Notes under the pieces: generated by a model | Told to the model about the DNA's origin: nothing | Database searches by the model: none | Seen by the model: the letters and a program-made list of their open reading frames with translations, nothing else | Made by a program: the position numbers and the translations under genes | NCBI GenBank assembly: GCA_031288185.1 | Contig: JAITRZ010000014.1 | Location: forward strand, 23,160-87,159 | Direction of reading: 5' to 3' | DNA from: Coriobacteriales bacterium | GTDB taxonomy: Bacteria > Actinomycetota > Coriobacteriia > Coriobacteriales > UBA8131 | Length of the DNA: 64,000 bases | Shown: positions 1 to 64,000 of the stretch, piece by piece | How the letters are laid out: each line of letters starts with the position of its first letter | How positions within the stretch are numbered: position 1 is the stretch's first letter

Positions 1-158
1 AGAATATAAAAGCCATTCCGTTGCTCGTGGATGATGAAATTGAGGTTGGCTACATCGCCCATAAGGACATAGGGTTGACGCGACAGGCAAACAGTTACCT
101 TGATGAACTAAAGGCCGTTGTGGCTGAATACGGAGTTAAAATCGAAAATAGGCTATAG
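1..158 (+). CDS. LysR-family transcriptional regulator, C-terminal fragment (cut by window edge)
   Basis: Only the last 51 codons are present, read in the frame starting at base 3 and ending with TAG at 156-158. The peptide contains VGYIAHKDIGLTRQANSYLDEL and ends KIENRL, which resembles the last strand and helix of a LysR effector-binding domain. Its position just upstream of two methionine-synthase-type genes fits a MetR-like activator of metE. The DNA-binding domain lies outside the window, so the family call rests on a short C-terminal piece and on context. Confidence 0.5.
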   Translation, partial: NIKAIPLLVDDEIEVGYIAHKDIGLTRQANSYLDELKAVVAEYGVKIENRL

Positions 159-170
159 CCTATAGCTATA
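154..170. promoter_or_regulatory. Perfect inverted repeat TATAGC-N5-GCTATA overlapping the LysR-like stop codon
   Basis: Two 6-bp arms flank CTATA. The arm spacing and the T...A ends resemble a LysR-type T-N11-A site. The site lies about 85 bp before the next start codon, where an activator of the metE genes would be expected to bind. The role is inferred from position only. Confidence 0.35.
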
Positions 171-214
171 ACTCAATATATTATTTTGGTGTTACCTATA
201 AGCTCCCTTTCGGC

Positions 215-233
215 GGTATACTATGGTTATACC
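215..233. promoter_or_regulatory. Inverted repeat GGTATA-N7-TATACC upstream of the MetE-like gene
   Basis: A perfect 6-bp dyad with a 7-bp spacer lies 22 bp before the ATG at 256. It contains TATACT and TTATAC, either of which could serve as a -10 element, so the dyad may be an operator over the promoter. The ribosome-binding site AAGGAGGG follows at about 239-246. Confidence 0.35.
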
Positions 234-255
234 CTATTAAGGAGGGCTTTATTAT

Positions 256-1416
256 ATGAGTACTAAGTTTCAAACCGTAGGCAGTCTCTTGCGCCCGACA
301 GATTTGCTCAACTATAAACGTGAAATCGAGAGCAGGGACGACATCACCTACCCTTTTTACGCCGCGCTGCCCGGCTACGAGCAATGCGAGGCAGATGCTA
401 CCTGTGTGGTTGTGGCGAAACAAATAAAACACAAATTGTCCATTATCACAGACGGTGAGTATTCCAAGTCGATGTGGCACCTCGACTTTGTCTGGGGGAT
501 TGGTGGTGTGGAGCGCTACATCGCCAAACACGGCTACTTCTTCCGCGACAAAGACGAAACGCAGAAATACGAAACGCGCCGTGACATCGGTTTGCGCATT
601 ACGGGTGAATTGTCCGGTAAGAACCATCACTTTATCTCTGTGTTCAAGCGCCTAAAAGCAATGGCGGGCGACAGAGCAACAAAACTCTGCATTCCGTCGC
701 CGTCGCATATTTTTGGCGAACTATCGTGGTCGGATGCTATCGGTGGCAAGAATGCAATTTATGCAAATCCGCATGAGCTTAAAACAGGGCTTACCCGTAC
801 CTATGAAGAATTTATAGAGGAATATATCGAAGCAGGCGGAAAGATATTGCAATTTGATGATTGTCTTTGGGAGATTTTTGCGGATGATAATCCCAACTCT
901 CCCTATACAGGCACAAACATCAACCACACAACCGTTCGGGCGTTGGCAGCGGAATTTATCGACATTAACAATAGGTTGATTGACTTTGGACACAGTCTTG
1001 GTCTTACCATGTGGACGCACAACTGTCGTGGCAATTACGACAGCCGCAATATGGGTGGCGGCTCGTACATCAAGATTGCGAACCTGTTCTTAAAGCAACT
1101 GAAATACGACCGTTTTTTCCTTGAGTGGGACGATGAGCGGGCGGGTTCGCTTGAAGCGTTGACTGTTTTCAAGGATAAGCCAAACACTGAAATCGTCCTT
1201 GGCCTGCTTTCCAGCAAGACAAATACGCTTGATGATGAAAGGCGTGTTATCAGAATGCTCGATGAAGCGTCCAAGATTATCCCGAAAGAGCGGCTTTTGC
1301 TTTCACACCAGTGCGGTTTTGCCTCCTGCGATGGAGGCAACAAACTCACTGAGGACGAACAGTGGGCGAAAATTGACCAAGGGCAAAAAATCGCCTTACA
1401 GTATTGGGGCACATAG
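256..1416 (+). CDS. Cobalamin-independent methionine synthase family protein, single catalytic domain (YxjG/YxjH type)
   Basis: The 386-residue protein corresponds to the catalytic C-terminal barrel of MetE without the N-terminal half. A zinc-type set is visible: H255 and C257 in MWTHNCRGN, E290 in FFLEWDDERAG and C353 in SHQCGFASC, spaced as in MetE. Members of this family are proposed to methylate homocysteine or a related thiol, but the methyl donor is not settled. A strong Shine-Dalgarno (AAGGAGGG) sits about 10 bp before the ATG. The gene is followed after 32 bp by full-length metE and probably shares its transcript. Base composition is visibly more A+T-rich than the genes after 4 kb. 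Confidence 0.8.
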   Translation: MSTKFQTVGSLLRPTDLLNYKREIESRDDITYPFYAALPGYEQCEADATCVVVAKQIKHKLSIITDGEYSKSMWHLDFVWGIGGVERYIAKHGYFFRDKDETQKYETRRDIGLRITGELSGKNHHFISVFKRLKAMAGDRATKLCIPSPSHIFGELSWSDAIGGKNAIYANPHELKTGLTRTYEEFIEEYIEAGGKILQFDDCLWEIFADDNPNSPYTGTNINHTTVRALAAEFIDINNRLIDFGHSLGLTMWTHNCRGNYDSRNMGGGSYIKIANLFLKQLKYDRFFLEWDDERAGSLEALTVFKDKPNTEIVLGLLSSKTNTLDDERRVIRMLDEASKIIPKERLLLSHQCGFASCDGGNKLTEDEQWAKIDQGQKIALQYWGT

Positions 1417-1448
1417 AAGAAAAGAACGCACAGAGGAGAAAAACAACC

Positions 1449-3719
1449 ATGCAGACATCCATTATCGGTTACCCTCGTATCGGGAGCAATCGCGAACTTA
1501 AATTTGTCACCGAGAGTTACTTTAAGGGTGCGAGTACAGAAGATGAACTTCTCGCGAAGGCAAAAGAACTCCGCTTCGCGCATTGGAAAAAGCAGGCAGA
1601 CGGCGGGATAGACTTTATCTCGTCGGGAGATTTTTCTTTTTATGACGGGATGCTTGATACCGCCTTTTTACTTGGCATTATCCCAAAACGCTACCGTGAT
1701 TTGGGGTTTTCAGGAGTAGATACCTATTTCGCTATGGCAAAGGGCTATCAAGGCGAAAAAGGTGACGTTAAGGCTCTTTCTATGCGCAAGTGGTTTACTA
1801 CCAACTATCACTATATCGTTCCCGAAATTGAGGATGATACCGCTATTGCCCTGAAGGGCAGCAAGCTGTTTGACGAGTTTTTAGAGGCAAAAGCGGCGGC
1901 CTTTGAAACAAAGCCTGTTGTGATTGGGGCGTTTACATTCCTTAAACTCGCGACGTATGAACACAAGCAAGCAAGCGACTTTGTCGAGCAGATAACAAAA
2001 GCCTACGTAGACATTATCACACGGCTTGGCAACCTTGGCGCGCAGTGGATTCAGATCGACGAGCCAATCCTTGTGACGGATTTGACGCCGGACGATAATG
2101 CGCTGTTCACACAGATTTACTCTGCGCTCTTGGCCCAAAAAGGTAGCGTAAAAGTTCTGCTGCAAACATACTTTGGTGATATCCGTGACGCATACGATGA
2201 CGTTATCGCATTGCCGTTTGACGGTATCGGGCTTGATTTTGTTGAAGGCAAAGAAACGCTGAATCTTGTTAAAAGCGGATTTTCGCCAGACAAAACCTTG
2301 TTTGCCGGTTTAGTAAATGGTAAAAATATTTGGCGAAATAACTATACCAAGACATTAAAGCTGCTTACGGAAATCCAAAAACATGCCGCGCCGGTTGTTA
2401 TAGGAACATCCTGCTCACTGCTCCATGTCCCGTATTCAATTGTGCCCGAAAAGAAGCTGCCAGAATCTGCGTGCAGGGTTCTTGCCTGTGCTGAGGAAAA
2501 ACTGATCGAGCTTGCTGAACTTTCCTTACTCGGAGGTGACAACAAGTACGCAGAATCTGCGGTATACAAAAGCAATAGAGCGCTGCATGCCGGGCTCGAA
2601 AAGGGCGTAAATTCTGCCGTAACATCTCGTCTTGGCTCCTTGAAAGAAAGCGACTACATCCGCCTGCCCATTCGCAGGGAACGTTTTACTATTCAAAAAC
2701 AAGTATTTAATCTACCCTTGCTGCCTACAACTACCATTGGCTCCTTCCCGCAAACTGAGGAGGTTCGAAAAAATCGCACAAATTACCGCAAGGGCAACAT
2801 TACAAAGGAACAGTATGAGGCAAAACTGAGGGAATTGACGGCCAGAGTTGTTAATTTTCAAGAGGAAATTGGGCTTGACGTGCTTGTCCACGGCGAGTTT
2901 GAACGCAACGACATGGTAGAGTATTTTGGCGAGAACCTTGACGGCTTTTTGTTCACACAATTCGCTTGGGTTCAGTCCTATGGCACACGATGCGTAAAAC
3001 CGCCGATTGTTTATGGGGATATCAGCCGCAAACAACCGATAACAGTCGAAACCTCGATATATGCACAAGGCTTGACAAATAAGCCAATGAAAGGCATGCT
3101 CACCGGGCCAATGACAATCCTTAACTGGTCGTTTCCTCGTGAAGACGTGAGCAACAAAGAACAGGCGACACAAATTGCTCTTGCCATCCGTGACGAGGTT
3201 CTTGACCTTGAGGCTGTGGGCATTACAATTATACAGATTGACGAGGCGGCTCTGCGAGAAAAACTGCCGCTGAGAAAATCTGACTGGCACCGTGAATATC
3301 TTGACTGGGCAATTCCGGTGTTTCGCTTGACGCACAGCGGAGTAAAGCCTGAAACGCAAATTCATACCCATATGTGCTACAGCGAGTTTCAGGATATTAT
3401 TTGTGACATTGACGCTATGGACACCGACGTGATTACCTTCGAGGCAAGCCGTTCATCCCTGGCGATTCTAACTGCTATTAAGGAAAGTGGATTTAAAGCT
3501 GCGGTGGGCCCAGGAGTTTATGATATTCATTCTCCGCGTGTGCCATCTGAAGAAGAAATCAGAGCGACCATTGAGACAATCTTACAAACCGTACCTGTTG
3601 AAAAAGCGTGGGTTAATCCTGACTGTGGACTAAAAACACGCGGAAACACTGAAACCATACCAAGTTTGAAAAATCTTGTGGTAGCGGCAAAAAAACTACG
3701 GAACACGTTGAAGGTATAG
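1449..3719 (+). CDS. metE: 5-methyltetrahydropteroyltriglutamate--homocysteine methyltransferase (cobalamin-independent methionine synthase)
   Basis: This enzyme transfers the methyl group of 5-methyltetrahydropteroyl-triglutamate to homocysteine, the last step of methionine synthesis, in the cytoplasm. The 756-residue length is typical of MetE. The zinc and homocysteine ligands H641, C643, E665 and C726 fall at the same numbers as in the E. coli enzyme (in HTHMCYSEF, ITFEASR and VNPDCGLKTR). The N-terminal TSIIGYPRIGSNRELK and the mid-protein restart LPTTTIGSFPQT mark the two halves of the duplicated barrel. The ATG at 1449 is chosen because GAGGAGAAA precedes it and the conserved start follows; an earlier in-frame start at 1404 would overlap the upstream gene and add 15 unconserved residues. 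Confidence 0.95.
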   Translation: MQTSIIGYPRIGSNRELKFVTESYFKGASTEDELLAKAKELRFAHWKKQADGGIDFISSGDFSFYDGMLDTAFLLGIIPKRYRDLGFSGVDTYFAMAKGYQGEKGDVKALSMRKWFTTNYHYIVPEIEDDTAIALKGSKLFDEFLEAKAAAFETKPVVIGAFTFLKLATYEHKQASDFVEQITKAYVDIITRLGNLGAQWIQIDEPILVTDLTPDDNALFTQIYSALLAQKGSVKVLLQTYFGDIRDAYDDVIALPFDGIGLDFVEGKETLNLVKSGFSPDKTLFAGLVNGKNIWRNNYTKTLKLLTEIQKHAAPVVIGTSCSLLHVPYSIVPEKKLPESACRVLACAEEKLIELAELSLLGGDNKYAESAVYKSNRALHAGLEKGVNSAVTSRLGSLKESDYIRLPIRRERFTIQKQVFNLPLLPTTTIGSFPQTEEVRKNRTNYRKGNITKEQYEAKLRELTARVVNFQEEIGLDVLVHGEFERNDMVEYFGENLDGFLFTQFAWVQSYGTRCVKPPIVYGDISRKQPITVETSIYAQGLTNKPMKGMLTGPMTILNWSFPREDVSNKEQATQIALAIRDEVLDLEAVGITIIQIDEAALREKLPLRKSDWHREYLDWAIPVFRLTHSGVKPETQIHTHMCYSEFQDIICDIDAMDTDVITFEASRSSLAILTAIKESGFKAAVGPGVYDIHSPRVPSEEEIRATIETILQTVPVEKAWVNPDCGLKTRGNTETIPSLKNLVVAAKKLRNTLKV

Positions 3720-3782
3720 TCAGCACCATCTTTGCAACCAGGCATCTGAGGAAAACGGGGTAAGAAGTGGTGAGCGGTGAAG

Positions 3783-3857
3783 TGGTGGGCGATAACGGAC
3801 TTGAACCGCTGACCTTGTGCGTGTAAAGCACCTGCGCTACCGCTGCGCCAATCGCCC
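3783..3857 (-). tRNA. tRNA-Val (anticodon TAC), CCA encoded
   Basis: Read on the minus strand, the acceptor stem GGGCGAT pairs with ATCGCCC, the D-stem is GCGC/GCGC, the anticodon loop is TTTACAC (anticodon TAC) and the T-loop is TTCAAGT. The 3' ACCA is encoded. The outermost anticodon-stem pair appears to be a G-A mismatch. The 3' end faces the A+T-rich metE block. Confidence 0.93.
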
Positions 3858-3872
3858 ACGCTATAACATAGT

Positions 3873-3878
3873 ATTATA
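3873..3878 (-). promoter_or_regulatory. Probable -10 element (TATAAT) of the tRNA-Val gene
   Basis: On the minus strand a consensus TATAAT lies 16 bp before the mature tRNA 5' end, the right distance for a short leader. No clear -35 hexamer is seen. Confidence 0.45.
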
Positions 3879-4021
3879 GAGTAAGTTACTGCTCTGATTG
3901 CGGGTCGAGACACATACCGGCGCGGTTTTGTGTCTGCGTTTGGTGCCTGCAAGGCGTTTGCGCAACAGACCAGTATCGATGGCCGGGGCCAGACAGTCTA
4001 CAAAAAACGAAAGGAACGCCA

Positions 4022-4579
4022 ATGGGCAATCCAGAAACAAACCCAGAGACAAAGGCTGAGAACACGCAAAACCGGCAATCTCAAGAGATTCTGCACGATG
4101 CGTCTCGCCATATCAGTATTCGACTGGCTCAGGCCGGTGATGAGAACTTCATAGTAGAGATGGTCAGGCAGCTTGCCCAACACGAGCACTCGTTGCAAGA
4201 GGTCAACGCCACGGCAAAACAACTGCATGACACATTGTTTGTGGGCGGAGAAGCAGAATGTTTGATCGGAATGCTGAACGGTGTCGATTGCGGCATAGCT
4301 CTGTTTTTTCGCAACTTTTCTAGCTGGGAGGCAACGTCCGGGCTCTTTTTGGAAGACCTGTTTGTAAAGGAACAGGCCCGTGGTCACGGCCTGGGCAGAG
4401 CACTGCTCAAGGCCCTGGCCCAGCTGGCCAAAGAGCGCGGCTACGCTCGCATTGAGTGGGCGTGTCTGGACTGGAATGAGCCCAGTCTGCGTTTTTATAA
4501 AGGTATAGGAGCCCAGGTTCGCAAGGAATGGATTTTGCACCGCCTGGACAAAAGTGGCATCGATCAGCTTTTAGCATAG
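4022..4579 (+). CDS. GNAT-family N-acetyltransferase (diamine/thialysine acetyltransferase-like)
   Basis: The 185-residue protein has a poorly conserved 30-residue N-terminus and then a single GNAT fold. The acetyl-CoA pyrophosphate loop RGHGLG is at residues 120-125, and the stretch LEDLFV before it plus NEPSLRFYKGIGA, with the likely acid Tyr159, resemble spermidine/thialysine acetyltransferases. The acceptor cannot be assigned with confidence. AAAGGAA precedes the ATG. The gene stands alone between the tRNA-Val gene and the convergent gamma-glutamyl ligase, and the 164 bp before it shows nothing beyond the tRNA promoter. Confidence 0.8.
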   Translation: MGNPETNPETKAENTQNRQSQEILHDASRHISIRLAQAGDENFIVEMVRQLAQHEHSLQEVNATAKQLHDTLFVGGEAECLIGMLNGVDCGIALFFRNFSSWEATSGLFLEDLFVKEQARGHGLGRALLKALAQLAKERGYARIEWACLDWNEPSLRFYKGIGAQVRKEWILHRLDKSGIDQLLA

Positions 4580-4629
4580 GAAGAAGCAGGGCCGCGCGCA
4601 GGCGGTCTCAGTTCTGACCTGTTTACCCC

Positions 4630-6021
4630 TCATAACACGGCGTAATCAGCGATCACTTTTTCCAAGCTCACCCCAGAAGCGAGCATCCGCAGCATCCGCT
4701 GCGCTGGATTTTCCAGGCGTTCAGCTCGTTCAAACAGGCAGTTTAGATAGACTTCCTCACCCAATCCGCGCTGCTCAAGCCCGCCACGGGCCACCTCCAG
4801 GACAGACAACAGCAATGAGCGCAGCGCATTGCGGTTGATAAACTGTGGCCACTGCTCGCATACTAACAACGCGCGCAGCTCTGCGTGAGTAAAGCCCTGG
4901 CCAAAAAGCACGGTATCAGCAGTAAGCAATTCTTTTAGATGTTCCGTCTGCTCCTTACCCATCAACCCCAGATGAAAGGCCGCGACGCTCATGGCGTCGC
5001 GCACCGGCTGACAACAACAACTGCGCCATTCAATGGTGCCTCTAAAGGTTAAGTCCGTAAATTTATAGCTGCGCAGATAGTTCAGATCGTCGCGCTCAGG
5101 CATAAACTCCATCTGGTGGTAACTGCCCAGCGCAAAGTATTCGCCGCTGATGTGAGGTTGTGCAAAATAATCAACGATGGGTAACGGCAAAAAGGTAAGG
5201 TACTTTTCCTGGCGTCGCGCGCAGTAGATACTCAAGCCTGAAAGATAGGATAAAAGCTCAGTAGGCGTTGCCGGCAGCTGCTCAAAGGAGCCGACATTAT
5301 GAGGATTATAGCCTTGCATACTGTTGGCCCACAAGAAATCACGCCCGCAGAGGTACTGAACGCCAGCGTCGTAAAAAGGTGAATTGGCAAACAGCACCGC
5401 CTTTAGGGGTTCCAGCAGGTTGTGGACAACCAATGTTGGCACCAGCTGTTCAAAGCTAACGTCGCACTGTATTTGTGAAGCGCTGGTAAACATGCCGTAG
5501 TTGTAGTAGTGATGCAGATAGCGCGGCAGCTTTATGGTGGCGGCCTTACTCAGGTGATGGTATAGCATCCGATAGCGCGCAGTTGGTATGGGCTGATGAT
5601 GGTTTACGCGATAGCGCGGGTTGATGCCCATGCCGGTTAAGCCGTGCCCGTGGCGACCCAGAAATTCCTGAGCTACGCAAAAATAGCGCTCAAAGCGCCG
5701 CAGAACCTGGTGCAGGTCGTCTGTCCGGCCAAAACTGAACTCTAGATTGTTGTAGGAACAGTCATACGACAGCACATCACCGGTTTGCGGCGAGTGCACG
5801 CTAAAGGTGTTTCCGTAACTGTCCAGTGCCGCTCTTTGTAAGCCAGCCTTGGTGAGGAAATGCTCAGTCAGGGCATGTACGACCGTAAAATCCACTGCCG
5901 CCCCACTTTGGTTGACAAGTGGCATTTCCAACTCTACGCCAGTAAAGAGTGGTCGCAGCCGTCGTGTTGGCTCGATAAACCGCTGCCAAAGCATGTCCAA
6001 AACCTGCTGCCTGTTCAACAC
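4630..6021 (-). CDS. Glutamate--cysteine ligase-like protein (GCS2 family)
   Basis: The 463-residue protein carries the GCS2 signature GVELEM at residues 28-33, followed by HSPQTGDVLSYDCSYNNLEFSFG and a C-terminal RGTIEWRSCC motif. The family joins glutamate through its gamma-carboxylate to cysteine or another amine with ATP, as in GshA and EgtA. The start is GTG, with GAGGAGGTGAGAGG upstream. It lies 111 bp downstream of a class II glutamine amidotransferase on the same strand. The pairing recalls EgtA and EgtC of ergothioneine synthesis, where one adds and the other removes a gamma-glutamyl group, but no EgtB or EgtD is present here. The substrate is therefore open. Confidence 0.75.
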   Translation of the reverse strand: MLNRQQVLDMLWQRFIEPTRRLRPLFTGVELEMPLVNQSGAAVDFTVVHALTEHFLTKAGLQRAALDSYGNTFSVHSPQTGDVLSYDCSYNNLEFSFGRTDDLHQVLRRFERYFCVAQEFLGRHGHGLTGMGINPRYRVNHHQPIPTARYRMLYHHLSKAATIKLPRYLHHYYNYGMFTSASQIQCDVSFEQLVPTLVVHNLLEPLKAVLFANSPFYDAGVQYLCGRDFLWANSMQGYNPHNVGSFEQLPATPTELLSYLSGLSIYCARRQEKYLTFLPLPIVDYFAQPHISGEYFALGSYHQMEFMPERDDLNYLRSYKFTDLTFRGTIEWRSCCCQPVRDAMSVAAFHLGLMGKEQTEHLKELLTADTVLFGQGFTHAELRALLVCEQWPQFINRNALRSLLLSVLEVARGGLEQRGLGEEVYLNCLFERAERLENPAQRMLRMLASGVSLEKVIADYAVL

Positions 6022-6132
6022 CGACCTCTCACCTCCTCTTCTGCTGTGTTGCCTGTAGTCAGGAGTGTTCGTGCGTCTTGTCCCGGTAATGTCACCCCCG
6101 TAAAAGGCAGCTTGCTGTCTGTCGCACGGGGG

Positions 6133-7020
6133 CTAAAGGGCAGCAAAATCCTGATAGAGATAGCGGGTGTCCTCCTCATTGTCAAAGTATTCATGTGTGT
6201 GAGGCTGTCCCTGGCGAATCAGGCGACCCTGGCGGTAGGCAAAGGCGGTACAAAGCGGCAGATCTTCCCAGCAGGGTAGGACAGGGGATGTATGCGGCTG
6301 TGTGGAGCGCCGTCCAGTCTGGGGATGTTCGGGTGCGCGCTCGTCTGCTGAGGTTGCTACCTGCGCGGGAATTGAGGTCAGTGCCGAGGTGCAGAACAGC
6401 GCGCAATCGGCACAGTGCAGTAGCCTGATGGCGTTTTTATAGTTCGCGTGCAAGAAGAACTGCTCACCGTCAAAGACAATCAAATTGAGGCAGGCACCCA
6501 CTGAGATCTCACGTGTCAGCCGCTCAAAGACCGCAAAGCGCTCAGCGGCTGTCAGCTCTGTCGCCTTGTTTGCTCCTGCTCTGTTTATCTGATCGATCAG
6601 ATAAAGCAGTATGCGCTCGCTGTCTGTGGAACCCTGTTGCAGGGTGAAATAGGGATCCAGAGGCGAGTAGTCAAAAACAGTCCCCTTATGGATCAGCGTC
6701 CATTTCCGACCGCTGGCATCCGCAGCCACAAACGGGTGGCAGTTGTCGAGTTCTATCTGACCTACCGTTGCCATGCGAATGTGCACCAGGGCGTTCGCCA
6801 ATGTCAGGGGCTGCGCCAACAGTTGGCTGGCCAGCGTGCTGCGGTTGGCGGGTTCGGGACAGCGCAGCAGTTCTGTTTGCGCTCCGGAAAAGTCTGCAAA
6901 GCCCCAGCCATGTGGGTTTTTGTTGGCATGGGTAAAAAACTCGCGCACCATCTCAGTGGCAGTGATGCCGTGCGTCGAACTTATGCAAAACAGCTGGCAG
7001 ATGACCCGTATCTCCTTCAA
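6133..7020 (-). CDS. Class II glutamine amidotransferase (YafJ/EgtC-like)
   Basis: An N-terminal nucleophile hydrolase that releases ammonia from glutamine or cleaves a gamma-glutamyl amide. Recognisable parts are CQLFCISST with the nucleophile Cys, NPHGWGFADF, HIRMATVG, NCHPF and IHKGTVFDY. The usual oxyanion HNG reads HKG here. The mature enzyme must begin with that Cys. The only usable in-frame start on the usual list is TTG at 7018-7020, which places Cys at residue 8, but this TTG lies inside the apparent ribosome-binding site (AAGGAG). The codon just before Cys is ATC at 7000-7002, nine bases after AAGGAG. Either an ATC start or an 8-residue leader that is cleaved is implied. The 468 bp upstream holds no convincing gene. 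Confidence 0.75.
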   Translation of the reverse strand: MKEIRVICQLFCISSTHGITATEMVREFFTHANKNPHGWGFADFSGAQTELLRCPEPANRSTLASQLLAQPLTLANALVHIRMATVGQIELDNCHPFVAADASGRKWTLIHKGTVFDYSPLDPYFTLQQGSTDSERILLYLIDQINRAGANKATELTAAERFAVFERLTREISVGACLNLIVFDGEQFFLHANYKNAIRLLHCADCALFCTSALTSIPAQVATSADERAPEHPQTGRRSTQPHTSPVLPCWEDLPLCTAFAYRQGRLIRQGQPHTHEYFDNEEDTRYLYQDFAAL

Positions 7021-7212
7021 TTCCTGACCAAGACGGCACCTGTGCGCCGCGCCTTCAGCTCAAGGCTGGTGCGGCTCACACGGTTAAGAAGCAGTGCCAT
7101 CAGCGTGTGTAGGTTTCCACTGGAGATCCCCGTGCAGGATTTTTGTCCAGGATTTGGCCGGGGATTTCTGCCAGGGGCTCCCATTCACCTGTGCGAAGCC
7201 CAATCAGTATAG

Positions 7213-7389
7213 TTAGTAGATAAGTTTAACATGTTTTAAGCGCCAGGTCATCCGCAGCCTAAGCAAGCAACCAGCAAACAACCAGACAACAATGAGCGAA
7301 CCGATTGTGGCGAAAAAGCCAAACGTGAGCCTTTGAGCGTTCCTTTGGGCGCGTCCAGCCCTCTTAAAAACAAACAAGGAACAAGACAT
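7213..7389 (-). CDS. Possible small membrane protein (very doubtful)
   Basis: From ATG at 7389, a 58-residue reading frame encodes a basic N-terminus and one hydrophobic stretch, FGFFATIGSLIVVWLFAG. No good ribosome-binding site is seen and no family is recognised. It fills part of the 468-bp space between the amidotransferase and the HAD gene, which otherwise shows only short repeated CAGGATTT-like words near 7137-7175. Confidence 0.15.
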   Translation of the reverse strand: MSCSLFVFKRAGRAQRNAQRLTFGFFATIGSLIVVWLFAGCLLRLRMTWRLKHVKLIY

Positions 7390-7488
7390 GGCAAGAATTC
7401 TGCACCAATCCCTCAGCGCGTTCAACCCTGTCAAAGGCAAACAGGTAACCGGCGCGTTAACCCTTGCGCGTGTCCGGCCCGTTTAAGG

Positions 7489-8040
7489 TCATTTGGGCAG
7501 GAGAAAAGCCAGCACGGCAGGCCAGTCTGGAAAGCGCTCACTGCCAAATTTAAGCCAGAGACCAGAAAAGCGCACTACGCCATGTTTATTGCGGTCATCA
7601 ATCAGATAGTCGCCGCAAAAGGTACCCTTATCGTGCGTCAGGTTGATGCGCTTGTAGAAGGGGCTTTCGCGATCTGAGCCAAAATGGCGAAAAATCCAGT
7701 ATACCTTGTCGCTCCAGGCGCTGGGGTTTTCCCAAGGTGCTGTAGAAAGGATATGGCATTCATACTGCCGCGCAAGCGCCTTGACAGCGGTGAGGGCACC
7801 GGGCATTGGGCACAGGCGAGCAAAAATGCCCGGCACGTTTTTTAACTGACCACCGGCCGCCTCCAGTTCTGCCGGGCTAACCAGGGCATAGCCGCCGGTA
7901 TAGTCAACCAAAACGTCATCCATATCAAAGAAAATGGTCTTGCGATCATCCTGAGCGGCAACAGGAGCAGGGGCAGGACAGATATTGTCCTTGGCTCCGA
8001 CAGGTTCAGTTGTTGTTAGTGGGTGGTCTGGGGTATCCAC
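7489..8040 (-). CDS. HAD-family 5'(3')-deoxyribonucleotidase-like phosphatase
   Basis: After an unconserved 33-residue N-terminus the protein (183 residues) has HAD motif I as FFDMDDVLVDY, where DMDD supplies nucleophile and acid. HILSTAPWENPSAWSDK resembles the substrate-binding segment of the NT5C deoxyribonucleotidase family, and GDYLIDDRNKHGV supplies the C-terminal acidic motif. Such enzymes remove phosphate from deoxynucleoside monophosphates and help balance nucleotide pools. The start used is GTG at 8040 with only a weak ribosome-binding site, so the true N-terminus could be shorter. A ten-cytosine run lies 119 bp upstream. Confidence 0.75.
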   Translation of the reverse strand: MDTPDHPLTTTEPVGAKDNICPAPAPVAAQDDRKTIFFDMDDVLVDYTGGYALVSPAELEAAGGQLKNVPGIFARLCPMPGALTAVKALARQYECHILSTAPWENPSAWSDKVYWIFRHFGSDRESPFYKRINLTHDKGTFCGDYLIDDRNKHGVVRFSGLWLKFGSERFPDWPAVLAFLLPK

Positions 8041-8158
8041 GGTTGCTTTACGGCACCTCTCTTACAGGTATCTGTCGGTCACGTCCTCGCCAGATGATAG
8101 GGCATCCCCTTGCGGGTGTCTGCCAGCTGCCACTTATAGGAGTGTGCAGGAGGCGGAA

Positions 8159-8168
8159 CCCCCCCCCC
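8159..8168. repeat. Homopolymeric tract of ten C
   Basis: A run of ten cytosines in the 213-bp space between the HAD gene and tRNA-Gln. Tracts of this length are prone to slipped-strand mispairing. The same space holds two copies of GAGC(G/C)GTAGGGTGGC near 8198-8240. Confidence 0.6.
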
Positions 8169-8253
8169 GTTGCGGATATCTGCTACCGGTCACAGCAGCG
8201 AGCGGTAGGGTGGCTGAGGCTGGCGAGCCGTAGGGTGGCGCTTCGGACTCTCC

Positions 8254-8327
8254 TGGCTGGGGCAGAGGGAGTCGAACCCCCACTAGCGGCACCAAAAACC
8301 GCTGTCCTACCATTAGACGATGCCCCA
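8254..8327 (-). tRNA. tRNA-Gln (anticodon TTG), CCA encoded
   Basis: On the minus strand the acceptor stem TGGGGCA pairs with TGCCCCA. The anticodon loop TTTTGGT gives anticodon TTG, the T-loop is TTCGACT, the discriminator is G and a CCA end is encoded. Confidence 0.94.
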
Positions 8328-8340
8328 ACGCAGCTCCAGG

Positions 8341-8369
8341 ATTTTATGACAGTTTCCGTCTCTTGTCCA
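8341..8369 (-). promoter_or_regulatory. Promoter of tRNA-Gln (TGGACA - 17 bp - TAAAAT)
   Basis: On the minus strand TGGACA (8364-8369) and TAAAAT (8341-8346) are exactly 17 bp apart, 13 bp before the tRNA 5' end. Both hexamers are one base from the sigma-70-type consensus. Confidence 0.65.
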
Positions 8370-8518
8370 GCCAGCATTTTTCTTCGCCGCCGCTTCGCTG
8401 CTGGTCGCGTGACAGGAGCTGACCTACCACTCTGTCGCATATCCCGCAGTTGGGCCCGTCAACAGGTACCGCTCACACAAAACGATTTCTGTAGAAAAAT
8501 CTCACCGCCATTTCTGTA

Positions 8519-8549
8519 GCCTTGTTGTAGAATACGATAGCAACAAGGC
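8519..8549 (+). promoter_or_regulatory. 9-bp inverted repeat enclosing an extended -10-like element
   Basis: GCCTTGTTG and CAACAAGGC form a perfect dyad around TAGAATACGATAG. The 12-mer TTGTTGTAGAAT (8522-8533) also occurs upstream of the XRE-cupin gene at 26881-26892. This suggests a promoter whose -10 is TAGAAT, with the dyad as a possible operator for the HPt gene about 120 bp downstream. The rest of the 334-bp gap shows nothing else. Confidence 0.4.
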
Positions 8550-8670
8550 TGTACTGGACGGCTCGCAAGCTGCGATTTTGCGCTAACCGGCAGCCCTGTG
8601 CGCACGTATCAGCCTTGTACCCGTATTGTCCGGGGCTCAGTTTAGTGCTTAACGGATTTGGATGATAGTT

Positions 8671-9027
8671 ATGACTTCAGAAACACCGGTGGAGGGTATC
8701 GACTACCAGGCAGGACTGGCTCAGTATCAGTTAGAGCGCGTTTACCATCGCATTCTGACAAGCTACGCGCGAAGCGTACCTGACCTGCTTAACAAACTTG
8801 CGGCGTTTGTGCCTGAGGAGCTTCAAGATTACATCACCACTGTGCACGGCCTAAAGGGGGCCAGTTACGGGGTACAGGCCAATCATATTGGCGACCTGGC
8901 CAGGGATCTGGAACTTGCGGGCAAACAGGGGGATCTCAACTTCATCAGAGAACACAATCAACATCTGCTTGATGAAACAAATACCCTGCTGAACCGCCTG
9001 CGCGTCTATCTGGACTCTGAAACCTGA
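8671..9027 (+). CDS. Histidine-containing phosphotransfer (HPt) domain protein
   Basis: A 118-residue, probably all-helical protein consisting of one HPt domain. The motif TVHGLKGAS carries the phospho-accepting His59, followed by the helix ANHIGDLARDLELAGKQGD typical of these four-helix bundles. It would relay phosphate from a hybrid sensor kinase to a response regulator. No kinase or receiver gene is adjacent, so its partners are elsewhere. The ATG at 8671 is preferred to the one at 8662 because the XRE-cupin gene has the same GATAGTTATG arrangement, but neither has a strong ribosome-binding site. Confidence 0.8.
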   Translation: MTSETPVEGIDYQAGLAQYQLERVYHRILTSYARSVPDLLNKLAAFVPEELQDYITTVHGLKGASYGVQANHIGDLARDLELAGKQGDLNFIREHNQHLLDETNTLLNRLRVYLDSET

Positions 9028-9131
9028 AAGCCACGACATCGTGTCATCCACAATTCTGCCATCCACAATTCTGCTATCCGCAGTACCGTCCGGCGCGCAG
9101 TTTTTGTAGAGCGTGAGACGACCCATCGCCG

Positions 9132-10166
9132 ATGCCTGAAGGAGACACCGGCACGTTTATTGTCCTGCCCCAGGTTGACTCGACCAACAACGAAGTGCGC
9201 AGACTTTTGGATGGCTGGCTACCAAAGACGCCCTCGTCATCTCTTCCCAACAAGCGGCAGTCCTGTCCCGTGCTCCTGCCTGAGCTGGTGGTGAGGGCTT
9301 CGTGCCAAAGCGCGGGACGTGGGCGATTGGGGCGCGCCTGGAGTTCACCTGAGGGCGGTCTCTACTTTTCATTAAATCTGGGGACGGTTGATGATGCCAA
9401 TCGCCAGGCGGCCTTGAGCCCGCTGGTGGCATTGGCGGTGCGACGGGCTCTGGGTAACTGCATAGGGTGGCAAACCACCAGCACCCAAAAAACGGCGAGC
9501 ACCCAAAAAACCGCCAGGCGACAAACGGCTTCTGTTCTCCAGGAGGTCGCTCTCCACACAGCAGCTACCACCCCAATAGACGCTGAGGCCCACAAAGATG
9601 CTGTCAGGCGCTCAGGTGCCCCTCTGCTACACATCAAATGGCCCAATGACATTATGGGCGCGCGTGGTAAACTGGCTGGCATCCTGATTGAGGACTATCG
9701 CCGCGCCAACCTGGACTGGCACTGTGTTATCTGCGGAATAGGCGTTAACGTTTATCGCCCAGGACAGGATGCGCAGCAAGCGACGGCACACGACAGCACC
9801 TTCAGCTCACCTGATACCAGCGCCGCGCCTGCTTCTCCTGCGGCCGCTTCGACTGTCTATCTGCAGGAGATGGCTAACCGCAATCTTAAACTGGAAGAGG
9901 TGGCCGCAGAATGCGTGTTTCAGATTCGCTCGTATCATGCCCTCTGGCTGGCGGCTGGAGGCGATTTTGCGCCCTTCCAGGATGAATACAACGCGTACCT
10001 CAGCCTGCACGGTCACGTTGTCACCGTGAGTGACCCTACCGGCCAGCCCCTGGCTTCAGGACGGGTGCTTGGGGTGGATGGGCGCGGATTCTTGCTGTTG
10101 GAAGACGGATTTGGTAAGGAGCGGGCCGTGTTGAGTGGTGAGGTCACCCTGCGGCGTCCAGTGTAG
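9132..10166 (+). CDS. birA: Biotin--[acetyl-CoA-carboxylase] ligase
   Basis: This enzyme activates biotin with ATP and attaches it to the carrier lysine of biotin-dependent carboxylases. The catalytic loop GRGRLGRAW is at residues 62-70, KWPND at 169-173 and GKLAGILIE with K180 follows; a C-terminal SH3-like domain ends the protein. The N-terminal DNA-binding domain of E. coli BirA is absent, so it should not act as a repressor. Residues about 112-165 are a lineage-specific insertion, part of which is encoded by a tandem 18-bp repeat (9480-9515), and a second Ser/Thr/Ala-rich stretch precedes VYLQEMANRNLKLEE. Confidence 0.88.
   Translation: MPEGDTGTFIVLPQVDSTNNEVRRLLDGWLPKTPSSSLPNKRQSCPVLLPELVVRASCQSAGRGRLGRAWSSPEGGLYFSLNLGTVDDANRQAALSPLVALAVRRALGNCIGWQTTSTQKTASTQKTARRQTASVLQEVALHTAATTPIDAEAHKDAVRRSGAPLLHIKWPNDIMGARGKLAGILIEDYRRANLDWHCVICGIGVNVYRPGQDAQQATAHDSTFSSPDTSAAPASPAAASTVYLQEMANRNLKLEEVAAECVFQIRSYHALWLAAGGDFAPFQDEYNAYLSLHGHVVTVSDPTGQPLASGRVLGVDGRGFLLLEDGFGKERAVLSGEVTLRRPV
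9480..9515. repeat. Two tandem 18-bp repeats inside birA
   Basis: The units AGCACCCAAAAAACGGCG and AGCACCCAAAAAACCGCC follow each other directly and encode the repeated STQKTA. They lie in a non-conserved insertion of the ligase, so copy-number change would keep the reading frame. Confidence 0.8.
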
Positions 10167-10305
10167 CGCGTGGCTTTGCCACGTCAACCTTTGCCACGTC
10201 AACCCCACAATTTGTTGCCAAAATCCTCTTTGAGCTGAATCTTAGGATTTGCTCATGTCCAAGTGCGCTACAATCAATTATCTTGAGAATTGAGGTTATA
10301 CCACC

Positions 10306-12057
10306 ATGCCTAAAGACCCTTTGGCAGATGGGCCTGAAAACGACCCGCCACAGCATATGTCCACTCACACAAATTCGCATTCTGCCCCTGCGCCTGCCGT
10401 TCCAACTGACGATGCGCGTCAGAGTGCTGTCCCTGCATCTGCCCCTTCTCAAAACGCGGCTACCCCTCTGCCAGCGGAAACGGCCGTTTCTTCCGCTGCT
10501 TCTTCGCAGTCACCCTCTCCCTACCTAAGCAAAGCCCACTGCGAGCCTGATCCAAATCTTGTTGTGGATCCCCGGGCTGATGAGGATTACACGCCAGATG
10601 AGCCGGTCTCCAAGCGCGGCCTTCAGTACACAAAAAAGCAGGATCAGGTAGATAGGATGGGAACCGCCAAGCTGGGGCGACTGATCCTTGAGTTTGCCAT
10701 TCCTTCAATTGTGGGTATGGTCATCAACGGTTCCTATAACGTTATTGACTCAGTGTTTTTGGGCTTGAAATTGGGCGAGACGGGCCTGGCGACCATTACG
10801 GTAGCCACACCCGTGATGACCATGTCGATGGCTGTGGGCGTATTGGTTGGCGCCGGAGGCAATGCTCTCGCGGCCATCAAGCTAGGCGAAGGCAAGCGTG
10901 ATGCCACTGAACGCGTATTGGGTAACGCCTTTATCCTGACCATTGCACTGGCCCTGTTTTGTACGCTGGCCGTGCAACTGTTCATGGATCCGGTGCTGCA
11001 CCTATCCGGCTCCACCCCAGAGGTTCACGGCTCTGCCCACACCTTTATCAGCGTCTTTTCCCTTGGCTTCATCTTGCAATTTTTTGGTATGGGATTTAAC
11101 AATTTTATCCGTACTGCCGGCGACCCTAACAGGGCTCTGTATACCATGGTCATTGGGTTATTGGCGGGGATTGCATTTAACTATCTGTTTGTGATGGTGC
11201 TCAATATCGGCATTTTAGGCTCGGCCCTGGCCACGGTCATCGGCCAAGGTGTCACCGCCGCTACCGTTTTTTATTACTTTGCCTTTTCAAAAAAGGCCCC
11301 GTTTAAGCTGCGCCGGCCGGCCTTTCAGCTTAGTTTGCGCCTGATGGCCAATATCTGTGCTTTGGGCTCGGCATCGTTCTTTTTGCAGGCGGCGATGGTT
11401 GTGCTTAATCTGATCCTGAACAACCAACTGGTACTCTACGGCGCCACAGACCCCATAGCTGCCCCTGGCGCTCTGGCAGCCTTTGGCGTTATGCAGCGCA
11501 TCGCCATGTTTTCATTTTTGCCTATTCTGGGTATATCGATTGCCGTGCAGCCAATTATGGGCTATAACTTTGGCGCCCATTCTTATGACCGCGTCAAACG
11601 CGCCTTTAACATCTCTTTAGCCTGGGTTAGTTCCTTTGGCGTTTTCTTCTGGCTGATACTCCACCTTTTTCCCCATCCTATTGTGGCCATGTTTGGGGTG
11701 GAGGCAGGGCTGTATGACTTTACCATCAAGGGCACGCAGATACAGATGTTCATGATGCCGTTAGTTGGCCTCCAGGTGCTTGTGGCCGGTTATTTTCAGG
11801 CTACAGGCCAACCTCTTAAGTCTATGTTTGTTTCCCTGACGCGTCAGCTGCTGTTTCTGGTGCCCCTGCTCTACCTGCTGCCCATGTTGCTGCCACGCCT
11901 TTTGGCGGTTAGCTCCCTGCAGTCGCTGTACTATACGTACCCCATCGCTGATCTGCTATCTATTGTGACATCTGGCAGCATGATTCTTGTAGAATGGCGA
12001 CGCTTAGATCGACTGTCTCAGCCTGCCAAAAAGCACCATCCTGCCGCCGCTGGTTGA
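10306..12057 (+). CDS. MATE-family multidrug/toxin efflux transporter
   Basis: The 583-residue protein has about 110 hydrophilic residues rich in Pro, Ala and Ser and then twelve hydrophobic segments in two similar halves. The first helix region reads LGRLILEFAIPSIVGMVINGSYNVIDS and the second half carries PILGISIAVQPIMGYNFGA, both characteristic of MATE proteins. These export cationic drugs or metabolites using a sodium or proton gradient. The substrate is unknown. The start ATG at 10306 has a weak GAGG; the transporter core starts near residue 122. A 6-bp hairpin (GGCGGG/CCCGCC, 12074-12096) lies in the short gap to the convergent pth. Confidence 0.88.
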   Translation: MPKDPLADGPENDPPQHMSTHTNSHSAPAPAVPTDDARQSAVPASAPSQNAATPLPAETAVSSAASSQSPSPYLSKAHCEPDPNLVVDPRADEDYTPDEPVSKRGLQYTKKQDQVDRMGTAKLGRLILEFAIPSIVGMVINGSYNVIDSVFLGLKLGETGLATITVATPVMTMSMAVGVLVGAGGNALAAIKLGEGKRDATERVLGNAFILTIALALFCTLAVQLFMDPVLHLSGSTPEVHGSAHTFISVFSLGFILQFFGMGFNNFIRTAGDPNRALYTMVIGLLAGIAFNYLFVMVLNIGILGSALATVIGQGVTAATVFYYFAFSKKAPFKLRRPAFQLSLRLMANICALGSASFFLQAAMVVLNLILNNQLVLYGATDPIAAPGALAAFGVMQRIAMFSFLPILGISIAVQPIMGYNFGAHSYDRVKRAFNISLAWVSSFGVFFWLILHLFPHPIVAMFGVEAGLYDFTIKGTQIQMFMMPLVGLQVLVAGYFQATGQPLKSMFVSLTRQLLFLVPLLYLLPMLLPRLLAVSSLQSLYYTYPIADLLSIVTSGSMILVEWRRLDRLSQPAKKHHPAAAG

Positions 12058-12123
12058 CCTGTCACCTCTATAAGGCGGGCAGAGACCTCACCCGCCAAAA
12101 ACCTCACCTGCCCGGCCTGCCCG

Positions 12124-12822
12124 TTACCCTTCCCTTGCTTTGCTGATGGTAGGCTCGTGGTAACGATTCTGAGTCCAGGTTACCCCCTGGGTCATGAGCG
12201 CCCAGGCGGCCTCAGCGCACCGGCTGGCCCCCAGGTGCAGTTCTTCCAGATCCAGGCCGCTTAGGCGCTTAAGCACATACGTGCTGGCATCCATCTGACC
12301 TGGTGGTTTCCCGATGCCATATTTCAAGCGTAGAAAATCAGGGCCAATGGCGGCAATGATGTCGCGGATGCCATTATGACCGCCAGAACCTCCTCCTTGC
12401 CTGATGCGAATGGCATCCGGAGGCAGGTCAAGGTCATCGTGAATCACGAGCATATCCTCAAGCGTGAGGTCATAGTGCTTGAGCAGGGCGCGTACGGCCC
12501 GCCCAGAGTGGTTCATCATGGTTTGCGGCTTAGCCAGAATAAGGGGTGAGACAAGCACGGCGTTCGCGATGGTGAACTGTTGCGGTGGTTGCTCGGGCGC
12601 TTCTGAGATTGTTTGCGCGCAGTTGCCGTCTGATGTTGCGGCTGTGACCAGGACATCGGCCTGATGTGGCATGTCAGCCTCAAACACCAGAGATTTACCC
12701 AGGAGGTGCCAGTGGCCCTTGGTGTCAAGCCGTTGTGCCAGCTGCTCCAGCGCCAAAAATCCGATATTGTGCCGAGTGGCCGTATATTCTGCCCCCGGAT
12801 TTCCCAGTCCTATAATTAACAT
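12124..12822 (-). CDS. pth: Peptidyl-tRNA hydrolase
   Basis: This cytoplasmic enzyme recycles peptidyl-tRNA by cleaving the ester bond between peptide and tRNA. GLGNPGAEYTATRHNIGF at the N-terminus includes the catalytic His18. KPQTMMNHSG, VIHDDLDLP and GGSGGHNGIRDI are the other family motifs. At 232 residues it is about 40 longer than usual because of an insertion around residues 47-83. It is the last gene of glmU-prs-pth, 98 bp after prs, an arrangement common in Gram-positive bacteria. Confidence 0.95.
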   Translation of the reverse strand: MLIIGLGNPGAEYTATRHNIGFLALEQLAQRLDTKGHWHLLGKSLVFEADMPHQADVLVTAATSDGNCAQTISEAPEQPPQQFTIANAVLVSPLILAKPQTMMNHSGRAVRALLKHYDLTLEDMLVIHDDLDLPPDAIRIRQGGGSGGHNGIRDIIAAIGPDFLRLKYGIGKPPGQMDASTYVLKRLSGLDLEELHLGASRCAEAAWALMTQGVTWTQNRYHEPTISKAREG

Positions 12823-12920
12823 GTTACACAGCTACCTTTTCTTAAGCAGATACCGGTTCTGCTATCTTCTGCGAAGCTAGGGGAGCGTGTTTGCAACACC
12901 TTAGTACCCCCTCAGTACCT

Positions 12921-13895
12921 CTAAATGGCAAATTCAGGATCAAACAGCTCACTAACTGAGGTATTGTTAAAAACGCTGTTGATAGCCTGGGCCAGAAGAG
13001 GCGCCACACTCACCACCTTGATCTTGTCGTTTTGATGTTCTGGCGGTACCGGTACGGTATCGCCAACCACTATGGACTTAACGTTTGCGTTATTGAGGCG
13101 CTCATAGGCCGGGCCGGAAAACAGCGCATGGGTGGCGCAAACATAGATGTCACCTGCGCCTTGAGCTTCTAACGCGCTGATGCCAGAGGCGATGGAACCC
13201 GCGGTGTCAATGATGTCATCATTAATGATGCAGGTTCTGCCGCGCACCTTGCCGATGACGTTTGTTATTTCGGCCTCATTATGGGCGGGGCGAGATTTGT
13301 GCATGATAGCCAGATCCCCCTTTAGCAGATCGGCTAGTTTCTTGGCCGCCTTGGCCCGGCCAACATCGGGAGAAACCACGCAGACATCGGTCAATCCAAT
13401 ATCATTAAAATAGTTAGCAAAAATGGGAAGAGCGGTCATATGGTTAACAGGAATGTCAAAAAATCCCTGAATCTGGCCCTGGTGCAGGTCAATGGTGATG
13501 ACACGGTCAACGCCGGAAACCGCGAGCATATCGGCAACGAGCTTGCCGGTAATCGGCTCCCTGGCCGCTGACTTTTTATCCTGGCGCGAATAGCCAAAAT
13601 TTGTTATGACTGCGGTAATGGAATGAGCCGAGGCCCGTTTGGCGGCATCCACCATTATCAACAATTCCATCAGTGCGTCATTAACGCTGCCGCCTGGGTA
13701 GGAGGCCACAGATTGAATAATGAACAGGTCAGCGCCGCGTACACTCTCTTTGTAGCGGGCATAGATCTCGCCGTTGGCAAAGGTTTTGGTGGTGATTTCG
13801 CGGAGCTTCAGGTTTAGGATCGCCGCGATGTCTGCCGCCAGTTTGGGATTGCTGCGCCCGCTGAACAACATAATGTCTTTGGTTACCTGGGTCAT
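12921..13895 (-). CDS. prs: Ribose-phosphate pyrophosphokinase
   Basis: Makes PRPP from ribose 5-phosphate and ATP for nucleotide, histidine and tryptophan synthesis. At 324 residues it has the normal class I length. Visible motifs are FANGEIYARYKESVRG, the ATP-binding YSRQDKK, VVSPDVGRAKAAKKLAD and the PRPP loop IIDDIIDTAGSI. It sits between glmU (49 bp upstream) and pth on the same strand. GAGAG precedes the ATG at 13895. Confidence 0.97.
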   Translation of the reverse strand: MTQVTKDIMLFSGRSNPKLAADIAAILNLKLREITTKTFANGEIYARYKESVRGADLFIIQSVASYPGGSVNDALMELLIMVDAAKRASAHSITAVITNFGYSRQDKKSAAREPITGKLVADMLAVSGVDRVITIDLHQGQIQGFFDIPVNHMTALPIFANYFNDIGLTDVCVVSPDVGRAKAAKKLADLLKGDLAIMHKSRPAHNEAEITNVIGKVRGRTCIINDDIIDTAGSIASGISALEAQGAGDIYVCATHALFSGPAYERLNNANVKSIVVGDTVPVPPEHQNDKIKVVSVAPLLAQAINSVFNNTSVSELFDPEFAI

Positions 13896-13944
13896 AGAAC
13901 TCTCCCTGAGCGTTTATATTTGCTTTGTTAGCGGCCTGATGTTC

Positions 13945-15486
13945 TCAGGCGTTGGCCCCCTTGTCAGACGGCTCGTTTTTCTCACTGTCTGTCGGCCGTT
14001 TCCTCTGGCGTTTTGTCCAGTTTGCAACATTGGTCTGTGGTGGTCGGGCAATGGCCAGGGTGCCACTTGGCACATCGTTGGTTATCACACTACCGGCGCC
14101 GGTAACAGAGTCCGCGCCAATCTGAACCGGCGCCACTAACATAGTATCACTGCCAATAAAGCTGCGGTCGCCAATTATGGTAGGATTTTTGTGGACGCCA
14201 TCGTAATTACAGGTGATTGAACCGGCGCCGATATTGACCTCGCTCCCCAGGCGGGCATCGCCAATATAGGACAGATGGGGAACCTTAGAGCCCGCGCCGA
14301 TCTCTGACTTCTTGATTTCTACATGGCTGCCAGCATGAGAACCCGCGCGCATCACGGTGCCCGGACGCAGATAGGCTCGTGGCCCTACGCTAACCCTGTC
14401 CTCCAAAATAACATCGATAAGAACACTTTCATCCACGACACAGCTTTGGCCGATGGTGGAGTTGTTTACACGGCTACTGGGTCCAATGATCGTACCCCAA
14501 CCAACCTTGGTTTGGCCGGTCAGCGTTGTAAACGGCAGTATTTCCACATCATGGGACAGCTCTACATCAGGGCCGATCCACACACTTTTTGGATCAAAGA
14601 TGGTAACGCCGGCGCGCATAAGCCGTTGATTAACGCGCTGTTGGGCCAGGGCCTGAACTTCAGCCAACTGTATCCTGTCGTTGATGCCCCTAAGCTCGCT
14701 GGCATCAACAACCCTGATTACCTCCACTGACAAACCGGTTTGCACCATCAGCGTTAGTACATCAGGCAGGTAATACTCCTTCTGCGCGTTATCCGCGCGC
14801 AGCTGTTGTAACAGGGAAAAGAGAGAGGATCGTTCAAAGCAATAGACACCGCCGTTCACTTCCCTTATCTGGCGTTGTTTGGTGTTGGCATCCCTCTCTT
14901 CAACGATTCCCCTGAAAGCCGGGCAGGAGACGAGCGGTGTATCTGAGGCGATGTCTTGCGTTCGGTCGCCCTGATGCTGCCAGGCATCCTCATATGTCCA
15001 CCTGTCCGTACCGGCCTGCTTATTGGGAGCGCGTTCTGTGGCACCAGGGGCCCAATCGCGAATGATGCGTCCATATCCAGAGGGGTTTGCTGTCTCAAAG
15101 GTTAAGAGACAGGCCGCCGCCCCTGACTGAGCCCGCCGCTCAGCCAGTTGCGTGATGGTCTGGGAAAGGAGTAGGGGCGTATCACCGGACATAACCACTA
15201 TATCATCGCCGTCCAGAGGCTCCAGCGCCGGACGGGCCATCAACACGGCATGACCGGTGCCAAGCAGCTTATCTTGATAGATTATCTCAGTATCAAAGGC
15301 CAAGGGCGCGGTTTGGGCGTGATTGTGCCCTAAAACGGTAAACACGTGGTTTGAGCCGGCAGCCCAGGCGGCATCAATAGCCCAGCGCAACAGTGGCTTA
15401 CCTAAAATTTCATGGGCCACCTTGGGCTTTTCTGATTTCATGCGCGTACCTGCGCCCGCCGCCAGGATCAGGGTAGAAAAAGCCAT
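13945..15486 (-). CDS. glmU: Bifunctional UDP-N-acetylglucosamine pyrophosphorylase / glucosamine-1-phosphate N-acetyltransferase
   Basis: Performs the last two steps to UDP-GlcNAc, the precursor of peptidoglycan and other wall sugars. The N-terminal nucleotidyltransferase shows LILAAGAGTRMKS; the C-terminal left-handed beta-helix shows RPGTVMRAGSHAGSHVEIKKS and NIGAGSITCNYDG. ATG at 15486 is chosen because AAAGGA lies 5 bp before it and the conserved sequence begins at once; the longer TTG frame from 15507 would add seven unconserved residues. At 513 residues it is longer than E. coli GlmU. An insertion of roughly 45 residues separates GYGRIIRD from IVEERDA (about residues 143-190), two segments that normally adjoin. 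Confidence 0.96.
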   Translation of the reverse strand: MAFSTLILAAGAGTRMKSEKPKVAHEILGKPLLRWAIDAAWAAGSNHVFTVLGHNHAQTAPLAFDTEIIYQDKLLGTGHAVLMARPALEPLDGDDIVVMSGDTPLLLSQTITQLAERRAQSGAAACLLTFETANPSGYGRIIRDWAPGATERAPNKQAGTDRWTYEDAWQHQGDRTQDIASDTPLVSCPAFRGIVEERDANTKQRQIREVNGGVYCFERSSLFSLLQQLRADNAQKEYYLPDVLTLMVQTGLSVEVIRVVDASELRGINDRIQLAEVQALAQQRVNQRLMRAGVTIFDPKSVWIGPDVELSHDVEILPFTTLTGQTKVGWGTIIGPSSRVNNSTIGQSCVVDESVLIDVILEDRVSVGPRAYLRPGTVMRAGSHAGSHVEIKKSEIGAGSKVPHLSYIGDARLGSEVNIGAGSITCNYDGVHKNPTIIGDRSFIGSDTMLVAPVQIGADSVTGAGSVITNDVPSGTLAIARPPQTNVANWTKRQRKRPTDSEKNEPSDKGANA

Positions 15487-15723
15487 CGCCGTTCCTTTCA
15501 TTGCCAATAGTGCGCGTCAAAAGAGCACTAATGCGCTCAGTCGCGCGATCAGGTTGGGAAGTCGTAACAGGACAGTTACCCCATTATCGCAGAATTGCAC
15601 TGGTCACGGCACAGTGTTTCGTGTTACTCTGGTTGGGTGTTACCGGGTGCTTCTGAAGTGGGTCTGCGGTTTGCGACGGCGTCTTGTTTGATGCCAGTCA
15701 AAAACCAGTTGGGGAGCAAACTT

Positions 15724-15749
15724 ACCACACGGACAGCTGTCTGTGTGGT
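15724..15749. promoter_or_regulatory. 26-bp near-perfect palindrome between glmU and the L,D-transpeptidase gene
   Basis: ACCACACGGACAG is followed directly by CTGTCTGTGTGGT, a 13-bp dyad with one mismatched pair and no spacer. It lies 37 bp before the GTG of the transpeptidase gene and 238 bp from the glmU start, in the divergent 299-bp region. It could be an operator or form a strong hairpin in the leader RNA. Confidence 0.5.
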
Positions 15750-15785
15750 TTGGTATCGCCGTGTTACGGGAATAGGTTAAACGAC

Positions 15786-17438
15786 GTGTCCAGTAAAAAT
15801 CACCATACCTTTGAAGACGATCTGGCCCTGTTGGGCGGCGCTCCGGCTTTGGCGGGCGGCGGTGTCCCAAACTTCACTAAACCAACCCCATCCGGCACTA
15901 CCGGGCCCACCCATCCCCCTGCTTCTTCAGTCGCACCTGCTGGTTTTGCGCCCCTTCACTTCAGTGGCAACGCGGCTGCCGCAGGCCATCCTGTAGGCGC
16001 GCTACATTCACCTGGCCCCGCTCATCTGGCGATACCGCAAAAACCTTCCCTGCGCTGGTTTAAGATTGCGATACTCACTTTAACGGTAGTGGTTTTAGCT
16101 GCTTACGCCGGATTTGCCTACTTCTTTATGGATCATTTTGGTTTTAATTCTACGGTCAATGGTGTTGATGTCAGCTTCATGGCCACTCAAGATGTCGAAG
16201 GCGCCATAGCTGCCCAGGTCGATAACTATACCCTGAGCATCAGCGGTCGTGATGGTCAGCTTGCCAGCATCAGCGGCGAGCAGGTTGGTCTGCGCTATGT
16301 GCCGGATGGTCAGCTTGAACGCCTGCTCAAAGCGCAAAGCGCCCTGCTTTGGCCGGCGCGTCTGTTTACATCCGATAATGCCTTTACCACTGCCAGCGTA
16401 GAACTGGATGAAAGCCGCCTTGAAGAGGTCAGTGTCGCCCTACCGTTTTTTGACAGCGCCCAGATGCGACCGCCCATTGACGCTTATTTGCAGTTCAAGG
16501 ACAGTGCCTATGTGATTGTTCCTGAAGACCCAGGTACCACACTGGAGAGTGAGCAGGCCCGCCAACTGATACGTTCAGCGCTCCTGGCCACACTCCGTAA
16601 CCTGGATCTAGACGCTGAGGGCGCCTACACGTTGCCGGCCGTCCTTTCTACCAATCCGGAATTGGCGCAGAGGAGGGAAACGTTTAATCGCTATGTACCC
16701 TTTTCCATCACCTACGTGTTGGGTGACGAGCGCGTAGTGCTTGATGCTCACACCGCTATCAACTGGGTGGATCGCAGCGGTGGGGGTTCTGGCGAGTTGG
16801 ATCCGACAGAAGTGTCAAATTGGATAGCAGAATTTGCGGCCAATCATGATACGCTGGGATCCACGCGCGATTTCATAAACGGATATGGTCAGCCAAAAAG
16901 CGTCAGTGGCGGTACGTACGGCTGGCAGGTAGATCAAACCGCTGAGATTGAGGCCATCTATGCGGCGGTGGCCAATCGCTGGGGAGAGGAACGAGAACCC
17001 TATCTGCGCAGGAGCGCCGCTAGTGTAGGTGTGCCGGACTGGGGCAGTACCTATGTAGAGGTGGATATGAGCGAACAACACATGTGGTATTTTGTCGATG
17101 GAGCCTGTGTACTGGAGTCTGATGTGATAACGGGCCTGCTCTCTGGTGGTAACGCGACACCGGAGGGAGTGTACACCATCTTGGACAAAAAAAGCCCTTC
17201 AGTGCTCAGGGGCCCCAAATTGCCAGAGGGCGGTTATGAATGGGAGTCGCCGGTGTCCTACTGGATGCCCGTTACCATTCAGGGTGTGGGCCTGCACGAC
17301 GCCACCTGGCAATCATCTTTTGGTGGGCAGCTTTACCTAACGCGCGGTTCTCATGGCTGCGTCAACCTGCCCCTGTCTGTGGCCAAGCAACTATATGCGC
17401 AGATAGAGACGGGCACACCGGTAGTGCTGCACTTCTGA
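15786..17438 (+). CDS. Membrane-anchored L,D-transpeptidase (YkuD domain) with peptidoglycan-binding-4 domains
   Basis: Cross-links or modifies peptidoglycan outside the membrane through a cysteine nucleophile. The protein has a Pro/Ala/Gly-rich cytoplasmic stretch (about residues 15-85), one membrane helix near 92-115 (FKIAILTLTVVVLAAYAGFAY), then PG_binding_4-like repeats. A C-terminal YkuD domain begins near YVEVDMSEQHMWYF and ends with HGCVNL (catalytic Cys about 525). GTG at 15786 is preferred because GGAATAGG precedes it; a TTG at 15684 in the same frame would add 34 residues translated across the upstream palindrome. A terminator follows about 130 bp after the stop. Confidence 0.87.
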   Translation: MSSKNHHTFEDDLALLGGAPALAGGGVPNFTKPTPSGTTGPTHPPASSVAPAGFAPLHFSGNAAAAGHPVGALHSPGPAHLAIPQKPSLRWFKIAILTLTVVVLAAYAGFAYFFMDHFGFNSTVNGVDVSFMATQDVEGAIAAQVDNYTLSISGRDGQLASISGEQVGLRYVPDGQLERLLKAQSALLWPARLFTSDNAFTTASVELDESRLEEVSVALPFFDSAQMRPPIDAYLQFKDSAYVIVPEDPGTTLESEQARQLIRSALLATLRNLDLDAEGAYTLPAVLSTNPELAQRRETFNRYVPFSITYVLGDERVVLDAHTAINWVDRSGGGSGELDPTEVSNWIAEFAANHDTLGSTRDFINGYGQPKSVSGGTYGWQVDQTAEIEAIYAAVANRWGEEREPYLRRSAASVGVPDWGSTYVEVDMSEQHMWYFVDGACVLESDVITGLLSGGNATPEGVYTILDKKSPSVLRGPKLPEGGYEWESPVSYWMPVTIQGVGLHDATWQSSFGGQLYLTRGSHGCVNLPLSVAKQLYAQIETGTPVVLHF

Positions 17439-17565
17439 AATGTTATTCTCCCTGCGTTCCACCGAGATGTTACCTGCTCTCCACACGTGTTGTTGTTCCC
17501 TACCAACATTTCCTCGTGTATCCCTCCCGTTCTCCTCTGATCCTTGAAGCAAGAAGATGAACAGC

Positions 17566-17595
17566 AAAAAGCCCTGCTCTTGAGCAGGGCTTTTT
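17566..17595. terminator. Bidirectional rho-independent terminator
   Basis: AAAAAGCCCTGCTC and GAGCAGGGCTTTTT form a 14-bp stem with a very short loop, with T-runs in both directions. It serves the transpeptidase gene (+) and may also serve the convergent FKBP gene (-). Nothing else is seen in this 305-bp gap. Confidence 0.92.
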
Positions 17596-17743
17596 GAGTG
17601 GGTCATGCTGTGGGCTGCTTAGTTGTTCAGTCAAGCTATCCGTCACCCATAGCGCCACCCGTCACCACAGTCTGAGAGAAGAGGAGTTGCCACCAAAGGG
17701 GCAGACAGCGGGCTGTTTGGTCGGCGCTATCTATCGGCTCCAA

Positions 17744-18931
17744 CTACTCACCTGCCCCTGCGTTGGATTCCGCGCTGGGCTGAGTGGCCGCAGACAATTC
17801 AACCTCAAAGTACAATGTGGAATTGGCCGGAATGTCGTTCAATTCCTGGTCGCCATAGGCTAATTCAGGCGGGATGGTCAGCAGGCGTCTGCCACCCACC
17901 TGCATGCCCACCAAACCAGCATCCCAGCCCTTGATGACGGTGCCCTGGCCCAAGGTTAACGTGATGGGATCATCAGGTGCCTGACGGCTATCAAAAACCG
18001 TGCCGTCTGCCAATGTGCCGGTGTAGAACACAGCAACTTCACTGCCGTCTATAGCCTCAGCACCTTCGCCCACCACTATATCCTCAATCACCAGGCCGGC
18101 GGCCAAGGCCGCCTCAATGGCCTCGGGGGTAGAAGTGGTACCGGCCGTGGGGTTGCTCTCAGACTCCTCATTGATGTCCTCAGCCAGGCTCATGTCTACG
18201 TTATAGGGTACGTCTTCTGGTATCGGATTGATAACCACATCAGCCGCTTCCACCAGCCCGTCAACATATTCCTGAAACCTGATGCCCTTATTGGCTGTTA
18301 CCCACTGTTCTTTGAGCTGGGTAATGACGCTTTCGGGCACATCGGCATACACCACCACGCCATCGTCTGGCACGGTATAACCCTCAATGCTTGTGGCATT
18401 GTCTATGACATACTGCTCCAACTCCTCGGCGCTTGGCTCAACAATATAGGCATCATACATTTGTTCGGCAAGATCACTGGTGGTCAGCATGTCGCGATAG
18501 GCCTGCTCGTCCTTGTAGCCGTAGCGTTTTAAGGTATCTGTCCAATTTTGCTCATCGCCACCCACCGTGGTCTTGGCTTGGGTAATCTGCTCATCGATAG
18601 CGGTCGTGTCCGCCTGATAGCCCTGTTCCAGGGCCGCCTGCTCAATGACTATGTTGCGCACAAAAGAATCGATAACCTGCTCGCGCAGGGATTCCGGCGT
18701 CAAAGCGCTACCCGCGAGCGCCGTTGCCCAATCAACATCGGCGGTGTAGCCGGATTGTGAGCGCATGGCCTCAATGGAATCCGTAATGTCCTGTTCCAGT
18801 ATTGGCTCACCGTTGACCGTTGCCGCCTGCGCGGCCGGTGATTCTGCCTCATCGCATCCTGCCAGCGTAAAAGTCGCCAGTAGCAGGCTTAAAGTTATTG
18901 CTAAAGTTATGAGCAGTTTCTTTCTGTCCAT
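17744..18931 (-). CDS. Lipoprotein with SurA-like N-terminal region and FKBP-type peptidyl-prolyl isomerase domain
   Basis: A 395-residue surface lipoprotein: a lysine start, a hydrophobic core and the lipobox LAGC give lipidation at Cys26. Next comes a helical SurA/PrsA-type chaperone region with VNGEPILEQDITDSIEAM. The last ~110 residues are an FKBP domain, with VAVFYTGTLADGTVFDS, GQGTVIKGWDAGLVGM and IPPELAYGD. It probably helps secreted proteins fold outside the membrane. ATG at 18931 is taken over the TTG one codon earlier because GGGAG lies 8 bp before it. Combining a SurA-like segment with FKBP rather than parvulin is uncommon. Confidence 0.88.
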   Translation of the reverse strand: MDRKKLLITLAITLSLLLATFTLAGCDEAESPAAQAATVNGEPILEQDITDSIEAMRSQSGYTADVDWATALAGSALTPESLREQVIDSFVRNIVIEQAALEQGYQADTTAIDEQITQAKTTVGGDEQNWTDTLKRYGYKDEQAYRDMLTTSDLAEQMYDAYIVEPSAEELEQYVIDNATSIEGYTVPDDGVVVYADVPESVITQLKEQWVTANKGIRFQEYVDGLVEAADVVINPIPEDVPYNVDMSLAEDINEESESNPTAGTTSTPEAIEAALAAGLVIEDIVVGEGAEAIDGSEVAVFYTGTLADGTVFDSRQAPDDPITLTLGQGTVIKGWDAGLVGMQVGGRRLLTIPPELAYGDQELNDIPANSTLYFEVELSAATQPSAESNAGAGE

Positions 18932-19235
18932 CAATCGTTCTCCCTTGCTCTTAGGTTTGGGGACTCTGGTTGTGAATGCGTTTTGCCCATTGCGAGGCCC
19001 TATATTATAAAACTCTGCCCTCCCATTCTAACTGAAACCATGTTCCCTATCGGATATGAATCAGCAGTTTTGTGTGAGAGCTGTTTTTTAAGAAGGATGA
19101 TTTTTCAACGGGACTGATTTTTCAAGGAGGAAAGCAGCACCAGGCGTAACGGAGGTAGAGCTACCTGGTGAGCATGCGATGGGTGTCACAAGGGTAAAAC
19201 TACCCGACAGGTTGCGCGTTGGGCATAACAGAGGC

Positions 19236-19321
19236 GCGCCACTCACGCATCAGGGGTGATAGATAAAACCGCAACGGCCGCGAAGGCAGCCAGCAGCGCC
19301 AATCACGCATCAGGGATGATA
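19236..19321. repeat. 26-bp direct repeat, copies 60 bp apart, second copy overlapping the end of the Crp-like gene
   Basis: GCGCC-A(C/A)-TCACGCATCAGGG-(G/A)-TGATA occurs at 19236-19261 and 19296-19321 with two differences. The second copy contains the stop codon of the Crp-like gene, so the first looks like a partial duplication of that end. The remainder of the 378-bp gap holds two TGATTTTTCAA words near 19098-19122 and a GGTAG/CTACC mini-hairpin, but no gene. Confidence 0.7.
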
Positions 19322-20023
19322 AGGGTCAAACTGCTCGTAATCATAGAGACGTTCAGCTTCAAAGACCTTGATGATCGAGCGATTGCGTGAGATGTGACCT
19401 TCACTTTCCAAGGTGGTGAGCAGGCGAGAGCAGGTAGAGACGTGGATATTCAGCAACTCTGCCAACTGCTCAATGGTGATATTGGCGTGGATGGTGTGTA
19501 CACCTTGTTCGTCTGCCTCATATATCGCGCAAAGCTTAAGCAGCCAAAATATCAGCCTCTGCATGGCCGAGGGCATGGAAGAGTCCGCCAGACGATGGCC
19601 CATCTGGCCAAAGGCCATGTGGCAGTTGAATATGAATTCAAAGAAAATGCCTGGATCCCTTTGGCAGAGCTCATAGAGTTGCGCCTGGGTAAAGCCAAAC
19701 ACCACGGTATCGGTGGTGGCCACAAAGCGCATCTTAAAGCGGTACAGTGACGCGATGCCGCTGTATTCCACTGAAAAGGCATTGCCGGCATTGCGATAAA
19801 ACAACGTAGCCGCTTCACCATCCAGTTTGATAAAGGTGCAGCGCAGCTGGCCGGTTTCCACGTAAAAATAGTAGAGATCGGCCAATTCCTCTGCCGAGGC
19901 ATACACCGCCTCTCCCTTAAAGAGTTTACGCTTTTTGGCCTGGTCAATATACTGGCCAATCTTCAGTTTATGGTAGGGCATCGTTGGAACCAGAACCGCA
20001 GTAAAATCCTCTTTGCTTGTCAT
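19310..20023 (-). CDS. Crp/Fnr-family transcriptional regulator
   Basis: The 237-residue protein has an N-terminal cyclic-nucleotide-binding-like beta-roll (residues about 30-130; KGEAVYASAEELADLYYFYVETG). A dimer helix follows, then a C-terminal winged helix with TIEQLAELLNIHVSTCSRLLTTLESEG. No cysteine cluster of the FNR type is visible at the N-terminus, so direct oxygen sensing by a 4Fe-4S cluster is unlikely. ATG at 20023 has GAAAGGAA before it; the upstream in-frame start at 20059 would add 12 residues. It is divergent from the molybdoenzyme operon at 20596 and is the obvious candidate to regulate it. Confidence 0.87.
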   Translation of the reverse strand: MTSKEDFTAVLVPTMPYHKLKIGQYIDQAKKRKLFKGEAVYASAEELADLYYFYVETGQLRCTFIKLDGEAATLFYRNAGNAFSVEYSGIASLYRFKMRFVATTDTVVFGFTQAQLYELCQRDPGIFFEFIFNCHMAFGQMGHRLADSSMPSAMQRLIFWLLKLCAIYEADEQGVHTIHANITIEQLAELLNIHVSTCSRLLTTLESEGHISRNRSIIKVFEAERLYDYEQFDPYHP

Positions 20024-20205
20024 GGGATTCCTTTCTTCTTTAACACCAGTATGCCTCAAACCTCCTGGTCAGACACACCCTTGTTGTGGGATGCCTTCAT
20101 GCGGTGGCAGCGGGCGTAAGTTTCTACCACACGGCGCTCAGCACTCCCCCTTATGCAACCGGTCTGACGCTACAGCCGCGTGCATACCGTTACGCGCGCA
20201 CAATC

Positions 20206-20293
20206 GCGCACGTAGAAGACCGGCAAGCAGTACTCACACAACGTGTGCCGGAACTTGGTTGTGCATGTAGCGTTGCGCACGTACAAGACCGGC
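20206..20293. repeat. 19-bp direct repeat in the Crp / molybdoenzyme divergent region
   Basis: GCGCACGTA(G/C)AAGACCGGC occurs at 20206-20224 and 20275-20293 with one difference, start to start 69 bp. The flanks are rich in alternating GC (GCGCGC) and in ACACAACGTGTG-type words. The 572-bp region contains no supported gene. Confidence 0.65.
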
Positions 20294-20474
20294 TTTGCGC
20301 GCGCATCCGCGCGCAAACAAGAGTGATTGAAAAGTACAGAGGTGCGCGCCGTCTTTCTCAGGTGATCAGGTCAGAGGCGGCCACCTCGCGTCTCGTCTGA
20401 CGGCATCACCACAAATCATCTCTCTGGTCATTATATCAACCTCGCATACGCAAGGGAGCGTAGTATTCCAAGAA

Positions 20475-20488
20475 ATATGCTGGCATAT
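20475..20488. promoter_or_regulatory. Short dyad ATATGC-TG-GCATAT upstream of the molybdoenzyme operon
   Basis: A perfect 6-bp inverted repeat about 110 bp before the ferredoxin start. It is a possible regulator site, for example for the divergent Crp/Fnr-like protein, although it does not match the TTGAT-N4-ATCAA consensus. A CCTCAGGGGGGG tract follows at 20538-20549. Confidence 0.25.
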
Positions 20489-20595
20489 CTCACGCTACTG
20501 GAAATGTTACTTTCTTCCCTTTAGCATGGTTTCATTACCTCAGGGGGGGTAGGGGATATTGGATTTTTAGTCCCAGAGAAAAGGAGAGTGACGCT

Positions 20596-21417
20596 ATGTC
20601 GAAAAAGGCAATGGTGATCGACCTGACACGCTGCGCGGGATGTTATGCCTGTGTGGTGGCCTGCCAGATGCAGAACAACACCCGGCCGGGTGTTGCCTGG
20701 AACCAGGTGGAGCGCTGCGAGTGGGGTGACTATCCCGAGGCCGGACGCTCGTATCTGCCGCACGCGTGCATGCAGTGCGAAGCGGCTTCGTGTGTGGAAG
20801 CCTGTCCCACAGGCGCAAGTTATACGCGTGAAGACGGTATTACCTTGGTAAACTATGATGAGTGTATCTGTTGCGAACAGTGCGTACACGCCTGTCCCTA
20901 CGGCGCTCGCCGTGTCAATACCGCCAACGCCTATTGGTTTGAGGCTGCCGTACCCACACCCTATGAGGGCTATGGCATCCAACGAACCGATGTAGTAGAA
21001 AAATGTATTTTTTGTAACGAGTTGGTAGATGCCGGCGGTCAGCCAGCCTGTGTGGCTAACTGTCCTGGTGGAGCGCGTGTCTTTGGCGACATCGATGACA
21101 TGGAAAGCGCGGTGGCCCAAAAGGCTGCTGGGGCGCTTCGCATCGATAAAACCAGCTTTTATTATGTACCCGTAAAAGGAATGCCGGACGAGATAATTAC
21201 AGGAAAGGTTCTTGCGGCCAAACCTGCCCCGCGTAGCGGGCGTAAGCCTGCGGCTGATGCCACCCCGGCGCTGGTGGGGGCTGGGGTTGTGGCCGCTGCC
21301 GCCGTAGGTGCCGCAGTGGGTTATGGCGCGCGAGGGCTGCGCGAGGGCGGCAGGCGTGATGCAGCTGGTACAAGCGAAATTCAGGATACTGCCGGCAAGG
21401 GTGGTGAGCAATCATGA
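20596..21417 (+). CDS. Ferredoxin-like electron-transfer subunit of a molybdopterin oxidoreductase (DmsB/PhsB/NrfC type)
   Basis: Carries electrons between a quinol-oxidising partner and the molybdenum subunit encoded next. Four cysteine groups for [4Fe-4S] clusters are visible: CAGCYACVVAC, CMQCEAASCVEACP, CICCEQCVHACP and CIFCNEL...CVANCP. Unlike DmsB the protein (273 residues) has a 75-residue tail with an Ala/Gly/Val-rich hydrophobic stretch (ALVGAGVVAAAAVGAAVGYG) that may anchor it. AAAGGAGAG lies before the ATG. The stop overlaps the next start (ATGA), so translation is coupled. Confidence 0.9.
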   Translation: MSKKAMVIDLTRCAGCYACVVACQMQNNTRPGVAWNQVERCEWGDYPEAGRSYLPHACMQCEAASCVEACPTGASYTREDGITLVNYDECICCEQCVHACPYGARRVNTANAYWFEAAVPTPYEGYGIQRTDVVEKCIFCNELVDAGGQPACVANCPGGARVFGDIDDMESAVAQKAAGALRIDKTSFYYVPVKGMPDEIITGKVLAAKPAPRSGRKPAADATPALVGAGVVAAAAVGAAVGYGARGLREGGRRDAAGTSEIQDTAGKGGEQS

Positions 21418-23654
21418 CCGCCTTATCAAGACGCAATTTTGTGAAAGGAGCCGCCTGCGCGGTTGCGGCTGTGGCTGGCGCTTCCCTTGGTTTTAGATCC
21501 GGAGGCATTGACTTTTATTATCCCCAGGAAGCCTTTGCGGATGAGAATTCACCTATAGAGCGGCGCTACAGCTACTGCGATATGTGTAATCATGTACCCA
21601 AATGCGGCATCGTCGCCTCAGTGCGTGAGGATAAGGTAATCCGTGTTGAAAGTCGCGACAAGTATCCTTCTACACCACTGTGCGCAAAGGGCATCGCTTC
21701 ACTGCAGGAACTCTATGATCCACATCGTCTGCTTACTCCCAAAATCCGTACCAACGCCAAGGGGGGTCCGGCGGAATGGAAGGATATAACCTGGGACGAG
21801 GCCTACAGCATACTTGCTGAAAGGCTCAACCGCGTTAAGGCGCAGCACGGCGCGGATTCCGTCCTCTTCTTTTGCGGCGATCCAAAAGAACCGCGCGGTG
21901 CCATGCAGCGTCTGGCTACACTCTTTGGCTCGTCAAGCTATGGTACAGAAAGTAGCGTTTGCGCGGCGGCCAGCTGGATGTGCGCGCAGTTGGTCTTTGG
22001 TCAAAACTCGATGGGTGAAAACCCTTCTGATGCTTCTGCCTCCTGTCTGATATGGAGCCTGAACCCCGCATGGTCGCAGCCCAACCGTTATGGCGTGCTC
22101 ATGAAGCAGAAGGAACGGGGGTGTAAGTTTGTGGTAGTAGACCCGCGCGTTACGCCTACGGTCACCGGCATGGCTGACATCCACCTTCAACTGCGCCCCG
22201 GCTCAGACGGTGCTCTGGCAGCGGGTTTTATCAATCAACTCATCGAGCAGGATCTCATTGATCACAACTTTGTGGACAACTGGACCCACGGCTTTGAGGA
22301 GCTAAAAGCCTATGTGGCCGCGTATACGCCTCAGAAAGTAGAAGAGATAACCTGGGTGCCGGCTGACAGGCTGATTGCCGCAGCCAAACTGATAGGGGAG
22401 AACAAGCCTGGCACTTTGATTACCTCCTCCAAGGGAGGCTGCCACACCACCAATGTGGGACACTTTCAGCGTGCAGTGTTTATGATTCCGGCCTTGTTGG
22501 GCAACCTGGATGTTACCGGCGGACTGCCGCTTGGTCCCGGTTTGCCCTTTGACTATGCGGCCTCCACTAAGGGATTTCAGTTGGAGGATGTCTATGAGGC
22601 CGAGGGATTTCAACAGCGCCGCTATGATCGTGAAGATTTTCCGGTCTGGGCTCGTTATTACAAGATGATGCAGACGGTCAAACTACCGGAGTACGTTGAT
22701 GAGGGCAAGATTCGCGCCGGTGTTTTGTTGGGTGTCAACTCAATGATGTGGCCCAACACGCCGCTGTATCAAAAGGCCATTGCGGATTTGGAGTTTTCTG
22801 TAGCCATCGACTATTATCTGCGTCCGGTGACTCACGATCTGGTTGACATGGTGCTGCCGGCGGCCATGTGTTATGAACGAAGCGCCGCTCTGGCAATTTT
22901 TGGCCGTAAGATTTTTCTGCGTGAGCCGGTTGTTACCCCACGGGGAGAAGCCCGCGAGGACTGGCGCATCATCCTGGAAATTGGGTGCGCGCTTGGATAC
23001 GCCGAGCAATGCTTTAACGGTGATGTTGATGCAGCATTAGAAGAACTGCTGCGTACCACCAATCTTGGCATCACTCTGGCCGACCTGCGAGCCAACCCCC
23101 AGGGATATGACGTACCTGGCCCAGCCGCAGCCCAGCGTAAGTATGAGACCGGTGGCCTGCGCAACGATAAGCAGCCAGGTTTTAACACGCCCTCCGGCAA
23201 GGTTGAATTGGTAAGCACGGTGCTTGAGGACATGAACTTTGTGGGCTTGCCTGTCTATGAAGAACCGCTGCATAGTCCCTTTACCGCTGATGCCAAAGAC
23301 TACCCGCTTGTCTTAAACACCGGCTCGCGCGTACCTTACTATACCCACTCAAAACTGCGCGATCTGCCCTGGCTCAACCAGTTCATGCCCAATCCGGTTG
23401 TGCGTATCTCTTCCAAGGATGCCTCTGAACGCGGTTTGGTCGAAGGTGAATTGGCGCGTGTCTACAACGCACAGGGCGAGGTTGAGATGCAGGTAGAGAT
23501 AACCAACATGGTATTGCCCGGCGTTGTTGACATCTTTCATGGTTGGGAGCGTGCCGATATTAATCTCCTTACCACGCGCGACTTTGACCCCATCAGCGGT
23601 TTTCCGCCGTTTAGTAATGGGCTCTGTCAGGTTGCCAGCCTACAGGCCAGGTGA
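21414..23654 (+). CDS. Tat-exported molybdopterin oxidoreductase, polysulfide/thiosulfate/arsenate-reductase-like clade
   Basis: The 746-residue catalytic subunit begins with a twin-arginine signal (LSRRNFVKGAAC) followed by a hydrophobic segment, so the folded enzyme is exported. The N-terminal [4Fe-4S] site is C55-x2-C58-x5-C64...C90; the five-residue middle spacing is longer than the usual three. C183 in ESSVCAAAS aligns with the Cys that ligates molybdenum in PsrA, PhsA and ArrA, so sulfur or arsenic oxyanions are plausible substrates; organic substrates cannot be excluded. It is coupled to the ferredoxin subunit before it and followed directly by a multihaem cytochrome. No NrfD-type membrane subunit is encoded. 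Confidence 0.87.
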   Translation: MTALSRRNFVKGAACAVAAVAGASLGFRSGGIDFYYPQEAFADENSPIERRYSYCDMCNHVPKCGIVASVREDKVIRVESRDKYPSTPLCAKGIASLQELYDPHRLLTPKIRTNAKGGPAEWKDITWDEAYSILAERLNRVKAQHGADSVLFFCGDPKEPRGAMQRLATLFGSSSYGTESSVCAAASWMCAQLVFGQNSMGENPSDASASCLIWSLNPAWSQPNRYGVLMKQKERGCKFVVVDPRVTPTVTGMADIHLQLRPGSDGALAAGFINQLIEQDLIDHNFVDNWTHGFEELKAYVAAYTPQKVEEITWVPADRLIAAAKLIGENKPGTLITSSKGGCHTTNVGHFQRAVFMIPALLGNLDVTGGLPLGPGLPFDYAASTKGFQLEDVYEAEGFQQRRYDREDFPVWARYYKMMQTVKLPEYVDEGKIRAGVLLGVNSMMWPNTPLYQKAIADLEFSVAIDYYLRPVTHDLVDMVLPAAMCYERSAALAIFGRKIFLREPVVTPRGEAREDWRIILEIGCALGYAEQCFNGDVDAALEELLRTTNLGITLADLRANPQGYDVPGPAAAQRKYETGGLRNDKQPGFNTPSGKVELVSTVLEDMNFVGLPVYEEPLHSPFTADAKDYPLVLNTGSRVPYYTHSKLRDLPWLNQFMPNPVVRISSKDASERGLVEGELARVYNAQGEVEMQVEITNMVLPGVVDIFHGWERADINLLTTRDFDPISGFPPFSNGLCQVASLQAR

Positions 23655-23659
23655 GGTTC

Positions 23660-24445
23660 ATGAGCAAGGATACCAAAAGACCCAATCTGGATGACGCTCA
23701 CGAGCTGGACATGCGTGACGCAGGTTTGGATGATGCTCACAAGCCGGACATGCTGTCGCGCGCCAACCGGCGCGCGCGAATTGGCATGGTTGCGGCAATC
23801 GCGGCGGTGCTTGTGATAGCGGTAGCCTGCGGTGGTTGGGTTTGGCATGAGGATCCCAGTTTCTGTGGTGCCATCTGCCATGAACCGATGGACACCTATG
23901 TATCCGGGTATTATGCTAGCCCCGGACAGGTCACTACCGATGCCTATGGTGGCGACGCTTCGGCCATGCTTGTGACAACGCATGCCTCCGAGGGTGTCAG
24001 CTGCCTGCAGTGCCACCCACCTGATATTGCCCAGCAAATAGGTGAATTAAGCACCTGGCTCTCTGGTAACTATGACTATCCGCTGGTAGAAAAGGATGTG
24101 AAGCAGCTGCTTGTTGACGCGCATCAACCCGTTCAGGGCAATGGATCAGAATTCTGTCTGGTGGAAGGCTGCCATGTGGACGCAGACGGCAATCCGCTCA
24201 CTGAAGAAAGCCTAAGAAGCACCCTTGCGGGAAAGCCAGGATATACGTATCGCAACCCGCATGTGGCACCTTCTGGCTCACCCCACGGCCTTTTGGAATA
24301 TACCTGTTCAGATTGCCATAAGTCACATCGTGCCTCTACCAACGCCTGTACGCGCTGTCACTATGACCTGGTACCCCTCCTGCCCGACGGCTGGGAACCC
24401 TGGGCAATCAATGCGGGGGTTTTGTCTCAGGTACATCTTCAGTAA
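23660..24445 (+). CDS. NrfH/NapC-like membrane-anchored multihaem cytochrome c with non-standard haem motifs
   Basis: The 261-residue protein has a charged N-terminus, one membrane helix (about residues 41-58) and an exported domain with five possible haem attachment sites. Three are ordinary CxxCH (115-119, 216-220, 230-234). The first, FCGAICH at 69-74, has three residues between the cysteines; another, CLVEGCH at 166-172, has four. The M of CHEPM after the first site resembles the NrfH haem-1 ligand region. It probably oxidises quinol and feeds the upstream molybdoenzyme. ATG at 23660 is favoured; a GTG at 23651 overlapping the previous stop is also possible. Confidence 0.85.
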   Translation: MSKDTKRPNLDDAHELDMRDAGLDDAHKPDMLSRANRRARIGMVAAIAAVLVIAVACGGWVWHEDPSFCGAICHEPMDTYVSGYYASPGQVTTDAYGGDASAMLVTTHASEGVSCLQCHPPDIAQQIGELSTWLSGNYDYPLVEKDVKQLLVDAHQPVQGNGSEFCLVEGCHVDADGNPLTEESLRSTLAGKPGYTYRNPHVAPSGSPHGLLEYTCSDCHKSHRASTNACTRCHYDLVPLLPDGWEPWAINAGVLSQVHLQ

Positions 24446-24483
24446 CAAGAGGTTTTGAGCGACAGCAAGGCGCTCTCTCGCCG

Positions 24484-24566
24484 TCACTCTGAACAAAGCG
24501 CAGCAAGTCCGGCAGTCCCTCCATGCGCTCTGCCGGACAGCCTTACCAACGCGCTCTTTAGAGTGA
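24484..24566. other. Nested inverted repeats downstream of the cytochrome gene (structured RNA or terminator region)
   Basis: An outer pair TCACTCT (24484-24490) and AGAGTGA (24560-24566) encloses a 9-bp perfect pair GTCCGGCAG / CTGCCGGAC (24507-24515, 24530-24538). No T-run follows, so it is not a typical intrinsic terminator. Confidence 0.45.
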
Positions 24567-24623
24567 AGAAGTAGGAGCAGGCACAGCCCAGATAAAGCTG
24601 ATGGTATGGGGATTATGAACGCA

Positions 24624-24649
24624 GCTCAGGCGACCTTGGTCGCCTGAGC
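24624..24649. terminator. Strong 12-bp hairpin with TT loop, no T-run
   Basis: GCTCAGGCGACC-TT-GGTCGCCTGAGC is a perfect stem lying between the cytochrome gene and the T-box promoter. Its position suits transcript ending or 3'-end protection, but a U-tract is missing. Confidence 0.5.
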
Positions 24650-24722
24650 CCACCACCGTAGTGGCTCAACATGAAATTTGGCCGAATCTGGTCACAAAAC
24701 ATAGTCGAAACATCAGCGCCAC

Positions 24723-24751
24723 TTGACATTTGAGTCCTCATTGTGCACTAT
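24723..24751 (+). promoter_or_regulatory. Promoter of the T-box leader (TTGACA - 17 bp - CACTAT)
   Basis: A consensus -35 TTGACA is followed after 17 bp by CACTAT. Transcription would begin near 24758, just ahead of the first T-box stem. Confidence 0.55.
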
Positions 24752-24757
24752 AGGTGC

Positions 24758-25250
24758 CAACGCGTTGACGGAGAGAAGGATGGCGTATCCTGTTTGGGGC
24801 GAATGTCCCGTCCAGAGAGTCCGCGGTTGCTGTGAGCGGATAGCAGAACGACATGTATGTACACTCCTGAGCGGATCACCTGAAAGCCACCTACCTTTTG
24901 GGCGCCTGTGCTTGCCATGAGCAGGCCGGTGGTGTCCAGGCGGCCACTTGCCAGGGCGCTGAGGCACCCAAACCTTAATGGCGCGTAGCGATTGTTGAGG
25001 GGAGGCGGCCGTCAGGGCAGTGCGTTGCTAGCAACAGAGGTATCGGCAACATCCAGGTGGCAGATGCCGCCTGCGAGCAATGAGCAAGTAGGGTGATACG
25101 GGTGCCCCCCGTTATAGGGCTGGGATTAGGAGCCTGACCCGGGCTTTGATCCGATGAGAGGCGGCTTGGCCGCAACCGGGGTGGTACCGCGGAAGTCTTG
25201 AGAGCTTTCGTCCCCGGGCAAGTGTTTTGCCCGGAGAGGAAGGCTTTTTT
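24758..25250 (+). promoter_or_regulatory. T-box riboswitch leader, probable Tyr specifier (UAC)
   Basis: The canonical T-box sequence TGGTACCGCGG is at 25182-25192, with CCGGGG (25176-25181) able to pair with CCCCGG (25212-25217) in the antiterminator. A terminator with the core CCGGGCAA/TTGCCCGG (25214-25221, 25227-25234) ends in TTTTTT at 25244-25249. Stem I is recognised by AGAGAGTCCGC...GCGGA near 24818-24840. The likely specifier is TAC at 24860-24862, followed by the usual A and by CTCCTGAG. Uncharged tRNA-Tyr would therefore promote read-through into the lyase gene. About 300 nt between stem I and the antiterminator is unusually long and has no gene. The specifier call is by eye. Confidence 0.85.
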
Positions 25251-25328
25251 CTTTTCCTCCCGAGCGGTCATGTAACGCTCCGTCGGCCCTGGTCCGAGGC
25301 CGGGAGCACAGAGAATGGGAGGCCCCCT

Positions 25329-26777
25329 ATGGACACAGTGAAGTTAAGCAGTGGTGAGTTTGTGCCTTTGGAAATGCATAAGGCGCGCATTGTCCAGCGC
25401 ATTACTCTGGAGCCCATCGAACAACGCAAGCGGGCGATAGAAGAAGCAGGCTTTAATACTTTTTTGCTTAAAAACCGGCATGTCTTTCTCGATATGCTCA
25501 CCGATAGCGGCGTCAATGCCATGAGCATTGAGCAGCAGGCAGCCATGCTGCTGGCTGACGATAGCTATGCGGGCTCTGAGACCTATTACCGTCTGGAGCA
25601 GGCACTCATGGATTTTTTTGGTACACGCTATTTTTTGCCAACCCATCAGGGTCGCGCCGCAGAAAACGTTTTAGCTAACAGCTTTATACAACCCGGCTTG
25701 GTAGCACTGATGAATTTTCACTTTACTACTACCAAAGCCCTCGTCACTCTGCGGGGAGGTTCAGTTCTAGAACTGGTTTCAGAGGCTGGCCTGGAGATTG
25801 AGAGCGATCTGCCCTTCAAGGGTGACTTTGACCTCGCGAGCCTGAACGCTGAGATTGAACGTTTGGGCACGGACAACATTGCCTTTGTGCGTGCCGAAGC
25901 TGGTACCAACCTTATCGGCGGTCAACCAATTTCCATGGGCAACATGCGAGCGGTCTCAGCTGTCTGTAAAGAAAAGGGCCTGCTTTCGGTGCTGGATGCC
26001 AGCCTATTGGCAGACAACCTCTACTTTATCAAAACCCGCGAAGCCGGCTTTGCTGATGTTGACCTGGCCACTATCACCCGCGAACTGGGCCAGCTCTTCG
26101 ATATTATCTACTTTAGCGCCCGCAAATTGGGTTGTGTGCGCGGTGGTGGTATCGTCACCAATAACGAGGAGCTCTACAAACAGATGCGTGGTTTTGTGCC
26201 GCTGTTTGAGGGGTTTCTGACGTATGGTGGCATGTCGGTGCGCGAGATGGAAGCGCTGGCAGTGGGCCTGCGCGAAACCCTGGATTTTGATGTCATCAGC
26301 CAGACGCCGATTTTTGTCAGGGCACTTACCGAGGAGTTAACCAGGAAGGGTGTGCCCACGGTGACACCGGCAGGCGGTCTGGGCTGCCATATAAACGCTT
26401 TCAAGTTTCTACCCCATATTAAGCAGAGCCACTACCCGGCTGGAGCCCTGGCGGCGGCGGTGTTCCTGGCCGGCGGTATTCGTGGCATGGAGCGCGGCAC
26501 CCTTTCAGAACAGCGCAATCCCGATGGCAGTGAGCCGTTGGCCGAGATGGAATTGCTGCGTCTGGCCTTTCCCAAAAGGGTATTTTCGCTTTCCCAGGTA
26601 AAGTACATTGCCGATCGAGTGGCCTGGCTGTTTGCCAACCGCGAACTGGTGGGAGGGCTGCGCTTTGTGGAAGAGCCACCAACACTCCGCTTTTTCTTTG
26701 GTCGCCTGGAACCCCTGGGAAACTGGCCGCAGCAATTGGTTGATGCCTTCCGTTGCGACTTTGGCGACAGCCTGTGA
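25329..26777 (+). CDS. Tryptophanase / tyrosine phenol-lyase family protein (PLP-dependent beta-eliminating lyase-like)
   Basis: The 482-residue protein follows TnaA/TPL along its whole length: FLDMLTDSGVNAMS, YAGSETYYRLE, LPTHQGRAAEN, and the PLP lysine K266 in FSARKLGCVRGGG. D223, which contacts the pyridine nitrogen, is kept in VLDASLLADN. The arginine three residues later, conserved in both TnaA and TPL, is L226 here. The family splits an aromatic amino acid to pyruvate, ammonia and the ring compound, and the reaction can run backwards. ATG at 25329 has GGGAGG 7 bp before it. Control by a T-box, which responds to starvation, is odd for a degradative enzyme. Confidence 0.82.
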   Translation: MDTVKLSSGEFVPLEMHKARIVQRITLEPIEQRKRAIEEAGFNTFLLKNRHVFLDMLTDSGVNAMSIEQQAAMLLADDSYAGSETYYRLEQALMDFFGTRYFLPTHQGRAAENVLANSFIQPGLVALMNFHFTTTKALVTLRGGSVLELVSEAGLEIESDLPFKGDFDLASLNAEIERLGTDNIAFVRAEAGTNLIGGQPISMGNMRAVSAVCKEKGLLSVLDASLLADNLYFIKTREAGFADVDLATITRELGQLFDIIYFSARKLGCVRGGGIVTNNEELYKQMRGFVPLFEGFLTYGGMSVREMEALAVGLRETLDFDVISQTPIFVRALTEELTRKGVPTVTPAGGLGCHINAFKFLPHIKQSHYPAGALAAAVFLAGGIRGMERGTLSEQRNPDGSEPLAEMELLRLAFPKRVFSLSQVKYIADRVAWLFANRELVGGLRFVEEPPTLRFFFGRLEPLGNWPQQLVDAFRCDFGDSL

Positions 26778-26880
26778 GGCCACCGGGTGCCTATTTTGCT
26801 TATTATATTAGTATTTCACCAACCTCGTTCCAACTGCTGGTGAGACTGCTGGCCTGATGTATTGCCCCCTCTTGCCCGTT

Positions 26881-26892
26881 TTGTTGTAGAAT
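26881..26892 (+). promoter_or_regulatory. Extended -10-like element TTGTTGTAGAAT upstream of the XRE-cupin gene
   Basis: This 12-mer is identical to the one at 8522-8533 before the HPt gene. TAGAAT fits a -10 hexamer; no clear -35 is seen at 17 bp. It lies about 190 bp before the gene. Confidence 0.4.
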
Positions 26893-26977
26893 GGCAAGCC
26901 GTGCTGGTTCTGTAGACCTCCCTGGGATTTCCTGAAACATCTAACAGACAGCATATCGACCGATCTCCGCGCTATCA

Positions 26978-27006
26978 GGTACAGGTTTTTTGAAGAGGAC
27001 TGTACC
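26978..27006. promoter_or_regulatory. 7-bp inverted repeat GGTACAG-N15-CTGTACC, possible operator
   Basis: Perfect arms with a 15-bp spacer lie between the promoter-like element at 26881 and the XRE-cupin start. This is a position where the regulator could repress its own transcription. The rest of this 301-bp gap contains only an A+T-rich stretch at 26790-26818. Confidence 0.35.
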
Positions 27007-27078
27007 GGGGAGATGTACGACCGACCCCCGTGCCAGCAAACGCGGGGATCCAGACAGACCTGAAGGCAGGTGATAGTT

Positions 27079-27696
27079 ATGAGCAAGGCAGACGATGTCA
27101 AAAACGCTACCCCGGATAGAACGCCTCCGGGCAGTATTGGCGCTAAAATAACAGAATTGCGGGAAGCCTTGCTGTTGTCGCCTGAGGATCTGGCTGAGCG
27201 TTGCGGTTGTGCGGTGCAGGTTATTACGGATCTGGAGGGCGGACAATTGGCGCCTTCACTGGCTCCGCTTATCAAGATTACGCGAGCTTTGGGTGTGCGT
27301 CTGGGCACCCTGCTTGATGACGATGAAAACCTGGGACCGGTGCTCACCAGGGCCAACGCCTACAAGGGTTCTACGCGCCTGAAGGGCCTGGAGACACACA
27401 GCGACGCAGGTGAGCTCAGTTTCTTTTCGCTGGCCGAAGGTAAGGCTGCCCGTCACATGGAGCCCTTTTTTATCAGTCTGGAACCCTCCCAGGACCTGGA
27501 ACACAGCCTCAGCGCCCATGAGGGTGAGGAATGGCTGTTTGCTCTGGAAGGTTCGCTTGAGATAGAGTACGGAAAACAACTCTTCATCCTTGAACCCGGC
27601 GATAGCATTTACTATGATTCCATCGTGCCCCATCAGGTTCGCTCCCATAACGGCCAGAGCGCTCGCTTTGTGGCCTGTGTCTACACGCCGGTGTAG
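27079..27696 (+). CDS. XRE-family regulator with C-terminal cupin sensor domain
   Basis: The 205-residue protein has a helix-turn-helix domain (about residues 17-75; [32 protein letters not shown]) and a cupin_2 domain near the C-terminus ([19 protein letters not shown]...[17 protein letters not shown]). Such proteins usually bind a small ligand in the cupin barrel and regulate the adjacent gene. ATG at 27079 follows GGCAGGTGATAGTT; a GTG nine bases earlier is possible. The acyl-CoA ligase gene begins 8 bp after its stop, so both are probably one transcript. Confidence 0.87.
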
Positions 27697-27704
27697 GTGA
27701 TTTT

Positions 27705-29375
27705 GTGACAGAGAATTTTCCCCTGCATAGCGAGTTAACCATTGGCGACTATTTTGCCGCTCAACGGGCCTTGGATCCCAACCATGAGTTTGTTGTCTAT
27801 CCTGATCGCCAACTGCGTTGGACGTACGGCGATTTTGATATTCGAACCAACAATCTTGCCAAGGGCCTTTTAGCCATTGGGATGCGACCCGGCGACCACC
27901 TGGGTGTCTGGGCGCGCAATATCCCAGACTGGCTGACCTTCATGTACGCCACCGCCAAGGCGGGCATTGTGCTGGTCACAATGAATCCGGCCTACAAGAG
28001 TCATGAGCTTGATTACGTGCTCAAACAGAGCGATATGTCCACCCTGTGCGTTATCGACGCCTGGCGCGATGTGGATTACATAAAGATAATTCGCGACCTG
28101 ATACCTGAGGCCCAAAGCTACGAGCGGGGATATCTGCAAACTGCCGAATACCCCTACCTAAAGAACCTTGTCTACATGGGACCAGAAAAACACCGCGGCT
28201 TTTTTACCGTGCCCGAATTGCTGCTGTTGGGATCACACCTTAATGATGACCAGCTGCGCCAGGCCCAGGGCACGTTTGACAATAATTCCGTTGTGAATAT
28301 GCAATACACCAGTGGAACCACCGGCTTTCCCAAAGGGGTCATGTTAACGCACCGCAACATCTTAAATAACGGCTTTTATATTGGTGAAAACCAGAAACTC
28401 GGCCCTGATGACCGGGTCTGTCTGCCGGTACCCTTTTTTCACTGCTTTGGCTGCGTGTTGGGGGTTATGGCATCACTGACCCATCGTTCTACGATGATCA
28501 TTGTAGAGGAGTTTGACGCGCTCATGGTGCTGGAAGCCATCGAAAAGGAACAAGCTACCGCCGTCTATGGCGTACCAACAATGTATATTGCCGAGCTAAA
28601 CCACCCACTGTTTGACCGGTTTAACCTGAGCAGTTTGCGTACTGGCATCATTGCGGGGGCTGCTGTGCCGCCAGAAACCACCAAGGAGGCTATGGAGCGC
28701 ATGAATATGCGCCAGATAACCAACTGTTATGGACTGACGGAAACCTCCCCGGTGTTTATTCAAACCAATGCAGACGATGATGACTGGCACAAGCAGTACA
28801 CCGTGGGTCGTCCCCATCCTGCCGTGCAGGTGCGGGTCATCGACCCTGAAGACGGCCATATCTGTGGCCCAGGAGAGATTGGTGAGCTGTGCTGTAAGGG
28901 CTATAACGTTATGAAGGGCTACTATAAGATGCCTGAGGCCACTGCTGAGGCCATAGACGCTGATGGCTTTTTGCACTCCGGCGACCTGGGTTCTTTTGAT
29001 GATGAAGGCTATTATCGCGTAACCGGCCGCATAAAGGATATGATCATTCGCGGTGGCGAAAACATATATCCGTTGGAGATAGAAGATTTCCTGCTGTCAG
29101 TTCCCGGTGTGTTGGATGCCCAGGTAGTAGGTGCCCCTGATCCTACCTATGGCGAGATCGTTGTGGCCTTCATTAAACAGCGCGAGGGTTTTGAGCTAAC
29201 TGAGGCGGGCATTCGCGAACATGCCCAAAAGCACATCGCCCGCTTCAAGGTTCCCAAATATGTATTTTTTGTGGATGAATATCCTGAGACAACCTCTAAA
29301 AAAGTCCAGAAGTTCAAACTGCGCGAGCAGGCCGCTGAGTTAGTGGAGCAGCGCAGGGTAGAGGCGCAAACGTAA
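27705..29375 (+). CDS. AMP-dependent acyl-CoA synthetase (long- or medium-chain fatty acid / aromatic acid--CoA ligase family)
   Basis: Activates a carboxylic acid through an acyl-AMP to its CoA thioester. Signature motifs are [65 protein letters not shown] and the C-terminal lysine segment [14 protein letters not shown]. The 556-residue length is normal. The exact acid cannot be read from the sequence. GTG start, with AGGTGA before it. XRE-cupin plus acyl-CoA ligase is a recurring pair in anaerobes, suggesting the cupin senses the ligase's substrate or product. Confidence 0.9.
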
Positions 29376-29417
29376 GAGAAACTATGCCCGTGCTGTTGAC
29401 CGGCGATGTGGAAAAAA

Positions 29418-30548
29418 CTAATCCTTGGCTATCTCGCGTTCCAGTAGATGGATCTTGATAAGGTCAGGATGTATCACCGCCTCCTGTGGCTGACCAAGGG
29501 CGGCAAGCAGGACAACGCGCAGGCCATCCCGCGCGGCGGCGGCGTTGACCAGCATCTCCTCAAACAGCACGTCAACGTCAAACGGCTCAAGAAGAGGCGG
29601 CAGGTTGAGACTGGTCAGTAGGGATTCCTGTTGGGTTGTGAGCTCCCTGGAGGCGTTGATAACCTCCTCGGCCAGCCTGGCACAGTAACGCATACCCTCT
29701 GCCAGGGCGCGACCAGAGGCAACGGGCGCAGTGGGTGCGGCAGCCGACACGGCTAGTGCCACAGCCTCCAGGGCGTGCGCGAACGGCCGGCCATAGCTCT
29801 GGTAGGCACATGTTTCTGTAGCGTTGGCGTTGGTGGTAAGGGCGAGCGCTCGAAAAGCGAGGGTTTGAACTATGGCCTCCTGAAGGCTGGCTTCATCATG
29901 CGCCACCAGCCCCTCGACGTTATTGTGTAACCACTCCAGCGAACCCCCGCCTTCCAGCAGGGCCGTTTGGGCAATTTCCGCAAAGCCGTTTTCCCAATCG
30001 GCCCTTGAGTTCGCGGCCAGCGATTGGAGGTCACAGGTCGCGTACACCGGCAAGCTGTCAGTCACAATCCGGTCGCTGGCAGTTCCCATATCAAGGGCCG
30101 CATGGTTTGCCAGGGTGTGGCCCACCATGGCGGCCAGCGTCACCGGTACACGCACCAGGGGGAGACCGCCTTGGTAGACTGCTGATGCAAATCCTGCCGC
30201 GTCCAACACCGCCTCTCCACCCAGAGCGACAATCAGGGTGCCGCGCCTAGTATCTAAAAGCGTTATTTGTTTAAGCAATTTAAGAACCGCCGGAGCGGAC
30301 TTGGCCGCGCGGCCAGACGGCAGGGTTATCTCTGCGACGGTAAACGCTGCCTTTGACAAACCGGCCCTGGCTTTTTGCAGGGATGCGGGAGAAATAAGCG
30401 CGTCGGTTACTAAAATCGCGTTGTCTGTGGTACTGGTAAGGAGGGTATCGCGCAGGTGCACCCCCAGGTTTACCAACAGGCGATTGCCCACACGTATATC
30501 AAAACGGTGCTTTTCATCAATGATCGCGCGCAGGCGACGGGTTCCCAT
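29418..30548 (-). CDS. Degenerate 3-dehydroquinate synthase-like (AroB-fold) protein
   Basis: The 376-residue protein aligns with AroB: LIVALGGEAVLDAAGFASAVYQGGLPLVRVPVTL corresponds to the NAD site and GRALAEGMRYCARLAEE to the C-terminal helices. Of the three zinc ligands only the glutamate is kept (E191, NGFAEIAQ). The first histidine of GHTxGHA is R254 (YGRPFAHALE) and the HGEA histidine is S278 (ASGRALAEG). The GGK active-site lysine segment reads ANH. Dehydroquinate synthesis is therefore improbable. It may be a pseudoenzyme or use another substrate. GAGGATCAGG precedes the ATG. It follows an iron-sulfur protein gene by 9 bp. Confidence 0.65.
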   Translation of the reverse strand: MGTRRLRAIIDEKHRFDIRVGNRLLVNLGVHLRDTLLTSTTDNAILVTDALISPASLQKARAGLSKAAFTVAEITLPSGRAAKSAPAVLKLLKQITLLDTRRGTLIVALGGEAVLDAAGFASAVYQGGLPLVRVPVTLAAMVGHTLANHAALDMGTASDRIVTDSLPVYATCDLQSLAANSRADWENGFAEIAQTALLEGGGSLEWLHNNVEGLVAHDEASLQEAIVQTLAFRALALTTNANATETCAYQSYGRPFAHALEAVALAVSAAAPTAPVASGRALAEGMRYCARLAEEVINASRELTTQQESLLTSLNLPPLLEPFDVDVLFEEMLVNAAAARDGLRVVLLAALGQPQEAVIHPDLIKIHLLEREIAKD

Positions 30549-30557
30549 CCTGATCCT

Positions 30558-31766
30558 CTACCGCTCATAGATCTGACCGCCGCCCAGCAGTTTATACATG
30601 GCGTGATATATCTGCTTGGGATCGTTGAGCCGGTGGGCGGGCGGCTGCATGGTAAAGCGAATAATGGCGCCTTCTATCAGTTCTTTGATAGGCACCTTAC
30701 TCTCGATACAAATAGCCTGGGTGGGACAGATGTCCTCACAAAGGCGGCACTGTACACAGTCTGCCGGATAGTGTTCCACACCCATGTCGCCGTTTTTACC
30801 CGGATCGTCAAACATGGCAATTGCGCCAGTAGGGCAGAATGTCGCGCACATCCGGCATGCGCTACAGCGTTTCGCGTCGATGCGCAGATAGCCCCACAGG
30901 CGGCTGTCAAGGTATTGGGCCATCGGCTCGCCAATGAGTGCCAGATGATCAAGCATCCGCTCGCGACGGCTAGGCACAAAGTGGGGCAAGGTGCCATCGG
31001 CCATCACCTTAACCACACGGGGTCGGGATCCATCAAGCGCCTGTTGCTCCATCTCCAGAGTTTGAAGTGCCGCCTGGCTGGCCGCTTCGGTCATGCGGGT
31101 TTTAATCTGGGTAAAAAACTCTCGGCGCGACACACCATCAACATCTGAGGTCTGCGCAGCTTTGTTTCTCTTGCGCAGGACGTTAGCAGGTAGCCCCTCG
31201 TCCATCCGCATTGGATCATCACGCCCCCACACTGCGAGCAGGGCGCGCATTGTTTCTAAAACAAGTTTTGCAACCTCATAGCCACGGGCGCGGTCGCAAT
31301 CTGCGCAGATGGCATGAGCAAACCGCGGCGCTGGCATTCCAGAGGCAATCAGCGCAACAAGTTCGCTTTCTTCTAAGCGTCCCAGACAGCCAAGTCCTAT
31401 GACCCGGCTCTTATCATACGTGCCTTTGCAGGCATCAAGCAGTGGCTCACAGGCAAAGACAGGTGCCTGCCCGGTCTCTCTGAGGACGTTCATGCTCATC
31501 TCCAACAGCTCTGAGGCTGCTGGCTTGCGCGCTTCTAAGGCCATCGTTGGGCAGGCGGCGGCGCAGCTGCCACAGCCCAAACAGGTGTCGGGATCAACGG
31601 ACAGTGTATTGTTTTCTATTCTGATGGCTTCGGGTGTACAGGCCTGCAGGCAGCGTCGACAGTGAGCGTTACGGTTGCGCACCAAAACGCAACGTTCAGG
31701 GTGAAGGATTAGATCGTCGGTATCCAACCTGCTTAGGCCATCAACTAAATCCAGTATAACCGGCAT
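30558..31766 (-). CDS. Multi-cluster 4Fe-4S protein of unknown function
   Basis: The 402-residue protein has a ferredoxin pair at each end. N-terminal groups are CRRCLQACTP and CLGCGSCAAACP; C-terminal groups are CSACRMCATFCPTGAI and CVQCRLCEDICPTQAI. The middle region contains further cysteines (FACEPLLDACKG, GLGCLGRL, CADCDRARG) reminiscent of electron-transfer adaptors such as MvhD or HdrA-linked proteins, but no family is certain. No signal peptide is seen, so it is probably cytoplasmic. ATG at 31766 (MPVILDLVDG) has GAGG before it; the longer frame adds 25 unconserved residues. It is co-transcribed with the AroB-like gene. Confidence 0.75.
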   Translation of the reverse strand: MPVILDLVDGLSRLDTDDLILHPERCVLVRNRNAHCRRCLQACTPEAIRIENNTLSVDPDTCLGCGSCAAACPTMALEARKPAASELLEMSMNVLRETGQAPVFACEPLLDACKGTYDKSRVIGLGCLGRLEESELVALIASGMPAPRFAHAICADCDRARGYEVAKLVLETMRALLAVWGRDDPMRMDEGLPANVLRKRNKAAQTSDVDGVSRREFFTQIKTRMTEAASQAALQTLEMEQQALDGSRPRVVKVMADGTLPHFVPSRRERMLDHLALIGEPMAQYLDSRLWGYLRIDAKRCSACRMCATFCPTGAIAMFDDPGKNGDMGVEHYPADCVQCRLCEDICPTQAICIESKVPIKELIEGAIIRFTMQPPAHRLNDPKQIYHAMYKLLGGGQIYER

Positions 31767-31875
31767 CTCACAAACCTCGCTTTCTGGACTCCTGCATCCG
31801 GGGGAGGCCGGTGGGGGGCCGCCAGATGAAGATTCTCGCACAACCTTCTAAATGTCCAAAAGGTACTCGCGCGGA

Positions 31876-31901
31876 GGGATAAGGGGCGCCCTCCTTGTCC
31901 C
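31876..31901. other. 9-bp hairpin (GGGATAAGG / CCTTGTCCC) in the divergent gap
   Basis: The arms pair completely if one G-U pair is allowed. The 409-bp region 31767-32175 also has the word CCGCTTAAGAC twice (31917, 31987; 70 bp apart). No gene is supported here. Confidence 0.3.
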
Positions 31902-32102
31902 GTCTCTGTCTCGTCTCCGCTTAAGACGTTACGGTACAGACCCTAACCTGGCGCACAGAGGACAACAGGGCCAAGGTTGGCCCAAGCCGCTTAAGACAGG
32001 CGAAATGTTACGCGCCGCATGGCCGATTGACTAAAGGCGGCCCTCTCGTCTATCATAGCAGAGGGAAAAACCGCTGGCCTCAGCGGATGTTGTTTGCAGA
32101 AG

Positions 32103-32118
32103 AACCCCTCAGGGGGTT
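32103..32118 (+). terminator. Attenuator- or terminator-like hairpin AACCCC-TCAG-GGGGTT followed by TGTTT
   Basis: A 6-bp G+C-rich stem with a short T-rich tail lies 58 bp before the first gene of the plus-strand operon. Its position suggests either the end of an unrelated transcript or attenuation of the operon. Confidence 0.3.
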
Positions 32119-32175
32119 TGTTTGCTGTGTAGTGTAGCATAACCTGGTGTGCGGGCAACATCTGAGAGGACTATC

Positions 32176-33153
32176 ATGAGCCATGATCCACCTGATGCGC
32201 AGGGTTTTTCTGGTTATACAGATACCTTTCTTTCATCCCCCTTTTCTGCTCTTGACACCTTTGGCCTTGACGAGTCGTTTGATCCACTGTCAGACAGTGA
32301 ATTGGATACTGATGACGAGGATTTTGAAGAGTCAATCGAGTTGATTGGCCCCGGTAGCCTTTCTGTGCGGCCGGGCTCTGCTACCAAACAAGTTGATACC
32401 CGTAGCGCACAGGAACGCATCGCCGATCTTCTGAAAGCGATGGCTCCTCACCGCAAGGCGCTTTACGGCATCCTGGCTTTTTGTCTAAAGCCGCACCTCG
32501 CAAAGGAGGTCGACGGTGAGGTCGAGCGCCTCAAGGAGCACAGCCTCTCTGTATTCAGTGCAGCTAATTTGACAAATCTTTTAGAACAATCCGGTGGGAT
32601 TCGTCGCGTTGCGGCGGATGGTAGCGATTACAACCAAAATGCAAAACCACAACTGGTTGAGGAGGAGGGGATACCGTACCTTCGTCCGGGGCAGGCGCCT
32701 GACATCTACTGGGTTACAACTGCCGAGGGGCGCGCGGCACTTGAGGCCGACAATCCCTTACAGCGTCTGCGCGAACTATTTGCGACCGACAGCCGATACC
32801 TACCCATCTACAAGCGCATACTCACCCTGTGTAAACGTGAAGGAGGGGTATCAGTCAGGGAGTTGGGCATTCACGTGGATGATGATCCGTTGACGCAAAA
32901 GCCACGCCTGTACGCGCCCCGTTTTCTTGACCGACTGGAGAAATGCGATGCAGTCATCTGGCGCGGAAACTGGATTATCACCAACATTGGCACGAGTGCC
33001 CTGGAATTTCTGGATACGACACGCGATGACTATGCCATGCCCACGTCTGAGACAGTGGCGGCCAAACTCGCTCCACAGTTCACCGTACCTGCCATAGCAT
33101 CAGCGGCGCAAGCGAAGAGGCAAGCGGATGGCAGGCCGGCAGGCCTGCCATGA
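32176..33153 (+). CDS. Conserved protein of unknown function linked to TorD (tandem winged-helix-like), copy 1
   Basis: Not assigned to a known family. After an acidic N-terminus (SELDTDDEDFEESIELIG) the 325-residue protein contains two similar segments, each with ALYGILAFC- or IYKRILTLC-like helices, a short loop, a recognition-helix-like LTNLLEQSG or FLDRLEKCDAV, and a small strand pair. This suggests two winged helices. The product encoded at 38585-39388 is a clear paralogue (both have VDDDPL.Q.PR.Y...F.DRL). Both copies directly precede a torD gene with an ATGA overlap. It may be a regulator or a maturation factor for molybdoenzymes. GAGAGG precedes the ATG. Confidence 0.7.
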   Translation: MSHDPPDAQGFSGYTDTFLSSPFSALDTFGLDESFDPLSDSELDTDDEDFEESIELIGPGSLSVRPGSATKQVDTRSAQERIADLLKAMAPHRKALYGILAFCLKPHLAKEVDGEVERLKEHSLSVFSAANLTNLLEQSGGIRRVAADGSDYNQNAKPQLVEEEGIPYLRPGQAPDIYWVTTAEGRAALEADNPLQRLRELFATDSRYLPIYKRILTLCKREGGVSVRELGIHVDDDPLTQKPRLYAPRFLDRLEKCDAVIWRGNWIITNIGTSALEFLDTTRDDYAMPTSETVAAKLAPQFTVPAIASAAQAKRQADGRPAGLP

Positions 33154-33968
33154 CAACTGACCACTTTACGAACGCCAGTTCTTCTCCAGCTTCTGCCCAT
33201 CCTAATGCAGGAGCGCCGCGCGCGTTGTCCACCAACATCTCAGACGATGGGGCATTGATAGAACTTGCTCAACTGAATGTTCAGCGCGCCGCCACCTATG
33301 CCTTCTTAAGCCGACTTTATCGGGTTGAGATCGATGCGGAGTTGTTGGAAGAGCTGCGGGAAATGCGCTTTCCGGTGGACACCGGCGACGAGAAGATTGA
33401 CCGGGGTTATCGAACCATCGCTGTCTATCTAAGCGCGGTATGGGAAAACAGCCTAACTGAACTGGCCGTGGATTATGCGCGCGTGTTCATCGGCCATGGC
33501 GTAGACGCCTTTTCTGCCGCCTATCCCTTTGAGAGCGTCTATACCTCTGAAAAGCGCCTGCTGATGCAGGATGCTCGCGATGAGGTGCTGGCCCTCTATC
33601 GCGCCAGCGGTCTGCATAAATCCTCTCGCTGGAAGGAAGGCGAAGATCATATCGCCCTTGAGCTGGAGTTTATGCAGGCGCTTTGCCAACGAACCGCTGA
33701 TGCGTTAAAAAACGGTGATGAAAAAACCGCCACGCGCCACTTGCTCTCTCAGCTAAATTTTCTCATTGACCATCTGGCAGCCTGGGCGCCAATGATGACT
33801 GCGGATATGAAGAGCTTTGCTCAAACCGGTCTTTATCAGGGACTGGCCTGGCTGACAGAGGGCTTTCTTGAGACAGAGGTGGAATTTCTAAAGGATCTGT
33901 TGGTGTCACACGAGGCGATTGAACAAGGAGATAGATCAAGGCAAAATGGTAGGAGTGATCATGGGTGA
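33150..33968 (+). CDS. TorD/DmsD-family molybdoenzyme-specific chaperone, copy 1
   Basis: The 272-residue, mainly helical cytoplasmic protein belongs to the chaperones that bind the Tat signal of a molybdoenzyme until its cofactor is inserted. The family signature appears as EGEDHIALELEFMQAL (E-x-D-H) at about residues 161-176, with AAYPFESVYTSEKRLLMQDARDEV upstream. It is closely related to the product of 37842-38588. Translation is coupled to the preceding unknown gene. No molybdoenzyme is encoded in this plus-strand operon, so its client is probably one of the neighbouring minus-strand operons or lies elsewhere. Confidence 0.88.
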   Translation: MTTDHFTNASSSPASAHPNAGAPRALSTNISDDGALIELAQLNVQRAATYAFLSRLYRVEIDAELLEELREMRFPVDTGDEKIDRGYRTIAVYLSAVWENSLTELAVDYARVFIGHGVDAFSAAYPFESVYTSEKRLLMQDARDEVLALYRASGLHKSSRWKEGEDHIALELEFMQALCQRTADALKNGDEKTATRHLLSQLNFLIDHLAAWAPMMTADMKSFAQTGLYQGLAWLTEGFLETEVEFLKDLLVSHEAIEQGDRSRQNGRSDHG

Positions 33969-34617
33969 GAGCGAAAGGCCGGGGATAACCCGCCGCAGCG
34001 CGGTTGTTGGAGCAGGAGCGGCTGCCGTTGTCCTAGGATTGGGCGGTTTCAGGTTTCTGCCCACAGAACCCACCTTGAGGCCACCGGGAGGACAGGCAAC
34101 TGACCAGGTTGTTTCAGCCTGTATCCGTTGTGAGAAGTGCTATGAGATCTGTCCACGTGAAGTTATTGTGCCAAGCCACATCGAGGCGGGCATTTTGAAC
34201 ATGCGCACCCCTACACTTGACTTCTCCGGTGATTATTGTGATTGGTGTGGAGAAGCCAACAACGGTGACCCTCTCTGTGATAAGGTCTGCCCCACTCTGG
34301 CCCTCAGATTGCCAGAGGGCGCTAGCGCCAAAAACACCATCATCGGCGTTGCTGAACTCTATACAACCTGGTGTCTGGCCTACAAGCTGATTGGTTGCCG
34401 TTTTTGTTACGATGCCTGTCCCTATGAGGCCATGGAGCTTGACGGGAATAATCGCCCTTATGTGCTTAACGATAGATGCAACGGCTGTGGCGCCTGCGAA
34501 AGCGTTTGCGTTTCGCTGCAAAGCGGTTCTATCGCAGAAGGCGCCGATGAGCGCGCGATCATTGTTCGGCCGCTGAGGCAGGATGGCAGCGTCCTGTATC
34601 GCTGGAAACCGTCTTAG
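33961..34617 (+). CDS. NapG-like Tat-exported ferredoxin-type protein
   Basis: The 218-residue protein starts with a twin-arginine motif (ITRRSAVVG) and hydrophobic segment, then carries four iron-sulfur groups: CIRCEKCYEICP, CDWCGEANNGDPLCDKVCP, CRFCYDACPYEA and CNGCGACESVC. This is the architecture of NapG/MauM ferredoxins, which pass electrons from a NapH-type quinol dehydrogenase to exported acceptors. ATG at 33961 has AGGAG 5 bp before it and overlaps the torD stop by 8 bp; an earlier in-frame TTG would bury the start inside torD. napA-type nitrate reductase is not nearby. Confidence 0.87.
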   Translation: MGESERPGITRRSAVVGAGAAAVVLGLGGFRFLPTEPTLRPPGGQATDQVVSACIRCEKCYEICPREVIVPSHIEAGILNMRTPTLDFSGDYCDWCGEANNGDPLCDKVCPTLALRLPEGASAKNTIIGVAELYTTWCLAYKLIGCRFCYDACPYEAMELDGNNRPYVLNDRCNGCGACESVCVSLQSGSIAEGADERAIIVRPLRQDGSVLYRWKPS

Positions 34618-34637
34618 GACTGGGAAGAGGAAAGCCC

Positions 34638-35693
34638 ATGAGAATTGCGAGCTTGCGTGTTCTGGTTGCTCTGGCCGTCATTGCTTTAATCACCATCGGC
34701 TTTGTAACAAATATCGGCATCGGTACGCTCTCGTCCTTTGGCTGGAGCGATATTTCTATTCTTTGCCCGCTGGGCGCTCTGACAACGATGCTAGGTGCCA
34801 AGATTCTTGTGCCACGTGCACTGATCGCCCTGGTCATCGTCGTTATATTGATTGTGCTTGTGGGCAGAGCTTTTTGTTCTTGGGTTTGTCCCGTACCGCT
34901 GCTGCAAAAGCTGCGCGCGGTGTTTCGTAAGGACAGCAAGCTCACCACACCTGATGAAGAATCAACTGTAGGGACAGGTGATACTGATACAACTGCCACC
35001 TGCAGGTCTGCCGCTTCCCTCAAGACGCAGTCTACCGCCCCTCCCAGGGTAGCGGGTAAGGCAGAAAAGGCCAGCCTGTGTCACTCAAATGGCGATGCCT
35101 CAAACTGCTCTAGCTGCGCTCAAAAGCGTGGCACCCTTGATCCTCGGCATTTTGTGCTTGGCGGCTCCTTGCTTTCGGCTGCCCTTTTTGGCTTTCCGGT
35201 GTTTTGCCTTATCTGCCCCATCGGCTTAAGTTTTGCCGCTATTTTGCTGGTGGTTCGGCTGTTTAGCGAAGGTGATCTAACATGGTCAATTGTTATTGTG
35301 CTGCTGCTTCTAACGGTCGAAGTGCTAATCTTTCGTAAGTGGTGTTCACAGATTTGCCCACTTTCTGCCTTCATGTCACTCCTGGCCAAGGTCAACCGGA
35401 CGTTTCGGCCCGCCATCAACAAAGCCACCTGCCTTGAGACCGCCAAAGGTATTGATTGTGGACTGTGCGCAAAGGCCTGTCCCGAGGACATTGACCCGCG
35501 CCATCCCAAGCGTTCCTACGCGCCCATGAGTGAATGTACAAAGTGCCTGGAGTGCGCAAAGGCCTGTCCAACTAAAGCGTTGCGCCTGCCCTTTTTGCCT
35601 GGGTCGCGCGCAAACGGAGCTGGTTCGGACGACAGTGGAGGTTTGGGCGGCAGCGGTGGCCCCAACACATCTGAACAGGAAAGGGCCGCATGA
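34638..35693 (+). CDS. NapH-like membrane ferredoxin (polyferredoxin quinol dehydrogenase)
   Basis: The 351-residue protein has membrane helices at both ends of the hydrophobic part, CP motifs (ILCPLGALT, SWVCPVPLLQK, FCLICPIGLS, QICPLSAF) and a C-terminal ferredoxin domain (CGLCAKACPEDIDP and CTKCLECAKACPTKAL). NapH-type proteins oxidise quinol and hand electrons to NapG. About 55 polar residues (roughly 100-158) with extra cysteines (CSSCAQKRG) are inserted between helices. The gene follows napG-like by 20 bp and its stop overlaps the next start (ATGA), tying it to the helicase-like gene. Confidence 0.87.
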   Translation: MRIASLRVLVALAVIALITIGFVTNIGIGTLSSFGWSDISILCPLGALTTMLGAKILVPRALIALVIVVILIVLVGRAFCSWVCPVPLLQKLRAVFRKDSKLTTPDEESTVGTGDTDTTATCRSAASLKTQSTAPPRVAGKAEKASLCHSNGDASNCSSCAQKRGTLDPRHFVLGGSLLSAALFGFPVFCLICPIGLSFAAILLVVRLFSEGDLTWSIVIVLLLLTVEVLIFRKWCSQICPLSAFMSLLAKVNRTFRPAINKATCLETAKGIDCGLCAKACPEDIDPRHPKRSYAPMSECTKCLECAKACPTKALRLPFLPGSRANGAGSDDSGGLGGSGGPNTSEQERAA

Positions 35694-37855
35694 GTTCTCA
35701 GGTGATGATGGTTGATGGGGAAGCGCTTCCCATGGTTGAGACGTACAGGATAGTCGCAGTTGACCCCAGACGCTTCACCACTCCTGAAGCGCGGTGTATC
35801 CTTGGGGGTGCTGGCACGGGCAAGACCGAACACCTCTTAAAAAGAATTTCCGCATTACTTGCGGCGGGCGCCAAACCTGGCGAACTGTTGGTGCTGTGTG
35901 CCACCCCTTCTGCTGCTATAGACTTTAGGGAGCGGCTGGCGCTCCGGATTGAAAATATCGCTTATGAGATAAGTATAATAACGCCTCGCGCGCTGGCCCT
36001 TGAGATTCTTTCAACAGAGATGGCCAGGGCATATACCAGACGTCCCGCTCGGCTCCTCGCGTCCTTTGAAGTTAATTTTCTGCTGGAGGATATGAAGACG
36101 GTGGGCACGCGACCAGGCCGGCTTAGAGAGATACTGAAGTTTTTTTATCGAGGCTGGACAGAACTGGCTGAGGACGATCCTGAATGGCTTATCATGGCTG
36201 AAGAGGTGCACCTGCATCGTCTGCTGCTTGAAAACCTCACCTTTATGCAGGCAATGCTTGAGCCGGAACTCTCCAAGCTGGCACTTGGTTTTTTGCGTGG
36301 CAATGATGAAGCGTGCCAACAGACCGCGCCTGCTCATATTTTTGTAGACGATTATGGCTTTTTGAGCAGGGCTTCACAACTGCTGGCGCAGTTTCTGGCG
36401 GTTCAATCAATCACGGTGGCCGCAGACCCCTTTGTCAATTACCCTGTATTTGATTCCTATCCCTATCTGGACGGTGTGCAAGAGTTCATGAGCATCAATT
36501 CAGCGGCTAACCGCACGGTACTAAGTGCCAGCTGGCGAAGCGCCGCCGTGACTGCCGCTCTGGGCGACCTCTTCTCTGACCAGGCTCTTGCATCAAACGG
36601 CTCCGCACAAACTGAAGCCGCAGGAGATATTTCAGCCCCAGGGTTGGCAGCGCACGGAAAGGAGCATGTCGAAAGAACTGGAGGCGTGGGAGATATTTCA
36701 GGACTGCCACTGCCTGAAGTGTGTCCTGGTGCACCAAGCGGGCAGGTGGATGAAGGGACGGTAACCAGCGTAGCGTTCAGCGGCCCTGCTGAGGAGTTTG
36801 AGGGGGTGGCGACCAAGGTCGAGATGTTGCTTGCCTCCGGACTGCGGCCCAGGGACATCGGCATTGTCTCTCTGCATGAGCTTTGGGGAAAGCAGGTGGC
36901 CGCTCACCTTATGAGCCGTGGTATCCAGGCCGCCACCCTTTTTGGCGACAATCAGTTGAGAGGTGATATACGTGACTTGAGCCGTTCCTTTGCGTTGCGT
37001 GTCTATACGGCCCTGCGCCTGACGGCAAATCCCGCAGACAGTGCGTCCTGGCGTTGTTGGTGCGGATTTGGGGACTACCTCACAAACAGCGCGGCCCTGC
37101 TAGAACTAAAATCAAGGCAGCCAGGCCCCAGCCACAAGGTTCAGAGTCCTGCCTGCACAACCCCTGCTGTCCCACCTGAGCCTGTGTCACTCTTGGCCGC
37201 TTTGGCTACTAAGGGCCAACATCTGCCCGACACTGAGGACGACATTCTTTTTGAGGATCCGACAGAAACCAGTGAACCCATTTTGGGTAAAGTGCTTGTC
37301 CAGTGGCAAAAAGGCCAGAATATCATTGCTCATTGCGCGGATCTCAGAGGTCAAGAGCTGCTAAACAAAATTATGCATCTAGTAGCAAGCGATACGCCTA
37401 ACCCTTCCTTACTTCCCCCGGCTCTCTTTTCCTTGGTTCCTGAGTGCGCTTCAGCTGTTGAATTGGCGCGTTTGCTGGAAGAACGCCTGCTTTTTCCCCA
37501 TTTTGATGTCCCGTGTGACCAGGTGCGTGTTCTTGTCCCCTCACAACTTTGTGGCCTGCACTTCAAGGCGGTAATTGTTTGCGGCGCAGCCAACGGCTTT
37601 TTGCCCTGCCGTGACTATTTTGACGGCACCATCGTGTCTCTTGATCAGCGAGAGCGCATGCGCGCCCGCGATCTCAGGCTGTTTTACCTGATAGTGGGCA
37701 CACCTCTCCAGGACTTGATATTTACCTGGTTTAGAAAAATAGACCTTGAGAGCGCTGAACGCTTGAAGTTGAAAATAGCGCGTATTCGCCTGGAAAAGGG
37801 CCAGCGCGTCTGTTTAATGACCCCCAGCCAGCTCCTTGAGCTCATTCACCGCTGA
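35690..37855 (+). CDS. Degenerate UvrD-like superfamily 1 NTPase of unknown role
   Basis: The 721-residue protein has an intact Walker A (GGAGTGKT, residues 39-46). Later helicase motifs are altered: the DExx box is VDDYGF (219-224), the GDxxQ motif reads AADPFVNYPVF, the motif IV arginine segment is SASWRS, GLHFKAVIVCGAANGFLP stands for motif V and DLRLFYLIVGTPLQD replaces the arginine-finger TRA of motif VI. The middle (about 295-370) is low-complexity. ATP binding looks possible but classical helicase action doubtful. Translation is coupled to napH-like, and its last 14 bp overlap the convergent torD. Presence in an electron-transfer operon is unexplained. Confidence 0.65.
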   Translation: MSSQVMMVDGEALPMVETYRIVAVDPRRFTTPEARCILGGAGTGKTEHLLKRISALLAAGAKPGELLVLCATPSAAIDFRERLALRIENIAYEISIITPRALALEILSTEMARAYTRRPARLLASFEVNFLLEDMKTVGTRPGRLREILKFFYRGWTELAEDDPEWLIMAEEVHLHRLLLENLTFMQAMLEPELSKLALGFLRGNDEACQQTAPAHIFVDDYGFLSRASQLLAQFLAVQSITVAADPFVNYPVFDSYPYLDGVQEFMSINSAANRTVLSASWRSAAVTAALGDLFSDQALASNGSAQTEAAGDISAPGLAAHGKEHVERTGGVGDISGLPLPEVCPGAPSGQVDEGTVTSVAFSGPAEEFEGVATKVEMLLASGLRPRDIGIVSLHELWGKQVAAHLMSRGIQAATLFGDNQLRGDIRDLSRSFALRVYTALRLTANPADSASWRCWCGFGDYLTNSAALLELKSRQPGPSHKVQSPACTTPAVPPEPVSLLAALATKGQHLPDTEDDILFEDPTETSEPILGKVLVQWQKGQNIIAHCADLRGQELLNKIMHLVASDTPNPSLLPPALFSLVPECASAVELARLLEERLLFPHFDVPCDQVRVLVPSQLCGLHFKAVIVCGAANGFLPCRDYFDGTIVSLDQRERMRARDLRLFYLIVGTPLQDLIFTWFRKIDLESAERLKLKIARIRLEKGQRVCLMTPSQLLELIHR

Positions 37856-38588
37856 AGGGAGGGTCAGGAACAGACCTGCCATCATGGTGTTCATCGTCTG
37901 ACGCTTCTATCCATTCCGATAAAATATCAAAATCTGTAGCAATAAATCCCGCGCTCAGGAACGCGAGGGCCCGGTAAAAATCCGTCTTTGCGAATTTGTG
38001 CATTTCAGCAAAGAGCATCGGTGTCCAGTTTGCAAGGTGGTCATTTAGAAAACCGTACTGTACCGCAAGCAATCTGGCGGCCTCGTCTTCGCGCTGTTTC
38101 TGTCGTGCAACCAGCATTCGTTCACCTATAACCTGCATAAACTCCAGCTCCAGGGATATATGGTCTTCTCCCACCTTCCAGCTGGAACGAGTGATAATGT
38201 CATTGGCGCGATAGAGCGCCAGTATTTCATCCCTGGCATCCTGCATCAGCAGGCGCTTACTGGATGTGTGTACGCTTTCAAACGGATAGGCGGCTGAATA
38301 GGCATTTACCCCATTACCCAGAAAGACCCTGGTGTAATCAATTGCCAGCTCGGTAAGCGTTCTTTCCCAGGCGTTGCTTAGGTAGGTATGAAAGAGGCGA
38401 TAACCCGCATCCATATCCGCGTTGCCCGTATTCACCGGAAACCGCATTGCGCGCATCTCGGAGAGTAATGGTTCGTCTACCTCCTTACGATACAGGCGTG
38501 TCAACAGGGCATAGGTGGCAATTCGCCCTTCTAACAGAGTCAGGACATCGGAATCTGACATTACGTTTGCGCATTCTAGCTCGCTCAT
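37842..38588 (-). CDS. TorD/DmsD-family molybdoenzyme-specific chaperone, copy 2
   Basis: The 248-residue paralogue of the 33150-33968 product, with the family signature VGEDHISLELEFMQVI and the shared AAYPFESVHTSSKRLLMQDARDEI. ATG at 38588 is chosen because GGAAGGAGAGG precedes it and the ATG overlaps the stop of the upstream unknown gene (ATGA). It is the last gene of the minus-strand molybdoenzyme operon A, so its likely client is the catalytic subunit encoded at 41044-43953. Its 3' end overlaps that of the UvrD-like gene. Confidence 0.9.
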   Translation of the reverse strand: MSELECANVMSDSDVLTLLEGRIATYALLTRLYRKEVDEPLLSEMRAMRFPVNTGNADMDAGYRLFHTYLSNAWERTLTELAIDYTRVFLGNGVNAYSAAYPFESVHTSSKRLLMQDARDEILALYRANDIITRSSWKVGEDHISLELEFMQVIGERMLVARQKQREDEAARLLAVQYGFLNDHLANWTPMLFAEMHKFAKTDFYRALAFLSAGFIATDFDILSEWIEASDDEHHDGRSVPDPPFSGE

Positions 38589-39388
38589 TGTTCTGCCTCT
38601 CCTTCCGATAGCGCACATTCAACCAACACCTTGAGGCCGATATCGGTTGTTTTCCACAACGGCATCCACGCGAGAGCATCATATTCATTGAGGCGATCGA
38701 TGAAATACCCGCTGTAGCGGCGAGGCTGCTGCAAGAGGGGGTCGTCATCAACCAACACGTTAAGTTCAATCTTGCTGCGCGGCTCATCAGCACAAAACTC
38801 AAGGATGCGCCTATATATCTCCAGGTACTCGTTATCCTGTCCTAAGATTGTTTTCAGGTTAGAAAGGGGGTCAAGTGCATCATAGAGAACCAGTGCCTCC
38901 GGTGTTGACAGCCAATTGCCCTGAGCGGACGTTTGAACCACCAGATATTCTGTCTCTGAGCCATCCTGCTGTGTCAGCGGCTCAACGGCCACGGTTTCTT
39001 CATTGGCTTGTTCATCCTGTTGATATATCAGCGCCCCGGCTTCTTCCAGTAACTGCCGCAGCATAACCGGTGTGTAGACCGAGCGATTTGTTTTTTGCAT
39101 CGCTTGGGTAAACTCGTCCACCTCCTGGGGGCTGCGTGCGCTTCGGCAAAAATCGATAAGGGCAAGTAGGATTTTTTTCTGTGCTGGCAGGCTGGACAAA
39201 AGATCGTTAATGCGCTGCTCAGAAGAACGCCCAGGTTCATCACCACATTCTGCCTCTAACCGCTTTTGGCTGCCGACCAGCCCGATGAACTCAATGTCCT
39301 GATCCTCTTCATCCAACTTTGCGACACCCGCGTCGTCCAGGGGGTCATAATCCAGTTCGCAGGTAAAACCGTGGTCATCCTGATACAC
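38585..39388 (-). CDS. Conserved protein of unknown function linked to TorD (tandem winged-helix-like), copy 2
   Basis: The 267-residue paralogue of the protein encoded at 32176-33153. The two share segments such as RINDLLSSLPAQKK / RIADLLKAMAPHRK and VDDDPLLQQPRRYSGYFIDRL / VDDDPLTQKPRLYAPRFLDRL. As in copy 1 an acidic N-terminus precedes two helix-turn-helix-like segments. GTG at 39388 is preferred (GGAGG 6 bp before); TTG one codon earlier is closer to the ribosome-binding site than usual. It lies 192 bp after the anchor gene and overlaps torD copy 2. Nothing was recognised in the 192-bp gap. Confidence 0.7.
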   Translation of the reverse strand: MYQDDHGFTCELDYDPLDDAGVAKLDEEDQDIEFIGLVGSQKRLEAECGDEPGRSSEQRINDLLSSLPAQKKILLALIDFCRSARSPQEVDEFTQAMQKTNRSVYTPVMLRQLLEEAGALIYQQDEQANEETVAVEPLTQQDGSETEYLVVQTSAQGNWLSTPEALVLYDALDPLSNLKTILGQDNEYLEIYRRILEFCADEPRSKIELNVLVDDDPLLQQPRRYSGYFIDRLNEYDALAWMPLWKTTDIGLKVLVECALSEGEAEQ

Positions 39389-39580
39389 CAAACGCCTCCG
39401 TATCTCTCCTCTTGCTCACGTCTGTTTTTCTGGTGAGTGGGCTGGTGAATGGGCACATTTACCCTGGTTGTTAAGCCTGAGTGCAGCCTCCCGTCTGTTT
39501 TGCCTGTTTTCCTCGTGCTGGTTTGGGAAAGAACCGTGTATCTCTGTCAATAGGCTCCGTTGTCAGCAGAAGGCGTATTG

Positions 39581-40453
39581 TTAGTAGAAGGCGTAAACAC
39601 TGATGCCCAGGATATACAGCGCGGCCCTGAAGGCTATCCCACCTGCCAGAGCGCAGATCAGCGCGGCGCCAGCAAAGCCTGAGTTAGCCACCGATTTATT
39701 CCAGAACAAAAATCCCAAAACAGCGGCAATGACACCACCCATTATCAGCGCTCCCCAGAAATAAGCAGCTAGTTCACCTACCAGCAGGTTGCTTCCCAGG
39801 TCGGTAGGGGCAACCATCGGTTTGGTGGGCTCGGTGGGGTCAAAGTAATTGCCAACCATCGGCAGTGACAAACTGCCAACATACGCCGCATAGGCGACAA
39901 GAGACACTGCAACCAAGGCTCCACCAACGGCCGTAAAGCGCGCTCCTAGCTGGAGCGAGTCCTCGGTTTTGGTAAGAGCCGCAATTAACCACAGGGCTGA
40001 CGCGCCGGCCACCACCATCTGCGCCAGATAGAACAGGTGCAACAGGACGGTTGACCACACGGGACGTGCGGCCATCATATAGGAATTTGCCATGACCAAG
40101 ACCAATACCACTCCACCAACCACGGCAAGCGCTCCCATCCATTTGGGAATCTCACCTCTGCGGGCAAAGGCAAAGTAGATGATAATAAGGACAAACATCA
40201 CCGCAACAGCGATCAATTCCTGGGTTATCCCTGAGCTCAAGTGACCAAAGCCATTGAAACTCCGCTCCCAATGTTGCAGATGCGTAAATGAAGCAATGCC
40301 GCCAATAAGCAAGGCAACCAACGCCACCATCAGGCTTGGCATTTGCAGTTTAGCTCCCTTGCCAAGCAAAACCAGCAGGCCCTGTCCGGCAAACACGCCA
40401 GCACTCAGGCAGACAAATAAGGTAAAGAGCACCAAAGACCACTGTATCTCCAT
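39581..40453 (-). CDS. DmsC-like membrane anchor subunit, operon A
   Basis: The 290-residue protein has about eight hydrophobic helices and matches dimethyl-sulfoxide-reductase anchor subunits, which oxidise menaquinol and pass electrons to the ferredoxin subunit. Typical pieces are MEIQWSLVLFTLFVCLSAGVF at the start and FTHLQHWERSFNGFGHLSSGITQE. It is closely related to the product of 46035-46952. Its start lies 3 bp after the ferredoxin gene stop. Confidence 0.88.
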   Translation of the reverse strand: MEIQWSLVLFTLFVCLSAGVFAGQGLLVLLGKGAKLQMPSLMVALVALLIGGIASFTHLQHWERSFNGFGHLSSGITQELIAVAVMFVLIIIYFAFARRGEIPKWMGALAVVGGVVLVLVMANSYMMAARPVWSTVLLHLFYLAQMVVAGASALWLIAALTKTEDSLQLGARFTAVGGALVAVSLVAYAAYVGSLSLPMVGNYFDPTEPTKPMVAPTDLGSNLLVGELAAYFWGALIMGGVIAAVLGFLFWNKSVANSGFAGAALICALAGGIAFRAALYILGISVYAFY

Positions 40454-40456
40454 CTC

Positions 40457-41041
40457 TTATCCCTTCCATTTCATAGTTCTAAGGATGTATTTGAAGGTTG
40501 GCTTATTGCCTACATCAGGCAGTGAATAAACCTTGCCGGAATCCTCAGCCGCCAGTATCTTGGATACCTCAGAGCTGGCATCCTCCAGGTCGCCAAAGTA
40601 GCGAGCACGGCCGCCGCATTGGGTAACACACTGGGGTGTACCGCCGTCAGCGATGAGTTGTTCGCAAAGAGTACATTTCTCAACAACCCGCTCGTCCTCA
40701 TTAAGATAACGCACATTGTAGGGACAGGCCATCACACAAAACTGACAGCCGATACACTTCTGCTTGTCGATCTGCACCGTTCCATCTATGAGTTTCTGCG
40801 AAGCGCCGGTGGGGCAGACCTCAACACATTGGGGCTTTTCGCAGTGTTGGCACTGAACTGTCAGATAATAAAGCTCAACATCCGGCCAGTTATCCCCTTC
40901 CTTTTTTGGGTTGGGGCCAACACGCAGGGTCTTGTTCCAAAACTGTCCTATCGGCACCGAGTTGACCATTTTGCAGGCAACCGAACAGGCCAGGCAGCCA
41001 ACACAACGATCCAAGTCAGTAACAATCGCATACTTAGTCAT
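40457..41041 (-). CDS. DmsB-like ferredoxin subunit, operon A
   Basis: The 194-residue electron-transfer subunit carries four [4Fe-4S] cysteine groups: CVGCLACSVACK, CQHCEKPQCVEVCP, CIGCQFCVMACP and CTLCEQL...CVTQCGG. It links the DmsC-like anchor to the molybdenum subunit, whose stop codon is 2 bp upstream. It is paralogous to the ferredoxin of operon B but shorter by 27 residues near the C-terminus. Confidence 0.92.
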   Translation of the reverse strand: MTKYAIVTDLDRCVGCLACSVACKMVNSVPIGQFWNKTLRVGPNPKKEGDNWPDVELYYLTVQCQHCEKPQCVEVCPTGASQKLIDGTVQIDKQKCIGCQFCVMACPYNVRYLNEDERVVEKCTLCEQLIADGGTPQCVTQCGGRARYFGDLEDASSEVSKILAAEDSGKVYSLPDVGNKPTFKYILRTMKWKG

Positions 41042-41043
41042 AC

Positions 41044-43953
41044 TTATTTCCTTCCCTCATAGACCGGCTGCCATTCTTTAAGGCGGGGATCGGTTGCCGA
41101 GGCGATGATCGGTGTGCCATCTTGGCCGGTTGGCACTACAACGCCGCCCGGACAGTTGGCCGGCGTGGCTTTGTAGATGGTGCCCAGATAGGCGCGCAGG
41201 TTTGTAGCGCCACATATGGGGCACTGCGCATACCTGTCATTGACGCAGTTAATACTGGACAGCCTAAAGCCGTGCCCCGACTCATTGAGCTCTGGATACC
41301 ACCATTGGTGTTCGCAATTTATGGTACCTTTTTTGATACCGTAGTACAGATCGGCAACCTGGCGAACCTTGCCCCATTCAGTTTCAATCCACACCCAGTC
41401 ACCCTGTTCAATACCCAGTTCAGCGGCATCCTCTGGGTTGATTTCGCACCGAGGCGTCGGCCACAGTTCACGACACCAGGGCAGCTGGCGATGCTCAGAG
41501 TGAAAATAAACGGGAATGCGCCGGCCCGTTGTAACAATAAAGGGGTATTCCTTGAAGCGTTCGGGATCGCTGATGGGGGAGTGCGGTGGTTCATCATAGG
41601 TGGGCAGTTCAAATCCCCGTCCCGGCATCAGAGACTCGACGATGGTCGACCAGAACTCATATTTTTTTGTTGGGGTATTCCATCCCGGCGTAGGTGGTAC
41701 GGGCGGCCCACCCATCATGCCCGCTGAACCTCCCAGGATATAGCCGGTCTCGTAACGGCGGTAGGTGCCCCACCGGTCTGGTTCCATGACCTTGGCGTCC
41801 CACCAACCATCGCGTTGAAATGCCTCGGCATACTGATTCCAGGACATTCCACTGCCCATCACAGCGTTGTTGAGAATAAACTGCTCTCCTGGTTCCCAAT
41901 CTTCAGGAAGATTGCCAGGCCAGGGATCCTCAGGGTTGGGACTATAGAAGATTCCCAGGGCCTTGGCCACTCCCATGATTATCAGCGGATCCCAGAGGGT
42001 ATCTGCCGGTGGCTGCACACAGCGCACGTTAGCACCGTAGGCTCCTGACGATCCCTGAGACACGCGCGAACAGTTAATTTCCAGCCAGTGCCAGGCGGGC
42101 AGCAGGAGATCAGCATAGTCGCTTGAGGGGGCGTGCCAGAGATTGCATTCTATGATAAAGTCAAGTTTGACCAGCTGATCCCAGGCGTTGTTCGCGTTGG
42201 TCATGTTCATGAAGTCGCCCGACATGTTCACGCCGCCCTTGACAGGATAGGGTTTGCCGGTCTCCATCGCGTCATAGAGTGTGTTGCCATCTGACCAGCC
42301 ACCCCACCAGCGGTTGACCGGGAATTCATCATCGCCGATCTCTTTGGAGCTGTCAGGGAAGTAACCTTGCATCATGGCACCGGGAATCATGAAAGCAAAG
42401 GGGGTAAAGCCGCCGTCCACAGGGGCCATGGTTGGGCCTCGCTGGCCAGCCGGCGTGTCATAGTTACCGGTAAGCGCCGCGATGGCATCAATAGCTCGGC
42501 AGTTTTGAACTGCCGTGCCTGCGTGCTCTACAGCCAGCATATACTGAATGCCGCCATTGCCATAACCAGACGCAGGATCGATACGCGTGGCGTAGGTCTT
42601 GGCTGCTGCCTCCAGTTGGTCGGCGGGGACACCCGTTATCTCAGCGGCCCTTTCAGGGGTGTAGTCGCGGCAGACCTCGGCATATATATCCAAGACTGGA
42701 CGTACTTTTACCGTTGTACCGTCCTTAAGCGTAACGTCATATTCACCATAGATGGCAGGGTCTATCTCTGGATTGAAAGGCGTGGGGTCAGGAACAAATC
42801 CCTGAACTACACCAGGCATCAGATGAGGCTGACGCGCCTCATGGCCCTTGGTGGGAGGCGAGAAGGGCGGCTCGTTTTCCCAAAGACCGGTAGTGGAGTC
42901 AAAATAGGTAAGCCCGTTTGCGATACTGTCCCAAACCATGAAGCGCGTAGGATCGCCGCCTTCAATCAGGTCTGATTCCTTAAGAAGGCGTGTTTTCAGT
43001 TCCCAGGGACGTCCCGGACCGTACAGTTGAGTGCTGCTAAGGCTTGGCCCTGTGGGAAGAACCAAGAAGGAAGCGTTGGTCCACCGCTTCACAAACAGTG
43101 CGTCAATCAGGTCGTTTTCCAGTATGACGTTAGTCCAGCAGAGCGCGACAGCGGCATCGGTGCCCGGACGCAGATTCATCCAGTAATCTGCGTTGCGGCC
43201 GATGCCAGCCATGCGTGGGTCAACTACGATATGAGAATCAGCCACAACAGCGCAGTCAACCGTAGTGCGGCAGGAGTCATCATAGTTTGATATTTCCGAT
43301 GCCCCACCCCACTGCACAAAAACACGGGGACGGTCAACAGTCGCCATCCAGCTAAAGGCCCTGTTGGAGACCAGACGTGTCGCGTAGTGGCGGGGACCCT
43401 TGCACACCTGGTAAGCCTGGATGGTGTTGGGCGTTTGCAGTATCTGTGGCCAGGCCATTAACCCACCCATCGACCAAACACGGCTTGTCCCTACCATAGA
43501 ATAAAACGTTTCGCCCCCGTACTTGTCTTTAAGTTCCTGTATCTTTTCCGCCGCTAATGCAAAGGCCTCATCCCACGTGATGCGTACCCAGCCGGGATCG
43601 GGCGCGTTTTTGGGATTAGTGCGCTTCATGGGATACATCAGGCGGTCAGGATGGTAACAGGCTTGGACTGATGCTTGTGATTTTGAACAGCAGTTTGCAT
43701 CACTCTGGAAGGCGTCCGGATCTCCCTCGATCTTAATGGCGCGACCGTTGCGCACTGTCACTAAAACCCCACATTCCATTTTGCCGCAGCCTCTGCAGGT
43801 GGTACGCACCACCTTGACCTCATCTGGTGTTGATGAGGCATTCTCATCAACGGCAAGCGCTCTGTCCATGACAGCGGACGTTAGAGCGGTTGCCGCGCTG
43901 AGCGCCGCAGCAGTTTTTACGAAACTGCGCCGTGTCATAGTTGGCATCTTCAT
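41044..43953 (-). CDS. Tat-exported molybdopterin oxidoreductase, operon A (catechol-dehydroxylase-like candidate)
   Basis: The 969-residue catalytic subunit of the DMSO-reductase superfamily starts with TMTRRSFVKTAAAL, a Tat signal. The [4Fe-4S] motif is C53RGC56GKMEC61GV with later CC at 88-89. C184 in QVCKGPRHYA is the candidate molybdenum ligand. PRVFVQWGGASEISNYDDSC and IVVDPRMAGIG are shared with the operon B enzyme. This arrangement (molybdoenzyme, ferredoxin, anchor, membrane LuxR regulator) resembles the dehydroxylase loci of Eggerthella, but the substrate cannot be read. ATG at 43953 has GGAGGAG before it; the longer frame adds 44 residues translated from an upstream direct repeat. 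Confidence 0.88.
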   Translation of the reverse strand: MKMPTMTRRSFVKTAAALSAATALTSAVMDRALAVDENASSTPDEVKVVRTTCRGCGKMECGVLVTVRNGRAIKIEGDPDAFQSDANCCSKSQASVQACYHPDRLMYPMKRTNPKNAPDPGWVRITWDEAFALAAEKIQELKDKYGGETFYSMVGTSRVWSMGGLMAWPQILQTPNTIQAYQVCKGPRHYATRLVSNRAFSWMATVDRPRVFVQWGGASEISNYDDSCRTTVDCAVVADSHIVVDPRMAGIGRNADYWMNLRPGTDAAVALCWTNVILENDLIDALFVKRWTNASFLVLPTGPSLSSTQLYGPGRPWELKTRLLKESDLIEGGDPTRFMVWDSIANGLTYFDSTTGLWENEPPFSPPTKGHEARQPHLMPGVVQGFVPDPTPFNPEIDPAIYGEYDVTLKDGTTVKVRPVLDIYAEVCRDYTPERAAEITGVPADQLEAAAKTYATRIDPASGYGNGGIQYMLAVEHAGTAVQNCRAIDAIAALTGNYDTPAGQRGPTMAPVDGGFTPFAFMIPGAMMQGYFPDSSKEIGDDEFPVNRWWGGWSDGNTLYDAMETGKPYPVKGGVNMSGDFMNMTNANNAWDQLVKLDFIIECNLWHAPSSDYADLLLPAWHWLEINCSRVSQGSSGAYGANVRCVQPPADTLWDPLIIMGVAKALGIFYSPNPEDPWPGNLPEDWEPGEQFILNNAVMGSGMSWNQYAEAFQRDGWWDAKVMEPDRWGTYRRYETGYILGGSAGMMGGPPVPPTPGWNTPTKKYEFWSTIVESLMPGRGFELPTYDEPPHSPISDPERFKEYPFIVTTGRRIPVYFHSEHRQLPWCRELWPTPRCEINPEDAAELGIEQGDWVWIETEWGKVRQVADLYYGIKKGTINCEHQWWYPELNESGHGFRLSSINCVNDRYAQCPICGATNLRAYLGTIYKATPANCPGGVVVPTGQDGTPIIASATDPRLKEWQPVYEGRK

Positions 43954-43972
43954 AAACTCCTCCTGTTGGATT

Positions 43973-44069
43973 GATGGCCCTGCGCGCTGGCACGCACGAA
44001 GGTGATGTAAGAGGGGATTCCCGCTGAAGGTGTTGATGGTTCTGCGCGCTGACGCGCACGAAGGTAATG
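43973..44069. repeat. 35-bp direct repeat upstream of operon A, copies 62 bp apart
   Basis: GATGG(CC/TT)CTGCGCGCTG followed by a variable base pair and CGCACGAAGGT(G/A)ATG occurs at 43973-44007 and 44035-44069 with a few differences. It would lie in the 5' leader of operon A and may be a binding site or RNA element. Confidence 0.65.
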
Positions 44070-44208
44070 ACCTCAAAACCCTCAAAAGAGTGGGGAAGCA
44101 CTCCTACCTTTCTACTCCCTCCCTCCGTACGGCCGCTGCTTTTTCAAGTATAGAGAGGTAGGAGGTATGCTTGGATCAGTAAAAACAACCGTAAAACGTC
44201 CCAGCCCG

Positions 44209-44225
44209 TCATAAATGCTTTATGA
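44209..44225. promoter_or_regulatory. 17-bp perfect palindrome TCATAAA-TGC-TTTATGA, probable LuxR-type operator
   Basis: It lies in the divergent region between operon A (start 43953) and the membrane LuxR gene (start 44323). A matching TCAT-N9-ATGA site with the same TTTATGATT right half occurs before operon B at 50956-50972. The rest of the 369-bp gap has only the direct repeat at 43973-44069. Confidence 0.6.
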
Positions 44226-44322
44226 TTTCTCATTCGTATGGAGCAGCGCGAGGCAAGAAGCGGTATCCTTGTTAGGTAAAGAGGATGCGCGTTGTAAGAT
44301 GGCATGCTGATAGAGGAGTCCC

Positions 44323-45810
44323 ATGGTCAATATACCAAAAGTCTCTCGCGAAAAGTCCCTGGCGCGTTTGGGCACTATGATTCCAGGGGAAAAGGAGAGT
44401 TTGTTCAGGATTGTAGGCTTTACCTGTAATCGTGCCTGGATCTACTGTGTCATCTTTAACCCCCTGTTAATTGCCTCCTCCGGTTTTACCTCCATTCCGC
44501 TTACTGTTTCCCTTTTCTGTCTTGCCATAACCCTTGTGGTGATGGCTCTTGCCCACAACCTTACTAAGCGCCTGCTTGAGAAGAACGGTTGCCTGATGGG
44601 GGCGGGCATGAGCATGGCTTTGGGTGCCTTCTTTTGGATAATGGCCAGCACCATGCAGCTTGATTCTGTTGTCCTGTTTGTGCTCTGTGGGATACTAACC
44701 GGTTTTGGATCTTCCCTTATGCTTATGCAGTGGGGACGCGTTTTTGGCGCTGTCCCAACTGCTACCTCTCATTTTGAATCGTCTCTGAGTTATCTCAGCG
44801 CTGCCTGCGTATTTCTCATGTGTGGTTTTTTGCCCCTGCCAGCAAGCGTTGGAGCGGCGATACTGCTGCCACTGATTTCAGTCTTTATTCTTGCGCAGTT
44901 GAAACGGCTCGCCGTTTCACCACGGCCAAACCTTGAGAATTTATCTGCTATCACGCAGGATAGTTTTTTCATCAAGTTGCTGCTTGGGGTTTTGCTGATA
45001 GGAACTTGCGCGGGTGTTGCTGATGAGTTTTACTTTATCTACAATCCGGTGATTTCACCAACGGATGCAACACTACAGTTCTTTCTGGCGGCCTTACTTG
45101 CGCCCCTCCTCATGCTCATAATTCCGGTTTTTTCAAAACGCCTGGATTTTGGCCTTACCTACCGACCAACCCTCGTAGTGATGATATTTGGAGTGCTGAT
45201 GCTGCCCTTCTTCACCGGGGGTACGCAGATGACAGGATGGATAGTGCTAGCTGGCTATCACTGCTTTGATTTGATGACCTGGATCTTGTTGGCTGATCTC
45301 TCCTATCGTTTCCACATTTCACCCATCCTCAGTTTTGGGCTCGGTCGCGGTGTCCTTTACTTCTCCTGCGGGATGGGCAGCTGCATCGGTAGGCTGATTC
45401 GCCTTTATTGGGGAATAGGATTTGAATCAATGGCTACCAGCCTGGCCGTTACCGTTATTACCCTGGTTCTTGTTTTGACCTACTGCCTTATATTCACAGA
45501 AAAGGATTTAAGTAGGTATGAAAGTGTGGCAAAGGACGGCCGCCCCGGCGCTGTCATGCAGTCATGCAGTCATATTGCTGGACTCTACGGCCTTTCGCCT
45601 CGGGAAGAAGCGGTGATGCGGTTGCTGGTAAAAGGACGTTCCATTGCCCGTATCCAGACTGAGCTTTTCATTTCTAAGGGAACGGTAAATACGCACCTGC
45701 GTCATATCTATCAGAAGTTGAATATCCACACCAAACAAGAGTTACTTGACCTCGTGGAAGGTGACAGGCTGCCCGTGCAAGCGCCAGAGCCTGACAGCCA
45801 CACCGAGTGA
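44323..45810 (+). CDS. Membrane-spanning LuxR-type transcriptional regulator (MFS-like N-terminus, C-terminal HTH)
   Basis: The 495-residue protein has about twelve hydrophobic helices over the first 400 residues and a C-terminal LuxR-type DNA-binding domain (YGLSPREEAVMRLLVKG, IQTELFISKGTVNTHLRHIYQKLNIHTKQELL). Regulators with this architecture have been described in Eggerthella, where they control adjacent molybdoenzyme operons in response to specific substrates; the membrane part is thought to sense the ligand. GAGGAG precedes the ATG. It is divergent from operon A and convergent with operon B, so it can serve both. Confidence 0.9.
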   Translation: MVNIPKVSREKSLARLGTMIPGEKESLFRIVGFTCNRAWIYCVIFNPLLIASSGFTSIPLTVSLFCLAITLVVMALAHNLTKRLLEKNGCLMGAGMSMALGAFFWIMASTMQLDSVVLFVLCGILTGFGSSLMLMQWGRVFGAVPTATSHFESSLSYLSAACVFLMCGFLPLPASVGAAILLPLISVFILAQLKRLAVSPRPNLENLSAITQDSFFIKLLLGVLLIGTCAGVADEFYFIYNPVISPTDATLQFFLAALLAPLLMLIIPVFSKRLDFGLTYRPTLVVMIFGVLMLPFFTGGTQMTGWIVLAGYHCFDLMTWILLADLSYRFHISPILSFGLGRGVLYFSCGMGSCIGRLIRLYWGIGFESMATSLAVTVITLVLVLTYCLIFTEKDLSRYESVAKDGRPGAVMQSCSHIAGLYGLSPREEAVMRLLVKGRSIARIQTELFISKGTVNTHLRHIYQKLNIHTKQELLDLVEGDRLPVQAPEPDSHTE

Positions 45811-45831
45811 TGACTCTTTGGGTAGTGCGCG

Positions 45832-45910
45832 AAAAAAAAGGGCCACAAATCCCCTGGACGCGACTGTTTGCAGAGTCAGGAAAAGATCGCGCCCGGGGGG
45901 CTTGTGGCCC
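45832..45910 (-). terminator. Rho-independent terminator of operon B
   Basis: Read on the minus strand, GGGCCACAA (45902-45910) and TTGTGGCCC (45840-45848) close a long stem extended by CCCGGGCGCGA-like pairing, followed by a run of eight T (45832-45839). It lies between the convergent LuxR gene and operon B. Confidence 0.8.
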
Positions 45911-46034
45911 CGCAGAAAGGATGGGCAAGAGACGATCGTCAACTGCCCCGATGTTTCATGTTGTGGTCTCAGCAAGAGAAAGGGCGCCTGGGGCCTGGCT
46001 GTGCAGACGACCTGCCCTTTCTCCAAACTGCTGA

Positions 46035-46952
46035 TTAATAAAATACAAAAACCGAAAAGCCCAGCGCATAGAGCACAACCCTGAAGCATAGCGCGCCCGC
46101 GAGGGCACACAGTGCAGCCACACCGGCTGTACTTGCGGCCGTGGTGCCTTGTTGCCTTGTGACAAAGAAGGCCGCCGCGCCCGGTACAAGTGCGCCCAGT
46201 ACAAGCGCCCCTACCCAAAACAAGAGCGCTTGGTCTCCGGTAAGAAAGCCAGAGAGCATCCCCTGAGGATCGTCCATGACCTTGGTAGGCTGTGTGGGAT
46301 CAAAGTAGTTTCCCACAGAAGTAAACGACGGAGACAGGGAGGGGATAAAGACGGCGTAGGCCAAAAGGGCTATGAGCGTAAGCACGGCAGCGCCCAAGGC
46401 GAGTTTTGCGCTCAGGGTAAAGATAGCAGATGAGCCTTGAGAACCCTTTGCGCTTTCAGCGTCTGGCTTTGCAAGCGCTGAGATAGCCAACACAACCAAT
46501 GCCCCTGAAAGCGCGGCATTGGAGAGGTAATACAGCCAAAGCAGGGGTGTATCCCACACGGGACGCGCCGACATGCCATAGGATGCTGACATGATGATAA
46601 CCAGGACAACAGAAACAATTAATGCGAGCCATCCCGCCCAAGCAGGTACCGCTCCCCGTCTGGCCAACACAAGGTAGATGATGGCCACCACAGCAAAGAC
46701 AACGATGCCGATAAGCTCCTGGGTTATCCCGCTTGTTAGATGGCCAAAGCCATTAAACGCTCTGTCCCAGTGCTCAAGGTGCAGAAAAGAGGCAAGACCG
46801 CCCAGAACAATAGCAATAAGCGAAACAACAACTGCGGGTATCTGTATCTCTTTTGCCTTGTTGAGCCCCGCAAGCAGGCCGGCAACCCCAAAGGTGCCTG
46901 TTCCAAGGCAGATAAACAAGGTAAAGAACATTAAAGGCCATTGGAGTTCCAT
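46035..46952 (-). CDS. DmsC-like membrane anchor subunit, operon B
   Basis: The 305-residue paralogue of the operon A anchor, with MELQWPLMFFTLFICLGTGTF at the start and FLHLEHWDRAFNGFGHLTSGITQE. About eight membrane helices are expected, holding the menaquinol site. ATG at 46952 is chosen over an upstream start because GGGAGGAGG precedes it, operon A's anchor starts at the same residue, and it overlaps the ferredoxin stop as TAATG. Confidence 0.88.
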   Translation of the reverse strand: MELQWPLMFFTLFICLGTGTFGVAGLLAGLNKAKEIQIPAVVVSLIAIVLGGLASFLHLEHWDRAFNGFGHLTSGITQELIGIVVFAVVAIIYLVLARRGAVPAWAGWLALIVSVVLVIIMSASYGMSARPVWDTPLLWLYYLSNAALSGALVVLAISALAKPDAESAKGSQGSSAIFTLSAKLALGAAVLTLIALLAYAVFIPSLSPSFTSVGNYFDPTQPTKVMDDPQGMLSGFLTGDQALLFWVGALVLGALVPGAAAFFVTRQQGTTAASTAGVAALCALAGALCFRVVLYALGFSVFVFY

Positions 46953-47617
46953 TATCGACCTCCTCCCTGCCAAGTGCGTTCCCGTAGGATAAACTTGAAG
47001 GATGGGATATTGCCAACGTCGGGAAGCGAGTACACTTCGCTTTCCTTGTGCGGATTCAACAAGCTACCCAAAACGCTGCGTTCGCCCTGACACTTCTCAT
47101 ATGACTTATCTTCTTCCATTTGAGACGGTTCGGCGGGGCCTTCAAAAGACTCAATGCCTGCTTCCAGATCTCCAAAGAAACGAGCGCGCGCTCCACACTG
47201 CATAACACACTGTGGCAACTCGCCCTGGGCAATCTTCTGCTCACAGAGCGTGCATTTTTCCACGATGCGCTCTTCCTCATTAAGGTAGCGCACGTTATAG
47301 GGACAGGCCATCACGCAAAATTGGCAGCCGATGCACTTGGACTTATCTATCTGTACCGTGCCGTCCGCGCGCTTATGGGAGGCCTGCGTAGGACAAACCT
47401 CAACACACTGGGGCTTCTCGCAGTGCTGACATTGCACTGTTAGAAAGTACATTTCAACATCAGGGCAGACAGCACCTTCAAACTTGGGATTAGGGCCAAT
47501 GCGCAGTGTCTTGATCCAGAATGATCCGATGTCCACGCTGTTGGCAGCCTTACAGGCAACCGTGCAGTTTAGGCATCCGACACAGCGGTTGAGATCGGTG
47601 ACGATGGCGTACTGCAT
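46952..47617 (-). CDS. DmsB-like ferredoxin subunit, operon B
   Basis: The 221-residue subunit has four cysteine groups for [4Fe-4S] clusters (CVGCLNCTVACK, CQHCEKPQCVEVCP, CIGCQFCVMACP, CTLCEQK...CVMQCGA). Compared with operon A it has an acidic insertion near residues 158-192 (EGPAEPSQMEEDKSYEK). Start and stop both overlap the neighbouring genes as TAATG, indicating coupled translation of all three subunits. Confidence 0.92.
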   Translation of the reverse strand: MQYAIVTDLNRCVGCLNCTVACKAANSVDIGSFWIKTLRIGPNPKFEGAVCPDVEMYFLTVQCQHCEKPQCVEVCPTQASHKRADGTVQIDKSKCIGCQFCVMACPYNVRYLNEEERIVEKCTLCEQKIAQGELPQCVMQCGARARFFGDLEAGIESFEGPAEPSQMEEDKSYEKCQGERSVLGSLLNPHKESEVYSLPDVGNIPSFKFILRERTWQGGGR

Positions 47618-50600
47618 TAGTACTCACCTCCATTCAACGAGAAATCTGGCAGCCACTTCTTCAGCCGCGGATCAGAGGCATCGTGAATGATTTCGGTGCC
47701 ATCGTTGTCGCAGGGAACCGGATTGCCAAAGGGGCTGTTTGCTGATGTAGCCTTATAGACCTTCACCGCAAAGCCACGCATACCCGGCGACGCCATGATG
47801 GGATCAACGTTATCGGGATTGATCAAGCGATTGCAATTACATAGTTCTTCACCATGATTGGGAGCGGAGAGTTCCGGGAACCACCAGGCATGTTCCAGGT
47901 TTACCACGCCCTCATTGATACCGTGGTAGAGGTCGGCAATCTGGCGCACTTTGCCATATTTGGTCTCGATCCAGGCCCAATCACCCTGCTCAAGGCCCAA
48001 CCTGGCGGCGTCAGCGGGATTGATTTCCATGCGCGGAGCAGGCCATTGCTCGCGGCACCACGGCAGCTGTCGATGTTCGGAGTGAAAGTACACCGGGATA
48101 CGGCGACCGGTTGTGGCCAACAATGGATAGTCGGTAAAGAGTTCCGGGTCGCGCACGGGACTTTCCAGGGGCTCTCGATAGTCTGGGATTAGCCAGGTAT
48201 CGATCCATTCCCTGTCTGTCAGGCCCTCACCCTCATTGGCAAGACCGTCTGAGGTGTATCCCGACACCCCTTTCTGGGCGATGCCGCCCACGGCATAACG
48301 TTCCATCACCGTAGGCCAGAATTCATATTTGCCTGTTGGGGTAACAAAACCAAAGCGGCGGGTCTCGTCGCAACCGGGCACTTTAAGGCCGGTAATGCCT
48401 TCGGCGCGGCCAACACGTGGTTGTATTGTCGCATAGCCCGTCTCCCATCTGCGCCAGGTGCCCATTACCTTTGGATAGACCTTCTTGGCATTGCGCCAAC
48501 CGTTGATCTGAAAGTCCTCCTCAAACTCTTTGTAGCTGTTAAATGGCAGACGTTCCCCAAAGGGCTCAGAGGCCGCCTGAGCCATCTGGAACATATGCTC
48601 ACAGGCATCCTCGGTGGTTGGATCTTCCGGACCAACAGGTACGCCTATATCCCTGAGACTCCAAGGAAAGCCATAGGCGCGCGCCAATGCTTTCATAAAC
48701 ATCGGATCATCCTTGCAGTCGCCCGGAGCCTCCACACAGGGAACATTCATACCAAGGCCACAGTGGGGACCCTGGCTGATGCGCGGCCAGCGCATTTCCA
48801 GCCAATGGTAGATGGGAACCAAGATGTCGGCGCAGTCAGCCGTTGGATGATGCCAGAGATTGGCTTCAAGCCAGAATTCCAGCTTGTTCATAGCCTCCCA
48901 GGCCGGGCCGGAGGCACCCTGATTCATAAAGGAACCGGAGTCATTTGCGCCCGCCACAATTGGATAGGGCTCACCCGTCAAAACAGCCTCCCAGATTTTG
49001 TTTGGGTTTGACCACTGGCCATACCACTTGGACATTGGCCAATCATCACCACCAACAATGGCCGCGTTTCTCTCAAAACTATTGGGTGGCGCGGCAGGAT
49101 TGGCCAACTCAAGCACATCGGCATTGGGATCCTTGTAGCCTAGATCCCATCCACCCCCGATAAATGCGTAGGGCAACCAGCATTCATCGTTAAAATAGGC
49201 GTGTGTTGGCCCTCGGTTACCACCCGGAATATCCATATTGCCGGTCATGTGCACAAGCATCATGATGGCGCGAAGCGTCTGATAATTGTTGCCGTTTTGA
49301 TCCATCGCCAAGCTTACGTGAAGGCCCCCGTTGCCGTGGTCAGCGCCTTCAGGACGCGTTGCCCAGGCCAGACAGGCTTTCTCGATTTTCTCGGCGTCAA
49401 CGCCGGTGACGCTTTCAGCCCACTGCGGTGTCTTATCGGCAAGCATCTCAACATAATAGGACCAGACGCTTCTCGCCTTTACGGTGCGTCCATCCTTAAG
49501 GGTCACTTCGCCCTCCCAGATGAGATCGGGATCAATGCTCTTGAACTGGGTGGGTTCAGGCAACCATCCTTCCCACGGTGTACCTTCCTTGGCGACACGA
49601 CCATTTTTATAGGCATCATCCATTGTGATGAATTCGCCATCCCACTGTCCAACACAGACATCATAAAATGACAGGGACTCATTGCCGGTTTTGCCCGCCG
49701 ATGCCTTAGTAGCGTCATGAACAAAGAATTTCTGGTAGGAGCCGCCCTCAACCAGGTCGCTTTCCTTTAACAGGCGCGTCTTCATGTCATGAGCGCCAGA
49801 ATTGTCGGTCATCCAACCGCCGGATGGTTCCATATCCTCAACCACCAGGAAAGGAGCGTTGGTCCAGCGCTTCATGTGGAGGTTATCCATCAAGTTATTA
49901 TCAGAGATGGTCTTTGCCCAGGACAGCGCGATGGCCATGTCGGTACCAGGCCGAATATCCAGCCAGTAATCAGCCTCTTTGCCTATACCGGTCATACGGG
50001 GATCAACAATAATAAAGGTCTCCGCCTTGCTTATTGCCGCGTTGACAACATTACGACAGGAGTCATCGTAATTTGAATACTCAATATTGCCTCCCCATTC
50101 AACATAAACCCGTGGTTCCTCGGCAGAAGTCATCCAGTTTGAGGCATAGGTATCGTTGGTTGCCGTGGTAAGAAAGCGGGGGCCCTTGCAGACACAGGAC
50201 GCGACATGGTGGTTTACAGCTCCTGTGATAATTGCGAGGGTGGCATAACCACCCATCGCCCACATGCGGCTGGTTCCATTCATGGTAAAGATGCCGGTGC
50301 CGGTGTACTTAGCGCTGATTTCATGAAACTTCTCGGCACTTATACTCATTGCCTCGTCCCAGGAAACACGCACCCACCCTGGATCCTCGCCTTTGGGGCG
50401 CGTGCGCTTCATGGGATAACGCAGCCTATCGGGGTGGTAGCAGGCCTGTATGGATGCCTGCGACTTTGTGCAGCAGTTACCACGGCTGGTAAAGCTGGAT
50501 TGGTCGCCTTCAACACGAATAGCCTTTCCATCTTGCACCGTCACCCATACGCCACACTCCATCTTTCCACATCCTCGGCAAATGGTGCGTATGCGCTTTA

Positions 50601-50772
50601 CTTCGCCGTCAGTAATTGCAGAGCCATCACCAACGTCTGCCAAAACGGATAGCGAGCCACTTGTCGAAAGCGCCGCAGCACCTGATGTAGCTATGGCTAG
50701 CTTAACAAAGCTACGACGGGACAGGTTGCGCGACAGATTGAAGCCGCGATGGGTCGAATCCAGTTTTTCCAC
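47617..50772 (-). CDS. Tat-exported molybdopterin oxidoreductase, operon B (catechol-dehydroxylase-like candidate)
   Basis: The 1051-residue catalytic subunit is paralogous to the operon A enzyme. The Tat motif LSRRSFVKLAI is preceded by 17 residues; the cluster motif is C65RGC68GKMEC73GV; SCVCKGPRFLTT carries the candidate molybdenum ligand; VYVEWGGNIEYSNYDDSC matches operon A. GTG at 50772 is the preferred start because AAAAGGAGAG lies before it; the frame can be extended but without a ribosome-binding site. Sequence difference from operon A is large enough to suggest a different substrate. No torD follows this operon, so a TorD copy may serve it in trans. Confidence 0.87.
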   Translation of the reverse strand: MEKLDSTHRGFNLSRNLSRRSFVKLAIATSGAAALSTSGSLSVLADVGDGSAITDGEVKRIRTICRGCGKMECGVWVTVQDGKAIRVEGDQSSFTSRGNCCTKSQASIQACYHPDRLRYPMKRTRPKGEDPGWVRVSWDEAMSISAEKFHEISAKYTGTGIFTMNGTSRMWAMGGYATLAIITGAVNHHVASCVCKGPRFLTTATNDTYASNWMTSAEEPRVYVEWGGNIEYSNYDDSCRNVVNAAISKAETFIIVDPRMTGIGKEADYWLDIRPGTDMAIALSWAKTISDNNLMDNLHMKRWTNAPFLVVEDMEPSGGWMTDNSGAHDMKTRLLKESDLVEGGSYQKFFVHDATKASAGKTGNESLSFYDVCVGQWDGEFITMDDAYKNGRVAKEGTPWEGWLPEPTQFKSIDPDLIWEGEVTLKDGRTVKARSVWSYYVEMLADKTPQWAESVTGVDAEKIEKACLAWATRPEGADHGNGGLHVSLAMDQNGNNYQTLRAIMMLVHMTGNMDIPGGNRGPTHAYFNDECWLPYAFIGGGWDLGYKDPNADVLELANPAAPPNSFERNAAIVGGDDWPMSKWYGQWSNPNKIWEAVLTGEPYPIVAGANDSGSFMNQGASGPAWEAMNKLEFWLEANLWHHPTADCADILVPIYHWLEMRWPRISQGPHCGLGMNVPCVEAPGDCKDDPMFMKALARAYGFPWSLRDIGVPVGPEDPTTEDACEHMFQMAQAASEPFGERLPFNSYKEFEEDFQINGWRNAKKVYPKVMGTWRRWETGYATIQPRVGRAEGITGLKVPGCDETRRFGFVTPTGKYEFWPTVMERYAVGGIAQKGVSGYTSDGLANEGEGLTDREWIDTWLIPDYREPLESPVRDPELFTDYPLLATTGRRIPVYFHSEHRQLPWCREQWPAPRMEINPADAARLGLEQGDWAWIETKYGKVRQIADLYHGINEGVVNLEHAWWFPELSAPNHGEELCNCNRLINPDNVDPIMASPGMRGFAVKVYKATSANSPFGNPVPCDNDGTEIIHDASDPRLKKWLPDFSLNGGEY

Positions 50773-50902
50773 TAAGCTCTCCTTTTCTCTCTGATGATTT
50801 TGGTAAACGGACAGGCACGTGCAACGGATGTTCGATACACGCGGCAAAGCGAAACCCTCCCTTCTTTCTGCACGGATGGGTGCAAGTGTAGCGAACTGGG
50901 AG

Positions 50903-50972
50903 ATAATAGAATACGGATATTTTTTATGAATTTGCGAGGGGAAACCAAAACCATATCATGCAAACTTTATGA
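50903..50972 (-). promoter_or_regulatory. Operon B promoter region with LuxR-type operator (50956-50972) and half-site at -35
   Basis: On the minus strand a -10-like TATTAT is at 50903-50908. A TCATAAA half-site (50923-50929) lies where a -35 hexamer would be, and a full TCAT-N9-ATGA site (50956-50972, plus-strand TCATGCAAACTTTATGA) is just upstream. This is the layout of an activator-dependent promoter. It shares CTTTATGATT with the site at 44209-44225. The remaining parts of the 340-bp gap show no gene. Confidence 0.5.
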
Positions 50973-51112
50973 TTCTACTCGGTCACCTGGCAGATTCCCC
51001 CAGCATGATTGCCTGAGGGGGCCTTATGAACATTGGGTGCTGATTGAGAGGAGGTCAGGAATAAATTATCGGGAACAAAAGGCGCTCTTAGCAGGATAGC
51101 TTTGTGCGGTGA

Positions 51113-51188
51113 TGGTGCCCTCGACAGGATTTGAACCTGCGACACCAGGTTTAGGAAACCTGTGCTCTATCCCCTGAGCTACGAGGGC
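51113..51188 (-). tRNA. tRNA-Arg (anticodon CCT), CCA encoded
   Basis: On the minus strand the acceptor stem GCCCTCG pairs with CGAGGGC. The anticodon stem CAGGT/ACCTG encloses TTCCTAA (anticodon CCT), the T-loop is TTCAAAT, and ACCA ends the gene. A TAAAAT at 51197-51202 could be its -10 element. Confidence 0.94.
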
Positions 51189-51356
51189 GCGATAGAATTT
51201 TAACACGCGCGGGAACGGGAAGGAAATCTGCCTATCCTGGAGCTTCCTGATAAGGCACCGTTTTTGCGTTCTGGCGGTTTTCTTCCGTGCCTTTCACCGC
51301 TATGCACACTGCCTTCTACCTGACAATTCTGGTTTTTGCATTCTGGCCGGTTTTCT

Positions 51357-52628
51357 TCAGCTCCCTTCGCCCTTGGGCATGAGCCTAAGAAACACCAGCC
51401 CCAGGATAAAAAGCACGGTGATGGACAGGATACCCAAGCTGGCGCTGCCAGTCATAAAGGTAAAACCACTCATCAAAAAGGTTCCCAAGATGGCGGCGTA
51501 TTTGCCAAAAATGTCAAAGAAACCAAAATATTCATTAGCATGTTTCAGGGGAATAAGCCTGCCAAAGTAAGAGCGCGAGAGCGCCTGGATGCCCCCCTGA
51601 AACAGTCCAACGGCAAGTGCGAGTATCCAAAACTCAACGGCGGTTTTTAAGAAAAAGGCCGCAAAAAGCGTTATGAGCGCATAGGCGCACACACTCACAC
51701 TGAGCATAACGCGCGCGCCAAGGCGCTGTGCCAGCTTGCCAAACAGCAGCGCTGCGGGAAAGGCGACCAACTGGGTACCTACAAGGGCCAACACAAGTTG
51801 TGTACTGTCAATGCCAAGGTCGGTGCCAAAACTCGTAGCCATCTTGATGATAGTATGCACGCCGTCGATATAGCAAAAGAAAGCAAGCAGGAAAAACAGC
51901 ATTTTGCGGTTGGCGATGATGTTGCGCAGTGTCTTGCTCAACCCGGCGAGTGTTTTGCGTATCGCGTGATCCTCATGCGGCTTGAAGTGCGTTTGGTGAA
52001 CATTTTTAATCAACGGTAGGGAAAAGGCAGCCCACCACAAAGCAATAATGATAAAACTGATCTTTGTTGCCAGCTGGCTGTCTATACCAATCACCCCACC
52101 GCCAAATATCAGGGCGACACACGCAAGAAAGGGAATCAGCGAGCCAATATAGCCCCAGGCATAGCCCTTGGAAGACACAGAGTCAAACTTCTCCGGTTCT
52201 GTCGCGTCAACAAGAAAGGCATCGTAGAACACCGTTGAGGAGTTTACGCCAACTGCCGCGATGACATAGACGGCCAGAAAGCCAAAAGCTGTGTTGGGAA
52301 TACTGAGTGCCGCGCAGGCAACAACGCCGGTAGAAACCGCGCCAACAAAAAATTTCTTCTTACTTTTTGGATAGTCAGCCAGAGAGCCAAGAAAGGGCAT
52401 AAGCAGGGCCACGATGAGAGAAACAACCGTCTCAGTGAGACCCCATCCAACAACAACCGAGCCTTCAGACAATTGGCTATAGTAGATGGGTGCTACCGCC
52501 GTCGCAAACATGAAAAAGGCCGAATTGCCCACATCGTAGAGCACCCAGCACCATTCACGGCCGTTCATGCGGTTTGTTTGGTCTTTGCGTGATCGATTCT
52601 TTTGATCCTCTGTGGGCGATATACTCAT
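51357..52628 (-). CDS. MFS transporter, UMF1/Atg22-like family
   Basis: The 423-residue protein has twelve predicted membrane helices. The N-terminal motif REWCWVLYDVGNSAFFMF is typical of the UMF1 (Atg22-like) branch of the major facilitator superfamily, and LPLIKNVHQTHFKPHEDHA forms a cytoplasmic loop between helices 6 and 7. Substrates of bacterial members are mostly unknown. GGAG lies 9 bp before the ATG. It stands alone; the 350 bp upstream of it (52629-52978) contains no recognised gene or signal, only short GCGTCA(C/T) repeats near the iscR end. Confidence 0.85.
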   Translation of the reverse strand: MSISPTEDQKNRSRKDQTNRMNGREWCWVLYDVGNSAFFMFATAVAPIYYSQLSEGSVVVGWGLTETVVSLIVALLMPFLGSLADYPKSKKKFFVGAVSTGVVACAALSIPNTAFGFLAVYVIAAVGVNSSTVFYDAFLVDATEPEKFDSVSSKGYAWGYIGSLIPFLACVALIFGGGVIGIDSQLATKISFIIIALWWAAFSLPLIKNVHQTHFKPHEDHAIRKTLAGLSKTLRNIIANRKMLFFLLAFFCYIDGVHTIIKMATSFGTDLGIDSTQLVLALVGTQLVAFPAALLFGKLAQRLGARVMLSVSVCAYALITLFAAFFLKTAVEFWILALAVGLFQGGIQALSRSYFGRLIPLKHANEYFGFFDIFGKYAAILGTFLMSGFTFMTGSASLGILSITVLFILGLVFLRLMPKGEGS

Positions 52629-52978
52629 ACATTCTCCATTTCTTGTTCCCCCTACGATAGAGTATTGCCATCAGGAGGGGAACAGCGGCAGGCACAGAAC
52701 AAACAAAATCACAATCGTGCGTGCCTGAAAGGCGCGTGAAGGCGGGGGAGAGGAAGGGCAGCGTTTAAGGATAAAGCCGGTTTGGGGGAGAAAACGGCGC
52801 GCGTCAGGGCAGATCAGGCCCAGCAGCTCAGGCAAAACTGATAGGGGATTGCGCACATAACAAGCAGGAAGGTGCCAGATGGCCCGTATCCCTTAAGCGA
52901 TTGAGGCTGCATCACCTAAGCGACGGGAAAGAGTCCTGCGTCACAACCCTGCGTCATGCGGTTGCGTACCTGTTGCGC

Positions 52979-53389
52979 TCAGTCGTCACGCGTCAACTCA
53001 GCCAGTGACACGCCGTCGATAAAGGCGTCAACGGTATTTTGTAAACCCTGCCAGAAGCGGGCTACGCCGCAGCAACTGCTCTGGCGAGGACACAACTCAG
53101 CTTGAGCATCCAGACAGGACACCGGCAGAAATCCGCCCTCAGCAGCACGCATGATGTCGCCGGCACTGATGTTACGGGCCGTCTGAGCAAGGCGATAACC
53201 CCCCTGGGCCCCGCGTACACTTTCTAAAAAACCGAGCTTGCTTAGGTCGCCAGCGATACGTTCCAGGTATTTTAGGGGGATGTCCTGGCGCGAGGCAACC
53301 GCGCGCAGGGGTACTGGGCCAGCCTGCTCGTGGCGAGCGACATCGATCATCAGATACAGAGCATAACGGGCCTTGGAGGAGGTCTTCAT
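52979..53389 (-). CDS. iscR: Rrf2-family regulator IscR
   Basis: Controls iron-sulfur cluster assembly genes according to its own cluster state. The 136-residue protein has the N-terminal winged helix KTSSKARYALYLMIDVA with recognition segment PLKYLERIAGDLSKLGF and RGAQGGYRL. Cysteines in SCLDAQAELCPRQSSCC are in the position of the [2Fe-2S]-ligating triplet. It is the last gene of iscS-iscU-iscR, 5 bp after iscU, whereas in E. coli iscR is first. Confidence 0.88.
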   Translation of the reverse strand: MKTSSKARYALYLMIDVARHEQAGPVPLRAVASRQDIPLKYLERIAGDLSKLGFLESVRGAQGGYRLAQTARNISAGDIMRAAEGGFLPVSCLDAQAELCPRQSSCCGVARFWQGLQNTVDAFIDGVSLAELTRDD

Positions 53390-53394
53390 GCAGT

Positions 53395-53841
53395 TTAGTA
53401 GTCCTCTTCTTCAGCCTCGTCTTCATGGATGTCGCTTTTGGGCTTAACGAGCCCCTCAATAGCGATGCTGTTTTTCTCAGCGTAGTCCCACAGCGCGGCG
53501 TGTATGGCCTCTTCAGCCAGGAGCGAACAATGCACCTTGACAGGTGGCAGGCCATCCAAAGCTTCGCAGACGGCCTGGTTGGTCACCTCCAGCGCCTCCT
53601 GTATGGTTTTACCTTTAACCAGTTCAGTAGCCATTGAGGACGTTGCCACAGCGGCGGCACAACCAAAGGTCTTAAATTTAACATCGCGAATCACGCCTTT
53701 GTCGTCTATATCAAAATACACGCGCATGATGTCGCCACACTGGGCATTGCCCACCGTGCCAACACCGCTGGGATTAGCGATCTCGCCCATATTACGTGGA
53801 TTGGCAAAATGTTCCATCACTTTTTCAGAATAGGAAGCCAT
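53395..53841 (-). CDS. iscU: Iron-sulfur cluster scaffold protein IscU/NifU-type
   Basis: The 148-residue scaffold on which clusters are built. Three ligand cysteines are visible: Cys36 in NAQCGDIMRVYF, the Cys of KTFGCAAAVATSS and that of KVHCSLLAEEAI. An acidic tail (HEDEAEEEDY) follows the domain. It lies between iscS (92 bp upstream) and iscR. AAAGGAT is present before the ATG. Confidence 0.94.
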   Translation of the reverse strand: MASYSEKVMEHFANPRNMGEIANPSGVGTVGNAQCGDIMRVYFDIDDKGVIRDVKFKTFGCAAAVATSSMATELVKGKTIQEALEVTNQAVCEALDGLPPVKVHCSLLAEEAIHAALWDYAEKNSIAIEGLVKPKSDIHEDEAEEEDY

Positions 53842-53933
53842 CAGATTGTGATCCTTTCCAATCAGGACGTCAGGTCATATCCAACCAGGGATAAAAACCG
53901 CCGCCTAAACCGATGCCCGGCTTTTACTACCGG

Positions 53934-55142
53934 CTACTTTCGGGCACTGAGCTGCTTTTTGCCGGCGACAAAGTCTTCATACAGTGGGCTCATCTGGCGC
54001 AAATGAGCAACGATTTCCTTCAGGGCTTCTACGGTGTAGTCGATATCGGCGCGGCTGGTATCTCTGCCCAGTGTGAGCCTGAGCGAACCGTGGGCGATTT
54101 CGTGCGGAAGCCCAATGGCCAACAGTACATGGCTTGGATCCAGTGATCCGGAAGCGCAGGCTGAGCCGCTGGAGGCCATGATTCCCCTTTGTTCCAGGCT
54201 TAGCAACAGCGACTCGCCCTCAATAAACTCAAAGGAAAAGTTTGCGTTACCCGGCAGGCGCAGGGAGCGGTGACCATTCAGGCGACAGTGTTCAACTTCT
54301 GCCAATACCCGCTTGATAAGATGGTCGCGCAATACGGTCTCGCGCGTTACGCGCTCATCAAAGTTGGCCATGCAAAGATCCAGGGCCTTGGCCATTCCCA
54401 TGATGTAGGGCACGTTTTCAGTGCCAGCGCGGCGTTTACGCTCCTGTGCTCCGCCATCCAGAAAAGAACGAGTACGCAGACCCTTTTTGATATACAGGAA
54501 GCCTACCCCCTTGGGAGCGTAGAACTTGTGCCCGGAGGCGGAGAGCAGGTCAACGTCTAATTTAGTTACATCAATTCGCAAATTTCCGAGGGCCTGTACG
54601 GCATCTGCGTGCAGAAGCACTCCATGTCGTCTGGCAACATCTATGAGTTGTTCAAGTGGCTGAATAGTGCCTATTTCATTGTTGCCGTAGATTATTGAGG
54701 CCAGCACGGTATCGGGACGGATAGCCGCTTCAAACTGCGCTGGGTCAACCATGCCGTACTGATCCACCGGCAGATAGGTTACTTCATAGCCGCGTTTTTT
54801 TAGCCAGTCACAGGAATGGGTAGTGGCATGGTGTTCAACCGAGGTGGTTATCAGATGCCGCCCGTTTTGGCTGTAGGCAAACATTGTTTCCTTGAGCGCC
54901 CAGTTGATGGACTCGGTGCCGCAGGAGGTGAAGTAGAGGTCAGGGGGGTTAGCACCCAGATGGGCAGCGATACGCTCGCGGGCATCAGTAATTGCATTGC
55001 GCGCCTGCTGCCCCAACTCATACAGCGCGGAAGGATTGCCGTAATACCGGCTGAAATAGGGCAGCATCTCCTCTATGACTTCTGGTGCTACCGCAGTGGT
55101 TGCGGCGTTATCCAGATAAACGGTCCTTGCGGGATGGGACAT
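53934..55142 (-). CDS. iscS: Cysteine desulfurase IscS/NifS-type
   Basis: Removes sulfur from cysteine as a persulfide for cluster assembly. PLP binding is shown by ETMFAYSQN...SVEHHA and the lysine of LLSASGHKFYAPKG; the persulfide cysteine is in SSGSACASGSLD. Length (402) is typical. GGAG precedes the ATG. It heads the isc operon. No iscA, hscA or ferredoxin gene follows, as in other compact Gram-positive systems. The 159-bp gap to the MOSC gene is empty. Confidence 0.95.
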   Translation of the reverse strand: MSHPARTVYLDNAATTAVAPEVIEEMLPYFSRYYGNPSALYELGQQARNAITDARERIAAHLGANPPDLYFTSCGTESINWALKETMFAYSQNGRHLITTSVEHHATTHSCDWLKKRGYEVTYLPVDQYGMVDPAQFEAAIRPDTVLASIIYGNNEIGTIQPLEQLIDVARRHGVLLHADAVQALGNLRIDVTKLDVDLLSASGHKFYAPKGVGFLYIKKGLRTRSFLDGGAQERKRRAGTENVPYIMGMAKALDLCMANFDERVTRETVLRDHLIKRVLAEVEHCRLNGHRSLRLPGNANFSFEFIEGESLLLSLEQRGIMASSGSACASGSLDPSHVLLAIGLPHEIAHGSLRLTLGRDTSRADIDYTVEALKEIVAHLRQMSPLYEDFVAGKKQLSARK

Positions 55143-55301
55143 GGCTACTCCTTGACTAATCCTGTGGTTGCGCGCAGATGCTGCTCTGCAACAGGGCTGT
55201 TGCAGAACGTGGGACGAGGCGCTACGCTACGGGGGGCGGGGACACCTTCTGCGTGCTTGCGCTGCCCAGAAGGGTTGTGGGCCTGCGGGTCGCTTGCTTT
55301 C

Positions 55302-55838
55302 CTAGAGGGTGTTGGCCTGTCGGGCCTCCTCAATCTCATCTAAGGCTTCCTGGGGAGTGGCATCACAATGGCCGTCGCCCCATTTCAGTACTCGGATGTG
55401 ATCGCCCACCTGTACCTTGCCAGGCTTGCGTACCACACCAAAGATACCTTCGCGCGGAAAAATACAATCGCCGGCCAGGTGATAGATGGCGCAGCGGGTA
55501 TGACAGACCTTGCCAATCTGGCTGATTTCTACCTGGGTGTCGCCAACAGACAGCAGGGTACCCACCGGTATGCTATACAACTCAATACCTTCCGTGGTAA
55601 AGTTTTCAGCAAAGTCTCCTTCCCCAACATCGAGGCCGGCTTCCCGCGCCTTTTGAATGGATTCTTCAGCCAGAAAGGAAACCTGACGGTGCCAGTCGCC
55701 CGCATGGGCATCGCCAACAATGCCACTATTCAGATCGATAGAGGCACAGCGCTCCGGCAGGGGAGTCTTGCGCGTACCCTTACGCCTGGAGGTGTTAATT
55801 GACGTTATGGTGCCACAAACGGCGGTCTGGCTGCCCAT
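55302..55838 (-). CDS. MOSC-domain protein
   Basis: MOSC domains are the sulfur-carrier part of molybdenum cofactor sulfurases and related proteins. The 178-residue protein has IDLNSGIVGDAHAGDWHRQVSFLAEESI near the start and the conserved cysteine in GKVCHTRCAIYHLAGDC. A stand-alone MOSC protein of this size often goes with molybdopterin biosynthesis genes, consistent with the many molybdoenzymes here. Its position beside iscS, a sulfur source, is suggestive. AAAGG lies before the ATG. Confidence 0.85.
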   Translation of the reverse strand: MGSQTAVCGTITSINTSRRKGTRKTPLPERCASIDLNSGIVGDAHAGDWHRQVSFLAEESIQKAREAGLDVGEGDFAENFTTEGIELYSIPVGTLLSVGDTQVEISQIGKVCHTRCAIYHLAGDCIFPREGIFGVVRKPGKVQVGDHIRVLKWGDGHCDATPQEALDEIEEARQANTL

Positions 55839-56021
55839 TTAATCCATACCTTTCTTGTAGGGATTCACTCTCAGCAGTATAGTTCAACCGCGCCCAGATT
55901 TCTAGCGAAACCGGACGATTTTTTACCCACCTGTTTGTCCGTTACACTATTTCCCTGACATCGGGAAAAACCAGTAACGGTCATTGTCACGTGTGGACAA
56001 GTCTTGTACGACGGTGGGTTT

Positions 56022-56285
56022 TCACACAGTCTGCCGACCCCCTTTTGTTTTGTTGTGGTGATAATGGCTGGTGATAATGGCGGAAGCCTTGTTCAGGTCA
56101 TAGCGCTTTGAAGGAACCGCCTCCATCATCTGTCCGGTAACCAGGGTAGAAGCAGAGCAGACATCATTATGGGTGTACTTCAAGCCAGCCTCCACCGTTT
56201 CTCTGTCTACCGGCGAAAGTAGCTCAAGATTGTAGCAAAGCAAAAGCGATGCACTGGCGCTGCCATCCCTGAGTTGGTTACCGGC
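56022..56285 (-). pseudogene. Remnant of an acyl-CoA dehydratase activase-related gene (BadF/BcrC/HgdC-associated DUF2229 type)
   Basis: On the minus strand an open stretch after a TGA at 56286-56288 reads ETVEAGLKYTHNDVCSAST, then LVTGQMMEAVPSKRYDLNKASAIIT. From family knowledge this resembles the segment GLKYVNNDACYP...VGQIMEALKSGKYDL...AVIISQTGGGCRATNY of the large 2-hydroxyacyl-CoA dehydratase activator proteins. The following QTGGGCR motif is lost (SHYHHNKTKGG) and a stop comes soon after. No ribosome-binding site or full-length flank exists, so it looks like a decayed fragment of a protein normally over 1000 residues long. Confidence 0.55.
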
Positions 56286-56326
56286 TCATTAGCGGGTTAG
56301 GGTTGGTTAGGGTCTGTACTGCAGCT

Positions 56327-57151
56327 TCATGGGCGCAGCCGGTAGAGGGCATAAAAGGCCAGTCCCAAGGCCACGCCGCCTACAAGGTTACCAAGGGTTA
56401 CCGGCACAAGGTTATGCACAATACCCAGCCAGCTAAGATCGGCGGTCTGGATCGCGTAGAGTTCCTGTGCCCTGGCGGCGTAGTGTGGGTTGGCAGCTGC
56501 AGCTAGGCCAGCAACAAGGTAGTACATATTGGCGATGCAGTGTTCAAAGCCAGAAAGCACAAAGGCCATGATTGGAAAGAATATAGCCACTACCTTTCCT
56601 ACAATATCGCGGGCCGCGAACGCGCCTAAAACAGCCAAACAAACTAATATGTTACAGAGGATGCCGGACGCAAAGGCCGCCTCCAGTGGCAATTGAGACT
56701 TGCTCAGGGCCACCTTGATGGTAAAGGCTCCCAGCGTATCGGCTGAATAGTTAAACTGGGTGGACAAAACAACCAGCACAACCACCAGCACAGAGCCCAC
56801 AAAGTTACCAAAAAAAACAATGATCAGGTTGCGCAGCCAGGCACGAGCGCTAATCTGACGGGCCCACAGCGCCTCTACCATCAGACAGTTGCCGGTGAAC
56901 AGTTCACCCCCCACTACCATGATTAAGATCAGGCCGGTGGGAAAAACACAGCCGGCTATCAGTCGCGCCAGGCCCACATTGTCCATAGTGTGTATGGCTA
57001 CCGAGGAAGCCGCAGCCCCCAGGGCGATGAAGGCACCCGCCAGGATAGCCAGCAAAAATGTCTGCGTGAAGCGCATCGTTGCCTTGCGCACTGATGTCGC
57101 GATGTAGAGTTCAGTGATTTCTGTCTGATTGTTAAAATTGTTAGTAGACAT
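56327..57151 (-). CDS. Formate/nitrite transporter (FNT) family channel
   Basis: The 274-residue membrane protein has six helices and FNT signatures: the N-terminal VRKATMRFTQTFLLAILAG, GGELFTGN in helix 2-3 and SGFEHCIANMYY before helix 5. It moves formate, nitrite or hydrosulfide across the membrane. Which one cannot be told from the sequence, although a formate role would suit an anaerobe with molybdoenzymes. ATG at 57151. The neighbouring 266 bp to rubredoxin holds a direct repeat but no gene. Confidence 0.9.
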   Translation of the reverse strand: MSTNNFNNQTEITELYIATSVRKATMRFTQTFLLAILAGAFIALGAAASSVAIHTMDNVGLARLIAGCVFPTGLILIMVVGGELFTGNCLMVEALWARQISARAWLRNLIIVFFGNFVGSVLVVVLVVLSTQFNYSADTLGAFTIKVALSKSQLPLEAAFASGILCNILVCLAVLGAFAARDIVGKVVAIFFPIMAFVLSGFEHCIANMYYLVAGLAAAANPHYAARAQELYAIQTADLSWLGIVHNLVPVTLGNLVGGVALGLAFYALYRLRP

Positions 57152-57305
57152 AGCTTTATCTCATAGACGCAAGGGATAGCGGACGCAGCACACATGGCAC
57201 GGCATACGGCACCGTTGTGCGGCATGGTGTGTAAACGGTTGCGCCCTTAAGCAAAAGGAGCAACGCAGGACGGATACAGGGTGCGACAGTGCAGACGGAA
57301 CCACT

Positions 57306-57390
57306 TGCCTAGCGCGCATAGAGCGAAGACTGCACCTATGCTGGTTGAGAGCCTTTGCCGCAATATCTGCCTGGCGCGCATAGAGCGAAG
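57306..57390. repeat. 23-bp direct repeat, copies 62 bp apart
   Basis: TGCCT(A/G)GCGCGCATAGAGCGAAG is at 57306-57328 and 57368-57390 with one difference, between the FNT gene and rubredoxin. Spacing resembles the repeats near 19236 and 43973. Confidence 0.75.
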
Positions 57391-57417
57391 GCGTATCAGG
57401 CGCGAGTCACAAGCGCG

Positions 57418-57579
57418 TTAATCTTCTGTGGGCTCGAAGGAGTTTTTAGCCGCGCCACAGCCGGGGCAGATCCAGTCCTGCGGCAAATCCGCAAATGCGG
57501 TATCCGGCTCAATGTCACTGTCTATATCCCCCAGGGCCGGATCATAGATAAAACCGCACACACCACACTCGTAACGCAT
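57418..57579 (-). CDS. Rubredoxin
   Basis: A 53-residue one-iron electron carrier. The two ligand pairs are [10 protein letters not shown] near the start and [11 protein letters not shown] near the end. ATG at 57579 is certain: AAGGAGG lies before it and the rubredoxin fold starts at once (MRYECGVCG), while the longer frame is untranslatable upstream noise. It probably serves oxygen or superoxide detoxification in the cytoplasm. It is divergent from uvrA. Confidence 0.95.
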
Positions 57580-57825
57580 CGTGACCTCCTTGTGTCGTCT
57601 TCCTAAAACCAGCACTGGCCAGCCTGCTGTCCAGTGCTGTCCAGCAGCAGTGCACCAACACGGGCACCTTGTCACAAAACGGTGACCAATCCGTGGCCAG
57701 TTTGGGGCCAGCACGCTTCGATTATAGGGCATAGGAGCCCATTCCTGGGTTACAATAAAACATTGTGCACAAACAGGCGGGCGAGTAGCGGCCGGCCCTT
57801 TATCGATATTCAAAGGAGGAATCGC

Positions 57826-60800
57826 TTGCAAGACTTTATAGTCATTCGCGGCGCCCGTGAACATAACTTGAAAAACCTGGATATATCCATCCCTCGCAAT
57901 AAACTGGTTGTTGTTACCGGACTTTCCGGTTCTGGTAAGAGCTCACTGGCCTTTGACACCATCTATGCCGAGGGTCAGCGCCGTTACGTGGAATCACTTT
58001 CGGCCTACGCGCGACAGTTTCTGGGGCAGATGGACAAACCCGACCTGGACTCGATAGAGGGTCTTTCCCCCGCTGTGTCCATCGACCAAAAAACCACATC
58101 CAAAAATCCCCGTTCTACCGTGGGCACGGTTACTGAAATATACGACTATCTGCGCCTGTTATTTGCGCGCATCGGGTTGCCGCATTGTCCGATATGTGGG
58201 CGGGAAATCTACCGTCAGACCACCGATCAGGTCGTGGATAAAATTCTGGCGCTGGCCGGTACGGTTGAGCGCCGGGCCTTGGTGCTGGCTCCGGTAGTCA
58301 GGGGGAGAAAGGGTGAATATAATAAGCTGCTTAATTCTTTAACAAAAGAAGGTTTTGTCCGCGTGCGTGTTGACGGTGAGGTACGCGAGCTCAGTGAGTC
58401 AATAGTGCTGGACAAAAACTACAAACATACCATTGAGGTGGTGGTGGACCGGCTGGTGCTGAGGCCCTCTGCCCGCTCTCGCCTGGCCGAAGCGGTGGAA
58501 ACCTCTACGCGCATCGCCGAAGGCAACGTCATTATTCAACTTTTGGAGCAGTCGGCACCGTCTCTTAGAGAAAACGGAGCGACTGCCACAGGAACAGCGG
58601 GCGATCCCCTTTCCTCGCCGTCTACAGCTGGAGCGGCAAACCCATCACCTTCCCTGCCTGCGACGGTGCCAATGCCTGTGACGGTGCCTGTTTCACCCAA
58701 CAATACGGTGTCTACCCATCCCGATGCAGGCCCCAACCGCGCGCCGTCTGCTGCCGTCTTGCCCATGCTTGAAGAATCCTTTTCTCTGGCGCTGGCCTGT
58801 CCTATCCACGGCCATTCTATTGACACATTGGAGCCACGCGATTTTTCCTTCAATGCTCCTTATGGCGCCTGTCCAGAATGTCTGGGCCTGGGGTTTAAGA
58901 ATGAAGTTGACCCTTCGCTTATCATCCCCGATCCATCGCAGAGTCTGGCCGAGGGAGCTTTTTCGGTATTTGGCATAAATTCTAACTATATACCCCAGAT
59001 ACTGGCCGCTGTTGCCCGCCACCTCAACGTGAATCTGGATACCCCCTGGGAGGATTATCATAAAGATGTGCGGCGGGCCTTCATGGAGGGCATTCCTGAA
59101 AAGATCCGCGTTGACTACGTGACACGTGACGGACGTGACACTCACTGGACCTATAAGTGGAACGGATTGCTGGCTCTGGTTATGGAACGTTACCAGGATA
59201 CCCAAAGTGAACAACAAAAAACCAAGCTGGAAAACTATCTGGCGGTAACACCCTGCAAAGCCTGCCACGGTGCTCGCCTGAAGCCAGAAATCCTGGCCGT
59301 GCGTATCGCGGGTATGAATATCTACCAGGTCACGCAGCTGGCCGCCTTGCAGAGTCTGGACTTTTTTGAGCTCCTGGCCCAGCAGTTGGGCCCACGCGAA
59401 CAGCGTATTGGCGGGCGAGTGGTCAAGGAGATTTTGGAGCGTCTGCGCTTTTTGGTAGATGTGGGATTGGATTACCTTACCTTAGATAGGGCTACGGCCA
59501 GTTTAAGCGGCGGTGAAGCTCAACGCATTCGTCTGGCTACTCAAATAGGCGCTGGTTTGATGGGGGTGCTCTATATTCTTGATGAGCCCTCCATCGGCCT
59601 GCATCAACGCGATAATCAGCGCCTGATCGCCACATTGGAGAGGCTGCGTGATCTTGGCAATACCGTAATAGTGGTTGAACACGACGAGGAGACTATTCGC
59701 GCGGCTGACCATGTGGTAGACCTAGGGCCAATGGCCGGTGAGCAGGGCGGTTACGTGGTAGCTCAGGGCACACCCAACCAGATTGAGGCGGCAGAAGGCT
59801 CATTGACCGCAGATTACCTGTCGGGTCGCCGCGCGATAGCCATTCCTGCCCGGCGCCGGCATCCGCGTCAGGGCAGACTGGTTATTGAAGGCGCCAACGC
59901 CAATAACCTAAAGGATGTCTCGGTTAGTATCGAACTGGGTACGCTGACGGTGGTTACGGGGGTTAGTGGTTCAGGTAAATCTTCGTTGGTTACCGATACG
60001 CTGGCACCGGCGCTTACCAACCGCATCCATCATTCACACAAGCGTGTTGGCTACTACAGTCGCCTTAAAGGCATTGAACGTCTTAATAAGGTCATTGACA
60101 TTGACCAGTCGCCAATCGGCCGCACGCCGCGCTCTAATCCGGCCACGTATGTGGGCCTGTGGGATGACGTACGTCAACTGTTTTCATCGGTTCCTGAATC
60201 GCGGGCACGCGGCTATGCGCCGGGTCGTTTTTCCTTTAACGTGCCGGGAGGGCGTTGTGAAGCCTGCCGCGGCGACGGGCAGTTGAAAATTGAGATGCAC
60301 TTTCTGCCTGACGTCTATGTGCCCTGCGAGGTCTGTGGTGGCCGTCGCTACAATCGCGAAACCCTGGAGATAAGCTATAAAGACAAAAATGTCAGTGACA
60401 TCCTCAACATGAGTGTCAATGAGGCGCTTTTGTTCTTTGCAAACATTCCTCAGCTGGCTCGCAAGCTCCAGACCCTGCATGATGTTGGCCTTGGCTATAT
60501 CAAACTTGGCCAGCCAGCCACCACCCTCAGCGGTGGCGAGGCACAAAGGGTTAAACTTTCTAGCGAATTACAGCGCCGGCAGACCGGTTCTACCTTCTAC
60601 ATTTTGGATGAACCAACTACCGGGCTGCATTTTGATGATGTACGGCAGCTTCTGGACGTGCTGGAACGTCTTGTCGATAAGGGCAACACCGTTTTGGTTA
60701 TCGAACACAACCTCGATGTTATTAAATCTGCCGACCGCATCATAGATTTGGGACCTGAGGGTGGCGAGCGTGGTGGCCAGGTTGTCGCCACCGGCACCCC

Positions 60801-60864
60801 TGAGCAAGTAGCCAAGGTTCCTGAAAGCTATACCGGACAGTTTTTGGCGAGGATACTCTCATGA
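57826..60864 (+). CDS. uvrA: Excinuclease ABC subunit A
   Basis: DNA damage recognition ATPase of nucleotide excision repair. Visible are two ABC halves with [12 protein letters not shown] and [12 protein letters not shown] Walker A motifs, two SGGEAQR signatures, and zinc-binding groups CPICG...CPECLG and CEACRGDG...CEVCGG. The TTG at 57826 is the start: AAAGGAGGA lies 5 bp before it and conserved [15 protein letters not shown] begins there; the longer frame adds 64 meaningless residues. Length 1012 exceeds the usual ~950 because of a Pro/Ala/Thr-rich insertion at about residues 242-315. No LexA-type box was recognised upstream. Confidence 0.96.
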
Positions 60865-62372
60865 GCATCGTGGCGGCTTTTGTAGTGCCGCATCCTCCAC
60901 TTTTGATTCCCGGAATCGGCGATGCGGAAAAGCCACGGGTTCACCAGACCCAGGATGCCTACCAACGCGTCTGTCGCCACATTGCGCGACTGCAACCGCA
61001 AACCATTGTGGTCTTTTCCCCACACGCCCAAATTTTGCCCGATCATTTTGAGGTGTCCGGAGGCAGGGGCGCTACGGGCGACTTTAGTCGCTTTGGCGCG
61101 CGCGAAACCAACCAAACATACACGGTATCTTATGACCAGACATTGGCGGCGGCTGTCCTCTCACGTCTCAAGGCGGCTCACCTTGCCGCAACCTCTGCCG
61201 CTGAAAGCTCCTCAAAGTTGGATCACGGGTTTCTGGTGCCGTGGCATTTTATTCAACAGGAGGCTTTCTGTGAGGTGCGCGCGCTTCGTGTGGGTCTTTC
61301 CGGCCTTGACCTTACCAGTCATTATCGTTTTGGACACTGCCTGGCTGCGGCTGCCGCCGACCTAGACAGAAGGGTGGTACTGGTGGCAAGCGGCGACCTT
61401 TCACATCGCCTTTTGGCCTCAGGACCCTATGGCTTTACGCCCCAGGGGCCGCGTTTTGACAAGCAGCTTATCACCATCCTCGCCAGCGGTGACCTGGCCA
61501 ATCTGCTCTACCTGGATCCCCAGCTCTGCGAGCAGGCTGGAGAATGTGGGCTGCGTTCCTTTGTCATGATGGCGGGAGCGCTACAGGGGTTGGATGTTGT
61601 GCCGCGCCTGCTCTCCTACGAGGGACCTTTTGGCGTTGGTTATGCCGTGGCCAGCTTTGTTGTTGAGAGTCTGCCGGTAGCGCTGGCTCGCACGGGCCTG
61701 GAAGCCTTTTTTCGATCAGGTGAGATTCCCAACAAGAAAACGCCTGAGATTGCCGGGCTGCTTAGACGGGCAAACAACGGCGAAGGCAGAGGCGTTGAAT
61801 ACGGTGACGATGGCGCCCGCGATGACGAGGGTGGAGCAGGTGGCGCCTGCGACGACGGGGCCGGTGACGATGGCGCCCGCGCAGATGAGAGTGACGCGCG
61901 CTCAGGTTTTTGTCAACTCGACACACCCTCAGGTTCCCGGCAACTGTTACAGCAGCTCAGTAGCCGCCGTGCTGGAGCCTTCGTTAGCCTGCACCGTCAG
62001 GGTGAATTGCGCGGCTGCATTGGCACGATTGCGCCAAGTACGGCAAGTGTTATAGATGAGATCATCCAAAATGCTCTGAGTGCCGCACGCAATGATCCGC
62101 GTTTTGCGCCCCTTAGTGCTGCAGAATTGGACGATCTGGACATAAAGGTTGATATCCTGGGATTGCCTGAGCCCGTTGCGAGCGCCTCTGAACTTGATGC
62201 CCAACGTTTTGGCGTTATTGTCAGTTGCGGCCTTCGTCGTGGGTTGCTCCTGCCGGCGTTGGAGGGAGTAGAAAGCCCTGACCAGCAGCTCGCTATCGCC
62301 CTGTGCAAGGCTGGCATTGCCAGAGGCGAAAGCTATCACATTGAACGCTTTGAAGTTGAACGCTATACCTAA
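60861..62372 (+). CDS. AmmeMemoRadiSam system fusion protein: MEMO-like (protein B) plus AMMECR1 (protein A) domains
   Basis: The 503-residue protein joins two families usually encoded as neighbours. Residues 1-275 are a MEMO/extradiol-dioxygenase-like domain ([39 protein letters not shown]). Residues about 365-503 are AMMECR1 ([41 protein letters not shown]). An acidic linker rich in Gly, Asp and Ala (about 295-350) contains a 20-bp DNA repeat 60 bp apart. The stop of uvrA overlaps its ATG (ATGA). The biochemical role of this system is unknown; the third part, a radical SAM enzyme, follows. Confidence 0.9.
61802..61881. repeat. 20-bp direct repeat in the linker of the MEMO-AMMECR1 fusion gene
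   Basis: CGGTGACGATGGCGCCCGCG is found at 61802-61821 and again exactly 60 bp later at 61862-61881. It encodes the repeated GDDGAR in the acidic linker. Confidence 0.85.
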
Positions 62373-62505
62373 TAATGCTAATAATATAAGCAAAAATAGG
62401 TTCATTGTGCGCTGCGGCCGTCCCAAAGACCGTTTGGCCTGTGTGCCGGGCTACGTGCCGCGCTGTGCGCCGCACTCCACACTGTTGTGATGATGAGGTT
62501 TTCTC

Positions 62506-63468
62506 ATGTCTGAAGGCTCCCTTGCCAAAACCCTGGTTTGTCCGGTTTGTCCCCATGCCTGCCGTTTGCGCGTTGGCCAGTGGGGACGCTGTGCCGCTCG
62601 CCTAGCCGCTGATGGATCGGTTTGTTGCGCAAATTATGCGTCTATCAGCTCACAGATCCTGGATCCCATTGAGAAAAAGCCCCTTGCGCGCTTTAATCCT
62701 GGCTCATTGATACTTTCGGTGGGCAGCTTTGGATGTAACCTGGGCTGTCCGTTTTGCCAAAATTGGCAGATAGCTCAGATAAAGACACCACCTGACCCAC
62801 TACCCACTCACCCTCTCCATCCCAGACACGCAACAGCGGAACGGCTCCTTGAGGCGGCCGATGGAGACCACTTTGGCCTGTGTGAGCAAATCAGCGCTGC
62901 CTATCCTGCCGGTTGGCATCCGGTAACTCCCCAGGAGCTTGTCAGCGGAGCGTTGGCCGCCAGGCCCAGAGGTAATATTGGCATTGCCTTTACCTATAAC
63001 GAACCCTTGGTTGGTTATGAGTATGTGCGCGATACGGCGACGCTGGCTCAACGCGAAGGGCTTAAAACTGTTCTGGTTTCCAATGGCTACGCCAATCCGG
63101 CAATTATTGCTGAAGTTGGTGCCTGTATCGATGCCGCCAACATTGACCTCAAGGGATTTTCGCAGGATTTTTATGACTTTGTTGGCGCGCCCCAGGGGCT
63201 GCGCGTGGTCAAGCGCACTATAGAGTATCTTGCCTCCCACTGCCACCTGGAGGTGACCAATCTGTTGGTGCCTGGCATCAACAGCAGTTGTGAGGAGGTG
63301 GCAGAATTAGCCCGTTGGCTTGCCAGCATAGATCCTGGCATTCCCCTGCACATAACTCGCTATCATCCCGCCCATCAACTGTGCCATCTGCCCGCCACCC
63401 CCACGCCATCAGGTGCTGGAGGCCGTGGAAGTAGCGCGGAGGCATCTGCGCCATGTCTATGCGGGTAA
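62506..63468 (+). CDS. AmmeMemoRadiSam system radical SAM enzyme, C-terminus altered by a frameshift
   Basis: A PflA-like radical SAM protein of 320 residues. N-terminal cysteines (CPVCPHACRL, GRCAAR) precede the cluster motif CNLGCPFCQNWQIAQ, and FTYNEPLVGYEYV plus NIDLKGFSQDFY are family marks. After ITRYHPAHQLCHLPATPT the sequence becomes PSGAGGRGSS. In the next frame the DNA reads HQVLEAVEVARRHLRHVYAGNI and stops at 63473-63475, which is the expected family end. One extra base, most simply in the CCCCC run at about 63399-63403, explains it. The gene follows the MEMO-AMMECR1 gene after 133 bp. Confidence 0.87.
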   Translation: MSEGSLAKTLVCPVCPHACRLRVGQWGRCAARLAADGSVCCANYASISSQILDPIEKKPLARFNPGSLILSVGSFGCNLGCPFCQNWQIAQIKTPPDPLPTHPLHPRHATAERLLEAADGDHFGLCEQISAAYPAGWHPVTPQELVSGALAARPRGNIGIAFTYNEPLVGYEYVRDTATLAQREGLKTVLVSNGYANPAIIAEVGACIDAANIDLKGFSQDFYDFVGAPQGLRVVKRTIEYLASHCHLEVTNLLVPGINSSCEEVAELARWLASIDPGIPLHITRYHPAHQLCHLPATPTPSGAGGRGSSAEASAPCLCG

Positions 63469-63607
63469 TATTTGAGTGGCGAAAGATATGGTCAGTACAC
63501 TTCAGATGTATGGCGCGGTGCAATACCCTTTCGGTTGAGAAAGGGCTACAGGCAAAGAGGGGTCTGAGTATCGCTATCGTGCAGGGCATGGTTGGTGCGA
63601 AGGATGT

Positions 63608-64000
63608 TCATTCTTCAGCTTGTTCTTCTGCTTGTACGCCTTTTTCGGCTTTTTTAGCATCCAGTCTTTTGAGTGTCGCATCTGACCGACGGCAGTGTGC
63701 TATTTCCTCCAAAACACGTTCTTTGGTGATTTTGGAGGGAGGATCATGAGCGCGGATGTTATTCATGTAAATTGCTACGTCACCATCCCACGCCTGAAAA
63801 TCAACGGCACAGACCATGTTTACCAGCTCGGTGTCCATATCCACTATCAGATCGGCATATTCATCATCATTCAGGCCGACAGTAAGCCATGCCTCAAAGC
63901 GCACCGAGGAACTCATATTGGAGCGTCTGGCAAAGAAGTCCTCCAGACTGTCTTTTTCTGTCCAGACCTTATGGGGGCCTGTGAAAAGACTATCAATCAC
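63608..64000 (-). CDS. Unrecognised protein, cut by the window edge
   Basis: At least 130 codons are open to the window end on the minus strand; the first possible start seen is GTG at 64000, but the gene may extend further. The sequence contains WLTVGLNDDEYADLIVDMDTELVNMV and a Glu/Lys/Ala-rich tail (AKKAEKGVQAEEQAEE). I do not recognise a family. It is probably cytoplasmic, as no hydrophobic segment is seen. The 130 bp between it and the radical SAM gene shows nothing. Confidence 0.5.
   Translation of the reverse strand: MIDSLFTGPHKVWTEKDSLEDFFARRSNMSSSVRFEAWLTVGLNDDEYADLIVDMDTELVNMVCAVDFQAWDGDVAIYMNNIRAHDPPSKITKERVLEEIAHCRRSDATLKRLDAKKAEKGVQAEEQAEE

Follow-up and report, generated by a model that had tools for sequence, protein, structure and literature searches.

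Two DadhE-family genes, each overlapping a TorD-like chaperone gene, in convergent operons of a Coriobacteriales bacterium

What is the role of two similar genes without an assigned family, each of which overlaps a gene for a TorD/DmsD-type chaperone, when only one of them shares its operon with a molybdoenzyme? The window analyzed here (a stretch of 64,000 nucleotides of contig JAITRZ010000014.1) belongs to a Coriobacteriales-type genome with a 1.81-Mb assembly that is 89% complete. The original prediction, made from the letters of the DNA, had described paralogous unknown genes joined to paralogous torD genes by ATGA overlaps, and convergent operons, one with a molybdoenzyme and the other with NapG-, NapH- and UvrD-like genes; coordinates, alignments and gene content all agree with this description (table 1).

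Gene content and relation to the dadh accessory set

Module 1, on the forward strand, has the order A–TorD–NapG–NapH–UvrD-like and no molybdoenzyme, and module 2, on the reverse strand, the order Mop–DmsB–DmsC–B–TorD; the two operons converge, the 3′ ends of the UvrD-like gene and torD2 overlapping by 14 bases. At the junction of A with torD1, the stop codon TGA (33151–33153) overlaps the torD ATG at 33150, and at that of B with torD2 the TGA (38587–38585) overlaps the ATG at 38588. Proteins A and B share 31.6% identity over 250 aligned residues (E 6e-39), and TorD1 and TorD2 are 53% identical (E 6e-85), both chaperones exceeding the PF02613 gathering score of 22.2 bits. The NapG-like gene probably starts slightly 3′ of position 33919.

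Table 1. Features of the window around the two DadhE-like genes (positions count from the first nucleotide of the window).
Feature	Position	Strand	Remarks
Ferredoxin, probable DadhI-like gene	30558..31841	-	427 aa; Fer4 7.5e-18; divergent from module 1
DadhE-like protein A	32176..33153	+	325 aa; predicted tandem winged-helix domains, preceded by an acidic N-terminal tail that bears a DPL motif
TorD/DmsD-type chaperone 1 (DadhF-like)	33150..33968	+	PF02613 5e-33, 114.5 bits; ATGA overlap with A
NapG-like ferredoxin (DadhG-like)	33919..34617	+	NapG NCBIfam 7.6e-18, below cut-off
NapH-like membrane ferredoxin (DadhH-like)	34638..35693	+	NapH NCBIfam 4.9e-22, below cut-off
UvrD-like protein (DadhD-like)	35690..37855	+	PF00580 2.3e-11; Foldseek UvrD E 6.5e-24
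TorD/DmsD-type chaperone 2 (DadhF-like)	37842..38588	-	PF02613 6.7e-29, 101.1 bits; ATGA overlap with B
DadhE-like protein B	38585..39391	-	268 aa; closest relatives L093, L078, L086
DmsC-like membrane anchor (DadhC-like)	39581..40453	-	PF04976 7.8e-12
DmsB-like ferredoxin subunit (DadhB-like)	40457..41041	-	PF13247 1.5e-23
Catalytic molybdopterin oxidoreductase, operon 2	41044..44085	-	Tat signal
Membrane LuxR-type regulator	44323..45810	+	GerE 2.2e-15
Second molybdoenzyme operon	46035..50847	-	catalytic 47617-50847, DmsB-like 46952-47617, DmsC-like 46035-46973

The original prediction held that the partner of the chaperone had not been named; however, the family already carries the name DadhE, from work on gut actinobacteria in which the need for it was shown genetically (JACS 2025; PMC11887054). 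The accessory set of the E. lenta dopamine dehydroxylase, DadhD–I, comprises a helicase-domain protein (dadhD), a hypothetical protein (dadhE), a TorD-like protein (dadhF), NapG/H-like proteins (dadhG/H), and a ferredoxin (dadhI) (PMC11887054). Like the genes in the window, the E. lenta gene adjoins that of a TorD-like chaperone, in company with helicase-like, NapG/H-like, and ferredoxin genes, although the order is E–F–G–H–D in module 1 and D–E–F–G–H–I in dadh, and the window, unlike E. lenta dadh, has two E–F pairs and one D/G/H set. Module 1 holds the D-, G-, and H-like genes as well as the divergent I-like gene, and module 2 holds, of the accessory set, E–F only; homologs of the I-like ferredoxin above 100 bits were found in 49 of the 80 loci surveyed below.

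Proteins A and B are homologous to the E protein that Eggerthella sinensis (L106) and Paraeggerthella (L105, L107) encode in clusters of the dadh type, and they match DadhE by gene content, by order, and by the loci of named close relatives of E. lenta. The clusters L105–L107, L079, L080, L083, and L089 encode a LuxR-type regulator, a small regulator, and D–E–F–G–H, the catalytic genes being divergent. In L105, L106, and L079 the small regulator is an HTH protein of LysR type. The arrangement of these clusters is the one published for dadh with DadR and DadS, the latter being a LysR-type gene reported only at dadh (PMC9734109). The DadS-like proteins (L105 6694-7227, L106 6588-7187, L079 6020-6607), each of fewer than 200 residues, combine an N-terminal HTH of LysR type with a C-terminal segment resembling LuxR, and have no obvious LysR ligand domain. 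Membrane LuxR-type regulators such as the one in the window are of the kind found beside catechol dehydroxylases (PMC9734109), and proteins similar to DadhE have also been reported in the hcdh and cadh clusters (PMC11887054).

Experiments with the E. lenta genes by others showed that dadhD–H are indispensable for Dadh activity in G. urolithinfaciens, and that the Cadh accessory set is unable to support Dadh (PMC11887054). Among the inactive strains, Dadh protein went undetected only without dadR or dadhD (PMC11887054); without dadhE the enzyme was apparently still produced yet inactive (PMC11887054), which argues for maturation over regulation. Taken with the homology, torD coupling, fold prediction, motif loss, and co-evolution described here, we consider it probable that A and B are DadhE-family maturation partners acting with DadhF. 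Each would be dedicated to the TorD-like chaperone encoded in overlap with it, and the two proteins would most likely bind the cytoplasmic pre-catalytic subunit during folding, bis-MGD insertion, and Tat proofreading, in a set that would further include the NapG/NapH-like ferredoxins for electron transfer and a helicase-derived DadhD in which translocation on DNA has probably been lost.

Association of DadhE with TorD and DadhD

A homolog of A lies directly upstream of TorD in all 80 loci of a first survey (Eggerthella sinensis, Gordonibacter, Adlercreutzia, Paraeggerthella, Raoultibacter, Parvibacter, and Coriobacteriales MAGs), which was built from linked TorD proteins used as bait and is thus biased towards coupling. 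A second survey was for this reason made from the E side, with a family profile and no reference to torD, and gave 81 copies in 18 genomes. At least 72 of these are linked to torD: it is the next gene downstream in 42 copies and lies 2.5–7 kb downstream in 25, of which the six that were read have the order E–Mop–B–(C)–TorD; two further copies are divergent from torD, and three were found adjacent to it on reading. The remaining nine are on contigs without a TorD among the matches listed. Both surveys contradict a location mostly away from torD and bear out the conserved coupling that had been predicted. Conversely, 69 of 150 TorD proteins among the matches listed are linked to an E gene, and the family appeared in eight of 297 genomes drawn from the phylum, all eight within one order.

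Where 6 kb could be covered on both sides (n=41), E–F was present in 41 loci, D in 28, and G–H in 23, so that only E–F is invariant, which follows in part from the use of TorD as bait; a locus may lack D, G, and H, and in the window these are perhaps shared by both modules. Patristic distances of the accessory proteins E, F, D, G, and H correlate with one another at 0.73–0.90, and at only 0.35–0.43 with those of the nearest catalytic subunit (E–catalytic 0.38). Within-genome paralog pairs give 0.72 for E–TorD (55 pairs) against 0.10 for E–catalytic (33 pairs), and the 17 loci with a same-direction catalytic gene just upstream give 0.82 and 0.66, respectively. Given this mutual covariation and the weak correlation with the catalytic subunit, accessory sets and catalytic genes seem to have recombined in evolution. 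It should be noted that joint inheritance by linkage alone could explain part of the tree correlation, and that the true client may be encoded by a catalytic gene other than the nearest; the weak E–catalytic co-evolution is not easily reconciled with the contact between DadhE and the catalytic subunit published from AlphaFold3.

The tree of E correlates most strongly with that of D (0.90, versus 0.81 for TorD), as would be expected if the primary partner of DadhE were the UvrD-like DadhD, with the mRNA or the nascent chain as possible targets, and if operon linkage were all that connects DadhE with TorD. We consider this unlikely, as 13 of the 41 fully covered loci have E–F but no D within 6 kb, and a UvrD-like gene is missing from all 12 loci read of a second DadhE subfamily (L142–L153), which is related to the first by profile (E 2e-23). 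D is hence not an obligate neighbor, although a D protein encoded at another place in the genome might yet fulfil the role. The clusters of the second subfamily, ordered E–Mop–B–C–TorD–G–H or Mop–B–C–E–TorD–G–H, possibly represent another enzyme class.

The UvrD-like protein of the window keeps the whole UvrD fold (TM about 0.65), as well as a Walker A motif (GGAGTGKT), and thus has the fold and, as usual in its family, the Walker A in common with the SF1A helicases UvrD and PcrA. Whereas motifs II–VI are intact in those helicases, they are degenerate here: the protein lacks the Asp-Glu of motif II and motifs III, IV, V, and VI, and across the 52 family members motif II reads DD and not DE in 49, and the Gln and Arg of motif III, the Arg of motif IV, and motifs V and VI are lost. 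The Walker A Lys is kept in 41 of the 52, and the PcrA of the same genome, used as a control, has all helicase motifs. From this pattern of motifs we infer that DadhD binds nucleotides but does not function as a helicase, its motor having probably been lost. The inference is relevant to the published proposal of a role for DadhD at the locus or its mRNA, without disproving it.

Predicted fold and charge of the DadhE family

Searching Pfam, NCBIfam, and PDB with the sequences of A, B, and the family as a whole yielded no consistent family. The AlphaFold2 model of A has a pLDDT of at least 92 (10-residue means) over residues 71–300 and contains two winged helices, at about residues 78–191 and 194–280, and hhalign aligns one half of the family profile with the other (probability 97.8, E 6.7e-13), in accordance with the internal helix-turn-helix-like repeat that had been suspected. 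The prediction for DadhE, an acidic protein, is thus a confident one: two winged helices in tandem, derived from an internal repeat. The acidic tail carries a DP[LFM] motif in 53 of 79 members.

Winged helices are usually DNA-binding, and the best Foldseek matches of the A model are mainly winged-helix proteins such as PadR, CAP, Fur, and MarR, with weak E-values and none at E <= 0.001, which would fit A and B being transcriptional regulators of the molybdoenzyme operons. Against this, the core has a pI of 4.6 and a median charge of −15 (75 members), and the putative recognition helices are near neutral (about −1 and +1), all by charge counts, so that DadhE has the fold of a winged-helix transcription factor in the predicted model without the basic DNA-binding surface. 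Moreover, the clusters already contain a LuxR-type activator, and Dadh protein was still detected in the inactive accessory mutants other than those of dadR and dadhD. The alternatives left by the original prediction, a chaperone partner or a regulator, therefore separate: partnership in molybdoenzyme production is the best reading, and a direct role in transcription is improbable.

As a maturation partner, DadhE would act in the same process as the TorD/DmsD/NarJ chaperones, one of which is encoded as its overlapping partner, although their all-helical fold is unrelated to a tandem winged helix. Its domain topology is common to the PadR/CAP/MarR regulators and to the tandem winged helices of Nse1/MAGE and MukE, from which it differs in being acidic, in its place within a maturation operon, and in the lack of any match at E <= 0.001. 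No winged-helix molybdoenzyme chaperone was named in the literature that we searched. A bolder reading, to which we give slightly less than an even chance, is that DadhE represents a new structural class, a tandem winged helix turned from DNA- to protein-binding that serves as an obligate TorD co-chaperone in the Coriobacteriales, and that DadhD is a former helicase acting as a nucleotide-binding assembly factor without a motor.

Origin of the two modules and their putative clients

In the phylogenetic trees, A, TorD1, and the NapG-, NapH-, and UvrD-like proteins of module 1 are all closest to L044, and B, TorD2, DmsB, and DmsC of module 2 are closest to L093, the catalytic subunit being closest to L078 and then L093 (83% and 77% identity to the respective enzymes, versus 51–52% to those of dadh-type clusters). 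The modules, which had been described as duplicated, consist of genes whose closest relatives are found in other genomes and not in the opposite module, and appear from these trees to be separate old lineages brought together. A recent local duplication without functional meaning, suggested by two similar E–F pairs 5 kb apart, is highly improbable and was rejected, as the tree distance between A and B (3.75) is far larger than those of A to L044 (0.96) and B to L093 (1.33).

The second molybdoenzyme operon encodes neither a DadhE nor a TorD of its own, and is possibly the client of module 1. Enzymes with 85–90% identity to its catalytic subunit occur in L072, L103, and L064; when the accessory genes found there were compared with module 1, they were not its closest relatives, so that this assignment stays an inference. 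The L072 enzyme is the one with 90% identity, and its operon carries its own E–F–D–G–H whereas that in the window carries none. In the likely model, in which DadhE and DadhF act as maturation pairs in putative direct contact, the window would hold two client-selective E–F pairs beside two molybdoenzyme operons, with one common D/G/H set.

A separate molybdoenzyme cluster (20596-24445, forward strand) encodes a ferredoxin, a 746-aa molybdopterin oxidoreductase, and a protein with multiple CxxCH-type haem motifs and no Pfam match. In the genome as a whole, about 14 molybdopterin-domain genes stand against only three TorDs found in the assembly (89% complete), and so most of its molybdoenzymes share a TorD or do without one.

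The study that named the family left DadhE without annotation and handled DadhD as a predicted helicase (PMC11887054). New here are the predicted fold of DadhE, the probable loss of the DadhD motor, the extent of the coupling to torD, and the modular evolution of the accessory sets. The fold, the invariant E–F core, and the motif loss in DadhD direct which mutants to test, and suggest that the choice of client may be set by the E–F pairs.
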